Shown piece after piece: positions 1 to 64,000 of a stretch of DNA of 64,000 nucleotides (position 1 is the first letter of the stretch; the number at the start of each line of letters is the position of its first letter). Origin of the DNA: Gluconobacter sp. Dm-62 (lineage in GTDB: Bacteria > Pseudomonadota > Alphaproteobacteria > Acetobacterales > Acetobacteraceae). Below the pieces are notes generated by a model. It was not told where the DNA came from. It did no database searches and saw only the letters and a list, made by a program, of their open reading frames with translations. The stretch lies in assembly GCF_018256155.1 (NCBI RefSeq), contig NZ_JAERLY010000001.1:186001-250000 (forward strand). Direction: 5' to 3'. The translations under genes were made by a program, and so were the position numbers.

Positions 1-1658
1 TCCAGCCATGAAATCGGACTGTCCTGACAGTAAGCGTTGTTATTGCCATCCTGCGTACGACCGAACTCATCCCCCGCAAGCAGCATCGGAGTGCCCTGTG
101 ACAGCAACAGCGTGGACAGCATGTTCCGGCACTGACGCCAGCGAATATCGTTGATCTCCGGATCGTCGGCAGGGCCTTCCACACCATAGTTGCAGGAGCG
201 GTTGTCCGACGAGCCGTCCCTGCCGTCTTCCTGGTTCGCCTCGTTGTGACGGTCGTTGTAGGATACGCAGTCCATGAGCGTGAAACCGTCATGAGCCGTC
301 ACGAAATTGACGCTGGCCCAGGTCCGCCGTCCGCTGTGATTGAACAGATCAGGACTGCCGAGCACGCGCGGCGCCATGACATCCGCATGTGCTTCACCCC
401 GCCAGAAATCGCGGGTCGTATCGCGGAATTTGTCATTCCACTCTGCCCAGCCCGGCGGAAAATTGCCAACCTGATAACCACCCGGCCCGACATCCCATGG
501 CTCCGCGATCAGCTTGACCTGTGACAGAACCGGGTCCTGACGGCAGACACGCAGGAAACTGGAGTCATTGTGAAAACCGTCTGCCTCACGCGCAAGGATT
601 GTTCCGAGATCAAATCGGAATCCATCCACTCCCATTTCATTGACCCAGTAGCGCAGGCTGTCGGCCACAAACCGGATACAGTTGAGATGCGTCAGGTTGA
701 ACGTGTTTCCCGTACCCGTTTCGTTAATGTAATAGCGTGGATTATCGGGCATGAGTCGATAATAGGACGCATTGTCCAGCCCTTTGAAGGACAGCGTCGG
801 ACCGAGCTCGTTTCCTTCGGCCGTATGGTTGTAAACCACGTCCATGATGACCTCGAGCCCCGCTTCATGACAGGCCCGGACGAGGTTACGGAACTCCTGT
901 AACGCATTGTCCCGATCATGGGCATAACGGCTGTCGGGAGAGAAAAAACCGATCGTGTTATAGCCCCAGTAATTGGTCAGCCCCTTGTCCGCCAGATACT
1001 GGTCCGTCACGAAACTCTGGACAGGCAGCAGTTCAACTGCCGTCACCCCTAGCTGTCTGATCCGCTTCAGCAGATTCCCATCGGTCAGCGCGGCATAGGT
1101 TCCCCGCAGCGTTTCCGGCACGTCCGGATGCTGCTTGGTGTAACCTTTGACATGCATCTCGTAGATTACGGTGTCATGCCAGGACGTCCGGGGATGATCG
1201 AAATTCTGGGGCGCAGGATCGGTGATGATCCCTTTGGGCACAAAAGCCGCACTGTCACGCTCGTCAAAGCTCAGATCCTTGTCCGCATGATCGAGCTGAT
1301 ATCCGAAAAGCGCGGGGTCCCATTGCAGGTCCCCGTGAAATGCCCTGGCATAAGGGTCCATCAGGAGCTTGTTGGGATTGAACCGATGCCCCGCATCCGG
1401 CGCGTAAGGACCATGCACCCGCAGGCCGTAAAGCTGGCCTGCCCCCAGATCCGGGATCCAGCCATGAAAGATCTGATCGGTATATTCCGGCAACCGGATG
1501 CGATCGGTTTCGGTTTTGCCGTCCGCGTCGAACAGACAGATATCCACGGCCGTTGCGGCTGTGGAAAAGACGGCAAAATTTACCCCGCCATTCTCCGGTA
1601 CAGCGCCTGAAACATTCGGACGCCCTTCTTTCAGACCCTTCTGACGTGTGCTGCTCAT
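1..1658 (-). CDS. glgX: Glycogen debranching enzyme GlgX, 3' part cut by window edge
   Basis: Isoamylase-type GH13 enzyme that hydrolyses alpha-1,6 branches of glycogen. Reading leftward from the ATG at 1658, 552 codons are open and the frame runs off base 1. An N-terminal CBM48-like region (about residues 10-110) precedes the GH13 barrel. Visible barrel motifs are DVVYNH (about 270), DGFRFDL with the nucleophile Asp (about 350), AEPWDVG with the acid/base Glu (about 385) and TAHDGF (about 455). Family members are about 700 residues long, so roughly the last 150 lie outside the window. The gene diverges from glgA across about 205 bp that must hold both promoters. With glgA-glgB-treZ opposite, it belongs to glycogen turnover and probably feeds trehalose synthesis. 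TreX-type debranching enzymes of trehalose operons are very similar, so the symbol could equally be treX. Confidence 0.93.
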   Translation of the reverse strand, partial: MSSTRQKGLKEGRPNVSGAVPENGGVNFAVFSTAATAVDICLFDADGKTETDRIRLPEYTDQIFHGWIPDLGAGQLYGLRVHGPYAPDAGHRFNPNKLLMDPYARAFHGDLQWDPALFGYQLDHADKDLSFDERDSAAFVPKGIITDPAPQNFDHPRTSWHDTVIYEMHVKGYTKQHPDVPETLRGTYAALTDGNLLKRIRQLGVTAVELLPVQSFVTDQYLADKGLTNYWGYNTIGFFSPDSRYAHDRDNALQEFRNLVRACHEAGLEVIMDVVYNHTAEGNELGPTLSFKGLDNASYYRLMPDNPRYYINETGTGNTFNLTHLNCIRFVADSLRYWVNEMGVDGFRFDLGTILAREADGFHNDSSFLRVCRQDPVLSQVKLIAEPWDVGPGGYQVGNFPPGWAEWNDKFRDTTRDFWRGEAHADVMAPRVLGSPDLFNHSGRRTWASVNFVTAHDGFTLMDCVSYNDRHNEANQEDGRDGSSDNRSCNYGVEGPADDPEINDIRWRQCRNMLSTLLLSQGTPMLLAGDEFGRTQDGNNNAYCQDSPISWL

Positions 1659-1863
1659 AAATCCCGTTCCAGAACTGGATCAGGCAGGTCCCTCCACCCG
1701 TCTGGCGGGGTGCCCTGCATTCCGAAACGCTAACGCCCCCGAATAGCAGACACGAATATAACATATCCGTGATGGTGTTTCGCTGGGGCCGCTTGCAGCG
1801 TTGTTCCTGACACAGGCTCCAAACGTCAGAGACAGCGCCCTCGCGGCCGGAAAGATGTGCGTC

Positions 1864-3501
1864 ATGAACCAGATCCACGGTCCCGCGCAGGATACAACAT
1901 TGCGGCTTCTGTCCGTGGCAGGAGAAATGTATCCATTCGTCAAAACTGGCGGTCTTGGTGACGTCGTGGGCTCCCTGCCCGCTGTTCTGGCCCAGCATGG
2001 TATCGATACCAGAACGGTTCTGCCAGGTTATCCGGCCGTGCTGCGTGCCCTCTCCGCACACCATGAAACGGTTCGGATAGACAATGTTCTTGGCTATGCC
2101 GTCACGCTCAGGGAAGGCCGCGCTCACGGGCGGCACCTCTACGTTGTTGATGTTCCGGAACTCTATGACCGTCCGGGAAATCCCTATCTCGGGCCAGACG
2201 GACAGCCATGGGCTGATAACGGGATCCGTTATGCCGTGCTGTGCCGCGTGGCGGCACTGATTGGGGCGGGTGAGCTTTCTGACTGGAAACCTGATGCTGT
2301 TCTGAGCCATGACTGGCATGCGGGGCTGGTAGCGGCTTATCTGAAATACATGCCCGGCCCGACGCCAGCCGTTGCACATGTCATTCATAATCTTGCATTC
2401 CAGGGCCTGTTCCCGCGAGAGATGATGGGAGCGTTCGGGCTGCCCGATCAGGCCTATGACAGTGGGGACGTGGAATTTTACGGCCAGATCGGGTTCATGA
2501 AGGCCGCACTTCAGGTCTCTCACCGGCTGATCAGTGTTTCCCCCACCTATGCCGAGGAGATCCAGACCCCCGAGGAAGGCATGGGACTGGATGGCATCCT
2601 GCGGGCGCGATCGAATGTCCTCACGGGCATTCTCAATGGCATTGACCTGCGGGACTGGAATCCGCTGACTGATCCTGCGGTTTTCTTTCCCTATGCCGTG
2701 GGCGATCTGGCGGCGCGGCGCGCCAACAAGCGCGTTTTTCAGGCAGAATTCGGTCTGCCGCAGAACCCCGATGCTCTCTTGCTCGGCATGGTGAGCCGCC
2801 TGACGACCCAGAAGGGCGCGGATCTGCTGGCTGCTCTCGCCCCACGGCTGTTCGAGGACAATATCCAGCTTGCTGTGGTGGGCACCGGCGATCGTGACAT
2901 CATGCAGGCCTTCATGCAGCTTCAGGCCCGCTATCCCAAAAACTGCATCTGCCATCTGCGCTACAGCGAGACGCTCGGTCACCGGCTGCACTCCGCAGTG
3001 GATGCCTCACTCATTCCATCCCGTTTCGAGCCCTGCGGCCTCACACAGTTCCATGCACTGCGTTACGGTTCCGTTCCGATTGCGGCTCGTGTGGGCGGCC
3101 TGAGCGACACAATCGTGGATGCAAATTCCGCAGCCGTGATGGAGGGTGTTGCCAACGGCATCCTGTTCGCACCGACCACAGAAGACACCATGCTGCTGGC
3201 CATCCGGCGGGCACAGGCCCTGTTCCGTCAGAAAGCCGTGTGGGCGCGGATGCAGCGCAATGGCGCTCTGCACGACGTGTCGTGGGAAACCAAGGGCGCG
3301 CACTATGCCCGGCTCCTGATGGACATGACGGGTCGCCACCCCATGGCACGCGAAGCCGAAAACGCCATTGCTCCCCGTCGTGGCGATCCTGTTTCGTCGC
3401 CCCAAAACACGACACGCCCCGCAGCCCGCATGCCACGCGGGCGCAACGGCGAACAGGCCAGTTCCATTCTTCCTTTCCCCCGCACCGGCACGCGTGCCTA
3501 G
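1864..3501 (+). CDS. glgA: Glycogen synthase GlgA (GT5)
   Basis: Transfers glucose from ADP-glucose to the non-reducing end of alpha-1,4-glucan in the cytoplasm. The ADP-glucose-binding KTGGLGDV motif is at residues 27-34 and the C-terminal catalytic loop EPCGLTQ is near 389. I chose the ATG at 1864 because GGAAAG lies 9 bases upstream and the family start (LRLLSVAGEMYPF) follows within about a dozen codons; an in-frame ATG at 1855 and a TTG at 1801 also exist. The product is 545 residues, longer than the usual ~480: after the GT5 fold there is a tail of about 50 residues rich in Arg, Pro and Ser with no recognisable domain. glgB begins 9 bp downstream, so the two are surely co-transcribed. 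No glgC (ADP-glucose pyrophosphorylase) is visible here. Confidence 0.95.
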   Translation: MNQIHGPAQDTTLRLLSVAGEMYPFVKTGGLGDVVGSLPAVLAQHGIDTRTVLPGYPAVLRALSAHHETVRIDNVLGYAVTLREGRAHGRHLYVVDVPELYDRPGNPYLGPDGQPWADNGIRYAVLCRVAALIGAGELSDWKPDAVLSHDWHAGLVAAYLKYMPGPTPAVAHVIHNLAFQGLFPREMMGAFGLPDQAYDSGDVEFYGQIGFMKAALQVSHRLISVSPTYAEEIQTPEEGMGLDGILRARSNVLTGILNGIDLRDWNPLTDPAVFFPYAVGDLAARRANKRVFQAEFGLPQNPDALLLGMVSRLTTQKGADLLAALAPRLFEDNIQLAVVGTGDRDIMQAFMQLQARYPKNCICHLRYSETLGHRLHSAVDASLIPSRFEPCGLTQFHALRYGSVPIAARVGGLSDTIVDANSAAVMEGVANGILFAPTTEDTMLLAIRRAQALFRQKAVWARMQRNGALHDVSWETKGAHYARLLMDMTGRHPMAREAENAIAPRRGDPVSSPQNTTRPAARMPRGRNGEQASSILPFPRTGTRA

Positions 3502-3510
3502 AGGTTCTGA

Positions 3511-5736
3511 ATGCAGGCCACCACCTTGTCTCCGCCCTTGCAATCCATGATCGACGCTCTGGTGGCGACCCGCTGTCAGGACCCTTTCGCGCTGCTGGGA
3601 CGGCACCACGAAGGACGGGCCGATCAGGTCCGGGTCTTCTATCCCGACGCCCTCGAAGTCCGCCTTGTGATCCAGAGCGCCAAAGGCGAGCTTTCTGAAA
3701 AGCCCATGCGCCGCATCGACGACCACGGCATCTATGCGGCGGCCCTTCCGAAAACCAGCCGCTACAGCCTGCGGATCCTCTGGGCGGATGGATGGCAGGA
3801 GACTCATGATCCCTACAGTTTCGGGCTGCTGCTGGGTGAACTGGACCTCTACCTGTTTTCCGAAGGACGGCATCATCATCTGGACGAGATGATGGGCGCC
3901 ATTCCCATGACGATCGATGGCATTGCGGGGGTGCGCTTTGCGGTCTGGGCTCCCAACGCCAGACGGGTTTCTGTTATCGGAGACTTCAATATCTGGGATG
4001 GGCGCCGTCATCCGATGCGGCTACGACACGAAGCAGGGATCTGGGAGCTGTTCATTCCCGGCCTGCGCTGTGGAGAGCGCTACAAATACGAAATCATGTC
4101 ACAGGACGGCACGGTACTGCCCGCCAAGGCGGACCCTTATGCCCGCGCCAGCGAGCATCCGCCCGCGACAGCATCCATCGTTGCGGCGCCAAGTGCTTTC
4201 GCCTGGCAGGACGGTATCTGGATGCAGGAGCGCGCAGCACGTCAGGCGCCGGAAAGTCCGCTCTCCCTCTACGAACTGCACGCGCCGTCATGGCGTCATC
4301 CGCAGAGCGGTCATGGTGTCATGGGCTGGGATGAACTGGCCGCGACGCTGATCCCCTATGTCACGGGACTCGGATTCACACATATCGAACTCCTTCCTGT
4401 CACGGAATATCCGTTCTCCGGATCATGGGGGTATCAGCCGCTCGGGCTTTACGCGCCCACCTCCCGACACGGCAGCCCCGAACAGTTCGCCCGGTTTGTG
4501 GACAACTGCCACCAGGCTGGTCTCGGCGTCATCATGGACTGGGTGCCGGCCCATTTCCCGGCTGACCAGCATGGTCTGGCCTGCTTTGACGGGACGCATC
4601 TGTACGAACATGCCGATCCGCGAGAGGGCTACCATCAGGACTGGCACACGCTGATCTATAATTTCGGCCGGAACGAAGTGCGCGGTTTTCTAACGGGAAG
4701 CGCGCTGTACTGGCTGGAACGTTTCCATATCGACGGCCTGCGTGTCGATGCGGTGGCGTCCATGCTGTACCGCGACTACAGCCGTGAGGAAGGCGAGTGG
4801 TATCCCAACATCCATGGCGGCCGGGAAAATCTTGAGGCCATCAGCTTTCTGCATCAGCTGTCGGAAACCGTACGCCAGCTCCATCCCGAAACGCTCCTCA
4901 TTGCGGAGGAATCCACTGCTTGGCCCGGGGTGACAAAGCCGGTTTCTGAAGAAGGGCTGGGCTTTGATCTCAAATGGAACATGGGCTGGATGCATGACAC
5001 GCTGCGCTACATGGAGCGGGATCCGCTCTGGCGCGGCCATCATGGCAGCGACATCACATTTGGTATGATCTACGCCTATTCCGAGCGTTTCATCCTGCCC
5101 CTCTCCCATGACGAAGTGGTGCATGGCAAAGGATCACTTCTGGCTAAAATGCCGGGAGATGACTGGCAGAAACATGCCAACCTGCGGGCCTATTATGCCC
5201 TGATGTGGGCCTATCCGGGCCGCAAGCTGCTCTTCATGGGCTGCGAACTCGCCCAACCACAGGAATGGTCCTACGAAGGCGAGATCGCATGGTCCCGGCT
5301 GGACGATGCGCTTGGACGCGGCATGCATGACACGATCCGTGCGCTGAACGGATTGTATCGCCGCGAACCTGCCCTGCACCAGCGCGACGATACGCCTTCC
5401 GGCTTTCGCTGGCTGATCGCGGATGACCGGGAAAACTGCGTTTTCGTCTGGTTGCGGCAGACTCCCAACCGCCCCCCTGTTCTGGTGGTGTGCAACATGA
5501 CGCCGGTACCGCGTCACAATTATCGCGTTGGCGTTCCATCAGATGGCAGCTGGCATGAAATCCTCAATACGGACGCCGCGATCTTCGGTGGTTCGAATAT
5601 GGGTAATGGCGGTCAATGTCAGGCCCAGCATGTCTCATCTCACGGTGAAGGACAGTCTCTTGTCCTGACGCTCCCCCCCTTGGCCACGCTGTATTTCTCT
5701 CCCCGGCCCGCAAGCCTGCAAGGATCTTCCTTATGA
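3511..5736 (+). CDS. glgB: 1,4-alpha-glucan branching enzyme GlgB (GH13)
   Basis: Cuts an alpha-1,4 chain and re-attaches it by an alpha-1,6 link, creating glycogen branches. The 741 residues match the usual length and layout: N-terminal beta-sandwich and CBM48 (about 1-240), GH13 barrel, C-terminal all-beta domain. Catalytic motifs are intact: DWVPAHFP (about 343), GLRVDAVASMLY with nucleophile Asp413, AEES with Glu466, and LSHDEVVHGK with Asp534. AGAGG stands about 8 bases before the ATG. The 3' end overlaps the treZ start by 4 bp (ATGA), indicating translational coupling of branching to trehalose release. Confidence 0.97.
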   Translation: MQATTLSPPLQSMIDALVATRCQDPFALLGRHHEGRADQVRVFYPDALEVRLVIQSAKGELSEKPMRRIDDHGIYAAALPKTSRYSLRILWADGWQETHDPYSFGLLLGELDLYLFSEGRHHHLDEMMGAIPMTIDGIAGVRFAVWAPNARRVSVIGDFNIWDGRRHPMRLRHEAGIWELFIPGLRCGERYKYEIMSQDGTVLPAKADPYARASEHPPATASIVAAPSAFAWQDGIWMQERAARQAPESPLSLYELHAPSWRHPQSGHGVMGWDELAATLIPYVTGLGFTHIELLPVTEYPFSGSWGYQPLGLYAPTSRHGSPEQFARFVDNCHQAGLGVIMDWVPAHFPADQHGLACFDGTHLYEHADPREGYHQDWHTLIYNFGRNEVRGFLTGSALYWLERFHIDGLRVDAVASMLYRDYSREEGEWYPNIHGGRENLEAISFLHQLSETVRQLHPETLLIAEESTAWPGVTKPVSEEGLGFDLKWNMGWMHDTLRYMERDPLWRGHHGSDITFGMIYAYSERFILPLSHDEVVHGKGSLLAKMPGDDWQKHANLRAYYALMWAYPGRKLLFMGCELAQPQEWSYEGEIAWSRLDDALGRGMHDTIRALNGLYRREPALHQRDDTPSGFRWLIADDRENCVFVWLRQTPNRPPVLVVCNMTPVPRHNYRVGVPSDGSWHEILNTDAAIFGGSNMGNGGQCQAQHVSSHGEGQSLVLTLPPLATLYFSPRPASLQGSSL

Positions 5737-7487
5737 CAGCATTCCAGTACTCGGGCCGTTTTGGCGCGGAACTGCTTAGTCCGGACCGGACACGTTTTTC
5801 CTTCTGGGCACCATCCTGCGACACCGTCATCCTTGAAGTCGAAGGCCTGCCACCGCAGGCCATGGAACGAGATGAGGAAGGCTTTTTTACAACCGAAGCC
5901 CTCTGTGGCGCAGGGGCGCGCTACCGTTTCCGGATCCGGGACGACCTCTCCGTTCCTGATCCCGCCAGCCGCTGCCAGCCTGATGGCGTACACGGACCAA
6001 GCGAGATCCTCGATCCCGGATTTTACCAATGGAAAAACCCCGGATGGAAAGGGCGCCCCTGGGAAGAAACAGTCATTTATGAACTGCATGTCGGGCTTGA
6101 AGGGGGATATGAAGGCCTGATGGCGCGGCTGGAGGAACTGGTCGATCTGGGTGTCACGGCCATCGAACTGATGCCGCTCAACAGTTTCAGCGGTCACTGG
6201 AACTGGGGCTATGACGGCGTGCTGCTGTTCGCGCCTGATATTTCCTATGGCCGACCGTCCATTCTCAAAACCCTGATCGACCACGCTCACGGGCTGGGCC
6301 TGATGGTCTTTCTGGACGTGGTCTATAATCACTTTGGACCGGACGGAAATTACGTTCCCGATTACGCCGAGATCCTTTTTGACCCGGATAATGCAACGGT
6401 CTGGGGTGATGGTATTAACTTCCATGATCCTGTCGTTGCGGAATTCTTTATCGACAATGCGATGCTCTGGCTGGCGGAATACCGCTTTGACGGACTGCGC
6501 ATCGATGCGGCCTGGGCAATCACCGACCGTAACTGGTTTGCCCAGCTTCGGCAGAAAGTGGCTCACCATACCGAGCCAGGGCGCCACATCCACCTGATCC
6601 TCGAAAACGAAAACAACGATTCCGGTCTTCTACGGGACGGCTACAATCAGTGGGACGAAGACTGGCACCATGCCCTGACCGTTCTGCTGACCGGCGAAAA
6701 TGTCGGGTATTTTAAAGCCTTTACCAATGACCCGACCGCCCTGCTACGCCGGGTTCTGGCAGAAGGATTTGCCTGGCAGGGAGAATATTTCGCACCCGCC
6801 GAGAAGATGCGTGGCACACCAAGTGCAGACCTGCCTCCCACGAAATTCGTGACCTTCCTGCAGAACCACGACCAGATCGGCAACCGTCCACGCGGCGAAA
6901 GGCTGATCACACTCTGCGAACCGGATTCCTTTCGCGCGGCCTACGCCCTGCTTCTGCTTTGCCCGATGACGCCCATGCTGTTCATGGGGGAAGAATGGGG
7001 CTGCACAACTCCGTTCTATTTCTTCTGCGATTTCCATGATGATCTGGGCCAAAAAGTCCGCGAGGGTCGTGACAATCAGTTCCGCAAATACTGCGGCATC
7101 ACTGATCCGGAAGAACTGGAAAGCCTGTCCGACCCGATTGCACGCTCAACCTATGATGCTTCACGCCCCGACCGTCATGAACGCGAAACCGCTTACGGGC
7201 AGGAATGGCTCGCCCGCACGAAAGAGCTGCTGGCCCTGCGGCATCATCACATCACCCCGCATCTGAAAGGCGCGCGCAGTGCGGGGGCGGAGGTTCTGGG
7301 AGAGAACGCCGTCCGGGCAACATGGCTTCTCAACAACGGAACCCTGCTGAGCACCTCCATCAATCTGGGCTCGCAGATCCTGCCCCTCGTGGAGCCGGGC
7401 TCCGTCATTCACCAGAGCACTGTGGGTAGGACGGCAGGCACCCTGCCGCCCCGCAGCATTGTCGTGGGGCTGGAACGCGCTCTCTAG
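5733..7487 (+). CDS. treZ: Malto-oligosyltrehalose trehalohydrolase TreZ
   Basis: Releases trehalose from maltooligosyl-trehalose, the second step of the TreY-TreZ route from glycogen. The 584-residue protein has an N-terminal CBM48-like domain (RTRFSFWAPSC near residue 20), then a GH13 barrel with GHWNWGYDG (about 150), LDVVYNHFGPDGNY (about 197), FDGLRIDAAW with Asp258, LILENENND with Glu291 and NHDQIGNR with Asp380. The WNWGYDG and GPDGNY motifs separate TreZ from GlgB and GlgX. The start overlaps the glgB stop (ATGA). The partner TreY is not in the window; by context it may lie beyond glgX on the left. The gene converges on the GH144-type gene with only 4 bp between stops. Confidence 0.93.
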   Translation: MTAFQYSGRFGAELLSPDRTRFSFWAPSCDTVILEVEGLPPQAMERDEEGFFTTEALCGAGARYRFRIRDDLSVPDPASRCQPDGVHGPSEILDPGFYQWKNPGWKGRPWEETVIYELHVGLEGGYEGLMARLEELVDLGVTAIELMPLNSFSGHWNWGYDGVLLFAPDISYGRPSILKTLIDHAHGLGLMVFLDVVYNHFGPDGNYVPDYAEILFDPDNATVWGDGINFHDPVVAEFFIDNAMLWLAEYRFDGLRIDAAWAITDRNWFAQLRQKVAHHTEPGRHIHLILENENNDSGLLRDGYNQWDEDWHHALTVLLTGENVGYFKAFTNDPTALLRRVLAEGFAWQGEYFAPAEKMRGTPSADLPPTKFVTFLQNHDQIGNRPRGERLITLCEPDSFRAAYALLLLCPMTPMLFMGEEWGCTTPFYFFCDFHDDLGQKVREGRDNQFRKYCGITDPEELESLSDPIARSTYDASRPDRHERETAYGQEWLARTKELLALRHHHITPHLKGARSAGAEVLGENAVRATWLLNNGTLLSTSINLGSQILPLVEPGSVIHQSTVGRTAGTLPPRSIVVGLERAL

Positions 7488-7491
7488 ACTG

Positions 7492-8979
7492 TCAGAGAGA
7501 CTTTCCGGTCGGGATGGAGGCAGCCGTCTTGGTACGCAGCCAGCCCCCTTCAAACCCTGCGCGCTCCAGCCCGGCGCGCAGATAGGGGTTCTTCTTCATC
7601 GTGTTCCACACGAGACCACTGCGCCAGTTCTCCAACATCAGCAGGATCGGACCCTGATCAATACCGAGCTGCTGCCCATCCACCCAGTAGGATTTCTGGT
7701 CGGCAAAGGACGGGTTGAAGGCGTCCAGGAACCCATACTTGTTATAGATCCGGTCTCCATAACGGGAACGCATTTCCTTGAGCGCCGGCAGAGCGATTTC
7801 CGGCGCAAAGGCAATGGACCCACCCACGGCGGTCGGCGCAATCGTGCCATCATCCAGAATGTAATCCCGCCCGGCACCACGCGCGCTATAGGCCAGATAA
7901 TGGCGCTGCTTGCCATCATAAACCTGCTGCGCATCGCCTGGACCATCACAGGCAGTGAGCCCCCAAATATTGGAGCCGTAATCCTTCCAGTCGCCCGGAT
8001 TAGCCTGTGCATAAGCCCGCTGTGCATAGGCAGCTTCGCGGCCGTTCTGGAAATAATCGACGTTATGCGCACGGTCCCAGGAATCCTGCACGCCGCGGAA
8101 ATCAATCCAGGATTCGCTGTACTGATGGCCGAACATCGGCGCAAAATTCAGCAGCTTGTGGCCCTGAAAGTCGCCCCACTGGTTTTCATAGGTTGCAGTC
8201 CACGCCTTCCAGGTCTCGGCCGGCAGCGGATGCGTCGGCGAACCAAGCGCCTGAAGATAGATGATCAGGCCCTCGTTATAGCCCTTCCAGTCGCTCGGCA
8301 GGAACGTATGCGGCGGCATCCAGCCCATGCTGAGCCAGGGACCATGCGCCTTCATCCAGGTCCAGTCGATCCGGCGGTACAGAGTGTCCGCGATATCGCG
8401 GATTTCTTTTTCCTGCGGCGTGTCATGATCGAAATAGGACTGCGAGAACAATACGCCGCCCATTAGCAGCGCCGTATCGATGCTGGACAATTCGGACCAG
8501 TCCGCAACCCGAAGGCCGGTGTTGGGATCGAGGAAATGGTAGAAGAAACCCTTATAGCCCGCAGCGCCCGTCACATGATCGTTCTGCGGCAGGCTGGCTA
8601 AAAAACGCAGTGTTGTCAGCGTTCGGTCCACGGCCTGCTGGCGCGTGATGTAGTTGCGCTCCACGCCAATGCCGTAAGCTGTCAGCCCGAAACCGACGCT
8701 GGCAATACTGGCCGCCCCATTGGGCAGTGGCGCGCGGTCCGGCACCAGACCATTCTTCGGATTGGCCGTCTCCCAGAACCAGTTGAACGTGCGCTTTTCC
8801 AAATCATCGACGAAAGCCGTATCAGCCGCTGGCAGGCTCGCAGGCTGAAGAGCCGGAGAAAGCGCTGTACTGGCCGTCGGAGCAGAATGGGCAGTGTGAA
8901 GCGTCAGACCAAGCACCCCAATCGCAAATCCTGTCTGACAGAAACGGGAAATCCGGGATTTCCACCTCTGCCCTGTCAT
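7492..8979 (-). CDS. Secreted glucoamylase-family / GH144-type glucanase
   Basis: Exported carbohydrate-active protein of the glycoamylase-like family (PF10091), which includes the GH144 endo-beta-1,2-glucanases. The mature part opens with a helical-barrel start, TFNWFWETANPKNGLVPDR, then SIASVGFGLTAYGIGVERNY, GFFYHFLD, ELSSIDTALLMGG and an FNEG-like YNEG, all typical of this family. The ATG at 8979 gives 495 residues with a standard signal peptide (RWKSRISR, a hydrophobic core, then a TAHSA cleavage site). Upstream in-frame starts at 9033, 9039 (ATG) and 9072 (GTG) would put about 20-30 extra residues ahead of it, so I consider them less likely, but none has a clear ribosome binding site. 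The substrate is not settled by sequence: beta-1,2-glucan, cyclic glucan or a periplasmic glucan are the candidates. Confidence 0.82.
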   Translation of the reverse strand: MTGQRWKSRISRFCQTGFAIGVLGLTLHTAHSAPTASTALSPALQPASLPAADTAFVDDLEKRTFNWFWETANPKNGLVPDRAPLPNGAASIASVGFGLTAYGIGVERNYITRQQAVDRTLTTLRFLASLPQNDHVTGAAGYKGFFYHFLDPNTGLRVADWSELSSIDTALLMGGVLFSQSYFDHDTPQEKEIRDIADTLYRRIDWTWMKAHGPWLSMGWMPPHTFLPSDWKGYNEGLIIYLQALGSPTHPLPAETWKAWTATYENQWGDFQGHKLLNFAPMFGHQYSESWIDFRGVQDSWDRAHNVDYFQNGREAAYAQRAYAQANPGDWKDYGSNIWGLTACDGPGDAQQVYDGKQRHYLAYSARGAGRDYILDDGTIAPTAVGGSIAFAPEIALPALKEMRSRYGDRIYNKYGFLDAFNPSFADQKSYWVDGQQLGIDQGPILLMLENWRSGLVWNTMKKNPYLRAGLERAGFEGGWLRTKTAASIPTGKSL

Positions 8980-9143
8980 GGCTGCTGGAGAGAAAAACGG
9001 GACTTCGGAAGTCCGCTGCGTCCGGTGCTGCATGCTCATGCGGGGAGGATAAGCAGAAGGACAGACCGCCACGCACCCACCGTTACATCAACTTTCCGTG
9101 ACCGCCGAAAAGTGAAGGAACTCCGCCCTTGTCTTGAAGAACT

Positions 9144-10016
9144 TTATGACAGGATTGGGGCGAATGTAACATCATCAATATCTGAAATACCCGTCTCCGA
9201 AACCCTGACGCCACCATACGACTCTGTCTCGCACAGCATCCGGGCGGCAATTTCCGCCGTCACGAAAGTCGCGATCACCTCGGGCCGCTTGTCCCGCACC
9301 CCGAAATCCCCGATCGGACAGACGAGACGGTCGATCTGCTCCTGTGGAATGTCGATCTGGCGAAACGCGCTCTCGAATCGTTTGCGCTTCGTGCGGGACC
9401 CGATCATTCCAACATAGCGCAGGTCACCGCGCTCCAGCGCTGCTCCCGTGATGAGCGCATCCAGCGTATGGCTCTGGGTCAGCACCAGCACGCCCGATCC
9501 GGCAGGTGCCCCATTCAGAAGACCTTCCCAGCGTTCCGTGACATGCGCCTCCACCCCGGACGGCACGATGCCGAACTCTTCTTCGCGCGCATCCACCCAG
9601 ACCACCTGCAGCGGCAGAAGCGCCAGCGAGCGCGCCAACGCTCTCCCGACATGCCCCGCACCAAACAGCAGCAGTTGCGGCAGCTTCTCCCGTTCAGCAA
9701 GGATTTCCGCCTCAAGAGCCCCGGCATCTTCCACACACTCGATACGAACCGTCACGGCCCCGCCGCAGCACTGGTTGATGGCCGGACCCAGCGGAATATG
9801 GCGCTCGACCGGCTCTCCGCCCGACGCCAGAAGCGCCCGCCCCTCCGCCATGCAGTCCCATTCCAGCCGACCGCCGCCAATCGTGCCGGTCTGTTCGGTC
9901 CGGGTCAGGAGCATGAACGCGCCTTCTTCCCGAGGTGTGGAGCCCCGGGCGCGGATGACGGTCAGGCGCACCATGGCCTGCCCTTCCCGCCGCCAGCGCA
10001 GAACATCCGCCAGCAT
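9144..10016 (-). CDS. xdhC: Xanthine dehydrogenase accessory protein XdhC
   Basis: Chaperone that binds molybdenum cofactor, promotes its sulfuration and hands it to XdhB. The 290 residues show the XdhC N-terminal signature (GSTPREEGAFM near residue 25, TIGGGRLEW near 46), the CCGGAV segment near 84, and a Rossmann-like half starting LLLFGAGHVGRAL (about 115). The ATG at 10016 lies 2 bp after the xdhB stop, so it is the third gene of the xdhABC operon. No downstream gene follows closely on this strand. Confidence 0.94.
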   Translation of the reverse strand: MLADVLRWRREGQAMVRLTVIRARGSTPREEGAFMLLTRTEQTGTIGGGRLEWDCMAEGRALLASGGEPVERHIPLGPAINQCCGGAVTVRIECVEDAGALEAEILAEREKLPQLLLFGAGHVGRALARSLALLPLQVVWVDAREEEFGIVPSGVEAHVTERWEGLLNGAPAGSGVLVLTQSHTLDALITGAALERGDLRYVGMIGSRTKRKRFESAFRQIDIPQEQIDRLVCPIGDFGVRDKRPEVIATFVTAEIAARMLCETESYGGVRVSETGISDIDDVTFAPILS

Positions 10017-10018
10017 GG

Positions 10019-12334
10019 TCAGCCAGCCCGATCCTGCACGGCCATGAGGGTTTTCAGAACCCGCTCGGGCGTGGCCGGTGCGTCAAGCTTCGGGCAGGTC
10101 CGGTAATCGTCCAAACTGGCGATCGCGTCCGAAATGGCCTGAAGGACCGCAACCCCATGCACGAAAGGCGGCTCTCCGACGGCCTTGGATCGGAAAATCG
10201 TCTCCTCCCGGTTCGGCGCGTTTTCCAGCAGTTCCACATTGAAAATCCGCGGCCGGTCGGAACAGGCCGGGATCTTGTAGGTGCTGGGCGCATGCGTCCG
10301 CAGACGTCCGGCTCCGTCCCAGACCAGTTCCTCCGTTGTCAGCCAGCCCGCGCCCTGCACGAACCCGCCTTCGATCTGCCCGACATCAATGTCCGGATTC
10401 AGGGACTGTCCGGCATCATGCAGGATATCCACGCGGTCGATGCTATGCTCGCCCGTCAGCAGATCGACCGACACTTCCGCACAAGCCGCGCCATAAGCGA
10501 AATAGAAGAAGGGTCGCCCGCGCCCGGTCTCGGGATTCCAAGAAATCTTCGGCGTTTTGTAAAACCCGTTCGAGGACAGCGAGACCCGCGCGAAATAGGC
10601 CTGCCAGGCGAGTTGCTGGAAGGTCATGACCTCCGCGCCGACATGCACGCCATCGGGCCGGAAATGGATGTCTTCGGCCGCCACGCCCCACTTCTCAGCG
10701 GCAAAGACGATCATCCTATTCTTGATCTTGCGCACCGCATCCAGCACCGCCATGCCGTTCAAATCCGCCCCCGAAGACGCCGCCGTGGCGGACGTGTTCG
10801 GCACCTTCCCGGTCGTCGTCGCCGTGATGCGGACGCGATCCGCCGTCAGGCCGAATTCGCGCAGGACGATCTGCACCATCTTGGTGTGCAGCCCCTGCCC
10901 CATTTCCGTCCCGCCGTGGTTCACCTGAACCGAGCCGTCCGTATAGACATGCACCAGCGCGCCGGCCTGATTGTAATGCGTGGCGGTAAAGGAAATGCCG
11001 AACTTCACCGGCGTCAGCGCAATGCCGCGACGGATGATGCGGCTGGTGCGGTTGAACGCCCGGATTTCGGCCTTGCGCGCCTGATAATCACAGCGCGCGA
11101 CCAGCTTTGTCAGGATCTCGGCCGTAATCGAGTCCTCGACTGTCATATGATACGGCGTAAGATTACGCGTCCCGGTTCCATAAACATTCCGCAGCCGGAC
11201 CGCCACAGGATCAAGTCCGGTCGCAAACGCGACTTCCTCGATCACCCGTTCCGCCGCGACAATGCCCTGCGGCCCGCCAAAACCGCGATAGGCGGTGTTG
11301 GACTGGGTATTGGTCCGCAAAGGCTCGGATTTCAGACGCACATCGGGATAGAAATAGGCATTGTCGGCGTGAAACAGCGCCCGGTCCGTCACCGGCCCGG
11401 ACAGATCCGCCGCCCAGCCACACCGCGCGGCCAGAACCATATCCACGGCCAGAATATCGCCCTCATCGGTGAAGCCGACGTCATAGTCGATCAGAAAATC
11501 ATGCCGCTTTCCGGTTGCCATCATGTCGTCATCGCGGTCCAGACGCGCCTTGACCGCCTGCCCCGTCTGGTTAGCGGCAATAGCGGCCAGACAAGCCCAG
11601 GCATTGGCCTGTGTCTCCTTGCCACCGAACGCGCCTCCCATGCGCCGCACTTCCGTCGTGACCAGATGATGAGGACGCCCCAACACGGCCGCGACCAGAT
11701 GCTGCGTCTCGGACGGATGCTGCGTGGACGACCAGACGCGCATTTCCCCGGCTTCTCCCGGCTGGGCAAGCGCCGCCTGCCCTTCCAGATAGAAATGCTC
11801 CTGCCCGCCAATCTCGATCTGCCCCGACAGGCGGCGCGGCGCGGCTTTCAGGCCACGTTCCACATCCCCGCGCTGCATGGTCAGGGAGCGCCAGACCATC
11901 GGGCTGCCATTCTCGCGCGCCTGCGCGATGTTCAGGATCGCGGGCTTCTCCTCATATTCAATCTTCGCCAGCCGCACGGCCTGACGCGCCGCCTGACGCG
12001 ATGTCGCCACCACGGCAAACATCGTCTGCCCCCAGAAATGGACATGATCCGTCGCCAGAAGCGGCTCGTCTTCCCGATGAACCGGGCTGATCTGGTTCTC
12101 GCCCGGCACATCTGCCGCCGTTAGCACGCACACGACGCCCGGCGCGGCGCGCACGGCGTCCAGATCCATCGACACGATCCGCGCATGGGCCTTCGTGCTC
12201 AGCCCCGGCACGAGATGGAGCGTCCCGCGTGGCTCAGGCAGATCATCAATATACGCCGCCTGCCCCGTCACATGCAGCAATGCGCTTTCATGCTTCATGC
12301 TGGTCGAAGCAGCACCCGGCGCGAGATCAGACAT
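10019..12334 (-). CDS. xdhB: Xanthine dehydrogenase, molybdopterin-binding subunit XdhB
   Basis: Large subunit that hydroxylates hypoxanthine and xanthine to urate in the cytoplasm. Starting at the ATG at 12334 (GGGAGGG about 8 bases upstream) it has 771 residues. Cofactor and active-site motifs are intact: GGQEHFYLEGQ with the Moco Gln near residue 180, RRMGGAFGGKE near 235, AYRGFGGPQG with the substrate-binding Arg near 350, and the catalytic Glu in VGEPPFVHG near 725. A longer reading to 12391 has a basic, non-conserved N-terminus and is rejected. The start lies inside the end of xdhA (8-bp overlap). It has the separate-subunit XdhA/XdhB architecture, unlike the single-chain eukaryotic enzyme. 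Confidence 0.96.
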   Translation of the reverse strand: MSDLAPGAASTSMKHESALLHVTGQAAYIDDLPEPRGTLHLVPGLSTKAHARIVSMDLDAVRAAPGVVCVLTAADVPGENQISPVHREDEPLLATDHVHFWGQTMFAVVATSRQAARQAVRLAKIEYEEKPAILNIAQARENGSPMVWRSLTMQRGDVERGLKAAPRRLSGQIEIGGQEHFYLEGQAALAQPGEAGEMRVWSSTQHPSETQHLVAAVLGRPHHLVTTEVRRMGGAFGGKETQANAWACLAAIAANQTGQAVKARLDRDDDMMATGKRHDFLIDYDVGFTDEGDILAVDMVLAARCGWAADLSGPVTDRALFHADNAYFYPDVRLKSEPLRTNTQSNTAYRGFGGPQGIVAAERVIEEVAFATGLDPVAVRLRNVYGTGTRNLTPYHMTVEDSITAEILTKLVARCDYQARKAEIRAFNRTSRIIRRGIALTPVKFGISFTATHYNQAGALVHVYTDGSVQVNHGGTEMGQGLHTKMVQIVLREFGLTADRVRITATTTGKVPNTSATAASSGADLNGMAVLDAVRKIKNRMIVFAAEKWGVAAEDIHFRPDGVHVGAEVMTFQQLAWQAYFARVSLSSNGFYKTPKISWNPETGRGRPFFYFAYGAACAEVSVDLLTGEHSIDRVDILHDAGQSLNPDIDVGQIEGGFVQGAGWLTTEELVWDGAGRLRTHAPSTYKIPACSDRPRIFNVELLENAPNREETIFRSKAVGEPPFVHGVAVLQAISDAIASLDDYRTCPKLDAPATPERVLKTLMAVQDRAG

Positions 12335-13787
12335 GCGCCAGCCCTCCCGTCCGGGCGAGACGCGCCTGCGCACCGCCCGTCGTTTCTTCAAAAAACCGCG
12401 TCAGCAGATTGGCGGCCACGGTCTGCCGGTACCAAGCACTCGCCCGCATATCGGTCAGCGGGGCGAAATCTTCCAGGATCGCCGCCCGCGCAACTTCCAG
12501 CGCGTCCTGATCCCAGACGCGCCCGAGCAACGCCGCTTCCGCACCCGATGCCCGCTTCGGCGTGGCTGCCATACCGCCATAGGCCAGCCGAACCGCAGTG
12601 ATCCGCCCCTGACCGTCCGTCTCGATCATGAAAGCGCCCAGAACGGCGGAAATGTCCTGATCAAAGCGCTTGGAAATCTTGTAGGCGCGGAACTGCCCAC
12701 CCCGCGAGGGAGCAGGAATGCTCAGGGCCTCCACGAACTCGCCGGGCTGCCGGTCCTGCTTTCCGTAAGCGATGAAATAGTCTTCCAGCGCGATGGACCG
12801 ACGCTCCGCCCCGCGCCGCAGATGCAGCGTCGCACTGGCCGCAATGAACATCGGCGGCCCGTCCCCGATCGGGGAGCCATTCGCGATATTCCCACACACC
12901 GTCGCACTGTTCCGTACCTGCGTGGAGCCCAGACGACGGATCATTTCCCCTGCATCCGGCAGCAGTTCCGCAATGGCCATGCGCGCGTCCTGATACGTCA
13001 CCGCAGCGCCAATCCGCAGCCCCTCGGGCGTTCTGGTCAGACCGCGCAGTTCCGGAACCCGCCCGATCGGCACGACATGCTTCAGGCGACGCATCCCCTT
13101 CGTCACCCACAGCCCCACATCCGTGGCCCCTGCAACAATCGTCGCCTCCGGATCGGCCATCAGGATCTCCGCCAGATCATCCGCAGACGCCGGAATGCTG
13201 AGCGTGCCCTCCGGCCCCTCAAGCCGCACGCTCTCGCCGTCCTGCAACGCCGTCAGACGGTCGGAAATCGCCTCTACCTGCGCATCAAAACGGTCCGGCC
13301 CCGCCGCCAGCGCCTGTTTCATGGCACGCACGATCGGAGCGTATCCGGTGCAGCGGCACAAATTGCCGGCCAGTGCGTCATCAATGGCCTGATCGTCCGC
13401 CTTGGCCCCTTCAGTCTTTCGATAAACCGCCATCGACATGACGAAACCCGGCGTGCAGAACCCGCACTGCGAGCCATGCTGCTCGACCATGGCCGTCTGC
13501 ACGGGATGCGGCGCATCGGCCGTTCCCAAGTCTTCGATCGTAAAGACCTGTGCACCGTCCAGCATGCTGACGAACTGAATGCAGGCATTGACCGCCCGCC
13601 AGTTCAACCGCCCGTCCTCAAGCCGGACGACCAGCACCGTGCACGCCCCGCAATCGCCTTCATTGCAGCCTTCCTTGGTGCCGGTCCGGCCACGGTCACG
13701 CAGCCAGTCCAGCAGGGTCAGCGTCGGGGACAGATCCCTGAGCGTGCAGAGGTCTTCCCCCAGATAAAAACGGATATTCTGGCGCAT
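12327..13787 (-). CDS. xdhA: Xanthine dehydrogenase, FeS/FAD subunit XdhA
   Basis: Small subunit that passes electrons from the Mo site through two [2Fe-2S] clusters to FAD and NAD. The 486 residues begin at the ATG at 13787 (MRQNIRFYLG). Cluster ligands are visible: Cys41, Cys46, Cys49 and Cys69 for the plant-type ferredoxin cluster; Cys108, Cys111, Cys144 and Cys146 (QCGFC and LCRC) for the helical one. The FAD domain follows from about residue 190, with VAGATDVGLW and a GGNIANGSP-like CGNIANGSPIGD near 310. It is first of xdhABC. The 67 bp to the ABC gene upstream on the same strand leaves co-transcription possible. Confidence 0.96.
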   Translation of the reverse strand: MRQNIRFYLGEDLCTLRDLSPTLTLLDWLRDRGRTGTKEGCNEGDCGACTVLVVRLEDGRLNWRAVNACIQFVSMLDGAQVFTIEDLGTADAPHPVQTAMVEQHGSQCGFCTPGFVMSMAVYRKTEGAKADDQAIDDALAGNLCRCTGYAPIVRAMKQALAAGPDRFDAQVEAISDRLTALQDGESVRLEGPEGTLSIPASADDLAEILMADPEATIVAGATDVGLWVTKGMRRLKHVVPIGRVPELRGLTRTPEGLRIGAAVTYQDARMAIAELLPDAGEMIRRLGSTQVRNSATVCGNIANGSPIGDGPPMFIAASATLHLRRGAERRSIALEDYFIAYGKQDRQPGEFVEALSIPAPSRGGQFRAYKISKRFDQDISAVLGAFMIETDGQGRITAVRLAYGGMAATPKRASGAEAALLGRVWDQDALEVARAAILEDFAPLTDMRASAWYRQTVAANLLTRFFEETTGGAQARLARTGGLAHV

Positions 13788-13890
13788 CGGGCGGGATCTC
13801 AGGCAAAAATACGAGGGGGCGTGCAGACTTCTGTGCCCCACGGCAGGCGTTGCCGTCTATATCCAAGATCGGAACAAACCGTTGCCTTTT

Positions 13891-14823
13891 TTAGAGCAGC
13901 GGATAATGGCAGGCGACCGTGCGCCCTTCCCCGACCCTGTTGAGTTCCGGCCGCTCCTGCGAGCATCGCGGCTGGGCCAGCGGACAGCGCGTATGAAACG
14001 CACAGCCCTGCGGCGGATTGATCGGGCTTGGCACATCGCCTTTGAGCGGCGGCGGCAAGGGCCGGTCCGGACGGGGCACCGCATTCAATAGTGCCCGCGT
14101 ATAAGGATGGGCCGGGGCTTGCAGAACCGCCAGCACGTCCCCTTCCTCCACGATGCGTCCCAGATACATGACGGCAATCCGGTCCGCCATCTGCCGCACG
14201 ACCGCCAGGTCATGGGAGATGAACACGCACGCCACGCCCAGCGAATTGCGCAGATCCCGCAACAGATTCACGATCTGCGCCTGCACGGACACATCGAGCG
14301 CCGATGTCGGCTCATCCGCGACCAGAAGGTCCGGCCCCAGCATCAACGCGCGGGCAATGTTCAGACGCTGCCGCTGCCCACCCGAAAACTCATGCGGATA
14401 CCGGGACAGAACGGACGACGACAGGCCAACCTGCTCCAGCAGCACCCCGATCCGCTCCACAATGCCGGCCCGTCCATGGATCCGCATTGGCTCCGCCAGC
14501 GTGTCACCAATGGTCCGGCGCGGATTGAACGTCGAAGACGAGTCCTGAAATACCATCTGCATCCGGGGCCGCCAGCGCCTTAACGCCCGATCCGACAGTC
14601 CGGAAATCCGCTCCCCTTCAAAGAACACCTCTCCCGAACTCGGCGCCCCCAGCCCGATCAGCGTCCGCCCCAACGTGGACTTGCCACAACCGGACTCCCC
14701 GACCAGCGCAAGCGCCTCCCCGCGATGCACGGCCAGCGACACATCGCTCACGGCGCGCAGGGTCTCCCCGTGTGACAGACGGTAGTATTTGCTGAGGTTT
14801 TTCGCTTCAAGAAGAATGGTCAT
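13891..14823 (-). CDS. Oligopeptide/dipeptide-type ABC transporter ATPase (DppF/OppF-like)
   Basis: Second ATPase of a peptide/nickel-type (Dpp/Opp) importer. The 310 residues have Walker A GESGCGKST (about 41-49), Q-loop VFQDSSSTFNPR, signature SGGQRQR (about 148), Walker [13 protein letters not shown], and the family-specific C-terminal extension with conserved cysteines (CAFHTRCPLAQPRC) that marks OppD/OppF proteins. The start overlaps the stop of the upstream ATPase gene by 4 bp (ATGA). Substrate cannot be read from the ATPase; the neighbouring xdh genes raise the possibility of a purine-related or other small substrate, but that is only context. Confidence 0.9.
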   Translation of the reverse strand: MTILLEAKNLSKYYRLSHGETLRAVSDVSLAVHRGEALALVGESGCGKSTLGRTLIGLGAPSSGEVFFEGERISGLSDRALRRWRPRMQMVFQDSSSTFNPRRTIGDTLAEPMRIHGRAGIVERIGVLLEQVGLSSSVLSRYPHEFSGGQRQRLNIARALMLGPDLLVADEPTSALDVSVQAQIVNLLRDLRNSLGVACVFISHDLAVVRQMADRIAVMYLGRIVEEGDVLAVLQAPAHPYTRALLNAVPRPDRPLPPPLKGDVPSPINPPQGCAFHTRCPLAQPRCSQERPELNRVGEGRTVACHYPLL

Positions 14824-15773
14824 GCGTCGTACAGCACGCAGGCCACGCGCCGCCCTTCTTCCGGGTCCCGCAACGCAGGACGCACGGCACAGTCCGGTCG
14901 CACAAAGCGGCAGCGCGGCGCGAAAACACAGCCTTCCGGCCGGGCATCCGGAGCCGGCGGACGTCCCGGAATGGTTGGCAGCGCCTCCGGCCTCGGGCCA
15001 TCCAGCGGCGGGATCGCTTCCAGCAGGGCCTGCGTATAGGGATGCAGCGGCCGCGCCATAACCGCCGCAACCGGCCCCTGCTCCACCACCAATCCCGAAT
15101 AGACGACCGCCACATGCGTGCAGGTCTGCGCTACGACGCCCATGTCATGCGTAATCAGCATCACGCCCGCCCCACTGTCGCGGATTTCGCACAGAAGCGT
15201 CAGGATCTGCGCTTGCACTGTCACATCGAGCGCCGTGGTCGGCTCATCAGCGATCAGAAGCGCAGGACCACAGGACAGCGCCATCGCAATCATGGCGCGC
15301 TGGCGCAGACCGCCGGAAAGCTGATGCGGATAGCGTTTCGCCGCCGCTTCCGGATCGGGAACACCCATCCGCCCCAGCAGAATCACGGTCCGCGCGCGCG
15401 CCTCGCGGCGACTGATGGACTCATGCAGACGGATCTGTTCATCGATCTGCGCGCCGATGGAGCGGACCGGCAGGAACGCCGTCATCGGGTCCTGAAAGAT
15501 CATGGCCATACCCGCACCACGCAGACGCCGCCACTCCCGATCCTTCATCTCCAGCAGTTCGCGGCCCTCAAAACGGATGGAGCCCGAAGCCTTCAACCCC
15601 GGCAGCAGTCCCATGACGCTCATGGCGGTCAGGCTCTTTCCTGATCCGGACTCTCCCACCACGCCCAGCGCGTCCCCGCGCCGCACGTTCAGGGAGACGT
15701 CTTCCAGCAGCGCTGTTCCGTTCGGCAGTTCCAGATGCAGGTGATGCAGCGTCAGAAGCACTTCAGCGTCCAT
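14820..15773 (-). CDS. Oligopeptide/dipeptide-type ABC transporter ATPase (DppD/OppD-like)
   Basis: First ATPase of the importer. From the ATG at 15773 it is 317 residues: Walker A GESGSGKS (about 37-44), Q-loop [10 protein letters not shown], signature [12 protein letters not shown], Walker [13 protein letters not shown] and the OppD-type Cys-containing tail ([14 protein letters not shown]). The ATG lies 11 bp inside the upstream permease gene, so translation is coupled. An alternative upstream start would add residues encoded within the permease frame and lacks any family similarity. Confidence 0.9.
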
Positions 15774-16746
15774 GCCGTCCCTCCCTGATCCGCGGGTCCA
15801 GCAGGGCATACAGCCCGTCCACCAGCGCATTGGCGATGACGACGAAAACGGCGGCATACATGACCGTCGCCATGATAAGAGGCAGATCGAGCGTCGCCAG
15901 CGCCTGATAGGTCAGCCGTCCTACGCCCGGCATGGCGAACACGACTTCCGTCAGAAGCGCACCGCCTCCCAGAAGCTGCGCGAAATCCAGCCCAAACAGT
16001 GACACATAACTCAGCCAGGACAACCGCAGACCATGCCACAGCCACACCCGCACCGGCCCCGCCCCCTTGGCGCGCGCCGTCCGGATAGAATCCTCGCCCA
16101 TCGCCGTCAGCAGTTCGGAACGCAGAACCCGCGCATACAGACCAATAAAACATACGGCCAGCGTCAGAGACGGCAGGAACAGCGCCTTCGCCCAGCCCCA
16201 AGGGCTCTGCGAAAACGGCACATATCCCAGCGGCGGCACCCAGCGGAACAGGAACGTGTCATGCCAGCGGCTCTGCGTGACAAGATTGACGACCTCGCCA
16301 AGCCAGAACACCGGCATGGACAGGCCGATCAGCCCCAGAACCATCAACAACCGGTCCACCCAGCTGTCGCGCAGCACAACCGCAGCAATCCCGAACACCA
16401 GCGATCCGCTGACCCAGAAAAACGCCGCCCACAGCACAAGCGAGAGCGTCACCGGGGCCGCCTGCAACACTTCCGGCACAACACGCTGCCCGTGATTGAC
16501 GAAAGACGTCAGGTCCCGGGTGACGAACAGCTTTTCCATCATCTTCACGTACTGCACGGGCAGCGGCTGATCGAACCCGTATTCCGCGCGGATCCGTTCC
16601 ACAACCTGCGGACTGGCCCCACGACCTGCAATCCGCGCCGTCGGATCTGCCCCCGGTGTCGCAAAGAAAATCCCGAAAACGAGGACGGAAATCCCGAAAA
16701 TGACCAGCAGCATCTGCCCGGTCCGGGAAGCAAGGCTACGGATCAT
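15763..16746 (-). CDS. Dpp/Opp-type ABC permease (DppB-like)
   Basis: Inner-membrane permease of 327 residues. It begins with the N-terminal helix and the DppB periplasmic pattern (a long loop with ARIAGRGASPQVVERIRAEY), followed by five more hydrophobic segments, and ends in a cytoplasmic coupling segment near SIRTARAKGAG (about residue 225). Its start codon overlaps the stop of the DppC-like gene by 1 base (TGATG on the minus strand). Confidence 0.9.
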   Translation of the reverse strand: MIRSLASRTGQMLLVIFGISVLVFGIFFATPGADPTARIAGRGASPQVVERIRAEYGFDQPLPVQYVKMMEKLFVTRDLTSFVNHGQRVVPEVLQAAPVTLSLVLWAAFFWVSGSLVFGIAAVVLRDSWVDRLLMVLGLIGLSMPVFWLGEVVNLVTQSRWHDTFLFRWVPPLGYVPFSQSPWGWAKALFLPSLTLAVCFIGLYARVLRSELLTAMGEDSIRTARAKGAGPVRVWLWHGLRLSWLSYVSLFGLDFAQLLGGGALLTEVVFAMPGVGRLTYQALATLDLPLIMATVMYAAVFVVIANALVDGLYALLDPRIREGRHGR

Positions 16747-17714
16747 CAGGCCCCGCCTTTCGGATCGAGCTGATCACGCAGCGCATTGCCCAGAACATTC
16801 AGCGCCAGAACGGTCAGCACAATCGCAACGCCCGGAGCAATCGCCACCACGGGGCGCGTATAGAGCAGCCCTTCGCCGTCCTGAATGATCGTCCCCCATG
16901 ACGCCGCCGGTGCCTGCACGCCAAGCGACAGGAACGACAGCGCGGATTCCGCCAACATGCACAGCGCCATCACCAGCGGCGCGAGCACGGCCATGGTCGG
17001 CGTAAGCCCCGGCAGGATTTCCCGCCACAGAATGCGAAAATCCGTCGCCCCCATGCCGCGCGCTGCCATCACGAACCCCGCCTGCGACAGGCTCAGCGCC
17101 CGCGCCCGAAAAGGCCGGGCGGCATAGGGCACATAGACCAGCGCAATAATCCCGATCGGAATCAGCAGATTATCCGCCCCGATGGTGACAAAACCAAGCT
17201 GGATGCCGTGCCCCACCGTGACGACAGACAACGAAATCGCAAACAGATAGACCGGGATCGCCCAGAGCATGTCGAGAATGCGCGACAGGATCAGGTCGAT
17301 CCACCCCCCGAAATATCCAGCGCAGATTCCGATGCAGGCTGCAAGACACAGACAGAGCGTGGCCGACGACGCCGCGATCAAAAGCGAATTGCGACCACCA
17401 TACAGAACCCGCGCCGCCACATCCCGCCCCTGCGAATCTGCTCCAAGCGCATACGGCCCCGGTTTCCAGTCCGGTGCAATCGGACTGAGGCCCAGATGAA
17501 GCGGATTGTCGTTAGGCTGCATGAGATCGACGTGCTGGCCATTACGGATCGTCGTCCCCGCGATATCGGACGAGAACGGATCTATGCCATTAAGCGCAGC
17601 ATAAAGCGGAGCAGACAGGCAGGCGAAGATGATGGAAAGAAGAAGCAGGGCCGCAAAAGCGCCATCCCGACGCGTCAGAACTGCGCGGGCAATCCGCCGA
17701 TAACTTCCTTCCAC
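16746..17714 (-). CDS. Dpp/Opp-type ABC permease (DppC-like)
   Basis: Second inner-membrane permease, 322 residues, with DppC features: one N-terminal helix (FAALLLLSIIFACL), a periplasmic loop containing the LGADSQGRDVAARVLYGGRNSL pattern that precedes the permease core, and the EAA-type coupling loop around VMAARGMGATDFRILWREILP (about 222). It is the first gene of the four-gene transporter set. No solute-binding protein gene lies upstream or downstream, which is unusual for this class: either the binding protein is encoded elsewhere or the set uses a shared one. Confidence 0.9.
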   Translation of the reverse strand: MEGSYRRIARAVLTRRDGAFAALLLLSIIFACLSAPLYAALNGIDPFSSDIAGTTIRNGQHVDLMQPNDNPLHLGLSPIAPDWKPGPYALGADSQGRDVAARVLYGGRNSLLIAASSATLCLCLAACIGICAGYFGGWIDLILSRILDMLWAIPVYLFAISLSVVTVGHGIQLGFVTIGADNLLIPIGIIALVYVPYAARPFRARALSLSQAGFVMAARGMGATDFRILWREILPGLTPTMAVLAPLVMALCMLAESALSFLSLGVQAPAASWGTIIQDGEGLLYTRPVVAIAPGVAIVLTVLALNVLGNALRDQLDPKGGA

Positions 17715-17796
17715 GCCTGCTCCAATCCGTTCCGGTTCGTGATCTTTTTTCGTTCTACAGCACGAACGCGTCCGGACAGAAGAGGGTCTTCGTCAA

Positions 17797-17994
17797 TCAG
17801 ACGATTTGATGGACCGGTTTGCGCACATGCTGGCGAATACGCCGCTGAAGCGCGACCAGGTCGGGAAGGAGTTCATTATGGAGCGCACGCACGCTGTCAT
17901 GTGCAGCGTAGAAGCGCCTTGTGCCACTCGTGCTGACCAGAATAGCCGCGCCGAGAAAGACACCGTTAATTTCGATAATGGTTGAACCAAGCAT
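17797..17994 (-). CDS. Small membrane-associated protein, unknown function
   Basis: A 65-residue reading frame that opens with a hydrophobic segment (IIEINGVFLGAAILV) followed by an amphipathic, basic part (LHNELLPDLVALQRRIRQHV). CAAGGTC lies about 9 bases before the ATG. A second frame of the same length overlaps it almost completely (17793-17990) but has a less protein-like composition. I recognise no family. It lies 82 bp upstream of the permease operon on the same strand, downstream of a run of three hairpins. Confidence 0.5.
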   Translation of the reverse strand: MLGSTIIEINGVFLGAAILVSTSGTRRFYAAHDSVRALHNELLPDLVALQRRIRQHVRKPVHQIV

Positions 17995-18016
17995 GATGCC
18001 GGACCTTGAAGAAAGA

Positions 18017-18098
18017 GCCCGACAGTCCAGTTGTCGGGCGTTATGACACGCCGGAGACGATTGTCTCCGGACCTGAAGCGGAGCAGCGTTTGCGCTGC
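18017..18098. repeat. Three consecutive perfect hairpins
   Basis: Three perfect inverted repeats follow one another within 82 bp: GCCCGACA/TGTCGGGC (18017-18024 and 18032-18039, 7-base loop), CCGGAGAC/GTCTCCGG (18051-18058 and 18063-18070, 4-base loop), GCAGCG/CGCTGC (18083-18088 and 18093-18098, 4-base loop). They lie between two small leftward reading frames; read leftward, the last pair listed comes first, 3 bases after the stop codon of the 49-codon frame. No T-run follows, so they are not classical terminators. They could stabilise or punctuate a small-gene transcript, or be part of a structured RNA. Confidence 0.7.
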
Positions 18099-18101
18099 GA
18101 G

Positions 18102-18251
18102 CTACACATTCGACACATCATTGACCGACTGGTCCCGTTGTTGTGGATGCCACTGGAGCAGATTGGATACGACATCCGACAAGGCGCCGTCAATATATAA
18201 CGTGCGACCATGATGCGATGTCGACAAACCGCGTTTATTGACGTTATTCAT
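18102..18251 (-). CDS. Possible 49-residue small protein, unknown function
   Basis: Reading leftward from the ATG at 18251 there is a 49-codon frame ending in TAG at 18102-18104. Its composition looks protein-like (TLYIDGALSDVVSNLLQWHP near residues 17-36) and it has a normal mix of charged and hydrophobic residues. I see no clear ribosome binding site. It diverges from cysK, whose start is 65 bp away, and is followed by the three hairpins and then the 65-residue gene, which could form a mini-operon. It resembles no family I know; the call rests on open frame and context only. Confidence 0.35.
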   Translation of the reverse strand: MNNVNKRGLSTSHHGRTLYIDGALSDVVSNLLQWHPQQRDQSVNDVSNV

Positions 18252-18316
18252 TCGTTGTAACGGAAATCATCATTTACCGTCTGCCCTTTCCCCCATTCCC
18301 CGTGTTAAGTGAGGCT

Positions 18317-19312
18317 ATGAGCAAGAAGGTTCCGCTGTCCCCCGCCCCTTTCGAAGGTTATGCAGCCCCTAGGGGACGCGTTTTCAACTCCTTTCTGGAG
18401 ACGGTAGGAGGCACACCACTGGTCGCGCTGCCGCACCTGACCCAGCGTGAGCATCTCAACGGGCGGCTGCTCCTCAAGCTCGAATTTTTCAACCCGCTCG
18501 GCTCTGTCAAGGACCGCATCGGCGTGGCCATGCTGCTTGATGCCGAAGCTCGCGGCCTCATTACCCCGGGCCGTACGGTCCTGATCGAACCGACCTCGGG
18601 CAATACCGGCATTTCGCTGGCTTTCGCGGCTGTGGCTCTGGGATACCGGCTGATCGTGACGATGCCGGAGAACGCTTCGACCGAGCGCCGCAAGATGATG
18701 CGCCTGATGGGCGCAGATACCGAACTGACATCCGCCTCCCGCGGCATGGCCGGCGCAATTGAACGCGCCGAGCAGCTCAACCGCACCCTGCCAGACGCCT
18801 GGATGCCGAGCCAGTTCGAAAACGACGCCAATCCGGCCGTACATGAAGCCACAACGGCTCAGGAAATCTGGGAAGATACGGCAGGCAAGGTCGATATGGT
18901 CGTGGCCGGGCTCGGAACGGGCGGCACAGCTTCCGGCATTGCACACGGTCTGAAAAAACACCGCAAATCCATCAAGATTTATGGTGTGGAACCCCGGGAA
19001 AGCGCAGTCCTACATGGCGATGAGCCCGGGCCCCACGGCATTCAGGGGATCGGCCCGGGTTTCGAGCCCGACACGTTGGATATCAAGGCGCTGGACGGCG
19101 TATTCGAGGTATCCGAGCAGGAAGCTGTTGCGACCGCACGTTTGTGTGCTGCAGTTGAGGGCATTCCCATCGGCATCTCTTCAGGTGCGGCCCTGTTTGC
19201 TGGGATGGAGCTGGCCCGCAAGCCCTCCAATCGTGGCAAGACGATCGTCGCCATCGTACCGTCTTTCGCAGAACGCTACCTCTCCACGCAGCTTTTTGAC
19301 GGGCTCTCCTGA
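18317..19312 (+). CDS. cysK: Cysteine synthase / O-acetylserine sulfhydrylase
   Basis: PLP enzyme that makes L-cysteine from O-acetylserine and sulfide. The 331 residues contain the PLP lysine in NPLGSVKDRIG (about 57), the substrate loop PTSGNTGISLA (about 87), the phosphate-binding GTGGTASG (about 202) and the ISSGAA segment near the C-terminus. The ATG at 18317 was chosen; an in-frame GTG at 18302 would add five residues. CysK and CysM/cystathionine synthase cannot be fully separated by eye, but the length and NPxGSVKDR motif favour CysK. A strong hairpin follows 4 bp after the stop. Confidence 0.9.
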   Translation: MSKKVPLSPAPFEGYAAPRGRVFNSFLETVGGTPLVALPHLTQREHLNGRLLLKLEFFNPLGSVKDRIGVAMLLDAEARGLITPGRTVLIEPTSGNTGISLAFAAVALGYRLIVTMPENASTERRKMMRLMGADTELTSASRGMAGAIERAEQLNRTLPDAWMPSQFENDANPAVHEATTAQEIWEDTAGKVDMVVAGLGTGGTASGIAHGLKKHRKSIKIYGVEPRESAVLHGDEPGPHGIQGIGPGFEPDTLDIKALDGVFEVSEQEAVATARLCAAVEGIPIGISSGAALFAGMELARKPSNRGKTIVAIVPSFAERYLSTQLFDGLS

Positions 19313-19316
19313 AAGA

Positions 19317-19351
19317 AAATAAAATAACTTTCTGTAAAAGTTATTTTATTT
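19317..19351 (+). terminator. AT-rich terminator of cysK
   Basis: A perfect 15-bp inverted repeat (AAATAAAATAACTTT at 19317-19331, its complement at 19337-19351) with a 5-base loop starts 4 bases after the cysK stop. The stem has only two G:C-type pairs per arm at most, striking in this GC-rich genome, and the right arm itself provides the T-rich tract. It should stop rightward transcription and may act on both strands. Confidence 0.8.
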
Positions 19352-19437
19352 AATACGCATTTATGTTCGTAATTACTTTGAAGTCCTGTTCCGGTCTCTG
19401 AGAAAGAGAGTCGGGACGGCTGAGAGGAGATAACGTC

Positions 19438-20106
19438 ATGAACCTGTTTTCCGGCCGTCCCACATCCTTTGATCCCGCCTGGGCTACGCATGGCCTACCC
19501 GACACGTCGCGGCAGCAGATTGCAGGAGCGTTCAAACGCCTCGGCCAGCAGGTCGAACTTCTGCTGGTCCCCGGCCTGTTCGGTTCTGGCCCGGATCACT
19601 GGCAGTCCCACTGGGAACAGGCTTATGGCCTGAAACGTCTCCACCAGAAGGACTGGGAAACACCCACACCCGCAGACTGGGAAGCGTCACTCACCGCTGC
19701 GGTCGAGACCTCGTCCCGTCCGGTTTTCCTGATCGCCCACAGTCTCGGGGCCGTACTGAGCGCGAAATGGCTGTGTCGACACGGTGGACACCGCGTGGCC
19801 GGAGCCTTTCTGGTCGCCCCTGCGGATATCGACCAGACGACGCATCCGGACGTTGAACGCATCCGCTCTTTCGGCCCGCTCCCCCATACGCCCCTGCCCG
19901 TTCCCACGGCCCTCATGGCCAGCAGCAATGACCCCTGGCTGTCATTGCCGCGCGCGCGCGAACTGGCCGGACAGTGGCAGTCAGATTTTCTGGAGGCGGG
20001 CGCTGTCGGCCATATCGGCAGCAGCGAGCCGCTAGGGCTGTGGGAGCATGGCGCAACTGCCATGCTCGATTTCGCCCGCAGGAAACTCCCGTTCCGGGTG
20101 CAGTAA
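19438..20106 (+). CDS. RBBP9/YdeN-type serine hydrolase (alpha/beta fold)
   Basis: Small cytoplasmic alpha/beta hydrolase of the RBBP9/YdeN family (Ser_hydrolase, PF06821), 222 residues. The N-terminal signature VPGLFGSGPDHWQSHWE is at about 43-59, the nucleophile Ser is in AHSLGAV (about 102), the family NDP(W) segment ASSNDPWLSL carries the acid at about 165, and the His is in VGHIGSSEPLG near 193. AGGAGAT lies 6 bases before the ATG. The N-terminal ~38 residues are longer than in most members. The physiological substrate is unknown for the whole family. Confidence 0.85.
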   Translation: MNLFSGRPTSFDPAWATHGLPDTSRQQIAGAFKRLGQQVELLLVPGLFGSGPDHWQSHWEQAYGLKRLHQKDWETPTPADWEASLTAAVETSSRPVFLIAHSLGAVLSAKWLCRHGGHRVAGAFLVAPADIDQTTHPDVERIRSFGPLPHTPLPVPTALMASSNDPWLSLPRARELAGQWQSDFLEAGAVGHIGSSEPLGLWEHGATAMLDFARRKLPFRVQ

Positions 20107-20120
20107 AGGCTCCCGGAACG
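20090..20120. terminator. Hairpin between convergent genes
   Basis: CGTTCCGGG (20090-20098) and CCCGGAACG (20112-20120) form a perfect 9-bp stem around a 13-base loop that contains the hydrolase stop codon. It sits between two convergent genes 21 bp apart. No T-run follows, so termination is plausible but not shown. Confidence 0.5.
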
Positions 20121-20127
20121 CGCAACC

Positions 20128-22503
20128 TCAGGATTTTCCGGAGATCGGCTTCCAGCGGTTGAGCAGCAGGGAATTGCTGACCACCGAGACGGAACTCATG
20201 GCCATGGCAGCGCCCGCCACGATCGGGTTCAGCATCCCGAAAGCCGCCAGCGGCAGGCCGAGGATGTTGTAGATGAAAGCGAAGAACAGGTTCTGCCTGA
20301 TCTTGGACAACGTGGCGTTGGACAGGGAAATGGCGTCCAGAACGCCCGTCATCTCGCTTTTCATCAGCACGACATCCGCCGTATCGAGAGCCACGGCAGA
20401 GCCCGCACCAATGGCGAACCCGACATCGGCTGCGGCCAGAGCCGGCGCATCGTTGATGCCGTCGCCGACCATACCGACCAGACCGCCTTGCGCCCGGTAT
20501 TTCGCAACGCCATCCGCCTTGTGCTCCGGCAGCACGCCAGCAATATAGTCATCTACGCCAACCTGCCGCGCCACGACTGACGCCGCGCGTTCGTTATCGC
20601 CCGTCAGCATCACGACCCGGATACCCCGTGCCTTCAGAGCCTTCACGGTCGCCACAGCATCGGCCCGAAGCTCATCCGCCAGCGCGATAATCCCCAGAAT
20701 TCGCTCCCCTTGCGCCACGGCGATGACGGTATTGCCTTCGCTTTCCAGCGCCGCGACCGGCAGGGACGACAGGTCCAGCCCGCTCTCCTGCATGAATTTC
20801 GGTGAGCCCAGACGCGCTTCCTGTCCGCCAAGCAGCGCGACAACGCCCTTGCCCGGAACCGCCTGAAAACCCTCGGCCCCACCGGACGCACTCACGCTGT
20901 TGCTCTCGGCATAATCCACGATGGCGCGGGCCAGCGGATGCTCGGAATTATGCTCCAGGGCATGCGCAACGCCCAGAAGTGTGTCGACCGGAACGCCCGC
21001 CGCGGGATGAACGGCGGCCACCGTGGGACGGCCCTGCGTCAGGGTGCCGGTCTTGTCCACGATGATGGTCTTCAGCTTCTCGGCACTCTCCAGCGCATCG
21101 GCATTGCGAAACAGAATGCCCGACTGCGCGCCACGCCCTGTCCCGACCATAATGGCCGTCGGCGTCGCCAGACCCAGCGAACACGGGCAGGCAATCACCA
21201 GCACGGACACGGCTGAGACAAGACTCCATGTCGCGGAGCCGGTCACGGCCCAGCCAATCAGGAAGGTGAGAACGGCAATCCCGATCACGGCAGGCACGAA
21301 AATGCCCGAAACCCGGTCGGCCAGACGCTGCACATTCGCCTTCGAGCCCTGTGCCTGCTCGACCATTTTCACGATCCGCGCCAGCGCCGTATCCGCGCCC
21401 ACACCCGTCGCCCGGACACGCAGCGCGCCGTTGGCGTTCATCGTGCCACCAAAGACCTCCTGCCCGACTTCCTTGAGAACAGGAACGCTCTCACCCGTCA
21501 GCATGGACTCGTTGACTTCGGAAGACCCCTCGATGATCTCGCCATCCACCGGCACGCTTTCGCCCGGACGCACGACGAAAATATCCCCGACATGCATATC
21601 CGCCACTGCGCGATCCATGATCACGCCGTCCCGCTCGACATGTGCAATCTGCGGCTGAAGCTGAAGCAGGCTCTCGATCCCGGCGCTGGTCCGGTTCTTG
21701 GCGCGCGTTTCCATGAGTTTGCCGAGCGAGATCAGCGTGATGATGGACGCGCTGGCTTCGAAATAGACATGCTGGTGCAGCCCGAACACCACCACAACCG
21801 CACTGAACAGCCAGGCGATGGACGTTCCCAGCACCACCAGCACATCCATGTTGGCCGAGCCGCCACGAACCGCATTCCACGCTCTGCGATACAGATGCGC
21901 CCCGCAGACGAACTGCACGATCGTGGCGAACAGGAACTGCACCGGAACCGGCACGATCATGCGGCCGAAAAACATACCGATCATCTCGGCAAAGAGCGGC
22001 AGGGACAGGACAAGCGTCAGGATGAACCGGTTGCGCTCCTGCTTCCAGATGGCCTCACGTCTGGCTTTCGGGTCCTCACGCGTGCCTTCATCCAGACGCT
22101 CCGCACCAAATCCGGCCTTTTCGATCTTGCCGATCAGGAACGCCGGTTCGACCACACCGGGGATGTAGTTGATATGCGCGCGCTCGGCCGCGAAATTGAC
22201 GCTGGCCTGTACGGAAGGCTGGCGGTTCAGGATCTTCTCGATCCGCGCCGCACAGGCCGCGCAGGTCATGCCCGACAGCGACAGATCAAGGCTCTGCTCG
22301 TCCACGGAGAAGCCCGCACGGCGCACGGCCGCCACGACGCTCTCGATGGAGGACGACGCATTTTCAAAAGCAACCTGCGCACGTTCGGAGGCGAAATTGA
22401 CTGTCGCCTTCACGCCGTCCTGACGGTTGAGAACTTTTTCAATCCGCGCGGCACAGGCGGCGCAGGTCATGCCGCCGACGGGGAAACTGATCGTTTCTGA
22501 CAT
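20128..22503 (-). CDS. copA: Cu(I)-exporting P-type ATPase CopA
   Basis: P1B-type ATPase that pumps Cu(I) from cytoplasm to periplasm, 791 residues. Two N-terminal heavy-metal-associated domains each carry [13 protein letters not shown] (CxxC at 14/17 and 81/84). Then follow the TGES loop (MLTGESVPV), the transmembrane [11 protein letters not shown] (about 440), the phosphorylated DKTGTLTQG (about 482), the P1B-specific SEHPLA (about 525) and the hinge [11 protein letters not shown] (about 680). The CPC motif and doubled CxxC domains favour copper over zinc/cadmium. It lies 66 bp downstream of the ABC exporter gene, and a CsoR-site-like TATACCCC stretch is in that gap. Confidence 0.95.
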
Positions 22504-22555
22504 CTGGAAGAGGGTCCTGTCGGCTAGGGATATTCTACAGAGGATGCATGAGAAA

Positions 22556-22573
22556 TATACCCCACCACCCTAT
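22556..22573. promoter_or_regulatory. Weak CsoR-type half-site upstream of copA
   Basis: TATACCCCACCACCCTAT contains one good half (ATACCCC) shared with the two palindromes at 27.1-27.2 kb, but the second half is not a clean inverted copy. It starts 53 bp upstream of copA. I list it because the same half-site recurs at copper genes in this window; on its own it would not be convincing. The first bases fall just upstream of the 3' end of the ABC gene. Confidence 0.3.
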
Positions 22574-24288
22574 TTTTCAAGCATGGAAAAGACAGCATTG
22601 TCACCGCCCAGAACAATCTCGTGATCGTGGAAGCTCCGCAGCGCTTCATGATGCGCCACACTGATGAATGTGGTACCGGGCAGCGCGGAAAGAAGAGCCT
22701 CATAAAGACGGCGCTCATTGGCCTCGTCCAGCGCCGAGGTCGCCTCGTCCAGAAACAGGATCGCAGGGCGGAACAGCAAAGCCCTCGCCACAGCCAGACG
22801 CTGCTGCTCGCCCGGGGACAGCACGGCGCCCCAGTCTGCAACTTCGTCCATGCGATGGCCGTATCCCGCCAGATTGACGGCCTCGAGGGCCTGCTGGCAA
22901 GCGAGCGCGTCATAACGGTCCGGTGTTGCGGGATAGCTCAACGCCTGACGCAGCGTGCCGGATGGCACATAGCTGCATTGGGGCAGGAACATGGCCTGTC
23001 GGATGTTGAAGGACACATCCCCGCTTCCATGCTGCCAAAGCCCGACAAGCGCGCGCAGGAACGTGCTCTTGCCAGACCCGGACGGCCCCCGGACAAGCCA
23101 GCGCTCGCCACTTTCGAGCGTCAGGGTGCCAATCCGCGTGATCGGCGTGTTGTCAGGCAGGTTCAGGACAAGATCGCGAATCTGCACGGCAGGTATTTCA
23201 GATGCGAAACGCTCGATTCCGCTCCGGGGCTGCTGGCTGACAACCCGCTCGAACTCGCCCAGACGCTGGAGCACCGAACGCAAAGTCGCCAGATCGGCAT
23301 AGTTGAAAATGAACCATTCCAGACTGATCCGCACCTGCGTGTAGGCGGAATTGATCTGTGAATAGAGCCCGAAGCTCAGGGCATGCGCCATGGCTTTGGG
23401 GGCCAGCATCAGCCACAATGGGACCGTTGCGATACCGGTATAGACTTCCCCGATGAAATTAACCCGCCACGTATAGCGCACGACGCTGCGCCAGTTGGTG
23501 GCGATATGGCTCAGATAGCCGGACAGCCGCAGATGCTCGGCATTTTCGCCGCCATAAAAAGCGATCTGCTCGGAATTGCGCCGGATATCCATCAGCCCCG
23601 CACGCAGATCCGCATCGAAATGCTGCTGCCGGTAATTCGCACCGATCAAGGGCGAACCGAACCGTTCCAGAATCCCCGAGGCCGTCAGCGTCGTGATGAC
23701 AGCGCCCACGAATAGATAGCCGGGAATCTGAAAATGATGCCCATGCCAGTCGAAGGACAATACCCCCCCGATGTTCCACAGAACCACCGCGAAGGAGAGC
23801 AGCGTGGTCACCGCATCAATGGCGTCCAGACCCAGCTTGAGCGTCTGAACCGTCATCTGCGACAGGTCATCCGCGATACGCTGATCGGGGTTATCCGCCC
23901 GGTTCGGCCCATGTTCGAGGCGATAATACGCTTCCTGCGACAGATACTGCCGCAGATAGACCCGCGTATTCCACAACCGCCAGCGCATGGACAGGACCTG
24001 CGTCAGATAGGTCTGCGTCACATGCACCCCGACGGAGCCAACCGTCACCAGCAGGTAAAGCGGCAGCATCCCGAGACAATGCCCTACCTGGCCGGCGAAG
24101 AACACATCGAAAAACCGGTGATACCAGGCCCCGAACCAGACGGCGGACTGAACGTAAAGCACGGACAGCCCGATGGTACCCCCCAGAAGCGACCAGGCCC
24201 ACCACTTCTCTTCGGATTTCCAGTAGGGAAAGAGGACTTTCCAGTCTGAAAGGGAATGTGGCGGGGTCGTATCGTCAGTAGTTTGCAC
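22570..24288 (-). CDS. SbmA/YddA-like ABC transporter, fused permease-ATPase
   Basis: Half-transporter of 572 residues with the membrane domain first (ABC_membrane_2 / SbmA-BacA type, PF06472). An N-terminal aromatic segment (YWKSEEKWWAWSLL) leads into about six hydrophobic helices, with the family motif NPDQRIADDLSQMT near 135. The ATPase follows: Walker [10 protein letters not shown] (about 401), signature LSPGEQQRLAVAR (about 497) and Walker B ILFLDEATSALDE. The start overlaps the 3' end of the TonB receptor gene by 14 bp, so the two are co-translated. Relatives move peptides, vitamin B12-like or hydrophobic compounds; the overlap suggests it handles the ligand brought in by the receptor, or export of a matching metallophore. 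Confidence 0.88.
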   Translation of the reverse strand: MQTTDDTTPPHSLSDWKVLFPYWKSEEKWWAWSLLGGTIGLSVLYVQSAVWFGAWYHRFFDVFFAGQVGHCLGMLPLYLLVTVGSVGVHVTQTYLTQVLSMRWRLWNTRVYLRQYLSQEAYYRLEHGPNRADNPDQRIADDLSQMTVQTLKLGLDAIDAVTTLLSFAVVLWNIGGVLSFDWHGHHFQIPGYLFVGAVITTLTASGILERFGSPLIGANYRQQHFDADLRAGLMDIRRNSEQIAFYGGENAEHLRLSGYLSHIATNWRSVVRYTWRVNFIGEVYTGIATVPLWLMLAPKAMAHALSFGLYSQINSAYTQVRISLEWFIFNYADLATLRSVLQRLGEFERVVSQQPRSGIERFASEIPAVQIRDLVLNLPDNTPITRIGTLTLESGERWLVRGPSGSGKSTFLRALVGLWQHGSGDVSFNIRQAMFLPQCSYVPSGTLRQALSYPATPDRYDALACQQALEAVNLAGYGHRMDEVADWGAVLSPGEQQRLAVARALLFRPAILFLDEATSALDEANERRLYEALLSALPGTTFISVAHHEALRSFHDHEIVLGGDNAVFSMLEK

Positions 24289-26626
24289 GAAGTGTGGCCA
24301 TGAAGCTGCGGGGCGCGGCGGGGAAGTTGAACTGCCAGACGCCGCTGGCGCGCTCGTAATAATACCGGTTGGTCAGGTTTGTTGCGTTCAGCTGCAACTT
24401 CAGGTGCTTGTTGATCTTGTAACCGATCATGCTGTCCAGCGTCATGTAGCCGCCCTGAACGGTCGTCGCATAACTGCCGCGCAAATTGCTGTTGGCATCA
24501 ATCCCTGCACCGAAATTCAGCCCCTTCAGGCGTCCGCTCGGCACGTTATAATGCACCCAGGACTTGAACATGTGGTGCGGAGAAAAGACGCCGCCGAAAT
24601 CGCTGACTTTCGAGTTCGAGACCTTCGTATCCAGATAGGTATAGCCGATCGAGACATCGAGGCCAGGCAGGATTTCACCATCGATCTGCGCTTCCCAGCC
24701 CTGACGGCGGATCGGCCCTGCGGTAATGTAATACTGCGAGTGATCGGGGTCCTGAACCGGCTGGTTCACACTTTCCATCCGGAAAAGCGCAGACGAAATG
24801 TTCAGGCGGCCGTGGAAATACTCCGCCTTGAAACCGGTTTCGACCTGATTGCCTTCCTGCGGTGGCAAACCACCGCCGTGATAGACCTGTCGTCCGACCG
24901 ACGGCGTGAAGATGCTGGAATAACTGGCATACCACGAGATGTTCGGCGTGATCTGGTAGACTGTGCCCAGATAGGGCGTGAGCTGACCATGGATGTTCGA
25001 CGTGGTCACCCATTCCGTCTTCGGCCCCGGCGGGATATACTGAAGCTTCTCGTAGAACCGCGACACACGGCCGCCGAGGATCAGCGAGAGATGACGGATT
25101 ACCTCAAGACGAAGCTGTCCGTAAAAACCCCACTGATAGGCATAGTCGTCCGTGCCATCGCCATCATCGTTCTGCTTGTAGTCGACGCAGTTCGCTGCCG
25201 GCGCTTTCACGACACCCGTGTTGTTGATGCTGACATTATTGTAAATGGCGTCACAGTTGACGTTGGCATACTGCGTGAGCTGCTCATAAGAATTGTAGTT
25301 GAAGCCGAACAGCGCATGATGCGTCCGGTTCAGAAGACGGAAACTGCCCTGCGCATACACATCCGCCGAACGCGACGTGTTCTTGCCCTTCATCCCGATG
25401 ATACCGGCATCCTGATACTGCAACAGGCCGGTTTTGGCGTCGATTGTCGTCCAGGGCTCGTTATACAGTGTATTGTAGCTCTGGTCATAGAACGTGGCGC
25501 GCGCGGTCGCCGACCAGTCGCCCCAGAGTTTCTGGGTGATGGACGCAATCGTCTGCTGCGTCATGTAGTTGCTGTAGCCCCAGTCCTGGCTCGGATTGGC
25601 ATCACGTCCGCCGAACCACAGGGTCTTCGCCGTTGTGACAGGCAGACCATAATATGGCGCGGTAATATCCTGCTGCTGGGCCGCGTGGGACACGATAAAT
25701 GTCGTCGTGGGCGTGACATCCCACTCCAGCGCGCCATAGGCCTGCCATTTGCGCGAATGGGCGTATTTATAGAAATAATCATTATCCTGAAACAGGTCGG
25801 CGGTCCGGAAACGGAGCGTCTTCGATCTGTTCAGCGGAATGGTCATGTCCACATCGGCGCGGTAATTGTTGAAGCTCCCGACCGTGGCGGAGCCTTCAAC
25901 CGCGAAATCCCGTCCCGGCTTCTTCGTGACTTCATTGACGACACCACCTGCGCCACCCCCGCCCTGCAACAGGCCGGACGATCCACGCAGCACCTCGATC
26001 CGGTCATACATGGACAGGTCAAAAGCCGCGTTGTTCAGCGTGCCGGACGCGTCGGGCGTGCCGTCCACGGATGTCGTGAGCTGGTAGCCGCGGGAATAGT
26101 AGTTCGAATTAGCCGTCGAGCCAGGCAGAACGCGGATCCCGTTAATCTGGCGCATGGCGTCCACCATCGTCAGCATGTTGGAATCTTCCATCCGCTGCTG
26201 CGTGATAACGGAAACAGACTGCGGCACGTCTTTGAGCGCCACGGGGCTCTTGCCCCAGGCCTCGACGGCGGGCGCCGTATAAGTGTGGTTGGTCCCCAGA
26301 ACCTGAATATTTTCCGCCTCGGTCCCGTCCACATCCGCTGATGACTGCGCGGTGGCAGGAACCACAGTGGCTACGGGAACTGCAACAGCGGCCTTCGCAG
26401 GCTGCGAAACGGGTCTTGTCGCGGTGTGATGTGAGCCGCAATAAGCCGGTCGCAGCGTCCTGTGTCTGGCATGGCAAGCCGACGGATGATCTTTAGTCCG
26501 CTCTGCAACCGTGTCGGCCATGGCCGTTGGGCAGACACCCGCCATCAGGCTGCCCCAGATCAGGGCATTATGGGAAATGGCGGGAAGGCTGAGGCGGCGG
26601 CGAACTGAAGTGCCCTGCTGTGTCAT
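24275..26626 (-). CDS. TonB-dependent siderophore-type receptor
   Basis: Outer-membrane receptor, 783 residues from the ATG at 26626 (AGGA 9 bases upstream), with a signal peptide ending TAMA. Plug-domain signatures are clear: SVSVITQQRMEDSN, YYSRGYQLTTSVDG, YDRIEVLRGSSGLLQG and GGVVNEVTKKP. The barrel ends in the required aromatic residue (TLRANY), and the pattern is that of the TonB siderophore receptor subfamily. An odd His/Cys-containing linker (HPSACHARH, CGSHHTA) lies between signal peptide and TonB-box region. I see no Fur box upstream. Neighbours are copper genes, so a copper-binding ligand cannot be excluded. Confidence 0.92.
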   Translation of the reverse strand: MTQQGTSVRRRLSLPAISHNALIWGSLMAGVCPTAMADTVAERTKDHPSACHARHRTLRPAYCGSHHTATRPVSQPAKAAVAVPVATVVPATAQSSADVDGTEAENIQVLGTNHTYTAPAVEAWGKSPVALKDVPQSVSVITQQRMEDSNMLTMVDAMRQINGIRVLPGSTANSNYYSRGYQLTTSVDGTPDASGTLNNAAFDLSMYDRIEVLRGSSGLLQGGGGAGGVVNEVTKKPGRDFAVEGSATVGSFNNYRADVDMTIPLNRSKTLRFRTADLFQDNDYFYKYAHSRKWQAYGALEWDVTPTTTFIVSHAAQQQDITAPYYGLPVTTAKTLWFGGRDANPSQDWGYSNYMTQQTIASITQKLWGDWSATARATFYDQSYNTLYNEPWTTIDAKTGLLQYQDAGIIGMKGKNTSRSADVYAQGSFRLLNRTHHALFGFNYNSYEQLTQYANVNCDAIYNNVSINNTGVVKAPAANCVDYKQNDDGDGTDDYAYQWGFYGQLRLEVIRHLSLILGGRVSRFYEKLQYIPPGPKTEWVTTSNIHGQLTPYLGTVYQITPNISWYASYSSIFTPSVGRQVYHGGGLPPQEGNQVETGFKAEYFHGRLNISSALFRMESVNQPVQDPDHSQYYITAGPIRRQGWEAQIDGEILPGLDVSIGYTYLDTKVSNSKVSDFGGVFSPHHMFKSWVHYNVPSGRLKGLNFGAGIDANSNLRGSYATTVQGGYMTLDSMIGYKINKHLKLQLNATNLTNRYYYERASGVWQFNFPAAPRSFMATLRANY

Positions 26627-26780
26627 AGTGTCTGTCCTAGAGAGACATGCCGGCGCCATGCAACATCCTGCGGCCTGAATGCATTCGTGTAGCGGCATGG
26701 AGCCGGTGATGAAACGCTCCTGTTCCGAATCTGGCGGATCTAGACTGCCCTGTCTTTTTCAGAAAGAGGCGAGCCGCGCT

Positions 26781-26993
26781 TCAGGAGGCAACGTCAAATC
26801 CGGTATCTTCAACCACGCCTGTGAATGCGGCGGCCGAAACAACAGCCGGATCATAGGACACCGTCACCTTGCCGCCATCGAGCACGATATTGACGTCCTC
26901 CACCCCGTTCACGGCCTCAAGAGCACGCTGGAGCTTGCCGGAACAACCGTTGCAGGACATGCCCTCGACCGTCATGTGGGCTGTTTCTGTCAT
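26781..26993 (-). CDS. copZ: Copper chaperone CopZ-like (HMA domain)
   Basis: A 70-residue single heavy-metal-associated domain, with the metal motif MSCNGCSGKL (Cys at 13 and 16) and the usual beta-alpha-beta-beta-alpha-beta spacing (VNGVEDVNIVLDGGKVTVSYDP). It should carry Cu(I) in the cytoplasm to CopA. It is a single-gene unit on the minus strand facing the CopL-PcoAB operon across 300 bp; a CsoR-type palindrome lies about 140 bp upstream. Confidence 0.92.
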   Translation of the reverse strand: MTETAHMTVEGMSCNGCSGKLQRALEAVNGVEDVNIVLDGGKVTVSYDPAVVSAAAFTGVVEDTGFDVAS

Positions 26994-27130
26994 GTTGTGA
27001 AATCCTTTGGGAAAGAGAGTTTGTCCCGAAACAGCCTGTCAACATAGGAGGCTGGGGATATGACGCATGAAGCGAACCCTTCTGGCCGCCTTTGCGCGTA
27101 TTCCCTTTATGTCCATATGCTTCATATACC

Positions 27131-27142
27131 ATACCGGGGTAT
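27131..27142. promoter_or_regulatory. CsoR-type operator candidate, copZ side
   Basis: ATACC-GG-GGTAT is a palindrome with 5-bp arms. Its right-hand context on the minus strand (ATACCCCGGTATGGTATA) resembles the published Bacillus copZA CsoR site, which has ATACCC and GGGTATGGTA elements. It lies 138 bp before the copZ start and a CsoR-family gene is at 30725. Binding is inferred, not shown. Confidence 0.5.
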
Positions 27143-27211
27143 CTATTTTTCATATTGCCTCCGAAACAGATTCGACAAGCCATTTTTTCAGGCCCCGAAA
27201 AATAATCTTTT

Positions 27212-27234
27212 CCTATCCCCCGGCAGGGTATAGG
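27212..27234. promoter_or_regulatory. CsoR-type operator candidate, copL-pcoAB side
   Basis: Arms CCTATCCCC (27212-27220) and GGGTATAGG (27226-27234) form an inverted repeat with 8 of 9 pairs matching around 5 bases. C/G-rich inner halves with TAT edges match the general CsoR/RcnR operator design. It ends 59 bp before the copL start codon, where a promoter is expected. Together with the site at 27131 it suggests common control of both divergent units. Confidence 0.6.
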
Positions 27235-27293
27235 TTCAGCTCAGATTCGAACGATGAATCGCTCCGTCTCTTACCCTTCTGTGGTGATTTCTG

Positions 27294-27686
27294 ATGATCA
27301 GGACACATGCCCGGATCTGGATCGGCCTGCTGGCCTGCCTGCTGATGCAGGTCGGGCTGCTGCTTGGCACGTCCACCGCGCAGGCCAGATCTGAAGCCCC
27401 CCGGATGGCCATGGCAATGCACCACATGGCCCATCACCAGAAGACCCCAGACACGGACTGCTGCAAGACATCAGCGTTCCATGCGATCCCCCATCCGCAA
27501 CAGTCTTCCGAAGGCTGCTGCCATACGCATGTGGTCTCGACCGAACCCATGCTGACGACGGCGTTCATCCATCCTTCCGGCCCGATCCGTGCGGTATCCC
27601 GCGCCTTTGCATCCGGGCTGCATGACCGCTTCAGCGGTACGGACTGGATCCCGGCCTCCCCCCCTCCCAGACTCCGCGCAATCTGA
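27294..27686 (+). CDS. copL: CopL-like secreted metal-binding protein
   Basis: A 130-residue exported protein: basic N-terminus, hydrophobic core IGLLACLLMQVGLLLG, cleavage near AQARS, then a run rich in Met, His and paired Cys (MAMAMHHMAHH, DCC, GCCHTH). The C-terminus WIPASPPPRLRAI resembles the Pro-rich end common to DUF2946/CopL proteins. In Xanthomonas the gene in this position, just before copAB, is copL, needed for copper-inducible expression. Here too it precedes the PcoA/PcoB pair (88 bp). The family call is by composition, position and the C-terminus, so the symbol is tentative. Confidence 0.65.
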   Translation: MIRTHARIWIGLLACLLMQVGLLLGTSTAQARSEAPRMAMAMHHMAHHQKTPDTDCCKTSAFHAIPHPQQSSEGCCHTHVVSTEPMLTTAFIHPSGPIRAVSRAFASGLHDRFSGTDWIPASPPPRLRAI

Positions 27687-27773
27687 CACACGCCTGACAG
27701 GCGTGGCTCCGTCCTGCTGCCCAAAACGGGCGCTCAGGATCTGATCCTCTGTGATTTTCGCGGATTTCTCATC

Positions 27774-29582
27774 ATGACCTTTCCGTCCCGCATCCGGGAC
27801 GGCCTGACACGACGGCGTTTTGTGACCGGGATTGGCGCAGGCGGCCTTCTGGCAGGCCTGCCCCGAACCTCAACCGCGCTCTCGGCCCAGGCCTCCCCCA
27901 TCAGGGCCTCCTCGGGCATCATCCCGCCGATGCCATCCGACCGGTGGGATCTGAAAATCAGCCATACGCGCATCTCTCTCGACGGCAAGACCATGCACGC
28001 GCCGACTGCCGGCGGCACGGTACCGGGCCCGATCCTGCGCTTCAAACAAGGCGATACCGTCAGCATCAACGTCACCAACACGCTGAACGAACCCACCTCG
28101 ATCCACTGGCACGGTATCCGTACGCCCTCGAACATGGACGGCGTACCGGGGCTGAGCTTTGGCGGCATCGCACCGGGCGAAACATTCACCTATCGCTTCA
28201 AGCTCCATCAGAGCGGCACCTACTGGTATCACAGCCATTCGGGGATGCAGGAGGCGATGGGCCTGTATGGTGCGATGGTGATCGACCCGCGCCGTCCTGA
28301 CCCGAACACATGCGACCGCGATTACGTCATTTTCCTCGCCGAATGGACGGATGTCATGCCCCATGACATCGTCAGCAACCTCAAGATGCAGGACGATTAT
28401 TACGTCTTCCGCCAGCGCACGGCCGCGTCCTTCCCGAAAGAAGCGCGCGAGGCAGGAAGTGCGGGCGCAGCGCTTGCGGACCGTCTGGCCTGGTCGAAAA
28501 TGCGCATGGCCGCGACCGACATCGCGGACGTCTCGGGCGCGATCTACACCTACACGCTGAACGGCCACGCCCCGGACATGAACTGGAGCGGCCTGTTCAA
28601 ACCCGGCGATAAAGTGCGCCTGCGCTTTATCAACGGCTCGACCATGACATTCTTCGACGTCCGTATCCCGGGCCTCGAAATGCTGGTCGTGCAGGCGGAT
28701 GGCAACGATATCGAACCCGTCCCCGTCGATGAATTCCGCATCGGCGTGGCGGAAACCTATGACGTGATCGTTCAGCCTAAGGACGAGCGCGCCTACGCCA
28801 TTTTCGCCCAGAGCGAAGACCGCACCGGCTACGCAAGAGGCACCCTCGCCCCGCGCGAGGGCATGATCGCTCCCCTGCCGCCGATGGATCCGCGCCCGGT
28901 CCGCACCATGGTGGACATGGGCATGGGGAACATGAAGCCCGGCGAAAGCATGAAGGACATGGATATGTCGGGGGACATGTCCGGCATGAAAATGGACGGC
29001 GACATGGCCGGAATGGACATGAAGGGCATGGATATGAGCCACATGGCCATGCCGAAGATGGAAGTGGACGATCCCGGACCGCCGCCCATCAACGTCGAAA
29101 ACCAGATGCGCGCCATGATGCCCATCGACCGCACCGGCAGCCCCGGTGACGGGCTGGAAAATAACGGCCGCCGTGTCCTGAACTACAAACAGCTTCGCGC
29201 CACGCGCCCCGGAGCGGATCTACGGCCGCCAACGCGGGAAATCATCCTGCACCTGACCGGCAACATGGAGCGCTATATCTGGGGCATGAACGGCCGGAAG
29301 TTCTCGGAATCCGGCCCCATCCGCCTCAAGCTCGGCGAGCGCGTACGCTTTACGCTCATCAACGACACCATGATGGAACATCCGATCCATCTGCACGGTC
29401 TGTGGAGCGAGCTGGAAAACGGTCAGGGCGATTACCGCCCCTACAAGCACACCATCATTTCCCAGCCGGGCTCGAAGCTGAGCTATCTCGTGACGGCCGA
29501 TACCCCCGGTATGTGGGCGTATCACTGCCATCTGATGTACCACATGGATCTGGGCATGTTCCGCACGGTGATCGTGGCATGA
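27774..29582 (+). CDS. pcoA: Periplasmic multicopper oxidase, PcoA/CopA resistance type
   Basis: Copper-resistance oxidase, 602 residues, exported by the Tat pathway (TRRRFVTGIGAGGLLAGL in the first 35 residues). It oxidises Cu(I) and probably binds extra copper in the periplasm. Type 2/3 ligands are HWHG (about 118) and HSHSG (about 158), with HPIHLHG (about 536) and HCHLMYHMDLGM (about 582) near the C-terminus. Between them is a Met-rich stretch of about 40 residues (repeats such as MDMSGDMSGMKMDGDM) near 385-425, typical of PcoA. It overlaps the next gene by ATGA. Confidence 0.95.
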   Translation: MTFPSRIRDGLTRRRFVTGIGAGGLLAGLPRTSTALSAQASPIRASSGIIPPMPSDRWDLKISHTRISLDGKTMHAPTAGGTVPGPILRFKQGDTVSINVTNTLNEPTSIHWHGIRTPSNMDGVPGLSFGGIAPGETFTYRFKLHQSGTYWYHSHSGMQEAMGLYGAMVIDPRRPDPNTCDRDYVIFLAEWTDVMPHDIVSNLKMQDDYYVFRQRTAASFPKEAREAGSAGAALADRLAWSKMRMAATDIADVSGAIYTYTLNGHAPDMNWSGLFKPGDKVRLRFINGSTMTFFDVRIPGLEMLVVQADGNDIEPVPVDEFRIGVAETYDVIVQPKDERAYAIFAQSEDRTGYARGTLAPREGMIAPLPPMDPRPVRTMVDMGMGNMKPGESMKDMDMSGDMSGMKMDGDMAGMDMKGMDMSHMAMPKMEVDDPGPPPINVENQMRAMMPIDRTGSPGDGLENNGRRVLNYKQLRATRPGADLRPPTREIILHLTGNMERYIWGMNGRKFSESGPIRLKLGERVRFTLINDTMMEHPIHLHGLWSELENGQGDYRPYKHTIISQPGSKLSYLVTADTPGMWAYHCHLMYHMDLGMFRTVIVA

Positions 29583-30352
29583 AACACGCCCTTTCTCTCA
29601 TGGTTCTGGCCCTCGCAGCCCTGTCCGGCACGGCCCGTGCCGATCAGCCAACCTATCACGCCGCCGATGCGCCGGAGGCGACCCCCGTCGTCTATATCGG
29701 CAACATCAAGCCCGCCATGGATCAGGGCACCTGGCTGCACGGTATCTTCAACCAGCTTGAAGGCCGCTATGCGCCCGGCGGCACCGACTTCCGCTGGGAT
29801 GGCGAAGCCTGGTTCGGCGGGGACTACAACAAGATCTGGCTCAAATCCGAAGGCACGCTCGAAAAAGGGCGCCTGAGCGATGGCGACCACGAACTGCTCT
29901 ATACGCGCTCCATCTCGCCCTACTGGAACCTTCAGGGCGGTGTGCGGATGGATCTCGATGACGGTCCGACCCGCACCTGGGGCGCGTTCGGCATCGAAGG
30001 TCTGGCGCTGTACGAATTCGAATTCGGGGCCACAGCCTATGTCAGCGACCGCGGACGTTTCGCCGCCCGCATCGAGGGGTCTTACGACTTCCTGCTGACC
30101 AACCGCCTGATCCTTCAGCCACAGGCCGAATTCAATCTGTACACGAAATCCGATCCGGGACGTCAGGCTGGCGCCGGACTGTCGGATGTCGATGCCGGTC
30201 TGCGCCTGCGATACGAACTCTGGCGGAAATTCGCGCCCTACGTGGCCGTAACCTACTCCGGATATCTCACACAGGCCCGCCGGATCGCCCGTGACCAGCA
30301 CGACGACACCGGCTCCGTCCGCTTCAGCCTCGGCGTCCGAAGCTGGTTCTGA
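29579..30352 (+). CDS. pcoB: Outer-membrane copper resistance protein PcoB/CopB
   Basis: The 257-residue product has a signal peptide (MKHALSLMVLALAALSGTARA) and the CopB barrel domain (PF05275): GTDFRWDGEAWFGGDYNKIW, then the long LSDGDHELLYTRSISPYWNLQGGVR segment, ending in an aromatic residue (SLGVRSWF). It usually accompanies PcoA and may sequester copper or help it cross the outer membrane. Its start codon overlaps the pcoA stop (ATGA). The N-terminal Met/His-rich repeat seen in many CopB proteins is missing; in this operon the Met-rich parts are on the flanking proteins. Confidence 0.93.
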   Translation: MKHALSLMVLALAALSGTARADQPTYHAADAPEATPVVYIGNIKPAMDQGTWLHGIFNQLEGRYAPGGTDFRWDGEAWFGGDYNKIWLKSEGTLEKGRLSDGDHELLYTRSISPYWNLQGGVRMDLDDGPTRTWGAFGIEGLALYEFEFGATAYVSDRGRFAARIEGSYDFLLTNRLILQPQAEFNLYTKSDPGRQAGAGLSDVDAGLRLRYELWRKFAPYVAVTYSGYLTQARRIARDQHDDTGSVRFSLGVRSWF

Positions 30353-30393
30353 TCATCCATTTTCCATTAAATCAAAACCGAAAGCCCGACATC

Positions 30394-30711
30394 ATGCGCA
30401 AGATTTTCGTCGCCCTGACCGCCCTTCTCGCCACCGGCACGGCTTACGCCGATCCGTCCATGCCCGGCATGGACATGAGCCATATGGATATGAGCGGCAA
30501 AAGCAGCATGGCCATGCCCTCCGCCAAAGCGCAGGATCCGATGGCCGGGCTGAGCATGGATCAGCAGATGGTCCTGTGCGCGCATCTTGAGACGCTCAGC
30601 AAACAGAAGGGGCCCATGACGCCAAAAATGAAGCAGCAGCGCGCGGCCTGTCAGAAAATGGATATGGGCATGATGAACAAGCCTGCACCGGGCGAAACGC
30701 TGGACCGCTGA
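30394..30711 (+). CDS. Small secreted Met-rich protein
   Basis: A 105-residue product with a signal peptide (MRKIFVALTALLATGTAYA) and short MxM motifs at both ends (MPGMDMSHMDM, MDMGMMNK). The centre is an alpha-helical segment with two Cys (LCAHLETLSKQKG, AACQKM). No enzymatic domain is recognised; Met clusters of this type bind Cu(I), so a periplasmic copper buffer is the likely role. It is 41 bp after pcoB and last in the operon; csoR converges on it with 13 bp between. Confidence 0.75.
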   Translation: MRKIFVALTALLATGTAYADPSMPGMDMSHMDMSGKSSMAMPSAKAQDPMAGLSMDQQMVLCAHLETLSKQKGPMTPKMKQQRAACQKMDMGMMNKPAPGETLDR

Positions 30712-30724
30712 ACGCGCGGATTTT

Positions 30725-31066
30725 TCAGCGCATCATCCGGCGGACGACCTGGAGAAGCTCGTCAATCGCGTCTTCTCCACCGTCTTCCTGCACAGCCCGT
30801 CGCACGCAGCCATTGGCGTGGGACGACAGGATCTGGATGGACACACCATCCAGCGCCGACTTGATGGCGGAGATCTGGGTCAGGATGTCAACGCAGTAGC
30901 GATCGTTCTCAATCATGTTGAGAATGCCGCCAACCTGCCCCTCGATCCGGCGGACACGGTTCGTCAGGGCCTTTTTGCGAGGCTGCTCGACGCGCCGGCC
31001 GTCATCGTCCAGCGGCGTACAGTTCTCGCAGACATCCGCTGCATGTTCTTTATGGGATAGTGCCAT
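30725..31066 (-). CDS. csoR: CsoR/RcnR/FrmR-family metal-sensing repressor
   Basis: All-helical repressor of 113 residues. The CsoR core starts at about residue 33 (RVRRIEGQVGGILNMIEND) and has the copper-sensing triad Cys58 (DRYCVD), His83 and Cys87 (SSHANGC), a C-H-C pattern expected for Cu(I) sensing in CsoR. An N-terminal extension of about 30 residues contains HKEH and a CxxC (Cys13, Cys16) that ordinary CsoR proteins lack. It converges on the copper operon, and CsoR-type palindromes lie near copZ and copL. FrmR (formaldehyde) and RcnR (Ni/Co) relatives are alternatives; the His and second Cys favour CsoR. Confidence 0.85.
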   Translation of the reverse strand: MALSHKEHAADVCENCTPLDDDGRRVEQPRKKALTNRVRRIEGQVGGILNMIENDRYCVDILTQISAIKSALDGVSIQILSSHANGCVRRAVQEDGGEDAIDELLQVVRRMMR

Positions 31067-31372
31067 TCCAGGATCCGCCCTCTGCCAGACATTCCGAACG
31101 TAACATCATGGGTTCATGCCCGCCCATCCGGCGCCCACAGGCCGGTGTATGCCCCCCTGCGACGGGAATTTCCAGTCCAACGATGCATCTGCGTGTTTCG
31201 GGATCGGAAAAAAACCGAGTCCCTCCGCAGAAAAAGCACATCCTGTTTCTACACAGCCAGACAGGCCTCTCCTTTCATTCCGAACGCTTCTTCGGCTTCA
31301 TGCCGCGCCATCGGGGCTTTCATAAAATTTATTATAGAACCGGGATTTGCCTTCAGTCTGAAGGGCTCTTGA

Positions 31373-31387
31373 TGCAAATCATTCTCA
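31373..31387. promoter_or_regulatory. Fur box upstream of feoA
   Basis: TGCAAATCATTCTCA fits the 7-1-7 Fur pattern TGnnAATnATTnnCA at every fixed position. It lies 88 bp before the chosen feoA start. The perfect palindrome at 52661 has the same core, AATCATTCTCA, supporting a common regulator. Confidence 0.75.
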
Positions 31388-31475
31388 CTCCTCTTCCCGG
31401 ACGGGCAGGATGCGCCTATCTAGGTTGAAGGCCGGAGCCTCTGAGCCCGCGCCATCTTACCGGGGTACCGAACTG

Positions 31476-31718
31476 ATGCTGTATCTGGATACACTGCCTA
31501 TGGGCACACCTGCCGTGATCGAGAAGGTCGAGCAGCGTGCGTCCCTGGATCCGATCGCCACACGACTGGCAGAGCTGGGCTTCGTCCCCGGCGAAGCCGT
31601 ACAGGTTGTCGCGACGGGACCGATGGGCCGGGATCCGATCGCCGTGCGTCTGGGAACGTCCCGCTTTGCCCTGCGCCGGGGTGAAGCCGCGCGCGTGGGC
31701 CTGCGGACTGCTTCCTGA
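31476..31718 (+). CDS. feoA: Ferrous iron transport protein FeoA
   Basis: SH3-like cytoplasmic partner of FeoB, 80 residues from the ATG at 31476. It shows the usual opening (LDTLPMGTPAVIEKV), the RLAELGFVPGEAVQVV core and the GRDPIAVRLGTSRFALRRGEA end. A longer reading from 31410 adds 22 residues without FeoA similarity and is rejected. feoB starts 5 bp after its stop. A Fur box precedes the operon. Confidence 0.9.
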   Translation: MLYLDTLPMGTPAVIEKVEQRASLDPIATRLAELGFVPGEAVQVVATGPMGRDPIAVRLGTSRFALRRGEAARVGLRTAS

Positions 31719-31723
31719 CATCC

Positions 31724-33592
31724 ATGAGTTCGACAGCCTCTCCGCAGACGCCCGCCCCGCCTTTGCATATTGCCCTCGTCGGAAATCCGAACTGCGGCAA
31801 GACCTCCCTGTTCAACCAGCTGACGGGCAGCCGGCAGAAGGTCGCGAACTATGCGGGCGTGACGGTCGAGCGCAAGGAAGGATTCTTCAACACACCCCAT
31901 GGCCGGGCGATCCGCGTGCTGGATCTGCCGGGCGCCTACAGCCTTGATTCGACGAGCCCGGACGAGGACGTCACGCGCGATGTCTGTCTGGGACGCCACC
32001 GTTCCGAACCCCAGCCCGAAATGCTGGTGGCCGTCATTTCGGCAACCAATCTACGCCTGCATCTGCGCTTCCTGCTGGAACTGAAGCAGCTCGGCCTGCC
32101 CGTCATTGTCGCGCTGAACATGATGGACGAGGCCCGGCGCAATGGCCTTCAGATCGACGTGGCCGGTTTGCAGGCCGATCTGGGCATGCCCATCGTCCCC
32201 GTCGTCAGTCTCAACCGCGCAGGCGTGGTGCCGCTTCTGCAAGCCCTCGATCTGCCTCTTCCCGCTCCTCCGGCTCCCCTTCCGGCGGGGATCGACCCTC
32301 ATATGGAAGTGCGGCGGCTTCTGGCGGCGCATGTCGTTGATCCATCCGCGGGAAAAGACCGGCTGACGGACCGTCTGGACCGGCTGTTCCTGCATCCGGT
32401 CTGGGGGCCGGTCATTCTTCTGGTCGTGCTGTTCGTCATGTTCCAGACCGTCTTCGCCTGGGCGCAACCGCTCATGGACGGACTGGACAGCGGGATTTCG
32501 ACCTTCGGGCAGATCGTTCTCAAGCCATTGCCGGACGGTATCCTCCACAGCCTTCTGGCCGATGGTGTGATCGCGGGTGCGGGCACGGTCATCGTGTTCC
32601 TGCCGCAGATCCTCATCCTGTTCCTGTGGATCCTCGCCCTTGAGGAATCCGGCTATCTGCCCCGCGCCGCCTTCCTGCTGGACCGGCTGATGGCGCTGGC
32701 GGGGCTGAGCGGCCGGTCCTTTATTCCACTGCTGTCGAGCTTCGCCTGCGCCATTCCGGGCATCATGGCGGCCCGGACGATCCAGAACCCGCGGGACCGT
32801 CTGGTCACGATCCTCATCGCGCCGCTCATGACGTGCTCGGCGCGTCTGCCGGTCTATACGCTGCTGATCGGCGCGTTCGTGCCGCATCATACGGTGCTCG
32901 GGATTTTCGGGCTTCAGGGGCTGGTCCTGTTCGGGCTCTATGCCGTGGCCATCATCAGTGGCGTCATTGCGGCCCGTGTCATGACGCGGGGCGTGAAGTC
33001 CGAAGAACACCCGCTGCTGCTCGAACTGCCGCCCTATCGCCGCCCGAACCTCAAGAGCCTCGCGCTCGGACTGTGGCAGCGCGCGGTGATGTTCCTCTCC
33101 CGTGTGGGCACGATCATCGTCTCGCTGAACGTGCTGCTCTGGGCGCTGTCGAGCTTCCCGCTGCCGCCCGCAGGCGCTCCGGGTGCGGCCATCGATTACA
33201 GTCTGGCCGGGCGCATCGGCCATCTGATGCAGTGGGTCTTCGCGCCCATCGGCTTCAACTGGCAGATCTGCGTCTCGCTGATCCCGGGCCTTGCGGCGCG
33301 TGAAGTGGCCGTCAGTTCACTGGCCACCGTCTATGCCATCGGGGCCACGAATGACGGCGCGGCCGACAAGCTCCTGCCGCTGCTCTCGACGCAGTGGAGC
33401 ATGGCCACAGCATTCTCGCTGCTGGCATGGTATGTCTATGCGCCGCAATGCATTTCCACGCTGGCTGTCATGCGGCGGGAAACCGGGTCCATCAGAACCG
33501 TTCTATGGGCTGCGGCGTATCTGTTCGGGCTGGCCTATCTGGCGGCGTTCCTGACCTATCACATCACCCGCGCCATTACGGGAGTTCCCTGA
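31724..33592 (+). CDS. feoB: Ferrous iron transporter FeoB
   Basis: Inner-membrane Fe(II) transporter, 622 residues. The N-terminal GTPase has G1 GNPNCGKTSLFN (about 20-31), the switch/G2 region around ANYAGVTVERKEG, G3 DLPGAYSL (about 67) and G4 NMMD (about 130). After a short helical linker come two Gate regions: FVMFQTVFAW to LEESGYLPRAAFLLDRLM, with SFACAIPGIMAAR (about 345) and CSARLPVYTLLIGAF, and AAREVAVSSLATVY near 525. It is on the short side: the Gly/Cys-rich C-terminus found in longer FeoB is absent, replaced by the separate small protein that overlaps its stop codon. Confidence 0.95.
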   Translation: MSSTASPQTPAPPLHIALVGNPNCGKTSLFNQLTGSRQKVANYAGVTVERKEGFFNTPHGRAIRVLDLPGAYSLDSTSPDEDVTRDVCLGRHRSEPQPEMLVAVISATNLRLHLRFLLELKQLGLPVIVALNMMDEARRNGLQIDVAGLQADLGMPIVPVVSLNRAGVVPLLQALDLPLPAPPAPLPAGIDPHMEVRRLLAAHVVDPSAGKDRLTDRLDRLFLHPVWGPVILLVVLFVMFQTVFAWAQPLMDGLDSGISTFGQIVLKPLPDGILHSLLADGVIAGAGTVIVFLPQILILFLWILALEESGYLPRAAFLLDRLMALAGLSGRSFIPLLSSFACAIPGIMAARTIQNPRDRLVTILIAPLMTCSARLPVYTLLIGAFVPHHTVLGIFGLQGLVLFGLYAVAIISGVIAARVMTRGVKSEEHPLLLELPPYRRPNLKSLALGLWQRAVMFLSRVGTIIVSLNVLLWALSSFPLPPAGAPGAAIDYSLAGRIGHLMQWVFAPIGFNWQICVSLIPGLAAREVAVSSLATVYAIGATNDGAADKLLPLLSTQWSMATAFSLLAWYVYAPQCISTLAVMRRETGSIRTVLWAAAYLFGLAYLAAFLTYHITRAITGVP

Positions 33593-33780
33593 TGATCGAA
33601 GTTGCTGTTGCCCTGCTGATCGTCTGCGCTGCCGCCATTTACTGGTATGCGCGGCTCTTCCCCCAGGGCTGGGGCCGCCTGCGCACGGCCGTGGGTCTCT
33701 CCGCACCGCGGCCCACCATTGGCAAGGGCTGCGGCGGCTGCTCGGGCTGTGACCGGTCCGGCAAAGGCGGCTGCCACTAA
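33592..33780 (+). CDS. FeoB-associated Cys-rich membrane protein
   Basis: A 62-residue protein with one N-terminal membrane helix (VAVALLIVCAAAIYWYARLF) and a Cys/Gly-rich tail (GKGCGGCSGCDRSGKGGCH). Its ATG shares a base with the feoB stop (TGATG), so it is translationally coupled. It matches the small proteins (PF12669 type) that accompany FeoB lacking its own Cys-rich tail, where they replace FeoC. A metal or redox role for the tail is an inference. Confidence 0.85.
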   Translation: MIEVAVALLIVCAAAIYWYARLFPQGWGRLRTAVGLSAPRPTIGKGCGGCSGCDRSGKGGCH

Positions 33781-34057
33781 CCAGATTTTCGACTTCGAAT
33801 TTGATCAAGTGACCGTCCTGTATAAACAACAGAAACCATGATTAAAGAACGGAATTATTGTCGAGATAATTCACATAAATACTTTTTAAATTTCAAGATT
33901 AAGAGATCAGTAACTTATTTTTCAATAAAAGCCGTCAAATTTCTGATCTGAAATTTCATCTATTTTCGTTTTTCCAGATTATTTTAATCTGATTTGCGTT
34001 AGGCTAAAAACAGCCATATTCTGCAAGAAAACAAAAATTAGATTTGGAGAAATAGGA

Positions 34058-35530
34058 ATGATATTTCGCATTAGCGGTTTGGGTAACTTGGGAAACCGAA
34101 TGATGCAATATATATCTGCATCATATTTTATAAAATTTTTCCCGGATTCTTCTCTTGCAAACGTATATTTGCCTGAATGGGGGATAGAACACAGAGATGT
34201 TTCTAATGAAGACTTAAATACACTTAAAATAATGGAAATAGATGATTCATTCAGAAGCGCTTCGGAAATTGTTGATAAGATTAAAAACGAGAATCCAGAT
34301 GTAGTCTACTTTACAGAATACCTGCAGAAATTTTTTCTATTTGGAGACTTGGAATTCTGGAGGAAAAAATTCACAAACAAAGAAAAAGTCAATATAAATT
34401 TTTCGGAAAACGAAATTGTAATAAATATTAGAACAAATGAATTGATGAGAGGTCTATGGCAATATCCTATATTACCTGTTGAATTTATAAAGAAAGTTGT
34501 TCGGGAAACAAAATTAGACCCCATATTTGTGGGACAGATCGAAGAAAATGCTTATTGTAATGAGTTAAAAGAACTATTTCCCAATGCAAAGTTCATCCAC
34601 CACGTATCACCTCTTTTTGATTTCGAAGTATTAAGAAGGGCAAAAAATTCACTTGTAGCCATTAGCACATTTTCGTTTTTAGCAAATTGGCTTTCGGAGT
34701 CTTCTAAAATTATACTCCCTATATATGGTTTTTTTAACTTTCCTGCCTCAAATGGAACAATAGATCTTCTACCTATTGGCGACAAAAGGTTCGGTTTTTA
34801 TTTATTGCCATTTATTGGTGGCCTATCTGAAGCAAAAATGAAAATGATTTCCAAGGAAATTACCATAAAATCCTGTCTGATTTCTGAAAAAGAGCTAATA
34901 GATATCAAGTCACGCTTTCTAAGCCATATAGAGCGAAATGATCCAGTTTTTGTGCATCCAGAGTGGTATCTCAGCAAATATCTTGATGCTGCCATGGATA
35001 TAGCCAAGGGGTATTATTTAAATGCCAAAGACCATTTTCTAAAAAAGGGCATTTGGGAAGGCAGAATACCTGATATCCCCAAAAACGAAGATAAAAAAAA
35101 TATATCTATAGATAAATCAGCCATTATTAGCTCAATTTCGGAATATAGCACAGGAAAAACAAGAGAAGACCAAGGAAAAAGCTCTATAGATTCTAGCTAT
35201 GTGGAAAATTATTCTTTTCATACGCAAAAAGAATATCACCCTTGGCTAGAAATAGATCTGGAAAGAGATTATAGCATATGTCGAATAGAAGTTTACAATA
35301 GAGACTGCGATCAAATGGTTAAGGAACGATGCATACCATTACACATATATAGCTCAAAAGATAAAATAAACTGGCATTTAGTGCATATAGAGTCAAAATT
35401 ATTTGGTGGAAATTATAACGACCATTTAAATATTGGCGTATACCCGAATATACAAGCTCGATTTATAAAATTTACCACTCCAAAAGATGATTGTCTCCAT
35501 CTTAAAAAAGTACATATTTATGGGGAATAA
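34058..35530 (+). CDS. AT-rich glycosyltransferase-like protein with C-terminal discoidin (F5/8C) domain
   Basis: A 490-residue protein in a sharply AT-rich islet (two sampled 60-base rows hold 17 and 18 G/C, against 47 in a row of the feo side). Three parts can be seen. Residues 1-280: opening SGLGNLGNRMMQY resembles the GGLGNQMFQYA of GT11 fucosyltransferases, with later IRTNELMRG and ISTFSFLANWLS segments where that family has HVRxGD and SSSFSWWGAWL-like motifs. Residues about 300-335: a repeat, HPEWYLSKYLD...HFLKKGIWEGRIP, common in polysaccharide glycosyltransferases. Residues about 355-490: a discoidin domain (HPWLEIDLER, CRIEVYNRD, ARFIKFTTP, KKVHIYGE), which binds glycans. GGAG lies 9 bases before the ATG. 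The 277 bp upstream is AT-rich non-coding DNA. Role: probably surface polysaccharide or O-glycan synthesis; donor and acceptor unknown. Confidence 0.72.
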   Translation: MIFRISGLGNLGNRMMQYISASYFIKFFPDSSLANVYLPEWGIEHRDVSNEDLNTLKIMEIDDSFRSASEIVDKIKNENPDVVYFTEYLQKFFLFGDLEFWRKKFTNKEKVNINFSENEIVINIRTNELMRGLWQYPILPVEFIKKVVRETKLDPIFVGQIEENAYCNELKELFPNAKFIHHVSPLFDFEVLRRAKNSLVAISTFSFLANWLSESSKIILPIYGFFNFPASNGTIDLLPIGDKRFGFYLLPFIGGLSEAKMKMISKEITIKSCLISEKELIDIKSRFLSHIERNDPVFVHPEWYLSKYLDAAMDIAKGYYLNAKDHFLKKGIWEGRIPDIPKNEDKKNISIDKSAIISSISEYSTGKTREDQGKSSIDSSYVENYSFHTQKEYHPWLEIDLERDYSICRIEVYNRDCDQMVKERCIPLHIYSSKDKINWHLVHIESKLFGGNYNDHLNIGVYPNIQARFIKFTTPKDDCLHLKKVHIYGE

Positions 35531-35582
35531 TTATATTATCTGATATCAAATCAAAAACCTATAAACGGTATTCTTGGCTAAT

Positions 35583-35660
35583 ATCTGGCGCGGTGTGCGC
35601 CAGATTATGGCTTCACTCCAAGTTGATTACCAAGCCCGCTTGGATAGGATGGGTAATCAA
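35583..35660. repeat. Two hairpins after the AT-rich gene
   Basis: A perfect 9-bp stem ATCTGGCGC/GCGCCAGAT (35583-35591 and 35597-35605, 5-base loop) is followed by TTGATTACC/GGTAATCAA (35623-35631 and 35652-35660), inside which CCAAGC/GCTTGG (35630-35635, 35638-35643) forms a competing smaller stem. The first could terminate the upstream gene. The second may be a structured RNA or the remnant of a mobile-element end. The rest of 35531-35799 has no gene I can support. Confidence 0.55.
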
Positions 35661-35799
35661 TATCCTTCCTTAATGAAATCCAATAGTCTACTGTCTACTT
35701 CCCCTGCCCATACCGACGATAAAACGATCATATTGATTCTGAAAGTACAGAGGGAGAGCAGAGAAGTAGCTTTTTTCGGCTAATAGAGTATTTTCTGCT

Positions 35800-37398
35800 T
35801 CAGGCCTTCTGAAGTCCCGGATTGCCGCGCTCGACGGCGAAGCTGGCATAGGTCGACAGCGCACCGTCCCGCACCATGACGCGGTCGATGATCTTCAGAT
35901 CGGCATGCCAGACTTCCGGCCCGACATCACACAGAACATAACCGCGCTTGTCCATCGTGGCTTTCAGATGCGGATTCAGACTGCGGGCGATCCGGCTGAA
36001 ATGATCGTCATCGCCCAGCCCGTCCGCGCCCGATGAAATGGACGTCGCCAGAAACTCGACCGAAACCGGCTTGCCCCGGCCCGGTTCGAGCAGCAGGTCT
36101 CCGGCGAAATGCCGGTGCGCGTCCCCCGTCACGTTGACCACATTGCCGGGGCAATGCGTGTCGATGAAGTCCAGCAGGCGCTTGCGGCTGTAAAGATAGC
36201 CCGACCACTGATCCATGCTGTAAACCAGCTCGGAATGGGCGGATTTGCGATGCGCCAGATCCATGAGCATGACCTGATGCGCCAGCAGGTTCCACTTCGC
36301 GTTCGACTGTCCCAGACCATCGAACAGCCATTCTTCCTGCTGCGCGCCCATCATGCTGCGCTCGGGCGACCAGACATCTTTGCCCTGCGCCGCATTCGTG
36401 TCGCCATAAGCCTGATCGCTGCGATACTGGCGCGTATCCAGCACGAACATGTTCATCAGATCACCGAAGCGGAAGCTGCGATAAAGCTGCATGTGGCTGC
36501 CATCGGGAATGGATGTCGCCCGCAGCGGCATGTTCTCGTAATAGGCCTGTAGCCCCGACGCCCGGCGCAGACGGAAAATCTCCGGCGGCGTGCCGTCCTG
36601 ATCGGTATCCCCGGCCCAGTTGTTGTCGATCTCGTGGTCGTCAAAGCTGACGATCCAGGACGTCGCCGCATGGGCGGCCTGAAGATCCGGGTCCATTTTA
36701 TACTGGGCATAACGGCGGCGATATTCGTCCAGCGAATAACATTCCGGCCCGACATGGCGGCGCAGGACATGGGCTTTCTGGCCGTCGATGTCGCGCAGAT
36801 GATCCCCGCTGTCCGGGCCTTCGTAAATGTAATCGCCATAGTGAAACACGAAGTCGATCGGCTCGTTCGCGATGGCACGCCAGGCGGTATAGTAGCCATA
36901 TTCGTAATGCTGACAGCCCGCCACTGCAAAGCGCACGCGCGACAGAGGCGCACCCGGCAGCGGGAGCGTGCGGCCTCGTCCGACAGGACTTGCATAGCCC
37001 GCGATATGGAAGCGGTACCAGTACGGACGGTCCGGTTTCAGCCCCGCCACCTCGACATGAACCGAATGGGCCAGCTCGGGATGCGCCAGCGTCTGTCCGC
37101 TCTGCACGGGTTTCGAGAAATTCTCATTCTCGCTAATTTCCCAGTTCACCAGAACCGGCTTGAGGACGTCCATCCCGCCCGCCTCTTCCAGCGGGTCCGG
37201 CGCCAGTCGCGTCCAGAGCACCAGCCCGTCGGACGCCGGATCGCCGGACGCCACGCCGAGCTGGAACGGGGAGGCTTTGAAGCTCGGGTTCTTTTCCAGA
37301 TCGCGCGGAACGGCCGCACGCAGGGCACGGACCCGCGTGGACAGGAGGAGACCCGCGCCAAGGCCGGTCAGCAGGCTTCTACGTTTCATGAACACCAT
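35800..37398 (-). CDS. phoD: PhoD-type alkaline phosphatase / phosphodiesterase
   Basis: Periplasmic Ca2+/Fe3+-dependent phosphomonoesterase/phosphodiesterase of the PhoD family, 532 residues, Tat-exported (KRRSLLTGLGAGLLLSTRVRA). Metal and active-site motifs are visible: FAVAGCQHYEYGYYTAW with the metal Cys near residue 155, VFHYGDYIYEG (about 182), SFDDHEIDNNWAGD (about 248), DTRQYRSDQAYGD (about 325) and NVTGDAHRHFAGD (about 430). The ATG at 37398 has AGGAAA about 10 bases upstream; an ATG at 37389 starts just three codons later. Upstream readings to 37521 add no signal peptide. It diverges from the fecIR-receptor genes, with a Pho-box-like sequence between. Confidence 0.93.
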   Translation of the reverse strand: MVFMKRRSLLTGLGAGLLLSTRVRALRAAVPRDLEKNPSFKASPFQLGVASGDPASDGLVLWTRLAPDPLEEAGGMDVLKPVLVNWEISENENFSKPVQSGQTLAHPELAHSVHVEVAGLKPDRPYWYRFHIAGYASPVGRGRTLPLPGAPLSRVRFAVAGCQHYEYGYYTAWRAIANEPIDFVFHYGDYIYEGPDSGDHLRDIDGQKAHVLRRHVGPECYSLDEYRRRYAQYKMDPDLQAAHAATSWIVSFDDHEIDNNWAGDTDQDGTPPEIFRLRRASGLQAYYENMPLRATSIPDGSHMQLYRSFRFGDLMNMFVLDTRQYRSDQAYGDTNAAQGKDVWSPERSMMGAQQEEWLFDGLGQSNAKWNLLAHQVMLMDLAHRKSAHSELVYSMDQWSGYLYSRKRLLDFIDTHCPGNVVNVTGDAHRHFAGDLLLEPGRGKPVSVEFLATSISSGADGLGDDDHFSRIARSLNPHLKATMDKRGYVLCDVGPEVWHADLKIIDRVMVRDGALSTYASFAVERGNPGLQKA

Positions 37399-37519
37399 GC
37401 AGCAGTTCTTTCCTACAGAGCCCGGTTCGCAGCGGAACCGGGCTCCCAGAGGTCTTGGGACACACGCCCTCCGATCTGTGGACACATGGCAAAGGGTTTT
37501 GCCCACTCCCCGAAGCGGC

Positions 37520-37537
37520 ATTTCATGAAACTGTCAC
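37520..37537 (+). promoter_or_regulatory. Pho-box-like element between phoD and fecI
   Basis: ATTTCAT-GAAA-CTGTCAC: two 7-base direct repeats with 4-base spacing, compared with the PhoB consensus CTGTCAT-n4-CTGTCAC. The second repeat is exact, the first matches 5 of 7. It lies 122 bp before the phoD start and about 100 bp before fecI, reading toward fecI. Phosphate control of either or both units is an inference. Confidence 0.5.
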
Positions 37538-37637
37538 GAATGAGCGCGCGCGAATTCCCTAAACGCTGATCCGCCGCCGCTCGGACAAACTCCCCGGCGC
37601 GGCTGTGATTCGGAAACGTCCAGCAACGGGAACATGG

Positions 37638-38111
37638 ATGCGCTGTCAGCAGGAATGGTTGCGTCTTTATCGCAGGGTGCGTTCCCGGACCCGCCGGGAT
37701 GATGCGGATGATCATCTTCAGAACGCGTTCATGAGCTATTTCGAGCGCCCTGAAGGCAGCGTGCAGCATCAGGACGCCTATATCACCCGCAGCGCCATCA
37801 ATTCTTCGCTCAACGCGATCCGCCGCGAGCAGCAGGGATGCGTTCAGGCGGCGGAAGGGTTCGAGACGCTCCTCGACACCCCGGACCCCGCGCCGTCACA
37901 GGAACAGATTTATGAATCGAGCCAGAAGCTCGCACATTTTCATGCGGGCTGCGAACAGCTTCCGGACAGGACCCGTCAGATCTTTCTGATGAACCGTGTT
38001 GAAAAAATGAAGTACAGCCATATTGCGCAATCACTGACGATCAGTGAAAGCAGTGTTGAAAAACATATCGCAAAGGCGCTGGTCTTCCTTTCAACATGGA
38101 TGGACCGCTGA
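37638..38111 (+). CDS. FecI-type ECF sigma factor
   Basis: Extracytoplasmic-function sigma factor of 157 residues (a GTG at 37605 would give 168). Region 2 is QQEWLRLYRRVRSRTRRDDADDHLQNAF with the core-binding acidic turn, and region 4 contains the helix-turn-helix YSHIAQSLTISESSVEKHIAKAL near the C-terminus, the standard FecI layout. It lies 12 bp upstream of a fecR and ahead of an STN-bearing TonB receptor, forming a complete surface-signalling cassette. It should direct transcription of the receptor gene when the receptor binds its ligand. Confidence 0.9.
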   Translation: MRCQQEWLRLYRRVRSRTRRDDADDHLQNAFMSYFERPEGSVQHQDAYITRSAINSSLNAIRREQQGCVQAAEGFETLLDTPDPAPSQEQIYESSQKLAHFHAGCEQLPDRTRQIFLMNRVEKMKYSHIAQSLTISESSVEKHIAKALVFLSTWMDR

Positions 38112-38123
38112 AATACCGATCTG

Positions 38124-39041
38124 ATGGATGTCATCAAAACCCGCGCGGCAGAATGGATTGCGCGCCTGCATGCCGGGGACTGCACGCCCCGCGATCATGA
38201 CAGGTTCCGGGACTGGCTGACGAGCGACCCCCGGAACGGTCCGGTCTTCGAACACATGACCGAACTGTGGGAGCTGTCCGGCGGCCTTTCCCGCCCCGCA
38301 CCCGTGAGCATCCCCACCCGTGCGACCCGAGGCCCCGCGCTCAGCCGCCGCCATGCGCTGGCCGGACTGGTTGCGACCGTCTTTCTCGCAGCGCCGCCCT
38401 GGGAAGGCGCGCATGCCAGCCGGATCGAGGAGACGGGCACCGGCAGCATCCGCGATATCCACATCACGCCCCGCACCCATTGCCGCCTCGACACCCAGAC
38501 GCGCCTTGTTGTGGGGCTTAACGGACAGCAGGCAAGGCTCTGTCACGGACAGGTCATGCTCTCGACCACCGGTCCGGACCCGTTCCATCTGTCCGCCGAT
38601 GGCATGACCGTGCAGCTTCACGACCAGACGGCGGCCGATATCCGGATCAACCGGGGCGATACGGAAGTCACGGCCGTCCGGGGCAAGATATTTTTGACTG
38701 CTGTGGCCCTGCGCGCGGCCGGACGCTGGGTCATGCCCGGACAGCGCCTGCGGATGTACCGCAATGGGGGCTGGAACATCGACTATCCGGATCTGGAAAC
38801 GCTGTTGGCCTGGCAGGGCGGCGAGCTTGTGTTCCGCAATCAGCCGCTTGTGGACGTCATTCAGGAAATCAACCGCTATACCTCACGGCAGATCGTGCTG
38901 TCCGCGCCGCGTCTGGCGTCGCAGCGTCTGAGCGGCGTTTATCACGTGCGGCAGGGGGACGCGTTTTTGCAGATGCTCCCCCGTCTGCTACCGCTGCGGA
39001 TCCGGCCCGCGCATAATGCTTACGAAATCGTTGCTTTGTGA
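38124..39041 (+). CDS. FecR-type anti-sigma / signal-transducing protein
   Basis: Inner-membrane regulator, 305 residues. The N-terminal cytoplasmic DUF4880-type part (AAEWIARLHAGDCTPRDHDRF...WL) binds the sigma factor, one membrane helix follows (HALAGLVATVFLAAPPW, about 76-92), then the periplasmic FecR domain (DIHITPRTHCRLDTQTRL, GKIFLTAVALRAAGRW) and a C-terminal secretin-like segment (PLVDVIQEINRYTSRQIVL). It relays the signal from the receptor N-terminus to the sigma factor. Confidence 0.92.
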   Translation: MDVIKTRAAEWIARLHAGDCTPRDHDRFRDWLTSDPRNGPVFEHMTELWELSGGLSRPAPVSIPTRATRGPALSRRHALAGLVATVFLAAPPWEGAHASRIEETGTGSIRDIHITPRTHCRLDTQTRLVVGLNGQQARLCHGQVMLSTTGPDPFHLSADGMTVQLHDQTAADIRINRGDTEVTAVRGKIFLTAVALRAAGRWVMPGQRLRMYRNGGWNIDYPDLETLLAWQGGELVFRNQPLVDVIQEINRYTSRQIVLSAPRLASQRLSGVYHVRQGDAFLQMLPRLLPLRIRPAHNAYEIVAL

Positions 39042-39140
39042 CGTTTCGATGAAAACCGCTGCATCACGCTGAGGTTTTCGCTTTTTCATCTGTCTTCCTG
39101 TCGAGACCGCATTCAGGCCCGACGACAGGAAACGAGCCCC

Positions 39141-41825
39141 ATGACCCCGTCCACCCGTTACCCCCGCCGCACCGCTCTGCTTCTGTCGGCAGGCGCGACC
39201 ATTCTGACGCAGACGCTGTCCAGCGCCTTCGCTGCCCCGGCTTCGACCGTACATATCGCCCCCCAGCCCATGGGGCAGGCCCTCGTGACGCTCGGGCAGC
39301 AGACCGGCCGCAACATCATCTTCACGTCCGAGGCCGTGGCCCATCTTCGCGCACCAGCCGTGGATGGCACGCTGTCGGCGGACGATGCGGTCAAACGCCT
39401 TCTGCGCGGGAGCGGACTGAGGGCCGAGGCCATGCCCGATGGCGGCGTCATCATTCGCAAGGACACCTCCGCGCGCCCAAAGCCGCAGCGCCTGCGTGAG
39501 ACGCAGGCGCATGAGATCGAGCAGATCGTCGCAACCGGCCACCGCACCCGTTCGGTCATGAGCGTCAGCGGTGACGAAATGCAGACGCTCATGCCGGGCC
39601 AGAGCCCGATGCAGGCGCTGGATCTGCTGCCGGGCGTGACATTCACCAACGTCGACCCTTGGGGCAATAACGAGCAGAACTCCAGCATCTATGTCCACGG
39701 CTTCAACCAGAACCAGCTCGGCTACACGATGGACGGCGTGCCCCTCGGGGCCGGGGCTTATGGCAATTATAACGGTCTGTCTCCGCAGCGCGCGGCCATC
39801 AGTGAAGACATCGGGTCAACGTCCCTGTCCTCGGGTGCGGGTGCGCTGGGCACAGCCTCGACCAGCAATCTGGGCGGGACGATCGAGTTCACCATGCGTG
39901 ACCCGAAGCAGAAGGCCGGTGCCACGATCAACCAGACCTTCGGCAGCTATTCCACGTTCCGCACCTTCGCACGCGTCGATACGGGCAATTTCGGCAATGG
40001 CAATTCAGCCTATATGGCGTTCTCCCGTCAGGACGCCCGTCCCTGGAACCTTGGCAACGCCAACCGGCAGGGCGGTTATCAGGTGAACGGGAAGTTCGTC
40101 CACAAGGGCGAAAACACCACCATCACTGCCTATTTCGACTGGCAGAACAAGGCCGAGCCAAACACGCAGGGCCTGACGGCGCCCACCGATCTGTATGCGC
40201 GCGGTGCGTTCTTCCCGGATCTGAACGCCGCCATGGCGGGATACCCGGCTGAAAGCTCGACCAAAGCCGGACCGGCAACGCCGAACAACAAATATTACTT
40301 CTCCGCCGCCCAGCGGACCGACTACCTGACCTATCTGAAGATTTCCCACCGGTTCTCCCCGAACCTGAACTGGGACAACCAGCTTTACTTCCATTACGAC
40401 GACGGCGCAGGCGTGGTGGCGACATCCATCCGCACGAACGCGATCCTGACGATCCTTGGAAGCTATCTCGACCCGACCGGCACGAAATACATCAAGAACG
40501 GCCAGTTCACCTACAGTGTCGCGGGGATCGACCCGAAGGTCTGGAACGCGACCGGGGGCACGGGCTTTGCCGTCCGCACCACGGAATACAGCGATTATCG
40601 CGGTGGCCTGACCAGCACGCTGCATTACCGCCTCGGCCATCACAACATCGAACTGGGCGGCTGGTATGAGCGCAACAACAACGAACAGGGCCGCTACTGG
40701 TATCCGCTCACCAAGAACGACACGCTGACGCCCTATACGCGCCCGACCAACCCGCTGTTCACGCAGTGGAACAACGCGTTCTACACCAACACTTTTGTCA
40801 CGCATCTTCAGGACAGCTGGAAAGTCACGCCACGTCTGACGCTGACGGCAGGGTTCAAGTCCGAACTGGTCTATACGAACGGCACCCTGCCGGTCGCCGC
40901 CCTGCCGCAGTCGCTGGCCTCGTCGGTGAAGGGTGCGAAGACGATCGTCGATACCAGCACCCAGACCATCGCAGGCGGCACGATCCCGTCCTACAATCCG
41001 TTCCTGCCGGCTTTCGGCGCGCTGTGGAACTTCACCCAGCACGAACAGCTTTTTGCGAATATCCAGGAAAACATGGATTCCTTCGCCTCCACCGGATATG
41101 GCTCCACCTCTCCCTGGGCCGTGTCCAATCAGGCGGATTTCGAGAAGTTCAAGCGCAGCGGCAAACCTGAGTCCTCATGGACCTATGAAACCGGCATCCG
41201 CACCAGCCATCCGATCAATACGCGCATCCTGACCGGGATCAGCGGGCAGCTCGAATATTATCACGTCGATTTCTACAACCGTCTCGGCACCATTTCCCCG
41301 CCGGGTCAGGGCATTTCGGGCGTCGGCAATACGGTGGCAAACCTCGGCAGCGTCTCGACAAATGGCATGGACATGTCCTTTACGCTGCGCTTCGGGCCGC
41401 ATTTCTCGATCTATGATGCCGTGTCCTATGTCAGCAGTATCTACGGCAACGACTTCATGGATGGCGCAACGCTTTATGCCACCAAGGGCAAGAAGGTCCC
41501 CGCCATTCCGGCCTGGTCCGACAAATTCGCCGTCAACTACAATCAGGGCGGCTTCAATGCCCAGTTCAGCGGCAGTTATATGGGCGTGCGTCCGGGCACG
41601 ATCACCAACAGCGTCATGGTGCCACCCCGCGTGCAGCTTGCCTTCAGCTCCAGCTACACGTTCCGCCAGATACCGCACATGAACAGCCTCAAGCTCCAGT
41701 TCAACGCCAGCAACCTGACGAATGCGCGGTCGTGGTCTTCGATTTCCGCAGGCGATGCCAACACCTATACCGGCTATCCGACAGCCCCACGCATGTTCTT
41801 CGGAACGGTTTCCGCCGCATTCTGA
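39141..41825 (+). CDS. TonB-dependent receptor with N-terminal signalling (STN) domain
   Basis: FecA-type transducer, 894 residues. After a signal peptide (about 1-32, ending AFA) comes the STN domain: VHIAPQPMGQALVTLGQQTGRNIIF and VDGTLSADDAVKRLLRGSGL, residues about 37-110. The TonB box/plug follows (EIEQIVATGHRTRS, MQALDLLPGVTF, YVHGFNQNQLGYTMDGVP, GGTIEFTMRDPKQ) and a 22-strand barrel ending in Phe (FGTVSAAF). It lies 99 bp after fecR. The ligand cannot be read from sequence; phoD on the other side and the Pho-like site suggest a phosphorus compound, while iron chelates are the classical ligands of this class. Confidence 0.93.
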   Translation: MTPSTRYPRRTALLLSAGATILTQTLSSAFAAPASTVHIAPQPMGQALVTLGQQTGRNIIFTSEAVAHLRAPAVDGTLSADDAVKRLLRGSGLRAEAMPDGGVIIRKDTSARPKPQRLRETQAHEIEQIVATGHRTRSVMSVSGDEMQTLMPGQSPMQALDLLPGVTFTNVDPWGNNEQNSSIYVHGFNQNQLGYTMDGVPLGAGAYGNYNGLSPQRAAISEDIGSTSLSSGAGALGTASTSNLGGTIEFTMRDPKQKAGATINQTFGSYSTFRTFARVDTGNFGNGNSAYMAFSRQDARPWNLGNANRQGGYQVNGKFVHKGENTTITAYFDWQNKAEPNTQGLTAPTDLYARGAFFPDLNAAMAGYPAESSTKAGPATPNNKYYFSAAQRTDYLTYLKISHRFSPNLNWDNQLYFHYDDGAGVVATSIRTNAILTILGSYLDPTGTKYIKNGQFTYSVAGIDPKVWNATGGTGFAVRTTEYSDYRGGLTSTLHYRLGHHNIELGGWYERNNNEQGRYWYPLTKNDTLTPYTRPTNPLFTQWNNAFYTNTFVTHLQDSWKVTPRLTLTAGFKSELVYTNGTLPVAALPQSLASSVKGAKTIVDTSTQTIAGGTIPSYNPFLPAFGALWNFTQHEQLFANIQENMDSFASTGYGSTSPWAVSNQADFEKFKRSGKPESSWTYETGIRTSHPINTRILTGISGQLEYYHVDFYNRLGTISPPGQGISGVGNTVANLGSVSTNGMDMSFTLRFGPHFSIYDAVSYVSSIYGNDFMDGATLYATKGKKVPAIPAWSDKFAVNYNQGGFNAQFSGSYMGVRPGTITNSVMVPPRVQLAFSSSYTFRQIPHMNSLKLQFNASNLTNARSWSSISAGDANTYTGYPTAPRMFFGTVSAAF

Positions 41826-41854
41826 ACCAGGTCTTCCGTCCTCGTCTGAGCATG

Positions 41855-41902
41855 AGCCTCTCTCCGGACAGCATCCTGCTGCTCCGGGGAGAGGCTTTTT
41901 TT
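41855..41902 (+). terminator. Rho-independent terminator after the TonB receptor gene
   Basis: AGCCTCTCTCCGGA (41855-41868) and TCCGGGGAGAGGCT (41883-41896) form a 14-bp stem with one T-G wobble and a 14-base loop, followed by seven T (41896-41902). It begins 29 bp after the receptor stop codon. Confidence 0.93.
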
Positions 41903-42204
41903 ACGCCAGCCCGCCGGCTGCCAAGAGTCCCGCCGTTCCCTCCTGTCCAACATGACCGCTCACACAGTCGTGAAGGCAAAAATTTTCCCACGCTGCCCCG
42001 AACACACGGTCGATCCCACGAACGCGGGTTTACCGGGGACTGTGAACGGAACCTTCTTTCGACGACGCGGACATTCTCCGCCCCAGATCAGCGCAACACG
42101 ACGCCATCACGGAAGTGTGTCGTTTGATTGCTGAAAACCGAGCGCCTATGTCTCGATGTGTCGAAGTTGTGACGCGACACGCCACAAGAGAATGGGATGA
42201 CTTC
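41903..42204. other. Non-coding stretch upstream of hpnR
   Basis: About 300 bp between the receptor terminator and hpnR. Short open frames run through it but none has a ribosome binding site or protein-like composition. It should contain the hpnR promoter; I cannot fix its position. Confidence 0.5.
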
Positions 42205-43758
42205 ATGAAACTTCTGGCCGTTCACCCAAGTGCCCTGATGTACACGCGCGTGTTTTTGCGGCTCGAACCACTTGGGCTTGAAATTGTGGCAGGTGCTGCA
42301 CGCAATGAAGGACATGACGTTCAGATCATCGATCTCCAGGTCGAGACCCATGAGGACTATTGGAAACGTCTTGCAGACTTCCAGCCCGATATCGTTTGTT
42401 TTTCAGGAAGCTATCTCGCCAACATCCCCGAAATCCTGGACCTGTGCAAGGAAACGAAGCTGCGGATGCCGGGGAAATTCATTTTCGTCGGCGGACATTC
42501 GGTCTCGTTCATCGCACCCGACGTCCTGCAACTGTCAGAAGGCGCCATCGACTGCATTCTCAAGGGCGAAGGCGATGCGACGGTCGGGCTGCTGCTGGAT
42601 GCGATCGAGAAGAAAACCGATCTGCTGAAAGTCCCGGGCGCCATCACGGCCGAAGGTGAAGGCCCTCCCCCCATTTTCGTCAAAAGCCTCGACACCGTCC
42701 GTCCGGCACGCGATCTGCTCCATCACCGCAACAAGTATTTCATTGGCACGCTGGATCCGGCGGCTTCAATCGAGTTCGCCCGTGGCTGTCCCTGGGACTG
42801 CACATTCTGTAGCGCCTGGACGTTCTATGGCCGCTCCTACCGGACCGTCAGCCCGCAGGTGATTGCCGACGAGCTTGAAGCGCTTAAGGAACCGGGGATC
42901 TTTATTGTTGATGATGTCGCCTTTGTTCATGAAGAACATGGCATGGCCATCGCCAATGAAATCAAGAAGCGCGGCATTAAGAAGGAATACTACCTTGAGA
43001 CCCGCGCGGACGTGCTGCTGCGCAACAAGGAAGTCTTCAAGGTCTGGAGCGAAATCGGGCTGACCTATATCTTCATCGGGCTTGAGGCCGTGGATGAGGA
43101 AGGGCTCAAACAGTTCCGCAAGCGCGTCTCTCTGGATGCCAATTTCGAAGCGCTGGACTATGCCCGCTCACTCGGCTTGACGGTTGCGATCAACATTATC
43201 GCCGATCCGTCCTGGACGCGTGAGCGTTTCGAGGCCGTGCGTCAGTGGTGCCTCGAAATCCCGGATATCGTGAATATTTCCGTCACGACGCCCTATCCCG
43301 GCACCGAAATCTGGCACCGCGAGGCCCGGCGCCTGACGACCCGCGATTATCGCCTGTTCGACATCCAGCACGCCGTCCTGCCGACCACCCTGCCCTTGCC
43401 CGAATTCTACAAGGAACTGGTCAAGACGCAGCAGGTGCTCAACACCAAACACATGGGCTGGGAAGCGTTGAAGGGTACCGTCGGGATTGCGACACGTCTT
43501 CTGATGCACGGGCAGACGAATTTCGTGAAAATGCTGTGGAAGTTCAATTCGGTGTTCGATCCGAAGCTCCAGCTCTCCGACCACATGCGCAAGCCGCGCT
43601 ACGAAATGCCGCTCCAGCCGGACGTTGTGGACAAGATCGATCGCAAGGCGCTCTACGTCCATGGTCCCGGTGGGCGCCGGACACGCGCACTTGACGATGC
43701 GACGGAAGGCTTTGTGGACGAGACCCGCATGGGCGCGGAAGCCGCAGCAGCCGAGTGA
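42205..43758 (+). CDS. hpnR: Hopanoid C-3 methylase HpnR (B12-binding radical SAM)
   Basis: Methylates hopanoids at C-3 of ring A using cobalamin and a radical SAM mechanism. The 517 residues have an N-terminal B12-binding domain (AVHPSALMYTRVFLRLEPLG, then a Rossmann-like part with VCFSGSYLANIPE and FVGGHSVSF) and a radical SAM domain with the cluster motif CPWDCTFC (Cys about 197, 201, 204), FIVDDVAF and LETRAD. The HpnR-specific region near the C-terminus (QQVLNTKHMGWEALKG, LWKFNSVFDP) is present. The ATG at 42205 matches the family start, with GGA 9 bases upstream; a longer frame to 42115 has no similarity. 3-Methylhopanoids are known from acetic acid bacteria. No other hpn gene is nearby. 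Confidence 0.9.
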   Translation: MKLLAVHPSALMYTRVFLRLEPLGLEIVAGAARNEGHDVQIIDLQVETHEDYWKRLADFQPDIVCFSGSYLANIPEILDLCKETKLRMPGKFIFVGGHSVSFIAPDVLQLSEGAIDCILKGEGDATVGLLLDAIEKKTDLLKVPGAITAEGEGPPPIFVKSLDTVRPARDLLHHRNKYFIGTLDPAASIEFARGCPWDCTFCSAWTFYGRSYRTVSPQVIADELEALKEPGIFIVDDVAFVHEEHGMAIANEIKKRGIKKEYYLETRADVLLRNKEVFKVWSEIGLTYIFIGLEAVDEEGLKQFRKRVSLDANFEALDYARSLGLTVAINIIADPSWTRERFEAVRQWCLEIPDIVNISVTTPYPGTEIWHREARRLTTRDYRLFDIQHAVLPTTLPLPEFYKELVKTQQVLNTKHMGWEALKGTVGIATRLLMHGQTNFVKMLWKFNSVFDPKLQLSDHMRKPRYEMPLQPDVVDKIDRKALYVHGPGGRRTRALDDATEGFVDETRMGAEAAAAE

Positions 43759-43761
43759 AAG

Positions 43762-44424
43762 TCAGGACGAAAGTGACAGCGGGCTGAGACGCCAGACGTT
43801 TTCGGAGGCCGGGCATCGCCCTTTCAGTCCGCCTTCGACCGTCCGGCTTTCCAGAAGCGTAAAGGCGTAAACGTCGCCGTAACACTCGCGCAGGAAAGCC
43901 TCGCTGACGGAGAAAGGCGGCCCCTTCAGGCAAGACTGGTCGTAGTCGAGCGTCACGAGGAGCTCAGGAACCGGGCCGGTCAGCGACAGGAGATGGGCGG
44001 CATAGGCCCGGCGCAGCTCTTCGGGCAGGGCAATCAGCGCGGCGCGGTCATAAATGCCGTCCGTCGGGCCGAGCATATCCGGCATAAGATCGAAAATATT
44101 ACCCGCAAAAATACGGATTTCCCCGGCAGAAAAACAGCGTAATGGCCCTGCTTCCACAATGACAGGCGTGATGCCAAGACCGCTGAAAAACCCGCGCACC
44201 GCGATATCGCTGAGCTCACATCCGGTCACGCGATAGCCCTGCCCCGCAAGCCAGACCATGTCCTGACTCATACCACACAAAGGCACGAAAATCTGCGCGC
44301 CAGCCTGAAGATCCAGCGCCGAAAGGTGACGGGTCAGGAGCGGATTGGCCTGCGCTTCATGAAAGCCCGTCTCACCGCGTTCCCATTTTTCCTGCCAGAA
44401 AACGGCGTTCGATCCTACGTCCAT
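43762..44424 (-). CDS. Thiopurine S-methyltransferase-family protein
   Basis: SAM-dependent methyltransferase of the TPMT family (PF05724), 220 residues from the ATG at 44424. Family features: FWQEKWERGETGFHEAQANPLL at the N-terminus (about residues 8-29), the SAM-binding loop QIFVPLCGMSQDMVWLAGQGYRVTGCELS (about 45-73, VPLCGMSxDM being the hallmark), and IYDRAALIALPEELRRAYA. Bacterial members methylate selenium, tellurium or thiol compounds. GGAGG lies about 12 bases upstream. It converges on hpnR with 3 bp between stops, and diverges from the helicase gene. Confidence 0.9.
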   Translation of the reverse strand: MDVGSNAVFWQEKWERGETGFHEAQANPLLTRHLSALDLQAGAQIFVPLCGMSQDMVWLAGQGYRVTGCELSDIAVRGFFSGLGITPVIVEAGPLRCFSAGEIRIFAGNIFDLMPDMLGPTDGIYDRAALIALPEELRRAYAAHLLSLTGPVPELLVTLDYDQSCLKGPPFSVSEAFLRECYGDVYAFTLLESRTVEGGLKGRCPASENVWRLSPLSLSS

Positions 44425-44522
44425 AAGTCTGGCGATCCTCCCTGTCATGCCGGGCCGATCCTGTGCCCGGTTTCCCCGATGAGGCAATGGCATGAGCCGG
44501 GAAAATGTGAGAAAAGCCGCTC

Positions 44523-45845
44523 ATGGTCATGCTCACACCCTCCCAGCGGCAGGCGCTTGATGAAATCATTGCCGCACATGCCGCAGGACGGCCGACGCAT
44601 CTTCTGACGGGGTATGCGGGAAGCGGCAAGACGACGCTGATGCAGGCCGTTGCCCGGCATTTCATGGCCGAAAAGAAGGTAGTCGTCATCACGGCGCCTA
44701 CCCACAAGGCCACCGCCGTCCTGCGTTCAAAAGTCGATCGGGACGTCGATTGCCGGACAATCCAAAGCCTGCTGAGCCTTCAGCCGTCCTCACAGGGCAC
44801 GACCACAACCCTCGTGCGCTCCAAGCGGCCGCAGACGATCGCCGATGGGGTCGTGATCGTCGATGAATGTTCGATGCTGTCCGCGGAACTGATGAACTGG
44901 ATCCGCGACCTGCTGCGCTACTGCTTCGTGCTGTTCGTGGGCGATCCGGCCCAGCTTCCACCCGTGGGAGAGGCTGCGTCCCCGTCCTTTTCCGTGCCGT
45001 CACGCTCCCATCTCGAAACCGTCGTGCGGCAGGCGGCGGGTAATCCGATCCTCGAAGCCGCAACCATCATCCGGCACAGTCAGGGCAGTGAAGCCAACTG
45101 GAGCTGGGTCCGCGATGCGCGTCAGGACCAGATGGGCCTGTTCCTGCCCAAGGATGTGGAAAGCTGGGTCCGAAAGGCCTTCCTGTCCGATGCTTTTGCC
45201 GAAGACAACGACTGGTGCCGCTATCTGTGCTGGACGAATGCGCGGGTGCATCAGATCAACCGGATGGTTCGGCTCTGGCGCTATGGCGGTGAGACGCCCA
45301 CGCCATTCATGCCCGGCGAGCGTGTGGTGTCCCGCGCGCCCTTCTCCGTCCAGCAGGAAGAAAGCGGCCCGCGTCAGGCCATCGCCACGAACGAGGAAGT
45401 CCTCGTCATGGACATCAAGCCCGGTCGGCTGTCGTACAAGTTCGAGCTCTGCAAGGACGTCCCGGCCTGGGTCGCGGATATCGCGTCATGGGAAGTGACG
45501 CTGCTGACCATGGCGGGCGAGGAAATCACCGGCCACATCGTGCAGAACCCCAAGGATCTGGAGGCCGTGGACCGGCGTCTGGTGCAGGAAGCGAAACAGC
45601 AGCACCGGCGTTGGAGCCACCGTTTCGCGTTTCACAACGCGCTGCTCCAGCTTCAGGCGATCTATGCCATGACGGTCCATACGGCACAGGGCAGCACGTT
45701 CAGAAACGTGTTCGTGGATCTCGGCGATATTGGGCGCCGCGCCCGGCAGAACCCGCTGGAGACGCAGCAGCTTTGCTACGTGGCGGTGACGCGCGCGACC
45801 GACATGGTATTTCTTGTCAACACTGCGGGTCTTTCCGCACGATAG
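44523..45845 (+). CDS. Dda/RecD-like SF1B DNA helicase
   Basis: ATP-dependent 5'-3' helicase of 440 residues resembling phage T4 Dda and the RecD2/UvrD_C_2 group. Motifs: Q-motif LTPSQRQALDEI, I GYAGSGKTTL (about 30-39), Ia APTHKATAVL (about 58), II VIVDECSM (about 111), III GDPAQLPPVGE (about 140), IV/V QLQAIYAMTVHTAQGSTF (about 380) and VI CYVAVTRA (about 423). It lacks the N-terminal domains of RecD2, so it is the compact Dda type. Its stop lies inside the 3' end of the BASS gene on the other strand (29-bp overlap). Confidence 0.88.
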   Translation: MVMLTPSQRQALDEIIAAHAAGRPTHLLTGYAGSGKTTLMQAVARHFMAEKKVVVITAPTHKATAVLRSKVDRDVDCRTIQSLLSLQPSSQGTTTTLVRSKRPQTIADGVVIVDECSMLSAELMNWIRDLLRYCFVLFVGDPAQLPPVGEAASPSFSVPSRSHLETVVRQAAGNPILEAATIIRHSQGSEANWSWVRDARQDQMGLFLPKDVESWVRKAFLSDAFAEDNDWCRYLCWTNARVHQINRMVRLWRYGGETPTPFMPGERVVSRAPFSVQQEESGPRQAIATNEEVLVMDIKPGRLSYKFELCKDVPAWVADIASWEVTLLTMAGEEITGHIVQNPKDLEAVDRRLVQEAKQQHRRWSHRFAFHNALLQLQAIYAMTVHTAQGSTFRNVFVDLGDIGRRARQNPLETQQLCYVAVTRATDMVFLVNTAGLSAR

Positions 45846-46737
45846 GACGCGACGCCCACAGCGACGCCAGAATGGACCCCGAGACGTTGTGCCAGATGGA
45901 GAAAACTGCTCCCGGCAGCGCCGCCAGTGGCGAGAAATAAAGCCGCCCCAGCGTCGCGGCGAGGCCCGAGTTCTGCATCCCGACTTCCAGCGCCAGCGTG
46001 CGACAGACCGTCTCGTCAAATCCGAGCAGCCGCCCGCCCCAGTAGCCGCCTAGAAGTCCGATCCCGTTATGCAGGATGACCGCCAGCAGCATGATCGGGC
46101 CAGCCTCTTTCAAAGACGGCCCCACCCCCGCGACGATGGCCCCGATGATGAGCAGGATTGAGACCATGGCCACAAGCGGCAAGGCTGGCTCGACCTGGCG
46201 GACAGCGCGGTGGCACAGGGTATTCAAAATCACCCCCGCCAGAACAGGAAGTGCCACCATCGTCAGGATGCTGCGAAACAGCGCCCAGCTATCCACGGCA
46301 ACGCCCGCCGAGACATAGAACCGCACCAGAAGCGGCGTCGCAACGATCCCGACAAGGGTCGAAAACGCGCTTATGCTCACGGACAGCGCAACATCCCCGC
46401 GCGACAGATAGATCATGACATTCGAGGCCGTCCCGCTCGACACGCAGCCCACCAGCACCATGCCCGTCGCCAGCGCAGGCGGCATCGACAGCAGATGCGC
46501 AATCCCCCAGGCCGCCAGCGGCATGACGAGATAGTGCAGCCCCACCCCCGCCAGAACGGGCGCGGGACGACGCAGGATGCGGCCAAAATCGGCAGGCGTC
46601 AGGGAAACGCCCATCGTGAACATGACAAAGGCCAGAAGCGGCGTAATGGCTGGCACCAGAGTCAGGAACGGTCCCGGCAGAAGGAGAGCGAGGCCGGACA
46701 CCACGATGGCCCAGATCGGGAAAAGACGCGTCATCAT
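45817..46737 (-). CDS. Bile acid:sodium symporter family (BASS/PanS-like) transporter
   Basis: Inner-membrane protein of 306 residues with nine or ten hydrophobic helices and the BASS (SBF-like) signatures FVMFTMGVSLTPADF (about 38), VLVGCVSSGTASNVMIYLSRGDVALSVSISAFST (about 94-127) and ALEVGMQNSGLAATLGRLYF (about 251). Relatives such as PanS move ketopantoate or other organic acids; others carry bile-acid-like or alpha-keto acids. The substrate is unknown here. It diverges from the diguanylate cyclase. Confidence 0.88.
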   Translation of the reverse strand: MMTRLFPIWAIVVSGLALLLPGPFLTLVPAITPLLAFVMFTMGVSLTPADFGRILRRPAPVLAGVGLHYLVMPLAAWGIAHLLSMPPALATGMVLVGCVSSGTASNVMIYLSRGDVALSVSISAFSTLVGIVATPLLVRFYVSAGVAVDSWALFRSILTMVALPVLAGVILNTLCHRAVRQVEPALPLVAMVSILLIIGAIVAGVGPSLKEAGPIMLLAVILHNGIGLLGGYWGGRLLGFDETVCRTLALEVGMQNSGLAATLGRLYFSPLAALPGAVFSIWHNVSGSILASLWASRPIVRKDPQC

Positions 46738-47000
46738 GAAATCGGAACCATTACGGAAAAGTGTTCTTCAGGGGACATGCGGCACATCTGATGAAAATGA
46801 TAAAGTCGCCCTTATGCCGGGCGCCAGCCACGCCGTCATCCCTTCAGCTAAAAAGCACAGCAAGGAAACAGCCTGAAAAATGCCATTAACCCGGAGGTAA
46901 GGTCGGACTGCCTTTATTGCGTTTCCAGGGATTCGAAGACCGTCTGCCTGCCTTTACGGGAGTGGCCTGCACAGCCTGTTTGATAGATTATGCTTCATCA

Positions 47001-48209
47001 ATGAGTCCTGATCCTCCTACCCTGCTTGGATGCAGCGCAGTTATTTTCCTGCTTCTGGGTGTTCATTTCATCCTGTCTGAACTCTCCAGCAGGCAATGGT
47101 CGCGTATGGCCTGGTATGCGGCACCTTTTCTTCTGGGATCAGTCTCCGGCCTGTTTTTCACGGTTCCTGCCACGCTGCCTGGCCTGTGGGGACTACGGCT
47201 TGGTGCTCTTTTCATGCTCCTTGCGTACGGGACAGCCTGGCAGGCCATGCGGGTCATGCTGGGCTGTCAGTCGCAGCCTCTGATCGTGCTGCTGACCTGC
47301 AGCGCGTCTTTCATGCTTTCGATACTGGCCGGTCCGACAGGTCTGGTTCACGTGGTCAGCACGGCCTTTCGTCTGGCCGCCATTGCCAGCTTCCACATTT
47401 TCGCGGCCTGCGGCCTGCGACACAACCTTTCGATCAGGACCCCCGCAAGACGCACCCTGCTGAAGCTGCTCAACGTCTATGCGGGATTCCATCTCCTGCT
47501 TGTCCCGTTTGTTCTGTGGATACCGGCCCCTCTCGGAGCCGCGCCAACCACCATCTGGGCCGTGACAACCTATAATTTTCTGGCAATCATAGAGGTGGCA
47601 CTTTTTGCGCTGGCCATGATCGCCATCCCCTGGGAGCAACTGGCATTCCGGCAGCAGGAACTGATCCTGCAGGATCCCCTCTCAGGCGGCAGCAACCGCC
47701 GGGCCTTTCAGTCGTGGCTGGAAAATAACGGAAAGATCTGCACGCGTGAAGCACTGCTGATGGTCGATATCGACCATTTCAAGTCCATCAATGATGCTCA
47801 TGGTCATGCAGTCGGAGATCAGATCATCACCGCCATGGGCCGCGTCTGTACAGACATCCTCTATCCGCCGACAGTTCTGTTCCGCATTGGTGGAGACGAA
47901 TTTGTCGTGGTGTTCCAGTGTGCCAGCCCCGAGGAGATGCTTGCTACCGCACAACGTCTCAGAAAGGCTTTCCGGACCGAAACACGCATAATCGGAGGTG
48001 CAGCAGTGGCGGCAACGCTCAGTATAGGCGCCGCGTTATGCCCCGGCACGGGGATTGCCAGAACAGAGCTTCTGGCCCGCGCAGACAGTGCCCTCTATGC
48101 CGCAAAACAGACAGGGCGGGATCGTGTGGTACATTTCCCGTGGGAAGACGAGGAGATGTCTCCCGCCCCTGCCAATGACCCGACAGCCATTGCCGAGACA
48201 GGCCTCTGA
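47001..48209 (+). CDS. Membrane-bound diguanylate cyclase (GGDEF)
   Basis: Makes cyclic di-GMP from two GTP. Six or seven N-terminal membrane helices (about residues 10-215) are followed by the catalytic domain from about residue 225: LSGGSNRRAF, LMVDIDHFKSINDAHGHAVGD and the intact active-site loop RIGGDEF (about 324). The inhibitory I-site RxxD upstream of the GGDEF loop reads YPPT, so product feedback at that site is lost. The start is uncertain: the ATG at 47001 gives 402 residues and begins just before the first helix; a TTG at 46917 would give 430. Neither has a good ribosome binding site. No phosphodiesterase (EAL) domain is attached. Confidence 0.87.
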   Translation: MSPDPPTLLGCSAVIFLLLGVHFILSELSSRQWSRMAWYAAPFLLGSVSGLFFTVPATLPGLWGLRLGALFMLLAYGTAWQAMRVMLGCQSQPLIVLLTCSASFMLSILAGPTGLVHVVSTAFRLAAIASFHIFAACGLRHNLSIRTPARRTLLKLLNVYAGFHLLLVPFVLWIPAPLGAAPTTIWAVTTYNFLAIIEVALFALAMIAIPWEQLAFRQQELILQDPLSGGSNRRAFQSWLENNGKICTREALLMVDIDHFKSINDAHGHAVGDQIITAMGRVCTDILYPPTVLFRIGGDEFVVVFQCASPEEMLATAQRLRKAFRTETRIIGGAAVAATLSIGAALCPGTGIARTELLARADSALYAAKQTGRDRVVHFPWEDEEMSPAPANDPTAIAETGL

Positions 48210-48222
48210 CGCGCACGGAGGC

Positions 48223-48522
48223 TCACGGCGTCTTTCTGCCCGTAGCAACACGGTGTTCCCTGTATCGCGCGAGCGCTGTCCATCCAAGCGCGACCACAAG
48301 GGCAGCCACTGAAAACGTTCCAGACCAGACCAGAATGGCTGTAGACGCCCGATCTGCAAAGCACAGGATGAGAGCCAGAACGGGCAATATAAAACGCAGT
48401 CTATCCGCTCCTCGTGGAAAAGATGGCCTCTGCAAATGCGCGAAACGTAACATCTTGGGTTCCTGGAGCGCCTGGAGGAAAAGGCTCAGGCTCCACAGCA
48501 GGACGCAGATAAAGATGGTCAC
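48223..48522 (-). CDS. DUF3325-like small membrane protein
   Basis: A 99-residue protein with three hydrophobic segments (IFICVLLWSLSLFLQAL, FILPVLALILCFA, FSVAALVVALGWTALA). The GTG at 48522 overlaps the PepSY protein stop codon (GTGA), giving coupled translation; the open frame extends further upstream, but in sequence that is coding in another frame. DUF3325 proteins occur next to PepSY-TM and siderophore receptor genes, the same setting as here. Function unknown. Converges on the GGDEF gene (13 bp). Confidence 0.75.
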   Translation of the reverse strand: MTIFICVLLWSLSLFLQALQEPKMLRFAHLQRPSFPRGADRLRFILPVLALILCFADRASTAILVWSGTFSVAALVVALGWTALARYREHRVATGRKTP

Positions 48523-49985
48523 AGCCGCCGCGCCACCTGAAACGAGATGAGCGCCAGAACGAGTGCCACCATATCCGTGGCGGCAAAAACCGTCGGCACA
48601 TGAAAAAGCGTGATTCCGGGCCGGGTTGCAACATCCAGCGGTGTCAGTAACAGGCCCAGTACAGCCAGACAGCACAGCTGGATTTTCCATCCCTGAAATG
48701 GCCGGTACAGAATGCTCCAGCCCAGCCCTGCGAGCGCGCTGAGCGCCCAGACAGCAAAAAAGACATGTCCTTCCGCAAAGGGCCGGTCAGGCAGCCCGAC
48801 TGGCAGGATACGATTGGCCCAGAAAAAGCCCAGTGTGGCGATCGGAAATCCTGCGATACTGCCGATGGCCAGTCCTTCGGCAATCCGGAACACCAGCCTG
48901 TGACCTGACTGGCGGCGACGTTTCATCAGGAAGATGACCGATCCGCTCGCAAACATGACGGCCCCCATCGCCCCCGACAGAAAATACAGCCAGCGCATGC
49001 CAGGTCCGGTCCAGCGGGCATAATGCAGGCCATCAAGCAGTTGCTGCGTATGGGTGATCGGGCTGGGGAGCAGGACGTGGCGTAGGACATGGCTGTCTAT
49101 GGGACTGAAATCGACATGTTCACGCGTCAGCAGCGGGCCGGATGCATCAGTCCGGGACACGAGAATACTCTGAGGCAGAAACAGGATGAAGCCGACCTGA
49201 CCTGCACCAAGAGTCTGTTCGGCTTCCGACAGGATGGGGGCCAGAGGCGGCAATGGAGCGACAGGTCTGGCAGTCGGCTTTTCGGGCACTTCAGGCCCGG
49301 ACGGCACAGAGGTCCGGAAAGTGTTCTCAATGGACGTCGTGTAGGATACGGGCGGAAAGAGCGTCCGTGCACGGATGAATGTGCCACTATAGGCCATCAG
49401 GATAATGAAAGGCAGGAACGGCACGCTCGCCACCACATGCACATCTAGCCAGGCGCGCAGTCTGGCGGCAAAGGGGCGCAGAAGCGTCAGATCGGAGACC
49501 AGCCCTTTCAGGTGGATGATGATGCCGGAGCCGATCGTAACCAGAAGTGCAAGCCCGGCGAGCGCAATAATGGTTTCGCCGTAGATCCCGCTCCGCATCG
49601 TATAATGGAGATTATAAAAGAAGGTTCCCCCTGCCGTAGCGCGGGCTGTAAGGCGGTCTCCGGTCTGTGGATTGTATGGGACGGTAAGAAACTCGTACCC
49701 ATCATGATGCTGGAGACGCAGGTAAGGGTCCCGCACAGAGGGGAGAGTTATGAACGGCTTTTCGCCCTGCGCGATCAGATCCTGTACGGCTGGGAGCACA
49801 TGATCCAGTGATCGGGGGGAAAATTGACCGGTCTGCGGGGGGACTTCCGGCTGGAGCCAGCGCGTCAGTTCGGTGTCGAACATGGCCAGGCAGCCGGTTG
49901 CGAAAACGCAGAACAGCACGAGGCCCGCGGCAAAGCCGACCCATGCGTGAAGCCATCCCATCCGGGTCCGGAGCGTATCCTGCAT
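48519..49985 (-). CDS. PepSY-associated TM protein (PiuB-like, putative ferric-siderophore reductase)
   Basis: Inner-membrane protein of 488 residues with the PepSY_TM layout: helix WLHAWVGFAAGLVLFCVFATGCLAMFDTELTRW (residues about 11-43), a periplasmic PepSY portion, conserved His residues in FFYNLHYTMRSG (about 125) and DVHVVASVPFLPFIILMAYSGTF (about 180-205), LLDGLHYARWTGPGMRWLYFLSGAMGAVM (about 318-345) and further helices at the C-terminus. Proteins of this type, PiuB and relatives, lie beside siderophore receptors and are thought to reduce the imported ferric complex. Its start overlaps the upstream stop (TGATG). The paired His in membrane helices would suit haem. Confidence 0.87.
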   Translation of the reverse strand: MQDTLRTRMGWLHAWVGFAAGLVLFCVFATGCLAMFDTELTRWLQPEVPPQTGQFSPRSLDHVLPAVQDLIAQGEKPFITLPSVRDPYLRLQHHDGYEFLTVPYNPQTGDRLTARATAGGTFFYNLHYTMRSGIYGETIIALAGLALLVTIGSGIIIHLKGLVSDLTLLRPFAARLRAWLDVHVVASVPFLPFIILMAYSGTFIRARTLFPPVSYTTSIENTFRTSVPSGPEVPEKPTARPVAPLPPLAPILSEAEQTLGAGQVGFILFLPQSILVSRTDASGPLLTREHVDFSPIDSHVLRHVLLPSPITHTQQLLDGLHYARWTGPGMRWLYFLSGAMGAVMFASGSVIFLMKRRRQSGHRLVFRIAEGLAIGSIAGFPIATLGFFWANRILPVGLPDRPFAEGHVFFAVWALSALAGLGWSILYRPFQGWKIQLCCLAVLGLLLTPLDVATRPGITLFHVPTVFAATDMVALVLALISFQVARRL

Positions 49986-50302
49986 CAGAAACGCAACGTG
50001 ACGGCCAGAATGGCGACCAGACAGACAGCCCCTGCGATGATGCTGCCCCGTAACGGGCTACGCGTCCCAAAAGCGACCAGAAGCAGGACAGGAAACGCAG
50101 CAATAGCAATCATCTGCCCGAAGATCGTCGCATCATGCCGCGCACCCGGTCCCCATTTCGGCGACCCCAGTGTGATGAAATGCGCTGCTGTCCAGGCGAG
50201 TGCCAAACCGAGCAGGGCGCGCCAGAGCCATCGCCGGGCTGGCGAGGGCGCACGTGACGCAGAGCGACGGGACGGTGTTTCTGTCGGGACTTCAGGAAGC
50301 AT
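49985..50302 (-). CDS. DUF3649-like small membrane protein
   Basis: A 105-residue protein with a basic N-terminus (SRRSASRAPSPARRWLWR) and three hydrophobic segments (ALLGLALAWTAAHFITLG, MIAIAAFPVLLLVAF, GSIIAGAVCLVAILAVTL). Between the first two is an AT/DATIFGQM segment like that in DUF3649. It sits between the receptor and the PepSY gene; both junctions are 1-base stop/start overlaps (TGATG), so all are translated as a unit. Function unknown; probably helps the reductase. Confidence 0.72.
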   Translation of the reverse strand: MLPEVPTETPSRRSASRAPSPARRWLWRALLGLALAWTAAHFITLGSPKWGPGARHDATIFGQMIAIAAFPVLLLVAFGTRSPLRGSIIAGAVCLVAILAVTLRF

Positions 50303-52599
50303 CAGAAATTCGAGCGCAGGGTAAACATGAAGTTCCGGGGCTCACCATAGTAGTTGTAGTAATAGAAATTGCCGAGCCGCTGATAATAGCGCGTGTTCGA
50401 GATATTGTTGAGGTTCATTGTCAGCGCCAGATAGCGGTTCCACTGGTACCCCACCTGCGCAGATGCCGTGATGTAGCCGGGCTGCGTCACAAGGCGATTG
50501 CTTCCGAACGTGCTGCTCTGCGCGTTAATGCCCCCGCCGATGCTCCAGATGTTCTTCTGCGCGCCCTTGTAGGGTTCGAAGCGATAATGCGTCCAGAGCT
50601 TCCACAGATGACGCGGCGAGTTCGCGGCATAGGCCAGACCCGCACTGGTGGGCGTGCCGTTATCGACGATGCGGTTGTCGTTATAGGTATAGCTGGCATT
50701 GATATCCCAACCTGGCAGGGGACGGCCGATCACTTCGACTTCCGCGCCCTGGCTGCGGGTCTTGCCGGCAGCGACGTAGCAGGTATCAGCATGGCTCGGA
50801 CCACAGGTGGGGTCCAGATCGCTGTTGGCGATGGCATCGTTGCGCTGGATGATCCTGTAGCCCGCCATCGTGAAGCTCAGCATCTGGTTGAACAGCGCGC
50901 CTTTCATGCCGCCTTCAAGCTGACCGCCGCGCACGGGCTGAAGCTGGTGTCCATCGACGCCATAGGCCGATTGCGGGCTGAACGTGTCGGTATAGCTGGC
51001 GTAAAGCGTGATATGCGGCAGAACGTGATAGACTAGCGCGGCATAAGGCGTGAGGATACCCTGCTGGTTGATGGAGGTTTCGGTGACCGCGCCCGGCACC
51101 AGATCACGCGATTTCTGCACATAGCCGCTGATACGCCCGCCCAGCGTCAGGAAAATGCTCGGCATGAGCTGGAAGCGCCCCTGCCCGTACACGCCCCACT
51201 GCTCGGTTGGCTCCCAGCTACGGCTCTTGATGGATGGGAGAATGGCATTTGAAATCGCGCCGTAATCGCTGATCGGCAGACCGGCCAGAGCCGCATTCGT
51301 GCGCGAATTGACGCTCGCGCCGCCCCCTTCATAAACATAACGATTGTAGTTCGCGCCAATCATGAGCGTGTGCGTCCGGTTCAAAAGATGGAGCGGGCCA
51401 GTTAGGTAACCGTCCACCCCATCATTGGTCTCGCTGTAAATGGAGCGTGCGGCAACGTAGTTCGCGGTCTGGGCGGCGGCCGTGTAGGCGTTGATATAGC
51501 TGTATTGCAGGTTGGTATCAGCCGTTCTGTGCCGTCCGGTGACGCGCCCGACCCAGCCCATGCCGAAGCGCCGTTCGAGCTGTCCCATGACTTCGGTGGT
51601 GGGCACCTGGCTCTTGTTCCAGTCCGACCCGATGAACGTATTACGCGGCAGATTGAGGTCCGCTCCCGTCCCGGCCAGACGTGGCACACCCATATAGCGC
51701 GTCGTGTCATTGGACTGCGAGGTGACGGAGACGGTCAGGGTTGTCCGGCGATCGATATGGATGCCCGTAACGCCATAGATCGTCCAGCGCCGGTCATAGG
51801 CGTTCTTATAAAAGGAATCCCGATCGGTGCCGGACATCACGAGGCGGGCGGAGACGATCTTCGAGTTCCCGATCGGACCGCCGAGATCGACCGTGGCGTG
51901 GTAATTGTTCCACGACCCGGCGCTGAAGGAGGCATTGCCCTGAAAGGTTTCGGTCGGGCGTTTGTGCACGAAATTGACACTGCCGCCCGGCGCGCTCGAA
52001 CCCTGTAACACACCGTCGGGGCCGCGCAGAACCTCGATCCGGTCATAGATCGAAAGGTCGAACTGCTGCCCAAGCTGGAGACCGCCCGTTGCGGGGGACC
52101 CATCATACTGGGCCGCAAGCTGGAAGCCACGGGACGTAAACCCTGCCGTTCCATCACCGTAAAGATTGACGTTGACGCCCGCGACCTGCTTGAGCGCGTT
52201 ATCGACCGTGAAAAGGTTCTGGTCCTTCATCTGCTGCGTGCTCAGGACGGAAATCGACTGGGGGACATCTTCCGGCCGCAGCAGCATGCGCGTCGTGGAA
52301 ACCGCGCTCACGGTATAGGTCCCACTTCCGTCCGTAGATGCTGTCGGGCGATGTCCGTGCACCAGAAGCTGCTCGACACTTCCCGGCAGACTGTCGTCCG
52401 GTCGGCTTGCAGAAGACGCAGGTTTTTTCTTCGCAGACGCCTTACCCTGCTCGTATTTCGCAGCCGTAAGATCAGGCGGCACGCTCTGGGCCACTGCCTC
52501 CTCCCACCCACCGGACAGCAGCGCGATGGCGTACAGGGTTTTTCTGAACCCTGTTCCCGGGCGAGAACACGAAGCCGGATTAGTCCCTGTCTGCATCAT
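50302..52599 (-). CDS. TonB-dependent siderophore receptor
   Basis: Outer-membrane ferric-siderophore receptor, 765 residues: signal peptide (about 1-37, ending AVA), a Lys/Ser-rich linker, and the siderophore-receptor plug with RPEDVPQSISVLSTQQMKDQ (about 112), TSRGFQLAAQYDGSPA, YDRIEVLRGPDGVLQGSSAPGG and VNFVHKRPT (about 213). The barrel ends ...RNFMFTLRSNF with the required Phe. It resembles the FhuE/FpvA-type subfamily. A perfect Fur box lies 62 bp upstream. Heads a four-gene operon with DUF3649-like, PepSY and DUF3325-like proteins. Confidence 0.94.
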   Translation of the reverse strand: MMQTGTNPASCSRPGTGFRKTLYAIALLSGGWEEAVAQSVPPDLTAAKYEQGKASAKKKPASSASRPDDSLPGSVEQLLVHGHRPTASTDGSGTYTVSAVSTTRMLLRPEDVPQSISVLSTQQMKDQNLFTVDNALKQVAGVNVNLYGDGTAGFTSRGFQLAAQYDGSPATGGLQLGQQFDLSIYDRIEVLRGPDGVLQGSSAPGGSVNFVHKRPTETFQGNASFSAGSWNNYHATVDLGGPIGNSKIVSARLVMSGTDRDSFYKNAYDRRWTIYGVTGIHIDRRTTLTVSVTSQSNDTTRYMGVPRLAGTGADLNLPRNTFIGSDWNKSQVPTTEVMGQLERRFGMGWVGRVTGRHRTADTNLQYSYINAYTAAAQTANYVAARSIYSETNDGVDGYLTGPLHLLNRTHTLMIGANYNRYVYEGGGASVNSRTNAALAGLPISDYGAISNAILPSIKSRSWEPTEQWGVYGQGRFQLMPSIFLTLGGRISGYVQKSRDLVPGAVTETSINQQGILTPYAALVYHVLPHITLYASYTDTFSPQSAYGVDGHQLQPVRGGQLEGGMKGALFNQMLSFTMAGYRIIQRNDAIANSDLDPTCGPSHADTCYVAAGKTRSQGAEVEVIGRPLPGWDINASYTYNDNRIVDNGTPTSAGLAYAANSPRHLWKLWTHYRFEPYKGAQKNIWSIGGGINAQSSTFGSNRLVTQPGYITASAQVGYQWNRYLALTMNLNNISNTRYYQRLGNFYYYNYYGEPRNFMFTLRSNF

Positions 52600-52660
52600 A
52601 CGCGCTTTCGAGTGGTCGTTTGTCAGTTACATCCCGTAACAGGAGTGAAGTGAACTTATA

Positions 52661-52675
52661 TGAGAATCATTCTCA
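52661..52675. promoter_or_regulatory. Perfect Fur box
   Basis: TGAGAATCATTCTCA is a perfect 7-1-7 palindrome of the Fur type, 61 bp before the receptor start codon. Iron-replete repression of the receptor-PepSY operon is expected. It may also affect the divergent MFS gene, although that starts 420 bp away. Confidence 0.9.
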
Positions 52676-53095
52676 CTAACAGGGCGAATGTGGTGATTTG
52701 GTTCCTGGCAATACTTTATATGAAAACAGCCATTCCTCTTTAACGCTCAGGAAATCCGGCTGTCGGCCACATGTCTGAAGCCGGGCGCTCCTTAGCCGGA
52801 AACGCCGCATTCTCCTCCCTTCGATCACGTCCCTCATCTCAAGAGGATTGGGCCTTCAGAACGGCACCCTGAAGCAGTCCTGATGAAGCCTCGCGAATCC
52901 GTGATTTCCTGCCGACGAACCGAAAACGATAATATCCATAAGTCGCTGAAAAAACGGGCTTTCGCGGAACATTCAGCCCTTCCCAAAACGATCATGACAT
53001 GGACTTGAATTTTTTGGTTTCCGTCATGCGCTCAAAGTGTCAAAAGCCCTCGCGTTCGGGACGCTCAGGTCGCCGTTCCAGTCAGGAAGTCCGCC
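52676..53095. other. Intergenic region, receptor operon / MFS gene
   Basis: 420 bp without a supportable gene; open frames entering it are continuations of out-of-frame readings of the MFS gene. No strong hairpin or recognisable site apart from the Fur box at its left edge. It should contain the MFS promoter. Confidence 0.5.
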
Positions 53096-54277
53096 GTGTT
53101 CAAAACACTTTCCGGTCCGGCGATCGCAGGTCTCTGCGCCCTGTTTGCATCGACCTTCATTGCGGTGACAACCGAGGTCGCGCCGGTTGGCCTGCTGATC
53201 GATATGGCCAAATCCTTCGACATCACCGAGGGTCATGCCGGGCTGGCCGTCAGTGCTTACGCACTGCTTGTCGCGTTCGGGGCCGTGCCGATCACGATCG
53301 CCACGAGCCGCATGGACCGCAAGATGCTCATGCTGCTTTGCCTTGCAGGATATGTCGTCTCCAACCTGATTTCCGCCATGGCACCCAGCTTTGTCATCGT
53401 CTGCGCCGGACGCGCGCTCGGGGGCCTTTCGCATGCGCTGCTGATGTCCATTGCCGCCGCCTATGCTGCCCATCTGGTACCTGAGCGCATGACGGGTCGG
53501 GCGATTTCCTTTGTCTTTGGCGGTACGTCGCTGGGGTCGGTTCTGGGCGTTCCGGGCGCGGCTGCGATCAGCCATTTCGCGAGCTGGCGCGTGGCGCTTT
53601 ATGTCATTGCGGGGCTTGCCGCACTTCTGACGATCTTCATCGCACTCTATCTGCCGCCTGTTCGCGGTGCTGATACCAAGGCTCTGAAGGTTCCGACCAT
53701 CCGCTCACCGCAGGCGGCACGTATTTTTGGCGTTGTAATCTGCGTGAACGCCGTATTCTTCTTCGCGCATAACCTGCTGTACACTTATGTCTCCCCGCTG
53801 CTGCTCGTCCACGGCCTTCCAGAGCATTTGCTCAGCATTGCCCTGCTCGTCACGGGCGCGGTCAGTATTCTTGGCCTGTGGGGAGCGGGACAGGTTGTGG
53901 ACCGCTGGCCAGCAGCCGGCCTGTTTGGCGGTGGCATTGCCATGCTCGTTGGCATGATGCTGGTTTACGGGCACCTGATTTCCGCATGGCCGAGCGTCGG
54001 GGCCGTTGGGCTATGGTGCATGGGTTATGCCGCCATCATTCCCTTCGTCATGTCCGGCGCCATTCGGGCGCGTGCGACCAGTGCGGATGTGGCGGGGGCC
54101 GCCATCAACAGCAGCAGCAATTTCGGCATCCTTTTGGGCTCGGCGATCGGGGGGCATCTTCTGAGCACGCTGGGCTTTGCAGTTCTATGCCCGGCCTCAG
54201 TCGTGATCGCCCTGGGCGGGATCCTGCTTGCGGCGTTCAATCCCGCCGCTTTCCCCCGCAGACTTCAGCACGACTGA
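53096..54277 (+). CDS. MFS efflux transporter (DHA1 / SotB-YdhP-like)
   Basis: Twelve-helix drug/sugar efflux protein, 393 residues. The opening ALFASTFIAVTTEVAPVGLLIDMAKSF fits the DHA1 sugar-efflux (SotB/AraJ/YdhP) subgroup, followed by motif A-like TIATSRMDRKMLM (about 65), RALGGLSHALLMSIAAAYAAHLVPERMTGRAISFVFGGTSLGSVLGVPGA (motif B/C, about 105-153). GTG at 53096 has AGGAAG 6 bases upstream. Substrate unknown: sugars, drugs or, given the Fur-controlled operon opposite, a siderophore could be considered, with no sequence proof. Confidence 0.88.
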   Translation: MFKTLSGPAIAGLCALFASTFIAVTTEVAPVGLLIDMAKSFDITEGHAGLAVSAYALLVAFGAVPITIATSRMDRKMLMLLCLAGYVVSNLISAMAPSFVIVCAGRALGGLSHALLMSIAAAYAAHLVPERMTGRAISFVFGGTSLGSVLGVPGAAAISHFASWRVALYVIAGLAALLTIFIALYLPPVRGADTKALKVPTIRSPQAARIFGVVICVNAVFFFAHNLLYTYVSPLLLVHGLPEHLLSIALLVTGAVSILGLWGAGQVVDRWPAAGLFGGGIAMLVGMMLVYGHLISAWPSVGAVGLWCMGYAAIIPFVMSGAIRARATSADVAGAAINSSSNFGILLGSAIGGHLLSTLGFAVLCPASVVIALGGILLAAFNPAAFPRRLQHD

Positions 54278-54290
54278 GGCCCCGACACAC

Positions 54291-54767
54291 CTAGCCGATC
54301 ATGTCCTTTTCCTTCTTTTCGCGCTCCGCCCCGATACTGAGCTTCTGATAGATCCCAAGCGCAATAACCATCCCTGTCGCCACGACCAGCAGGGCGGCGG
54401 GATACAGAATGTCGCTCGGGTCCTTGCCGCTGCGCTCGAACACGCCCACCAGCCCTTCGATGAAGACCGCGATGATGACGGTCGTCATGAACTTGGTCAG
54501 GCTGACACGGGCCTCGGCAATGGACTGCTTGCCCTTGGGCCGCAGGACTTCTTCCTCGATGAAGTATTTCGCCACGTCGAAGACGGCGATCGAGATCACG
54601 ACATAGCTGATGGCCTGAAGGATTTCCTCACGCCCCTCCGTCAGGGACGCTACGAAGGCTGTAACGAGACCAATGCCACCGGAGAGAATCAGGAAGCTGG
54701 CCAGCAGAATCAAAAGTGCACTGGCGCCCGCAAAAGCCCAGCGGGACAGGGAATGAATATTCGGCAT
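54291..54767 (-). CDS. Conserved small membrane protein, unknown function
   Basis: A 158-residue protein with three or four hydrophobic segments (FAGASALLILLASFLILSGG, ISYVVISIAVFDVAKYF, FMTTVIIAVFIEGLVGVF, LYPAALLVVATGMVIALG), and a charged cytoplasmic loop (IEEEVLRPKGKQSIAEAR) in the middle. The tail is lysine/glutamate-rich (EREKKEKD). I choose the ATG at 54767; the open frame extends to 55544 but only as the antisense-phase reading of the ACR3 gene region. I recognise no family. It converges on the MFS gene with 13 bp between stops. Confidence 0.7.
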   Translation of the reverse strand: MPNIHSLSRWAFAGASALLILLASFLILSGGIGLVTAFVASLTEGREEILQAISYVVISIAVFDVAKYFIEEEVLRPKGKQSIAEARVSLTKFMTTVIIAVFIEGLVGVFERSGKDPSDILYPAALLVVATGMVIALGIYQKLSIGAEREKKEKDMIG

Positions 54768-54901
54768 GATGTGTCGCTCTGCATCTCGGGAAAAACTGCA
54801 GACGGATCCGGACATTTTCAGCGACAGGGACCATCTGCAGGACAGATACATATTATCCGACCTCACGGCGTGAAGGCGAGCATGATCTTTACGCCACACG
54901 A

Positions 54902-55870
54902 TTACAAACGACTGCTTCCCAGCCGGGGCATGACCTGAATGAAGAGCAGTTCCGCAACCAGCTCTACGAGAGTCTGTGTGACGATGACCGCCGGGAGCAG
55001 AGGCGCTCCTCCCGGTATGGCCAGCGCAAGCGGCAGCACGACGAGCGAATTGCGCGTCGCCCCACTGAAAGCAATGGCCCGACCAGCCGGCGCCTCCAGC
55101 CTGAACAACCGCGAGATGCCCCAGCCCAGTCCGGGCGCAAGCAGGGCAAAGGCTCCATAGACAGGCACAACATTCAGCACGGCTGACGTCGCCTGCCCCA
55201 GATGCGGGACCATGGACGCGATGACGATGAACAGGACGATCGCCGTAACCGGCACTGGAAACAGGCCAAGTGCCGTGGCCACATGCTGTCCTGACGAACG
55301 TCTCCGCGCCCAGAGCTGGACAAGCCATGCGAGCCCCAGCGGAACGGCAATCAGCCACAAAAAGGCATGCAGGAACGGTCCTTCCTGAACCATTTGCGAC
55401 ATCCCATCCCCCAGAAAAAGGGCAAGCCAGACCGGAAGCGCCACCATCTGCACGACCAGAAGAGCGGGTGTGGATGCCAGAAGGAGTGTGGCATCCCCGC
55501 GCCCCATCTGGGTGAACGTCACCACCCAGTCGATGCACGGACAAAGCAGGACCATCAGAAGACCCAGCCGGATCATCCCGTCAGCCGGCGCAAACGGGAT
55601 CAGCAGTGCGACCAGCGCAGGAACAGCCACGAAGTTCGTCACCAGAAGGGCCATGAGGAACCGGGCGTTGCGAAAGGCCTGTCCCAGTTCCGCAAGTGGG
55701 ATCTGGAGAAAGGTCACGAACAGCATCACGCCCAGTGCGGGGTTGATGACGATCTCCCAGGATGCCGTCCCTGTTACCAGCATGGCCGTTACCACACCCA
55801 GAAAAACGGCAAGAAAATATAGCGCGACCTGATACCGCTCCAGCACGTCGCGCGTCGTGCTGACAGTCAT
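54902..55870 (-). CDS. ACR3/BASS-superfamily arsenite-efflux-type transporter
   Basis: Inner-membrane protein of 322 residues with ten hydrophobic segments. The segment VLLCPCIDWVVTFTQMGRGDATLLLASTPALLVVQ (about 107-141) carries a Cys in the position of the conserved ACR3 cysteine (CxDWV...GD), and GRAIAFSGATRNSLVVLPLALA (about 265) is the second ACR3-like motif. It should export arsenite or a similar oxyanion, but no arsR or arsC lies near, so another anion is possible. The start codon is directly preceded by a 16-bp inverted repeat. Confidence 0.8.
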   Translation of the reverse strand: MTVSTTRDVLERYQVALYFLAVFLGVVTAMLVTGTASWEIVINPALGVMLFVTFLQIPLAELGQAFRNARFLMALLVTNFVAVPALVALLIPFAPADGMIRLGLLMVLLCPCIDWVVTFTQMGRGDATLLLASTPALLVVQMVALPVWLALFLGDGMSQMVQEGPFLHAFLWLIAVPLGLAWLVQLWARRRSSGQHVATALGLFPVPVTAIVLFIVIASMVPHLGQATSAVLNVVPVYGAFALLAPGLGWGISRLFRLEAPAGRAIAFSGATRNSLVVLPLALAIPGGAPLLPAVIVTQTLVELVAELLFIQVMPRLGSSRL

Positions 55871-55872
55871 GC

Positions 55873-55888
55873 CTCTAACCCGTTAGAG
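55873..55888. promoter_or_regulatory. Inverted repeat abutting the ACR3-like start codon
   Basis: CTCTAAC-CC-GTTAGAG is a perfect palindrome with 7-bp arms, 2 bases from the start codon of the ACR3-like gene, where the ribosome binding site would be. It could be an operator or an mRNA hairpin that masks the start. No Shine-Dalgarno outside it is obvious. Confidence 0.45.
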
Positions 55889-55989
55889 CTGGAAACAGGC
55901 GGAAAGCACATCAAAGTTCTCTGGGTCTGCATCTTAACGTTGATGCAGGATGTGCGGAGGAGCGGTCAACCCAACGGTCTGTTTAGTGA

Positions 55990-56760
55990 TTATTGGGCCA
56001 TCCAGCCGCCGTCCACCATCAGATTGTGCCCGGCGATATAAGTTGCCTCGTCACTTGCAAGGAACAGGGCCGCATGAGCGACATCCTTTGGCGTTCCCAA
56101 TCGGGGCATGGCGGTCCGCTGGCGTGAATATTCCAGTTTCGCGGGATCAATAGCCGAGCCCGTTTTACCGGTCAGGATCTTGCCTGGTGCCACGGCATTG
56201 CAGACAATGAAATCCTTCGCATAGTCCGTCGCAACCTGTTTGGTCATATAGACAAGCCCCGCCTTGCTGACGCCATAGGCAAAATCGTCCGGCGCCCCAA
56301 TCATGCCGTGTTGGGACGTTATGTTGACAATGCGCCCGCGGGTCTCGTTCACGATGTCCTGCCTCAGCATCTGCCGCACGGCCTCCCGCAGGCATAGATA
56401 GGCGCCTGTCAGATTGACGTTCATCACCCGGTCCCAGTCCGCCATTTCCGTCTCTGCCAGAGGCAGACCACCCCGGACCATGGCGTTATTGATCAGGATA
56501 TCGACACGCCCGAAGGTCTCGACGGTTTGTCGAAACAGCGCTTTGACCTCATCCTCGCTGGAAATATCGGTTTTGATGAACACAGCCCGCGATGTGATCT
56601 GGCCAAGCGCCTGAATAACTGGTTCGCCACCCTCCACGACATCCTCGGTGATGTCCGCCGCGACGACGGCCGCACCCTCACGCGCGAAAAGAAGTGCAAT
56701 GGCCCTTCCGATCCCGGAGGACGCACCTGTAACGATTACTGTCTTGTCTAACAGACGCAT
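55990..56760 (-). CDS. Short-chain dehydrogenase/reductase, glucose-dehydrogenase-like
   Basis: Classical SDR oxidoreductase, 256 residues from the ATG at 56760. It has the NAD(P)-binding TGASSGIGRAIA (about residues 12-23), NNAMVRGG where NNAG is usual (about 92), catalytic Ser in NITSQHG (about 151), YGVSKAG with Tyr/Lys (about 165) and a C-terminus (ATYIAGHNLMVDGGW) common in glucose/gluconate-type SDRs. An Asp after the second strand (AADITED) suggests NAD preference. Last gene of the receptor-transporter operon, 10 bp after the ATPase. Substrate unknown; context suggests it acts on the imported compound. Confidence 0.88.
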   Translation of the reverse strand: MRLLDKTVIVTGASSGIGRAIALLFAREGAAVVAADITEDVVEGGEPVIQALGQITSRAVFIKTDISSEDEVKALFRQTVETFGRVDILINNAMVRGGLPLAETEMADWDRVMNVNLTGAYLCLREAVRQMLRQDIVNETRGRIVNITSQHGMIGAPDDFAYGVSKAGLVYMTKQVATDYAKDFIVCNAVAPGKILTGKTGSAIDPAKLEYSRQRTAMPRLGTPKDVAHAALFLASDEATYIAGHNLMVDGGWMAQ

Positions 56761-56770
56761 GACGTAGTCC

Positions 56771-57550
56771 TCAGTGTCGGATGATCTGTTGAAGAAAAGC
56801 GCGGGTACGGTCATGCTGTGGATGCAGAAAGAACGCGTCAGGCGCATTGCGCTCGACGATCTGTCCGGCATCCATGAAGATGACTTCATCCGCGACGCTG
56901 CGGGCAAATCCCATTTCATGCGTTACGCAGACCATCGTCATGCCCTCGTCCGCCAGTTCGACCATGACATCCAGAACTTCCTTGATCATTTCCGGATCGA
57001 GTGCAGAAGTTGGTTCGTCAAACAGCATGACTTTGGGCTGCATGCACAGTGCTCTCGCAATCGCAACGCGCTGCTGCTGACCGCCTGAAATCGCGGATGG
57101 AAGCTTATCGGCATGCTGAGAGATTTTTACGCGTTCCAGATAATGCCGGGCAAGCGCCTCGGCCTCGGCTTTTGATTTTCCACGAACCTTCATGGGCGCA
57201 ATCATGAGGTTCTGCAGAATGGTCAGATGCGGGAAAAGGTTGAAATGCTGGAATACCATGCCGACCTCACGGCGGATCAGGTCCAGATTCCGGGATTTCC
57301 CGTTGATTGGCACCCCTTCCACCAGCAGTTCACCACTATCAAACGTCTCCAGACCGTTCATACAGCGGATCAGGGTGGATTTACCTGACCCCGACGGGCC
57401 GCAGATGACCACCCGGCTTCCCTGATCGATCGTAAGGTTGATATTTCGCAGGGCATGATAGCTGCCGTAATGCTTTTCCAGAGACCGGACGTCAATTGCG
57501 ACCGAAACGTTCGGGACGGGCGGCATAGCGGACGACCTTTCAGAAGTCAT
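56771..57550 (-). CDS. Polar amino-acid-type ABC transporter ATPase (GlnQ/HisP-like)
   Basis: ATPase of 259 residues with the PAAT pattern: [17 protein letters not shown], Walker [10 protein letters not shown] (about 51-59), [17 protein letters not shown] (about 99), signature [15 protein letters not shown] (about 154), Walker [16 protein letters not shown] and the switch [14 protein letters not shown], which identify the amino-acid (glutamine/histidine/opine) branch. The start overlaps the epimerase gene by 11 bp. It works with the two permeases and binding protein encoded further upstream in the same operon. Confidence 0.93.
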
Positions 57551-58511
57551 TGGGATAGTGCTCCAGCCATGTAAGATAATCGTTCAGCGTGTCGGTGAAG
57601 GACGGGATGAAGTCCGTATCCTGACGAAGGCGCGCGATGGAAAGCGGTGCTCTGTCCTGCTTCATGGGAAAATGGATGTTGGCGTCTTCACTCGGACCAG
57701 CCAACGAAATGCCGGGTGCGTGCAGGGCTTCCGCCATTGTAGTTCCCCATGTTGCCACAGCGCTGACATGACCATTGCCGACATTGTAAATTGCATGGCG
57801 CAAGCGGGTACTCAGCGCGATGGCCGCAAGCGCCGCCCCGGCGTCACGACTGTAAAGCCAGTCTCCCCACATCTCCCTCCCCAGAACGGCTTTTTTGCCA
57901 GTCTTCAGGATGCTCAGAACCTGTGCCTGCGGGCTGAGAAGCGGGCGGACCCCGGTATCATGCTCCCACGGCCCGTAGACCGGTCCAATCCGCGCGAGGC
58001 GAACATCCATCCCATAAATATCCCCCAGACGGAGAGCCATTTTTTCCGCTGCCAGTTTGGTAATACCGTAAAGCGACTGCGGCGCCAGAAGATGGGTCTC
58101 TTTTATGGGGCCTTCCGCCGGCTCAACGGGGCCATAGATTGCCACGCTGCTGGCGATCACGACGCGCCGGACATTATGTGCGTTCTGGAGGACGCAGAGC
58201 AGGTTTGCGACCCCGGAAACATTGATCTCGGTAATGCGGGCCGGACACGCCTTTTCGGTAGCAAGATCCGGTGTCATGGCAGCAAGATGGACGACGATTT
58301 CAGGCGCGCAGGCTTCTACTGCGGCACCCACATCGGAAGCCGAGCAGACATTGCCCTCAATAAACTTCACGTCCTGAAACGGAGCCCGACTGCCGAACCG
58401 GGGCGCAACAGGTGTCGTTGCAAAAAGCACGGGAACATGACCCAGCTTCAGCAATGCTTCCGCGAGTGCCAGCCCAACAAATCCCGTGCCACCTGTTATG
58501 AGGATCTTCAC
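57540..58511 (-). CDS. NAD-dependent epimerase/dehydratase-family protein
   Basis: Extended SDR of 323 residues, like UDP-sugar 4-epimerases and related sugar or sugar-acid dehydrogenases. It starts [20 protein letters not shown] with the GxxGxxG nucleotide site, then VHLAAMTPD (about 77), SSVAIYG with catalytic Ser (about 122) and YGITKLAAE with Tyr/Lys (about 147). The GTG at 58511 overlaps the permease stop codon (GTGA); a longer frame to 58574 lies inside the permease gene. An enzyme gene between permease and ATPase of an amino-acid-type ABC system is unusual and indicates that the transported compound is probably sugar-like or carries a sugar or hydroxy-acid part. Confidence 0.87.
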
Positions 58512-59188
58512 GTTCTGGAACGCCCCGAAAGCTCTCTCTGCTCCAGACGCGAAACCCAGTGGGAAAAGGGCCACAACAGAACAAAGAAAATGACCGCAAC
58601 TGCTGTTAGTGGTGTCGGGTTATAAGTCTGCTCCTGTGCGATCTGGGCAGATCGGAGAAGTTCAGGGATTGCAACAAGCCCCGCAATCGATGTTGTCTTT
58701 ACAAGTTCGAGAGAATTACTAGCCAGCGGCGCAATCACCTTACGCAGAACCTGCGGCAGAATCAGGTAGATCATGGCTTTGGCGCGATGAAAGCCAAGAG
58801 ACTGAGCCGCCTCCATCTGCCCTTTGGGAATGGAGTCCAGCCCAGCGCGAAAAATCTCGCTGAAATATCCGGTGTTGTTAAGAACAATCGCCGCCACCAC
58901 GGCTGCGAAGCTGCCCAGCGTGATCCCCAAAAAGGGGAGACTGTAATAGATCAGGATCAGCATCATGAGCACAGGAAAAGCCCGCATCAGATCGATCAGC
59001 ACCAAAAGGACCCGACGCAATATCCGACCTGAGAAGCTGTAAAGAAGTGCCAGCGCAAGACCACACAGTAACGACAAGGGCAACGCTGCTGCCGAAAGCA
59101 GCAGAGTGAACTTCAACCCCTGCCAGAGCAGAGCCTGAACGGTCATCAGGGACGGAATATTGAAGAAATTATCCAGAAACAGATGCAT
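58508..59188 (-). CDS. Polar amino-acid-type ABC permease (second)
   Basis: Inner-membrane permease, 226 residues, five or six helices. Key features are the RAFPVLMMLILIYYSLPFLGI segment (about 69-89, the HisMQ-type RTLPVLV/LFLIYYGLP pattern) and the coupling loop AAQSLGFHRAKAMIYLILPQVLRKVIAP (about 127). It lies 12 bp after the first permease and its stop overlaps the epimerase start. Confidence 0.9.
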   Translation of the reverse strand: MHLFLDNFFNIPSLMTVQALLWQGLKFTLLLSAAALPLSLLCGLALALLYSFSGRILRRVLLVLIDLMRAFPVLMMLILIYYSLPFLGITLGSFAAVVAAIVLNNTGYFSEIFRAGLDSIPKGQMEAAQSLGFHRAKAMIYLILPQVLRKVIAPLASNSLELVKTTSIAGLVAIPELLRSAQIAQEQTYNPTPLTAVAVIFFVLLWPFSHWVSRLEQRELSGRSRT

Positions 59189-59200
59189 TTTCAGGCCATC

Positions 59201-59866
59201 CTAATGCGAGAAATGCCGTTCGAGATAACGACTGAACATGACAAGCGGGATAAAGAACAAAAGATAGAACCCTGCTGCAAGCGTAAGCGGTGACGAATTG
59301 GCCTTTATGGACATAACGCTCTGCGCGCTCCCGAGTGTTTCCTGCAACGATACTGCGATGCCAAACGCAGTTCCCTTTGTGATTGCAATCGTACGGTTCG
59401 TAACCAGAGGAAGAGCAAGGCGAATGGCCTGCGGAAGAATGAAAAGAAAAAGGGCCTGCGGGCGTCGGAAGCCCAGTGCAGACGCAGCTTCCCACTGCCC
59501 CGCAGACACAGCTGCAATGGCAGCCCAAAAAATTTCTGCCGAAAAGGCCGCCAGAACTGCTGACAGCGCAATGACTGTAGACAGAAATGCCGAAAAGCGG
59601 ATGCCAGCATAAGGCAGTCCGAAGTATATGAAGATTAACACTACAAGCTGAGGGAGCGTCCGGAAAATTTCGACGTAAAACCGGATCGCTGCACCCAGAA
59701 GCCGATTGCGCAGACACCGCAGCAAAGCCAGCCCCAAACCGCCACTGACACCCATCGCAATAATGAGCACCGCTGCCCGCACGGTTACCCAGAACCCTGC
59801 CAGTACATCCGGAAAGGCCGCCTTCAGGACCTGCAGATTGAAATAGTTTTCAAAAATCTGGTGCAT
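59201..59866 (-). CDS. Polar amino-acid-type ABC permease (first)
   Basis: Inner-membrane permease of 221 residues with the same family pattern: EIFRTLPQLVVLIFIYFGLPYAGI (about 65-88) and coupling loop AASALGFRRPQALFLFILPQAIRLALP (about 126). The pair with the second permease is the heterodimeric HisQ/HisM arrangement. It begins 56 bp after the binding-protein gene. Confidence 0.9.
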   Translation of the reverse strand: MHQIFENYFNLQVLKAAFPDVLAGFWVTVRAAVLIIAMGVSGGLGLALLRCLRNRLLGAAIRFYVEIFRTLPQLVVLIFIYFGLPYAGIRFSAFLSTVIALSAVLAAFSAEIFWAAIAAVSAGQWEAASALGFRRPQALFLFILPQAIRLALPLVTNRTIAITKGTAFGIAVSLQETLGSAQSVMSIKANSSPLTLAAGFYLLFFIPLVMFSRYLERHFSH

Positions 59867-59922
59867 GGACCATCCAGGAAAAGAATATTCCGAAAATGAC
59901 AGAGAAAGTCATGAAGCCCCGG

Positions 59923-60774
59923 TCAGTGACATTGAACAGAATGGGGCGCAGGGTCGTAACCGGAAAAACCCGGTGGCCCGAAACCCGGATAAATGGTCAT
60001 CAGCGGATTGTCCTTCGAAGGAGGCGCGCCGTACCATTTTTTATAAAGGCGCCCCAGAGCGCCTTCCTGTTTCAGGCACTCGATTGCCATTTCTGTCCGG
60101 TTCCGCAACTCTACATCGTCCTTGCGAAACGCATATCCAAAATTACGTCCGTCGAAATCCTTGTATCCAACTTCGATAAGAGGATTTCGACTGGCCGCAT
60201 AAACGGTTGTTGGAATTTCATTCAGTGCTGTAAAGGCGCGGCCCGTCATGACAGCCAGAACCGAGTCAGGAAAAGTCTCATATCGCTGGACCGAAAACCC
60301 GTAGCGATCATGGTTCACTGTTGCCCAGGTATCGGAGAGTGTTCCACGGTTCACAGCGAGAACCTTGCCTCTCAGATCCGCCAGTCCTGAGATTTTCTGC
60401 CCTTTAAGAACAATAAATCCGTTGCCCGTGGCAAAAATCGGCTCACTGAACAGCAATCTTTCGCTACGATCCTGAGTAATGTTCAGTGGATTGACCATGA
60501 TGTCGATCCGTGACGAAAACAACGCCGGAAACAATCCAGAGAAATTAATATCTTCGACATCGACCGACCGGTATCCCATCTTCCGTGCAACCATGTTGAT
60601 GAGATCAATCCCGAAGCCTTCCGGCCCATTCGGACCACGGATGACCCAAGGCGCCACGCCGAAATCAGAACCCACCATCAGCGTGTCCTGAGCAGGGGCG
60701 GCCTCACACGTTACTCCTGAAAAGAGCATGCATGCCATGGGCAGAAAAGCGCAGAGAGACCTCCGCAAACGCAT
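59923..60774 (-). CDS. Periplasmic amino-acid-type solute-binding protein (SBP family 3)
   Basis: Exported receptor for the ABC system, 283 residues from the ATG at 60774, with a signal peptide (LRRSLCAFLPMACMLFSG, cleavage near CEA; the Cys sits where a lipoprotein site might be, but the lipobox is poor). The SBP_bac_3 signatures are GPEGFGIDLINMVARKMGY (about 45), FPALFSSRIDIMVNPLNIT (about 82), RSERLLFSEPIF and LADLRGKVLAVNRGT (about 130). The tail is Pro/Gly-rich. The SBP_bac_3 motif usually reading G(V/I)D(I/V)D is PLNI here, and the Arg/Asp pair for an alpha-amino acid is not obvious, so the ligand may not be an ordinary amino acid. Confidence 0.88.
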   Translation of the reverse strand: MRLRRSLCAFLPMACMLFSGVTCEAAPAQDTLMVGSDFGVAPWVIRGPNGPEGFGIDLINMVARKMGYRSVDVEDINFSGLFPALFSSRIDIMVNPLNITQDRSERLLFSEPIFATGNGFIVLKGQKISGLADLRGKVLAVNRGTLSDTWATVNHDRYGFSVQRYETFPDSVLAVMTGRAFTALNEIPTTVYAASRNPLIEVGYKDFDGRNFGYAFRKDDVELRNRTEMAIECLKQEGALGRLYKKWYGAPPSKDNPLMTIYPGFGPPGFSGYDPAPHSVQCH

Positions 60775-60877
60775 GGCATCAGACCCTTTCAAAAACCACA
60801 TCCAGAATTCGGACCCCAGAATGTTCTGAAAACGGCACAACCCATTTCCAGAACACGCTTTGATTAAGTTACGCTTT

Positions 60878-63760
60878 TTAGAAATGAGCTCCTGCCTGAA
60901 GCCAGACATATCGGCCAATCATTTCTTCAGCGTACAAACCGCTGGCAGTGTTGTAAACGCCGGTCGGAACATATGGAGGCGCCTTGTTGAACATATTGTT
61001 CACGCCACCGTCCAGGTGCCATTTGCCGAAATTGTACCCGACAGAGATGTCATGCGACGTGATAGGGCTCACATGGGAGACAGAGTTGGTCTTGGCGGTC
61101 AGATCAGTCGAACCATTGTTGAGCTTCATACCACCTGTGAAGTTCATCATGTATGTCAGGCTGAAGTTCCCGTGATACCAGTTGGCGGAGAAGTAGTCCT
61201 TGACGCGCGGGAAGCCATAACCAGCGGAATAGATCATCCGGCCGTTATAGTTCAGCCATGCACCACCCGGGCTGTTCTGCTGCAGATAGCTCACCGTTTC
61301 CTGCATGTTATTGGCGATCACAACGGTATCATTCATCGATATGTGAATCGGATAACTCACATCAAAGTCGATACCACCAGTCTTTACCCCGCCCAGATTC
61401 TGGTAAACTGAGGAAACCTGCGTAATCTGGCCGGAAGAACTCCGCGGGGCAATATTGCTGCAATAAGAGTTGTTCAGACCCTCATAACACTGATCGAGAA
61501 TATACTGCGGGTTTACGGTATTGATCGTATTCTTGATTGTGTAGTGCCAGTATTCAACAGAGACATTCAGACCGGGAGCAAAGCGCGGCGTGATGACTGT
61601 GCCAAAAGTATAGGTACGCCCCTGTTCCGGCCGAAGGGCCTTGTTGCCGCCCGACAGGACCGGGAGCTGCCCCGACCAGGCTGAGGTGAACTTGTTGGCG
61701 TTCACGCCCGCCTTTGCGCAATTCGCAACCACCGCCGCCTTGAGACCACCATAGGTGCTCGCCTGTGAGCAGGGATCAATCGCAGAAGTCAGCGCCAGCG
61801 TGTTGCCGCCATAGAGTTCATAGATACTCGGCTGGCGATAGGACGTTCCCAGCGTCGCACGGAAGCGAATATCGCGTGTAGGCGCCCAGTTGATGCTGGT
61901 CTTCCAGTTCTGCGTATCGCCAAAAGTATTGTACGAGGACCAGCGCCCCTGTGCACCTACTGTCAGGTCTTTGGCGAAAGGAGCATTCTGAAGCAGCGGC
62001 ACACGAAGTTCGCCATAGACTTCATTCGCGTTGAAGCCACCGCCCGTCGCAGCAGAGCTTTCACCCGCAATCTGTCCGGCAGCAATCAGCGGATCGGGAC
62101 TGAAACTTCCCTGCTCGCTGCGATGTTCCATGCCAAACGCAAGGCCAATATTACCACCGTTCTGGTAAGGCAGTTTTACGAGCTTGTTGTTGTTGATCCG
62201 AAGATTAAAGTCTCTCAACTGATAGTTGGCATGACTATGCTGTGTATAGCTGATGTATTTGGCCGCCTGACCGGACCACGGCATGAAGGGGTTGGCAAGC
62301 TGGCAGCCGGCAGCGCTGTTACAAACGGATGGGTTATAGACCACGGCGCTGGACGAACTGGATGGATTGAGCTGCTCTACGCCCAGTTCCTGAAGAAGAT
62401 GCGCGTAATTGATGTCGTTGGTGGTCTGGAAGGATGACTGGCTTGACCCATAGGCCATGGACGCGTCGTAATTCCAGTTTCCAATGATCTGTCCGCGTGC
62501 ACCGGAGGTAACCTGATAGGTATCCACGGCTGTGCTCAGCTCACGTGGCCCAAGCTCCGGAAAGCGTTTATAAAGGCCGACATCCTTGCCCCAGACATTA
62601 TACGGATTTCCTGCCGGAAGGGTCAGAGAGCTCAGCAGCTCGGACTGCGGATTACCACTGCCCGGTACGCCCAGTCCGGTAATGCCCGATGTTGTACGGT
62701 GGGCATAATTGACCTGACTATACAGCGTCATATGACGGTTGATGTCGTAGTGGAAATCACCACTCAGATTGGCAGACTGCGTATAGCCCACCATTGTCTG
62801 ATCCATGCCGTAATTATAATTATCCGACGAATTGTACGGGGAGAACGTACCGTTATTATTGCTGATCAGGTTCATCCCGCTTGGATCGACGCGCGTGCGG
62901 GATGTAATAGCTGATCCGAAGATGGCCGCAGCCCCCGGAGCAGGGTTGTTGCTGGAAGGATTGCGGGACCAGGCGCGGTCGCGCTGATACGTCCCGCCCT
63001 GCGTCATATACTGGCCGAAGATCGAAATATTACCGCGGTCGTGGTCGAAGTTGAACCCTTTATGCGCAGAAATACGACCCGTGCGGTCATCACCAACATC
63101 CGTGATACCACCGCGCATCGAAATCGCCGCATCGTTCACATCATGTTTGAGCTTGATGTTGACGACGCCCGATACAGCATCCGCACCATACAGTTCCGAA
63201 CCACCGTCCTTGAGAATTTCCACTGAGGCAATCTGATCCGTAGCGATGGCATTCAGATCAACGCAGGCTGTGGAGGTGCCCATTGTCTGGACCTGACGCT
63301 TGCCGTCCACCAGGACCAGTACGCGGGACTGCCCAAGATTTCGCAAATCAACGCAGGACAGGCCGTTTCCGGCAATGGACTTTGCGTTTGAACTTCCGGT
63401 GGATCCGATGGATGGCAGCCGGAGGAGATAATCCCCGATTGTCGTCGCAGATGTCTTCTGGATATCAGTGGCCTTGATGATCTGGACCGGGTTGGGATCC
63501 GCATTGCGACCCGCACCGAGAAAAGAGCCGGTGACGACAATATTCTCGGGCGCCGCGGCCTTCTGCTTCTGTGCCGCCTGCACAACCTGCGTCTTTTTCT
63601 TCGCTGGGGCCGCAGGCGGTGTCACACCTTTCGTGGCGATGACCTTCTTCTTTTTGAGGGCATCCACGGTTGTGGTCGCAGCAATAGAGATATCAGGATG
63701 CAGTTCGACAGCTGTCGAGCAGATGGCCACACCCAGGAAGAGATACTTCATTCTACTCAC
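60878..63760 (-). CDS. TonB-dependent receptor, non-siderophore type
   Basis: Outer-membrane receptor, 960 residues, beginning with GTG at 63760 (AAGGAG 8 bases upstream; an ATG three codons later has no site). After the signal peptide comes a Lys/Ala-rich linker, a TonB-box ENIVVTGSF (about 73), and a plug with DYLLRLPSIG, LRNLGQSRVLVLVDGKRQV, ILKDGGSELYGADAVSGVVNIKLKHDV. Cys pairs in the plug (LSCVDLR and STACVDLN) are typical of the large receptors for plant- or nutrient-derived compounds in Caulobacter and Sphingomonas rather than of siderophore receptors. The C-terminus ends YVWLQAGAHF. It heads the operon with the ABC transporter and two oxidoreductases, 103 bp before the binding protein gene. 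No Fur box is visible in the 240 bp upstream. Confidence 0.92.
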   Translation of the reverse strand: MSRMKYLFLGVAICSTAVELHPDISIAATTTVDALKKKKVIATKGVTPPAAPAKKKTQVVQAAQKQKAAAPENIVVTGSFLGAGRNADPNPVQIIKATDIQKTSATTIGDYLLRLPSIGSTGSSNAKSIAGNGLSCVDLRNLGQSRVLVLVDGKRQVQTMGTSTACVDLNAIATDQIASVEILKDGGSELYGADAVSGVVNIKLKHDVNDAAISMRGGITDVGDDRTGRISAHKGFNFDHDRGNISIFGQYMTQGGTYQRDRAWSRNPSSNNPAPGAAAIFGSAITSRTRVDPSGMNLISNNNGTFSPYNSSDNYNYGMDQTMVGYTQSANLSGDFHYDINRHMTLYSQVNYAHRTTSGITGLGVPGSGNPQSELLSSLTLPAGNPYNVWGKDVGLYKRFPELGPRELSTAVDTYQVTSGARGQIIGNWNYDASMAYGSSQSSFQTTNDINYAHLLQELGVEQLNPSSSSSAVVYNPSVCNSAAGCQLANPFMPWSGQAAKYISYTQHSHANYQLRDFNLRINNNKLVKLPYQNGGNIGLAFGMEHRSEQGSFSPDPLIAAGQIAGESSAATGGGFNANEVYGELRVPLLQNAPFAKDLTVGAQGRWSSYNTFGDTQNWKTSINWAPTRDIRFRATLGTSYRQPSIYELYGGNTLALTSAIDPCSQASTYGGLKAAVVANCAKAGVNANKFTSAWSGQLPVLSGGNKALRPEQGRTYTFGTVITPRFAPGLNVSVEYWHYTIKNTINTVNPQYILDQCYEGLNNSYCSNIAPRSSSGQITQVSSVYQNLGGVKTGGIDFDVSYPIHISMNDTVVIANNMQETVSYLQQNSPGGAWLNYNGRMIYSAGYGFPRVKDYFSANWYHGNFSLTYMMNFTGGMKLNNGSTDLTAKTNSVSHVSPITSHDISVGYNFGKWHLDGGVNNMFNKAPPYVPTGVYNTASGLYAEEMIGRYVWLQAGAHF

Positions 63761-64000
63761 GTTTCGATCTCCTTAAGCGCGCGCTCAAAAACGGAACGGC
63801 AGATTGTCGTCAGGGCGGGTATCGGTTCCAGATCGCCTGAAGAGCACCCTTTCGTCTCCATGAAGCATAACGGACAAGCACTTCAGACTTCTGAACACGA
63901 AAAATCACTCCTCAGAACTACACCATATTGATTCCGGAACGTTATTCGTTTTCCTTGTTTAAGAATATAGTTTATCTATCTTTTCGGGAGAGATTCACCG
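63761..64000. other. Upstream region of the TonB receptor operon
   Basis: No gene supported; AT-rich toward the right edge (TTTAAGAATATAG, TTTATCTATC), as expected of a promoter region. I could not assign -35/-10 boxes and saw no Fur or Pho site. Confidence 0.4.

Follow-up and report, generated by a model that had tools for sequence, protein, structure and literature searches.

A Gluconobacter operon joining a TonB-dependent receptor, an amino-acid-type ABC importer and two oxidoreductase genes: a candidate uptake arm for a cyclic ureide or imide

What does a bacterium import when a single operon encodes a TonB-dependent receptor (TBDR), an amino-acid-type ABC transporter and two oxidoreductases? 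This question is raised by seven genes in the 64,000-nucleotide stretch of Gluconobacter sp. Dm-62 analyzed here (the window; genome G000). The original prediction proposed that the epimerase and the terminal short-chain dehydrogenase/reductase (SDR) act on the imported ligand, which would then be hydroxy/sugar-like or opine-like rather than an amino acid. The host is a Gluconobacter near G. sphaericus, and conserved sequence flanks the variable region that contains the operon.

Operon layout and protein families

All seven leftward genes were confirmed in the predicted order on the minus strand at 55990–63760 (Table 1), and the junctions re-read from the sequence (103, 56, 12, −4, −11 and 10 bp) match those first given. 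The epimerase-family gene begins at a GTG within GTGA, overlapping the permease stop, and an alternative ATG start of the receptor at 63751 gives 957 aa. The promoter scan was no better than shuffles (6 found versus a shuffle mean of 5.2) and the terminator scan was weak (14 found versus a shuffle mean of 8.9, s.d. 3.4).

Table 1 Features of the operon and its upstream region, in window coordinates
Feature	Position	Strand	Evidence
TonB-dependent receptor	60878..63760	-	plug PF07715 and barrel PF00593; 960 aa from GTG
Periplasmic substrate-binding protein (SBP), family 3	59923..60774	-	PF00497; ATG at 60774
Amino-acid-type ABC permease 1	59201..59866	-	PF00528; TIGR01726 above cut-off
Amino-acid-type ABC permease 2	58508..59188	-	PF00528; TIGR01726 above cut-off
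Extended SDR, 'NAD-dependent epimerase/dehydratase'	57540..58511	-	PF01370; 323 aa
ABC ATPase, GlnQ-like	56771..57550	-	324.2 bits versus cut-off of 379
Classical SDR oxidoreductase	55990..56760	-	PF13561; PRK07231 subfamily 'glucose 1-dehydrogenase', 224.8 bits, cut-off 215
Divergent intergenic region between receptor and M20 genes	63761..64000	.	M20 start beyond window end

Both receptor domains are present (PF07715, 61.9 bits; PF00593, 94.9 bits). The importer belongs to the amino-acid-type (PAAT) class, based on the binding protein (PF00497, 90.3 bits; cut-off 26.4) and two HEQRo-type permeases (TIGR01726, 80.7 and 78.4 bits; cut-off 42.2). It thus resembles GlnHPQ and HisJQMP, which likewise combine a PF00497 binding protein, two HEQRo-type permeases and a GlnQ-like ATPase. 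However, none of the SBP, permeases and ATPase reaches the equivalog cut-off of any named amino-acid system compared, GlnH, GlnP and GlnQ included, and the operon differs further from GlnHPQ by its TonB receptor, its two internal oxidoreductase genes and two altered SBP motifs. When 17 orthologues were aligned with AncQR, GMTIT was replaced by PLNIT and VTDN by NE(I/V)PT, the latter stretch aligning with a two-residue gap, while the Arg following the NPLNIT motif was retained in all 17. We take the GMTIT and VTDN residues to have roles in the ligand pocket. The changed motifs would make a plain amino acid less likely as the ligand, in support of this part of the original prediction.

As in other systems that link a TonB receptor to an ABC importer, of which the vitamin B12 and siderophore systems are examples, one locus here would serve both membranes; in contrast to those metal or vitamin types, it pairs an amino-acid-type importer with catabolic enzymes.

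The 'epimerase' label is correct in that a PF01370 protein is present, but it is a superfamily call only. The YxxxK catalytic motif reads YGITK in the window protein and was found by script, within residues 121–180, in 18 of 19 relatives (the exception being L059). The Asn of NVYGP, presumably a nucleotide-diphosphate site residue, is missing from the window protein (IGPVYGP, versus ANVYGP in the UDP-glucose-epimerase match 7ys8) and from all 19 epimerase-family proteins tabulated, and the GalE model score is 70.3 bits against a cut-off of 262.3. On motif and scores we rejected a nucleotide-sugar epimerase; a dehydrogenase or epimerase of small molecules is more probable. The epimerases encoded on pRL12 and pAMI1 are only remotely similar (29–30% identity).

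Conservation and linkage across loci

The complete seven-gene order recurs in G. sphaericus (L031) and in a second genus (two genomes, L033 and L034), indicating that the arrangement is not due to chance. The receptor seems to have been added locally, from a receptor family with many paralogues (36–58%) in this bacterial family. Its G. sphaericus counterpart is 98% identical, and an orthologue at 86% was found among 397 genomes of the family only in G300 and G388 besides the window genome.

We counted co-occurrence in 62 loci, which were picked because parts of the set matched, using thresholds of our own choosing. The binding protein was present in 17 of these loci, which span alpha- and betaproteobacteria and include 13 without such a receptor. 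All 17 carried the SDR and both permeases, and 12 carried the epimerase; the same 12 had a gene resembling the allantoinase PuuE within the same 20–25 kb. The partner of this pair was AllA in eight loci and an M20 hydrolase in four, and AllA and M20 were found together in none of the 17. The two do occur together in L104 and L109, which lack the binding protein, so the either-or pattern is limited to the 17. The order AllA, PuuE, SBP, permeases, epimerase, SDR occurs on plasmids of Neorhizobium, Bosea, Paroceanicella, a Comamonadaceae bacterium and Thioclava. Neither the epimerase nor a linked PuuE-like gene was found in the remaining five binding-protein loci; searches covering three of these genomes located an AllA/PuuE-like pair elsewhere in all three. 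Overall, the set was conserved together, with both oxidoreductases accompanying the importer in several gene orders, which bears out its treatment as one unit.

These counts make it extremely improbable that an ordinary amino-acid or metal-chelate importer caught two oxidoreductase genes by chance. TBDR and ABC sets do usually serve iron chelates or vitamins, and a position between conserved flanks in a variable region would suit such capture. Against this, the SDR and epimerase accompany the binding protein in both proteobacterial classes, with and without the receptor, and a metal chelate fits poorly with the amino-acid fold of the SBP and the 13 receptor-less loci.

The original prediction had named one observation that would speak against it, the epimerase and SDR beside unrelated transporters, and exactly this was seen in four loci. 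All four also carry a dihydropyrimidinase gene, which suggests a shared class of chemistry and not mere hitch-hiking, and in part also racemases, PuuE or dihydroorotase-family genes; one oxidoreductase pair thus combines with different importers. The SDR alone is no marker, since at the thresholds used 26 of 49 SDR-positive loci lacked both the binding protein and a PuuE-like gene, and a dihydropyrimidinase was present in just 4 of those 26. When genes were called and clustered automatically, 40 loci yielded the SDR, of which 17 had a PuuE-family gene within nine genes; in 13 loci none was called, and tblastn, on which the counts given here are based, finds it in 10 of those.

At the genome level, a PuuE-like match was present in 30 of 37 SDR-positive genomes versus 88 of 360 others (Fisher P = 1.4e-11) and, by genus, in 13 of 15 versus 26 of 87 (P = 4.8e-5); kinship inflates both values, and the genome-wide matches were counted irrespective of the GWYCRY motif described below. 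The 7 SDR-positive genomes without a match at threshold include the window genome, whose copy is divergent.

Hydrolase partners and the candidate ligands

In the window genome, the M20 carbamoyl-amidohydrolase gene is divergent from the receptor gene and starts 52 bases past the window end (C11:250052, equal to L032:10053), followed by a second, PuuE-like (allantoinase-like) gene at L032:11328–12254, also outside the window. Both genes are likewise divergent from the receptor in G. sphaericus, and they lie a few kb from the operon in G300 and G388. Between the genera, M20 is 48% and the PuuE-like protein 68% identical. We assigned the activities of the PuuE-like, AllA-like and M20 proteins from superfamily membership.

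The linked PuuE-like protein of the window genome scores 345 bits on the PuuE model TIGR03212 (cut-off 424.6), and linked copies from Gluconobacter and the related genus score 341–366 bits, all below the cut-off. A separate canonical PuuE was found in all eight Gluconobacter genomes searched (519–544 bits; 540 in the window genome). GWYCRY is found in each of the 12 linked PuuE-like proteins, in a conserved stretch that reads GWYQGR in the three canonical copies checked, including that of the window genome. The M20 protein is far below the AllC allantoate deiminase model TIGR03176 (199.7 bits; cut-off 597.75), above the general hydantoinase/carbamoylase model TIGR01879 (244.9 versus 204) and just below the subfamily model PRK12891 'Zn-dependent hydrolase' (458.5 versus 461).

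The main rival ligand is allantoin itself, in which case the locus would be a second, high-affinity system for purine-ureide scavenging, with the PuuE-like protein opening the ring and M20 acting as allantoate amidohydrolase. We consider this unlikely. The best solved-structure matches are PuuE allantoinase for the PuuE-like protein (3cl6, 1e-87) and allantoate amidohydrolase for M20 (1z2l, 4.1e-42), and an AllA-like partner occurs in other loci. The canonical PuuE of the window genome adjoins genes that resemble, by eye, urate-to-allantoin enzymes, and G000, G300 and G388 lack AllA, so that in the window genome a different enzyme, for instance M20, would have to process allantoate. The bacterial allantoin pathway (PuuE or AllB, AllC, AllA) shares the superfamilies of ring opener and M20 amidohydrolase or AllA-like lyase. 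However, the linked enzymes here score below the equivalog cut-offs, the PuuE-like copy differs in its motif, a canonical PuuE is already encoded separately, and allantoin breakdown is not known to require an epimerase or an SDR.

Less likely still is an opine, sugar-acid or amino-sugar importer with a ligand-processing epimerase and SDR, as the original prediction had it. The hydroxyl carbons of such ligands suit epimerase/SDR chemistry, and the SBP matches octopine-binding (60.6 bits) and deoxyfructosyl-amino-acid-binding (56.5 bits) proteins, but glutamine- and arginine/glutamine-type proteins are matched better (115 to 85 bits). No opine- or sugar-catabolic gene kept with the unit was recognized in the loci examined; PuuE-like, AllA-like and M20 genes, that is, cyclic-amide and carbamoyl hydrolases, are kept instead. 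We therefore rejected the opine reading, and the proposed opine-, sugar- or hydroxy-acid-like ligand is unsupported.

Degradation of hydantoin-5-propionate, as in ergothioneine breakdown, was prompted by one match and is highly unlikely. The linked hydantoinase of G300, the genome of the G300/G388 pair that was scored, exceeds the curated cut-off for ErtD hydantoin-5-propionate amidohydrolase (728.7 versus 600). The nearest amidohydrolase at the Gluconobacter locus is only 25% identical to it, falls far below the ErtD cut-off and exceeds that for dihydroorotase (632.8 versus 482). Inspection of the loci by eye, a weak test, recognized no ergothionase-type gene nearby, and the ergothioneine pathway has no known step for an epimerase or SDR.

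Hydantoin utilization (hyu) systems, made up of a hydantoinase, a carbamoylase, a hydantoin racemase and a dedicated importer, are also similar in combining an importer with a cyclic-amide hydrolase and a carbamoyl hydrolase. The hyu importer is a secondary permease, whereas here an ABC transporter and TonB receptor are found with an extended SDR/SDR pair. The variable region around the operon also holds, ~15–17 kb past the receptor gene, two Asp/Glu/hydantoin racemases (PF01177) and a carbon-nitrogen hydrolase (PF00795). This racemase/carbamoylase block (C11:254–275 kb) is contiguous, at 80–88%, in G353 and G. sphaericus. We set it aside as a part of the module because G353 has the block without the operon, lacking both the SDR and a receptor orthologue; this again differs from hyu. 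Nearby 2-hydroxyacid dehydrogenase and dihydroorotase-family genes were also set aside, being only 25–30% alike between the two genera.

A proposed module for cyclic ureide or imide catabolism

Judged from sequence, the operon probably belongs to an accessory catabolic module whose substrate is a hydantoin-like compound, either a cyclic ureide or a cyclic imide; it would supply the uptake arm and two NAD(P)-dependent oxidoreductases. Gene content, conservation and linkage of the module are observed directly, and we infer its reaction steps as follows. The receptor is predicted to bring the ligand across the outer membrane, energized by TonB, and the ABC importer (SBP, permease pair and ATPase) to move it across the inner membrane. 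Ring opening by the second PuuE-like enzyme would give an N-carbamoyl (ureido) acid, whose carbamoyl or urea part would be removed by M20 in the window genome and related genus or by AllA elsewhere. The extended and classical SDRs may act by oxidation, reduction or inversion at a carbon that bears a hydroxyl group, either in the ligand or in the acid set free from it.

More tentatively, these genes could constitute a so far undescribed pathway of proteobacteria whose substrate is a cyclic ureide or imide bearing a hydroxyl group, in which a new subfamily of PuuE-like cyclic-amide hydrolases (GWYCRY), SDR and extended SDR work with interchangeable importers, a TonB receptor having been gained in acetic acid bacteria for very low concentrations. 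The parts are familiar; the pathway that they seem to form is apparently undescribed, as none of the papers listed by the literature searches seemed, from title and abstract opening, to deal with this gene set.

If this reading is correct, what is labelled 'amino acid ABC transporter' in several bacteria from soil, plants and water would be a ureide or imide scavenger, and GWYCRY PuuE-like proteins should be called allantoinase only with caution. The operon would then also provide a single locus from which to find a natural cyclic ureide or imide worth importing through a TonB receptor.

Operon content, conservation and core module

All seven leftward genes, and the junctions quoted for them in the original prediction, were confirmed in the window sequence (C11:186001-250000 of a 3.46-Mb genome). 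Profile searches assigned the products to a TonB plug and barrel (the receptor), SBP_bac_3 (the binding protein), BPD_transp_1 twice (the permeases, both above the HEQRo-type cut-off), a GlnQ-like ATPase, PF01370 (the epimerase family) and a classical SDR. The complete gene order is conserved in Gluconobacter sphaericus, where DNA identity is 94% over 11 kb around the operon and 95% for the epimerase-family gene (strain NBRC 12467, stretch L031), and in genomes G300 and G388, which represent another genus of Acetobacteraceae. Identities to these two were 85–87% for the receptor, 80–82% for the permeases, 81–82% for the ATPase and 80–81% for the SDR, the binding protein (71–76%) and epimerase-family protein (60%) being less alike. 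Among the 14 Gluconobacter genomes of the family-wide sample, a set that did not include G. sphaericus, the SDR was found at E ≤ 1e-70 in the window's own genome only.

Using tblastn, we found the binding protein, epimerase family and SDR together on plasmids of Rhizobium, Neorhizobium, Bosea, Paroceanicella, Thioclava and a Comamonadaceae bacterium. Five annotated plasmids share the order ureidoglycolate lyase, PuuE/polysaccharide deacetylase, binding protein, permease, permease, NAD(P)-dependent oxidoreductase, (ATPase) and SDR, with the ATPase included in Paroceanicella and Thioclava; a GntR regulator gene precedes the lyase gene in four of the five and follows the SDR in the Comamonadaceae plasmid. 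On two Rhizobiaceae plasmids (L064 and L053), the amino-acid-type module adjoins a peptide-type importer set resembling that of pRL12 and a further PuuE-like gene is present, and therefore two module versions share one place.

We then considered 62 loci, selected for a binding-protein, epimerase or SDR match, for PuuE copies or for flanking the operon itself. A binding-protein orthologue was present in 17, all of which encode the SDR and both permeases; 12 have the epimerase, and it is these 12 whose stretch also contains a PuuE-like gene. Ureidoglycolate lyase (AllA) was found in eight of the 17, a carbamoyl-amidohydrolase family gene (M20) in four and the receptor in four. AllA and M20 never occurred together in these 17 loci, and both were present in two loci negative for the binding protein (L104 and L109). 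Three of the five genomes whose loci lack the epimerase (L082, L093, L106, L108 and L112) encode an AllA/PuuE-like pair elsewhere (G461, G168 and G271), and the other two (G275 and G121), outside those pair searches, each have a PuuE-like match in the family-wide search. The SDR is not a simple marker of the module: 26 of 49 SDR-positive loci have neither binding protein nor PuuE-like gene, with a dihydropyrimidinase in four of these 26.

A linked PuuE-like protein and the proposed pathway

The M20 gene starts 52 bases beyond the window end, divergent from the receptor, and is followed by the PuuE-like gene; each is 96% identical in G. sphaericus. Their counterparts in G300 and G388 are 48% (M20) and 68% (PuuE-like) identical and lie within ~3 kb of either operon end. 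Neighbouring 2-hydroxyacid dehydrogenase and dihydroorotase-family genes were not counted as the same genes because they are merely 25–30% alike between genera. In the related genus, a protein encoded beside the PuuE-like gene matched, at a score under the cut-off, the MslH model (lasso-peptide C-terminal Trp epimerase).

Searching 20 genomes or records with a PuuE model (cut-off 424.6) returned one canonical match each (519–544 bits) in seven Gluconobacter genomes, including the window's own, and in G. sphaericus (G682). Of the eight, the own genome (345 bits) and G. sphaericus (341) alone had a second strong match, adjoining the operon, the second match of G366 scoring just 58 bits. G300 and G388 encode a canonical PuuE (539 and 544 bits) and a copy near the operon (366 and 352 bits). 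All 12 linked PuuE-like proteins carry GWYCRY, and the three canonical copies (own genome, G300 and G388) carry GWYQGR; GWYCRY also occurs in nine proteins of loci lacking the binding protein (L087, L101, L104, L105, L109 and L116–L119), and GWYTGR in L061, L111 and PuuE 3cl6. Judged by sequence, the operon-linked copy is a group separate from the canonical allantoinase.

Across the family sample, the SDR was found in 37 of 397 genomes (13 of 289 in a class-wide sample) and a linked-type PuuE match at E ≤ 1e-92, with GWYCRY unverified per protein, in 118. This match was present in 30 of 37 SDR-positive versus 88 of 360 other genomes (odds ratio 13, Fisher 1.4e-11) and, by genus, in 13 of 15 with the SDR versus 26 of 87 (p = 4.8e-5), Fisher p-values being too small because genomes are related. 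The window's own genome was scored as a miss because its linked copy is divergent.

From family chemistry, a ligand would be imported via the receptor, binding protein and ABC transporter, its ring opened by the PuuE-like enzyme and a carbamoyl group removed by M20 or AllA; what the two oxidoreductases do is the least secure part. Allantoin is a possible ligand, but the genome already has a canonical allantoinase gene at C33, next to UraD-like and HIU-hydrolase-like genes, and the linked copy stands apart from it. By eye, the neighbours of PuuE in this purine cluster resemble genes for an FAD urate hydroxylase, UraD, HIU hydrolase, a permease and guanine deaminase; despite the cluster, a profile search for AllA (PF04115) found none in the genome.

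Among solved structures, those nearest to the binding protein belong to glutamine and arginine/glutamine binders. Orthologues from the 17 loci carry PLNIT and NE(I/V)PT, the counterparts of GMTIT and VTDN in the reference binding protein AncQR, positions that we take to have roles in amino-acid binding. The epimerase-family protein keeps YxxxK and has IGPVYGP where its solved match has ANVYGP, the Asn of which is absent from all 19 epimerase-family proteins tabulated; for these reasons we read it as a probable small-molecule oxidoreductase or epimerase.

Receptor origin and genomic setting

Besides the own genome, only G300 and G388 have a receptor orthologue (86%) among 397 genomes searched; matches at E ≤ 1e-150 occurred in 70, the others among the matches listed being 36–58% identical. 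Given this rarity (3 of 397 genomes at orthologue level) and the absence of such a receptor from 13 of the 17 binding-protein loci, it looks like a late addition to the module. Its between-genus identity (85–87%) exceeds that of four purine-cluster background proteins, namely canonical PuuE (76–77%), UraD-like (58–59%), HIU-hydrolase-like (57–58%) and HpyO-like (68%, G388 only); three other proteins used as queries had no match in the stretches searched. These values fit, without proving, a transfer of the receptor between genera.

On C11, the surrounding variable block is flanked by an SBF-family transporter gene at ~241.8 kb and by sequence at ~290.7 kb. Both matching flanks lie ~12 kb apart in G684, and the left flank alone was found within the stretch retrieved from G689 and G339. 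In G. sphaericus, the SBF-family gene was matched over a short piece only, 3' of the SDR at the block edge. Other genes of this region encode two Asp/Glu/hydantoin racemases, a carbon-nitrogen hydrolase, a second FAD enzyme and more ABC importers. The racemase block is 80% identical in G353 and 85–88% in G686 (taken as G. sphaericus because coordinates in its contig 9 agree with those of L031), and it is able to occur alone, because G353 has neither the SDR nor a receptor orthologue. One racemase exceeds the cut-off for CuyB, a cysteate racemase, and the pair adjoins the hydrolase, an enolase-superfamily gene and a second amino-acid-type ABC importer. An FAD-dependent-looking protein nearby, by eye resembling that of the purine cluster, is a possible second urate-type hydroxylase; it had no NCBIfam match at 1e-25.

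Coordinates of features in the stretches examined (L numbers)
Feature	Location	Score
Purine cluster, own genome	L113 (C33:26000-45900), 6728-14067	PuuE 540 bits
FAD protein of purine cluster	L113:6728-8281	
MslH-matching protein, G300 and G388	L033:15795-17132 and L034:3150-4463	L033 copy 351.7 vs cut-off 700
Matched piece of SBF-family gene, G. sphaericus	L031:11047-11214	
Racemase block, two Asp/Glu/hydantoin racemase genes	L121 (C11:258000-275000), 5220-8741	one 242.8 vs CuyB cut-off 190
FAD-dependent-looking protein	L121:14014-15489	

The epimerase/SDR pair beside other importers

In Klebsiella oxytoca pIron_OXY, the pair adjoins a single-permease ABC importer, and its neighbours include dihydropyrimidinase, a fumarylacetoacetate-hydrolase-family gene and two Asp/Glu racemases. 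In Methylobacterium nodulans, the pair lies next to a different ABC set, likewise with dihydropyrimidinase, and in Rhizobium johnstonii pRL12 and Paracoccus aminophilus pAMI1 it lies next to an ABC set of peptide type, accompanied by dihydropyrimidinase and PuuE; importer classes were judged from gene sizes. The last two sets also hold a thiamine-diphosphate enzyme and a dihydroorotase-family gene, and their epimerases are distant (29–30% identity). The description of pAMI1 mentions genes for amino-acid transport and metabolism, and the words 'hydantoin', 'allantoin' and 'dihydropyrimidinase' are absent from the main text of that paper (PMC3925955).

The interpretation given in the original prediction is supported in part, among other things by the retention of the full seven-gene order. 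We file the operon as an ABC-linked catabolic module, here with a TonB receptor. Since the pair is found beside varied importers, each time with a dihydropyrimidinase gene, it seems to track a chemical class of substrate, with the importers exchangeable.
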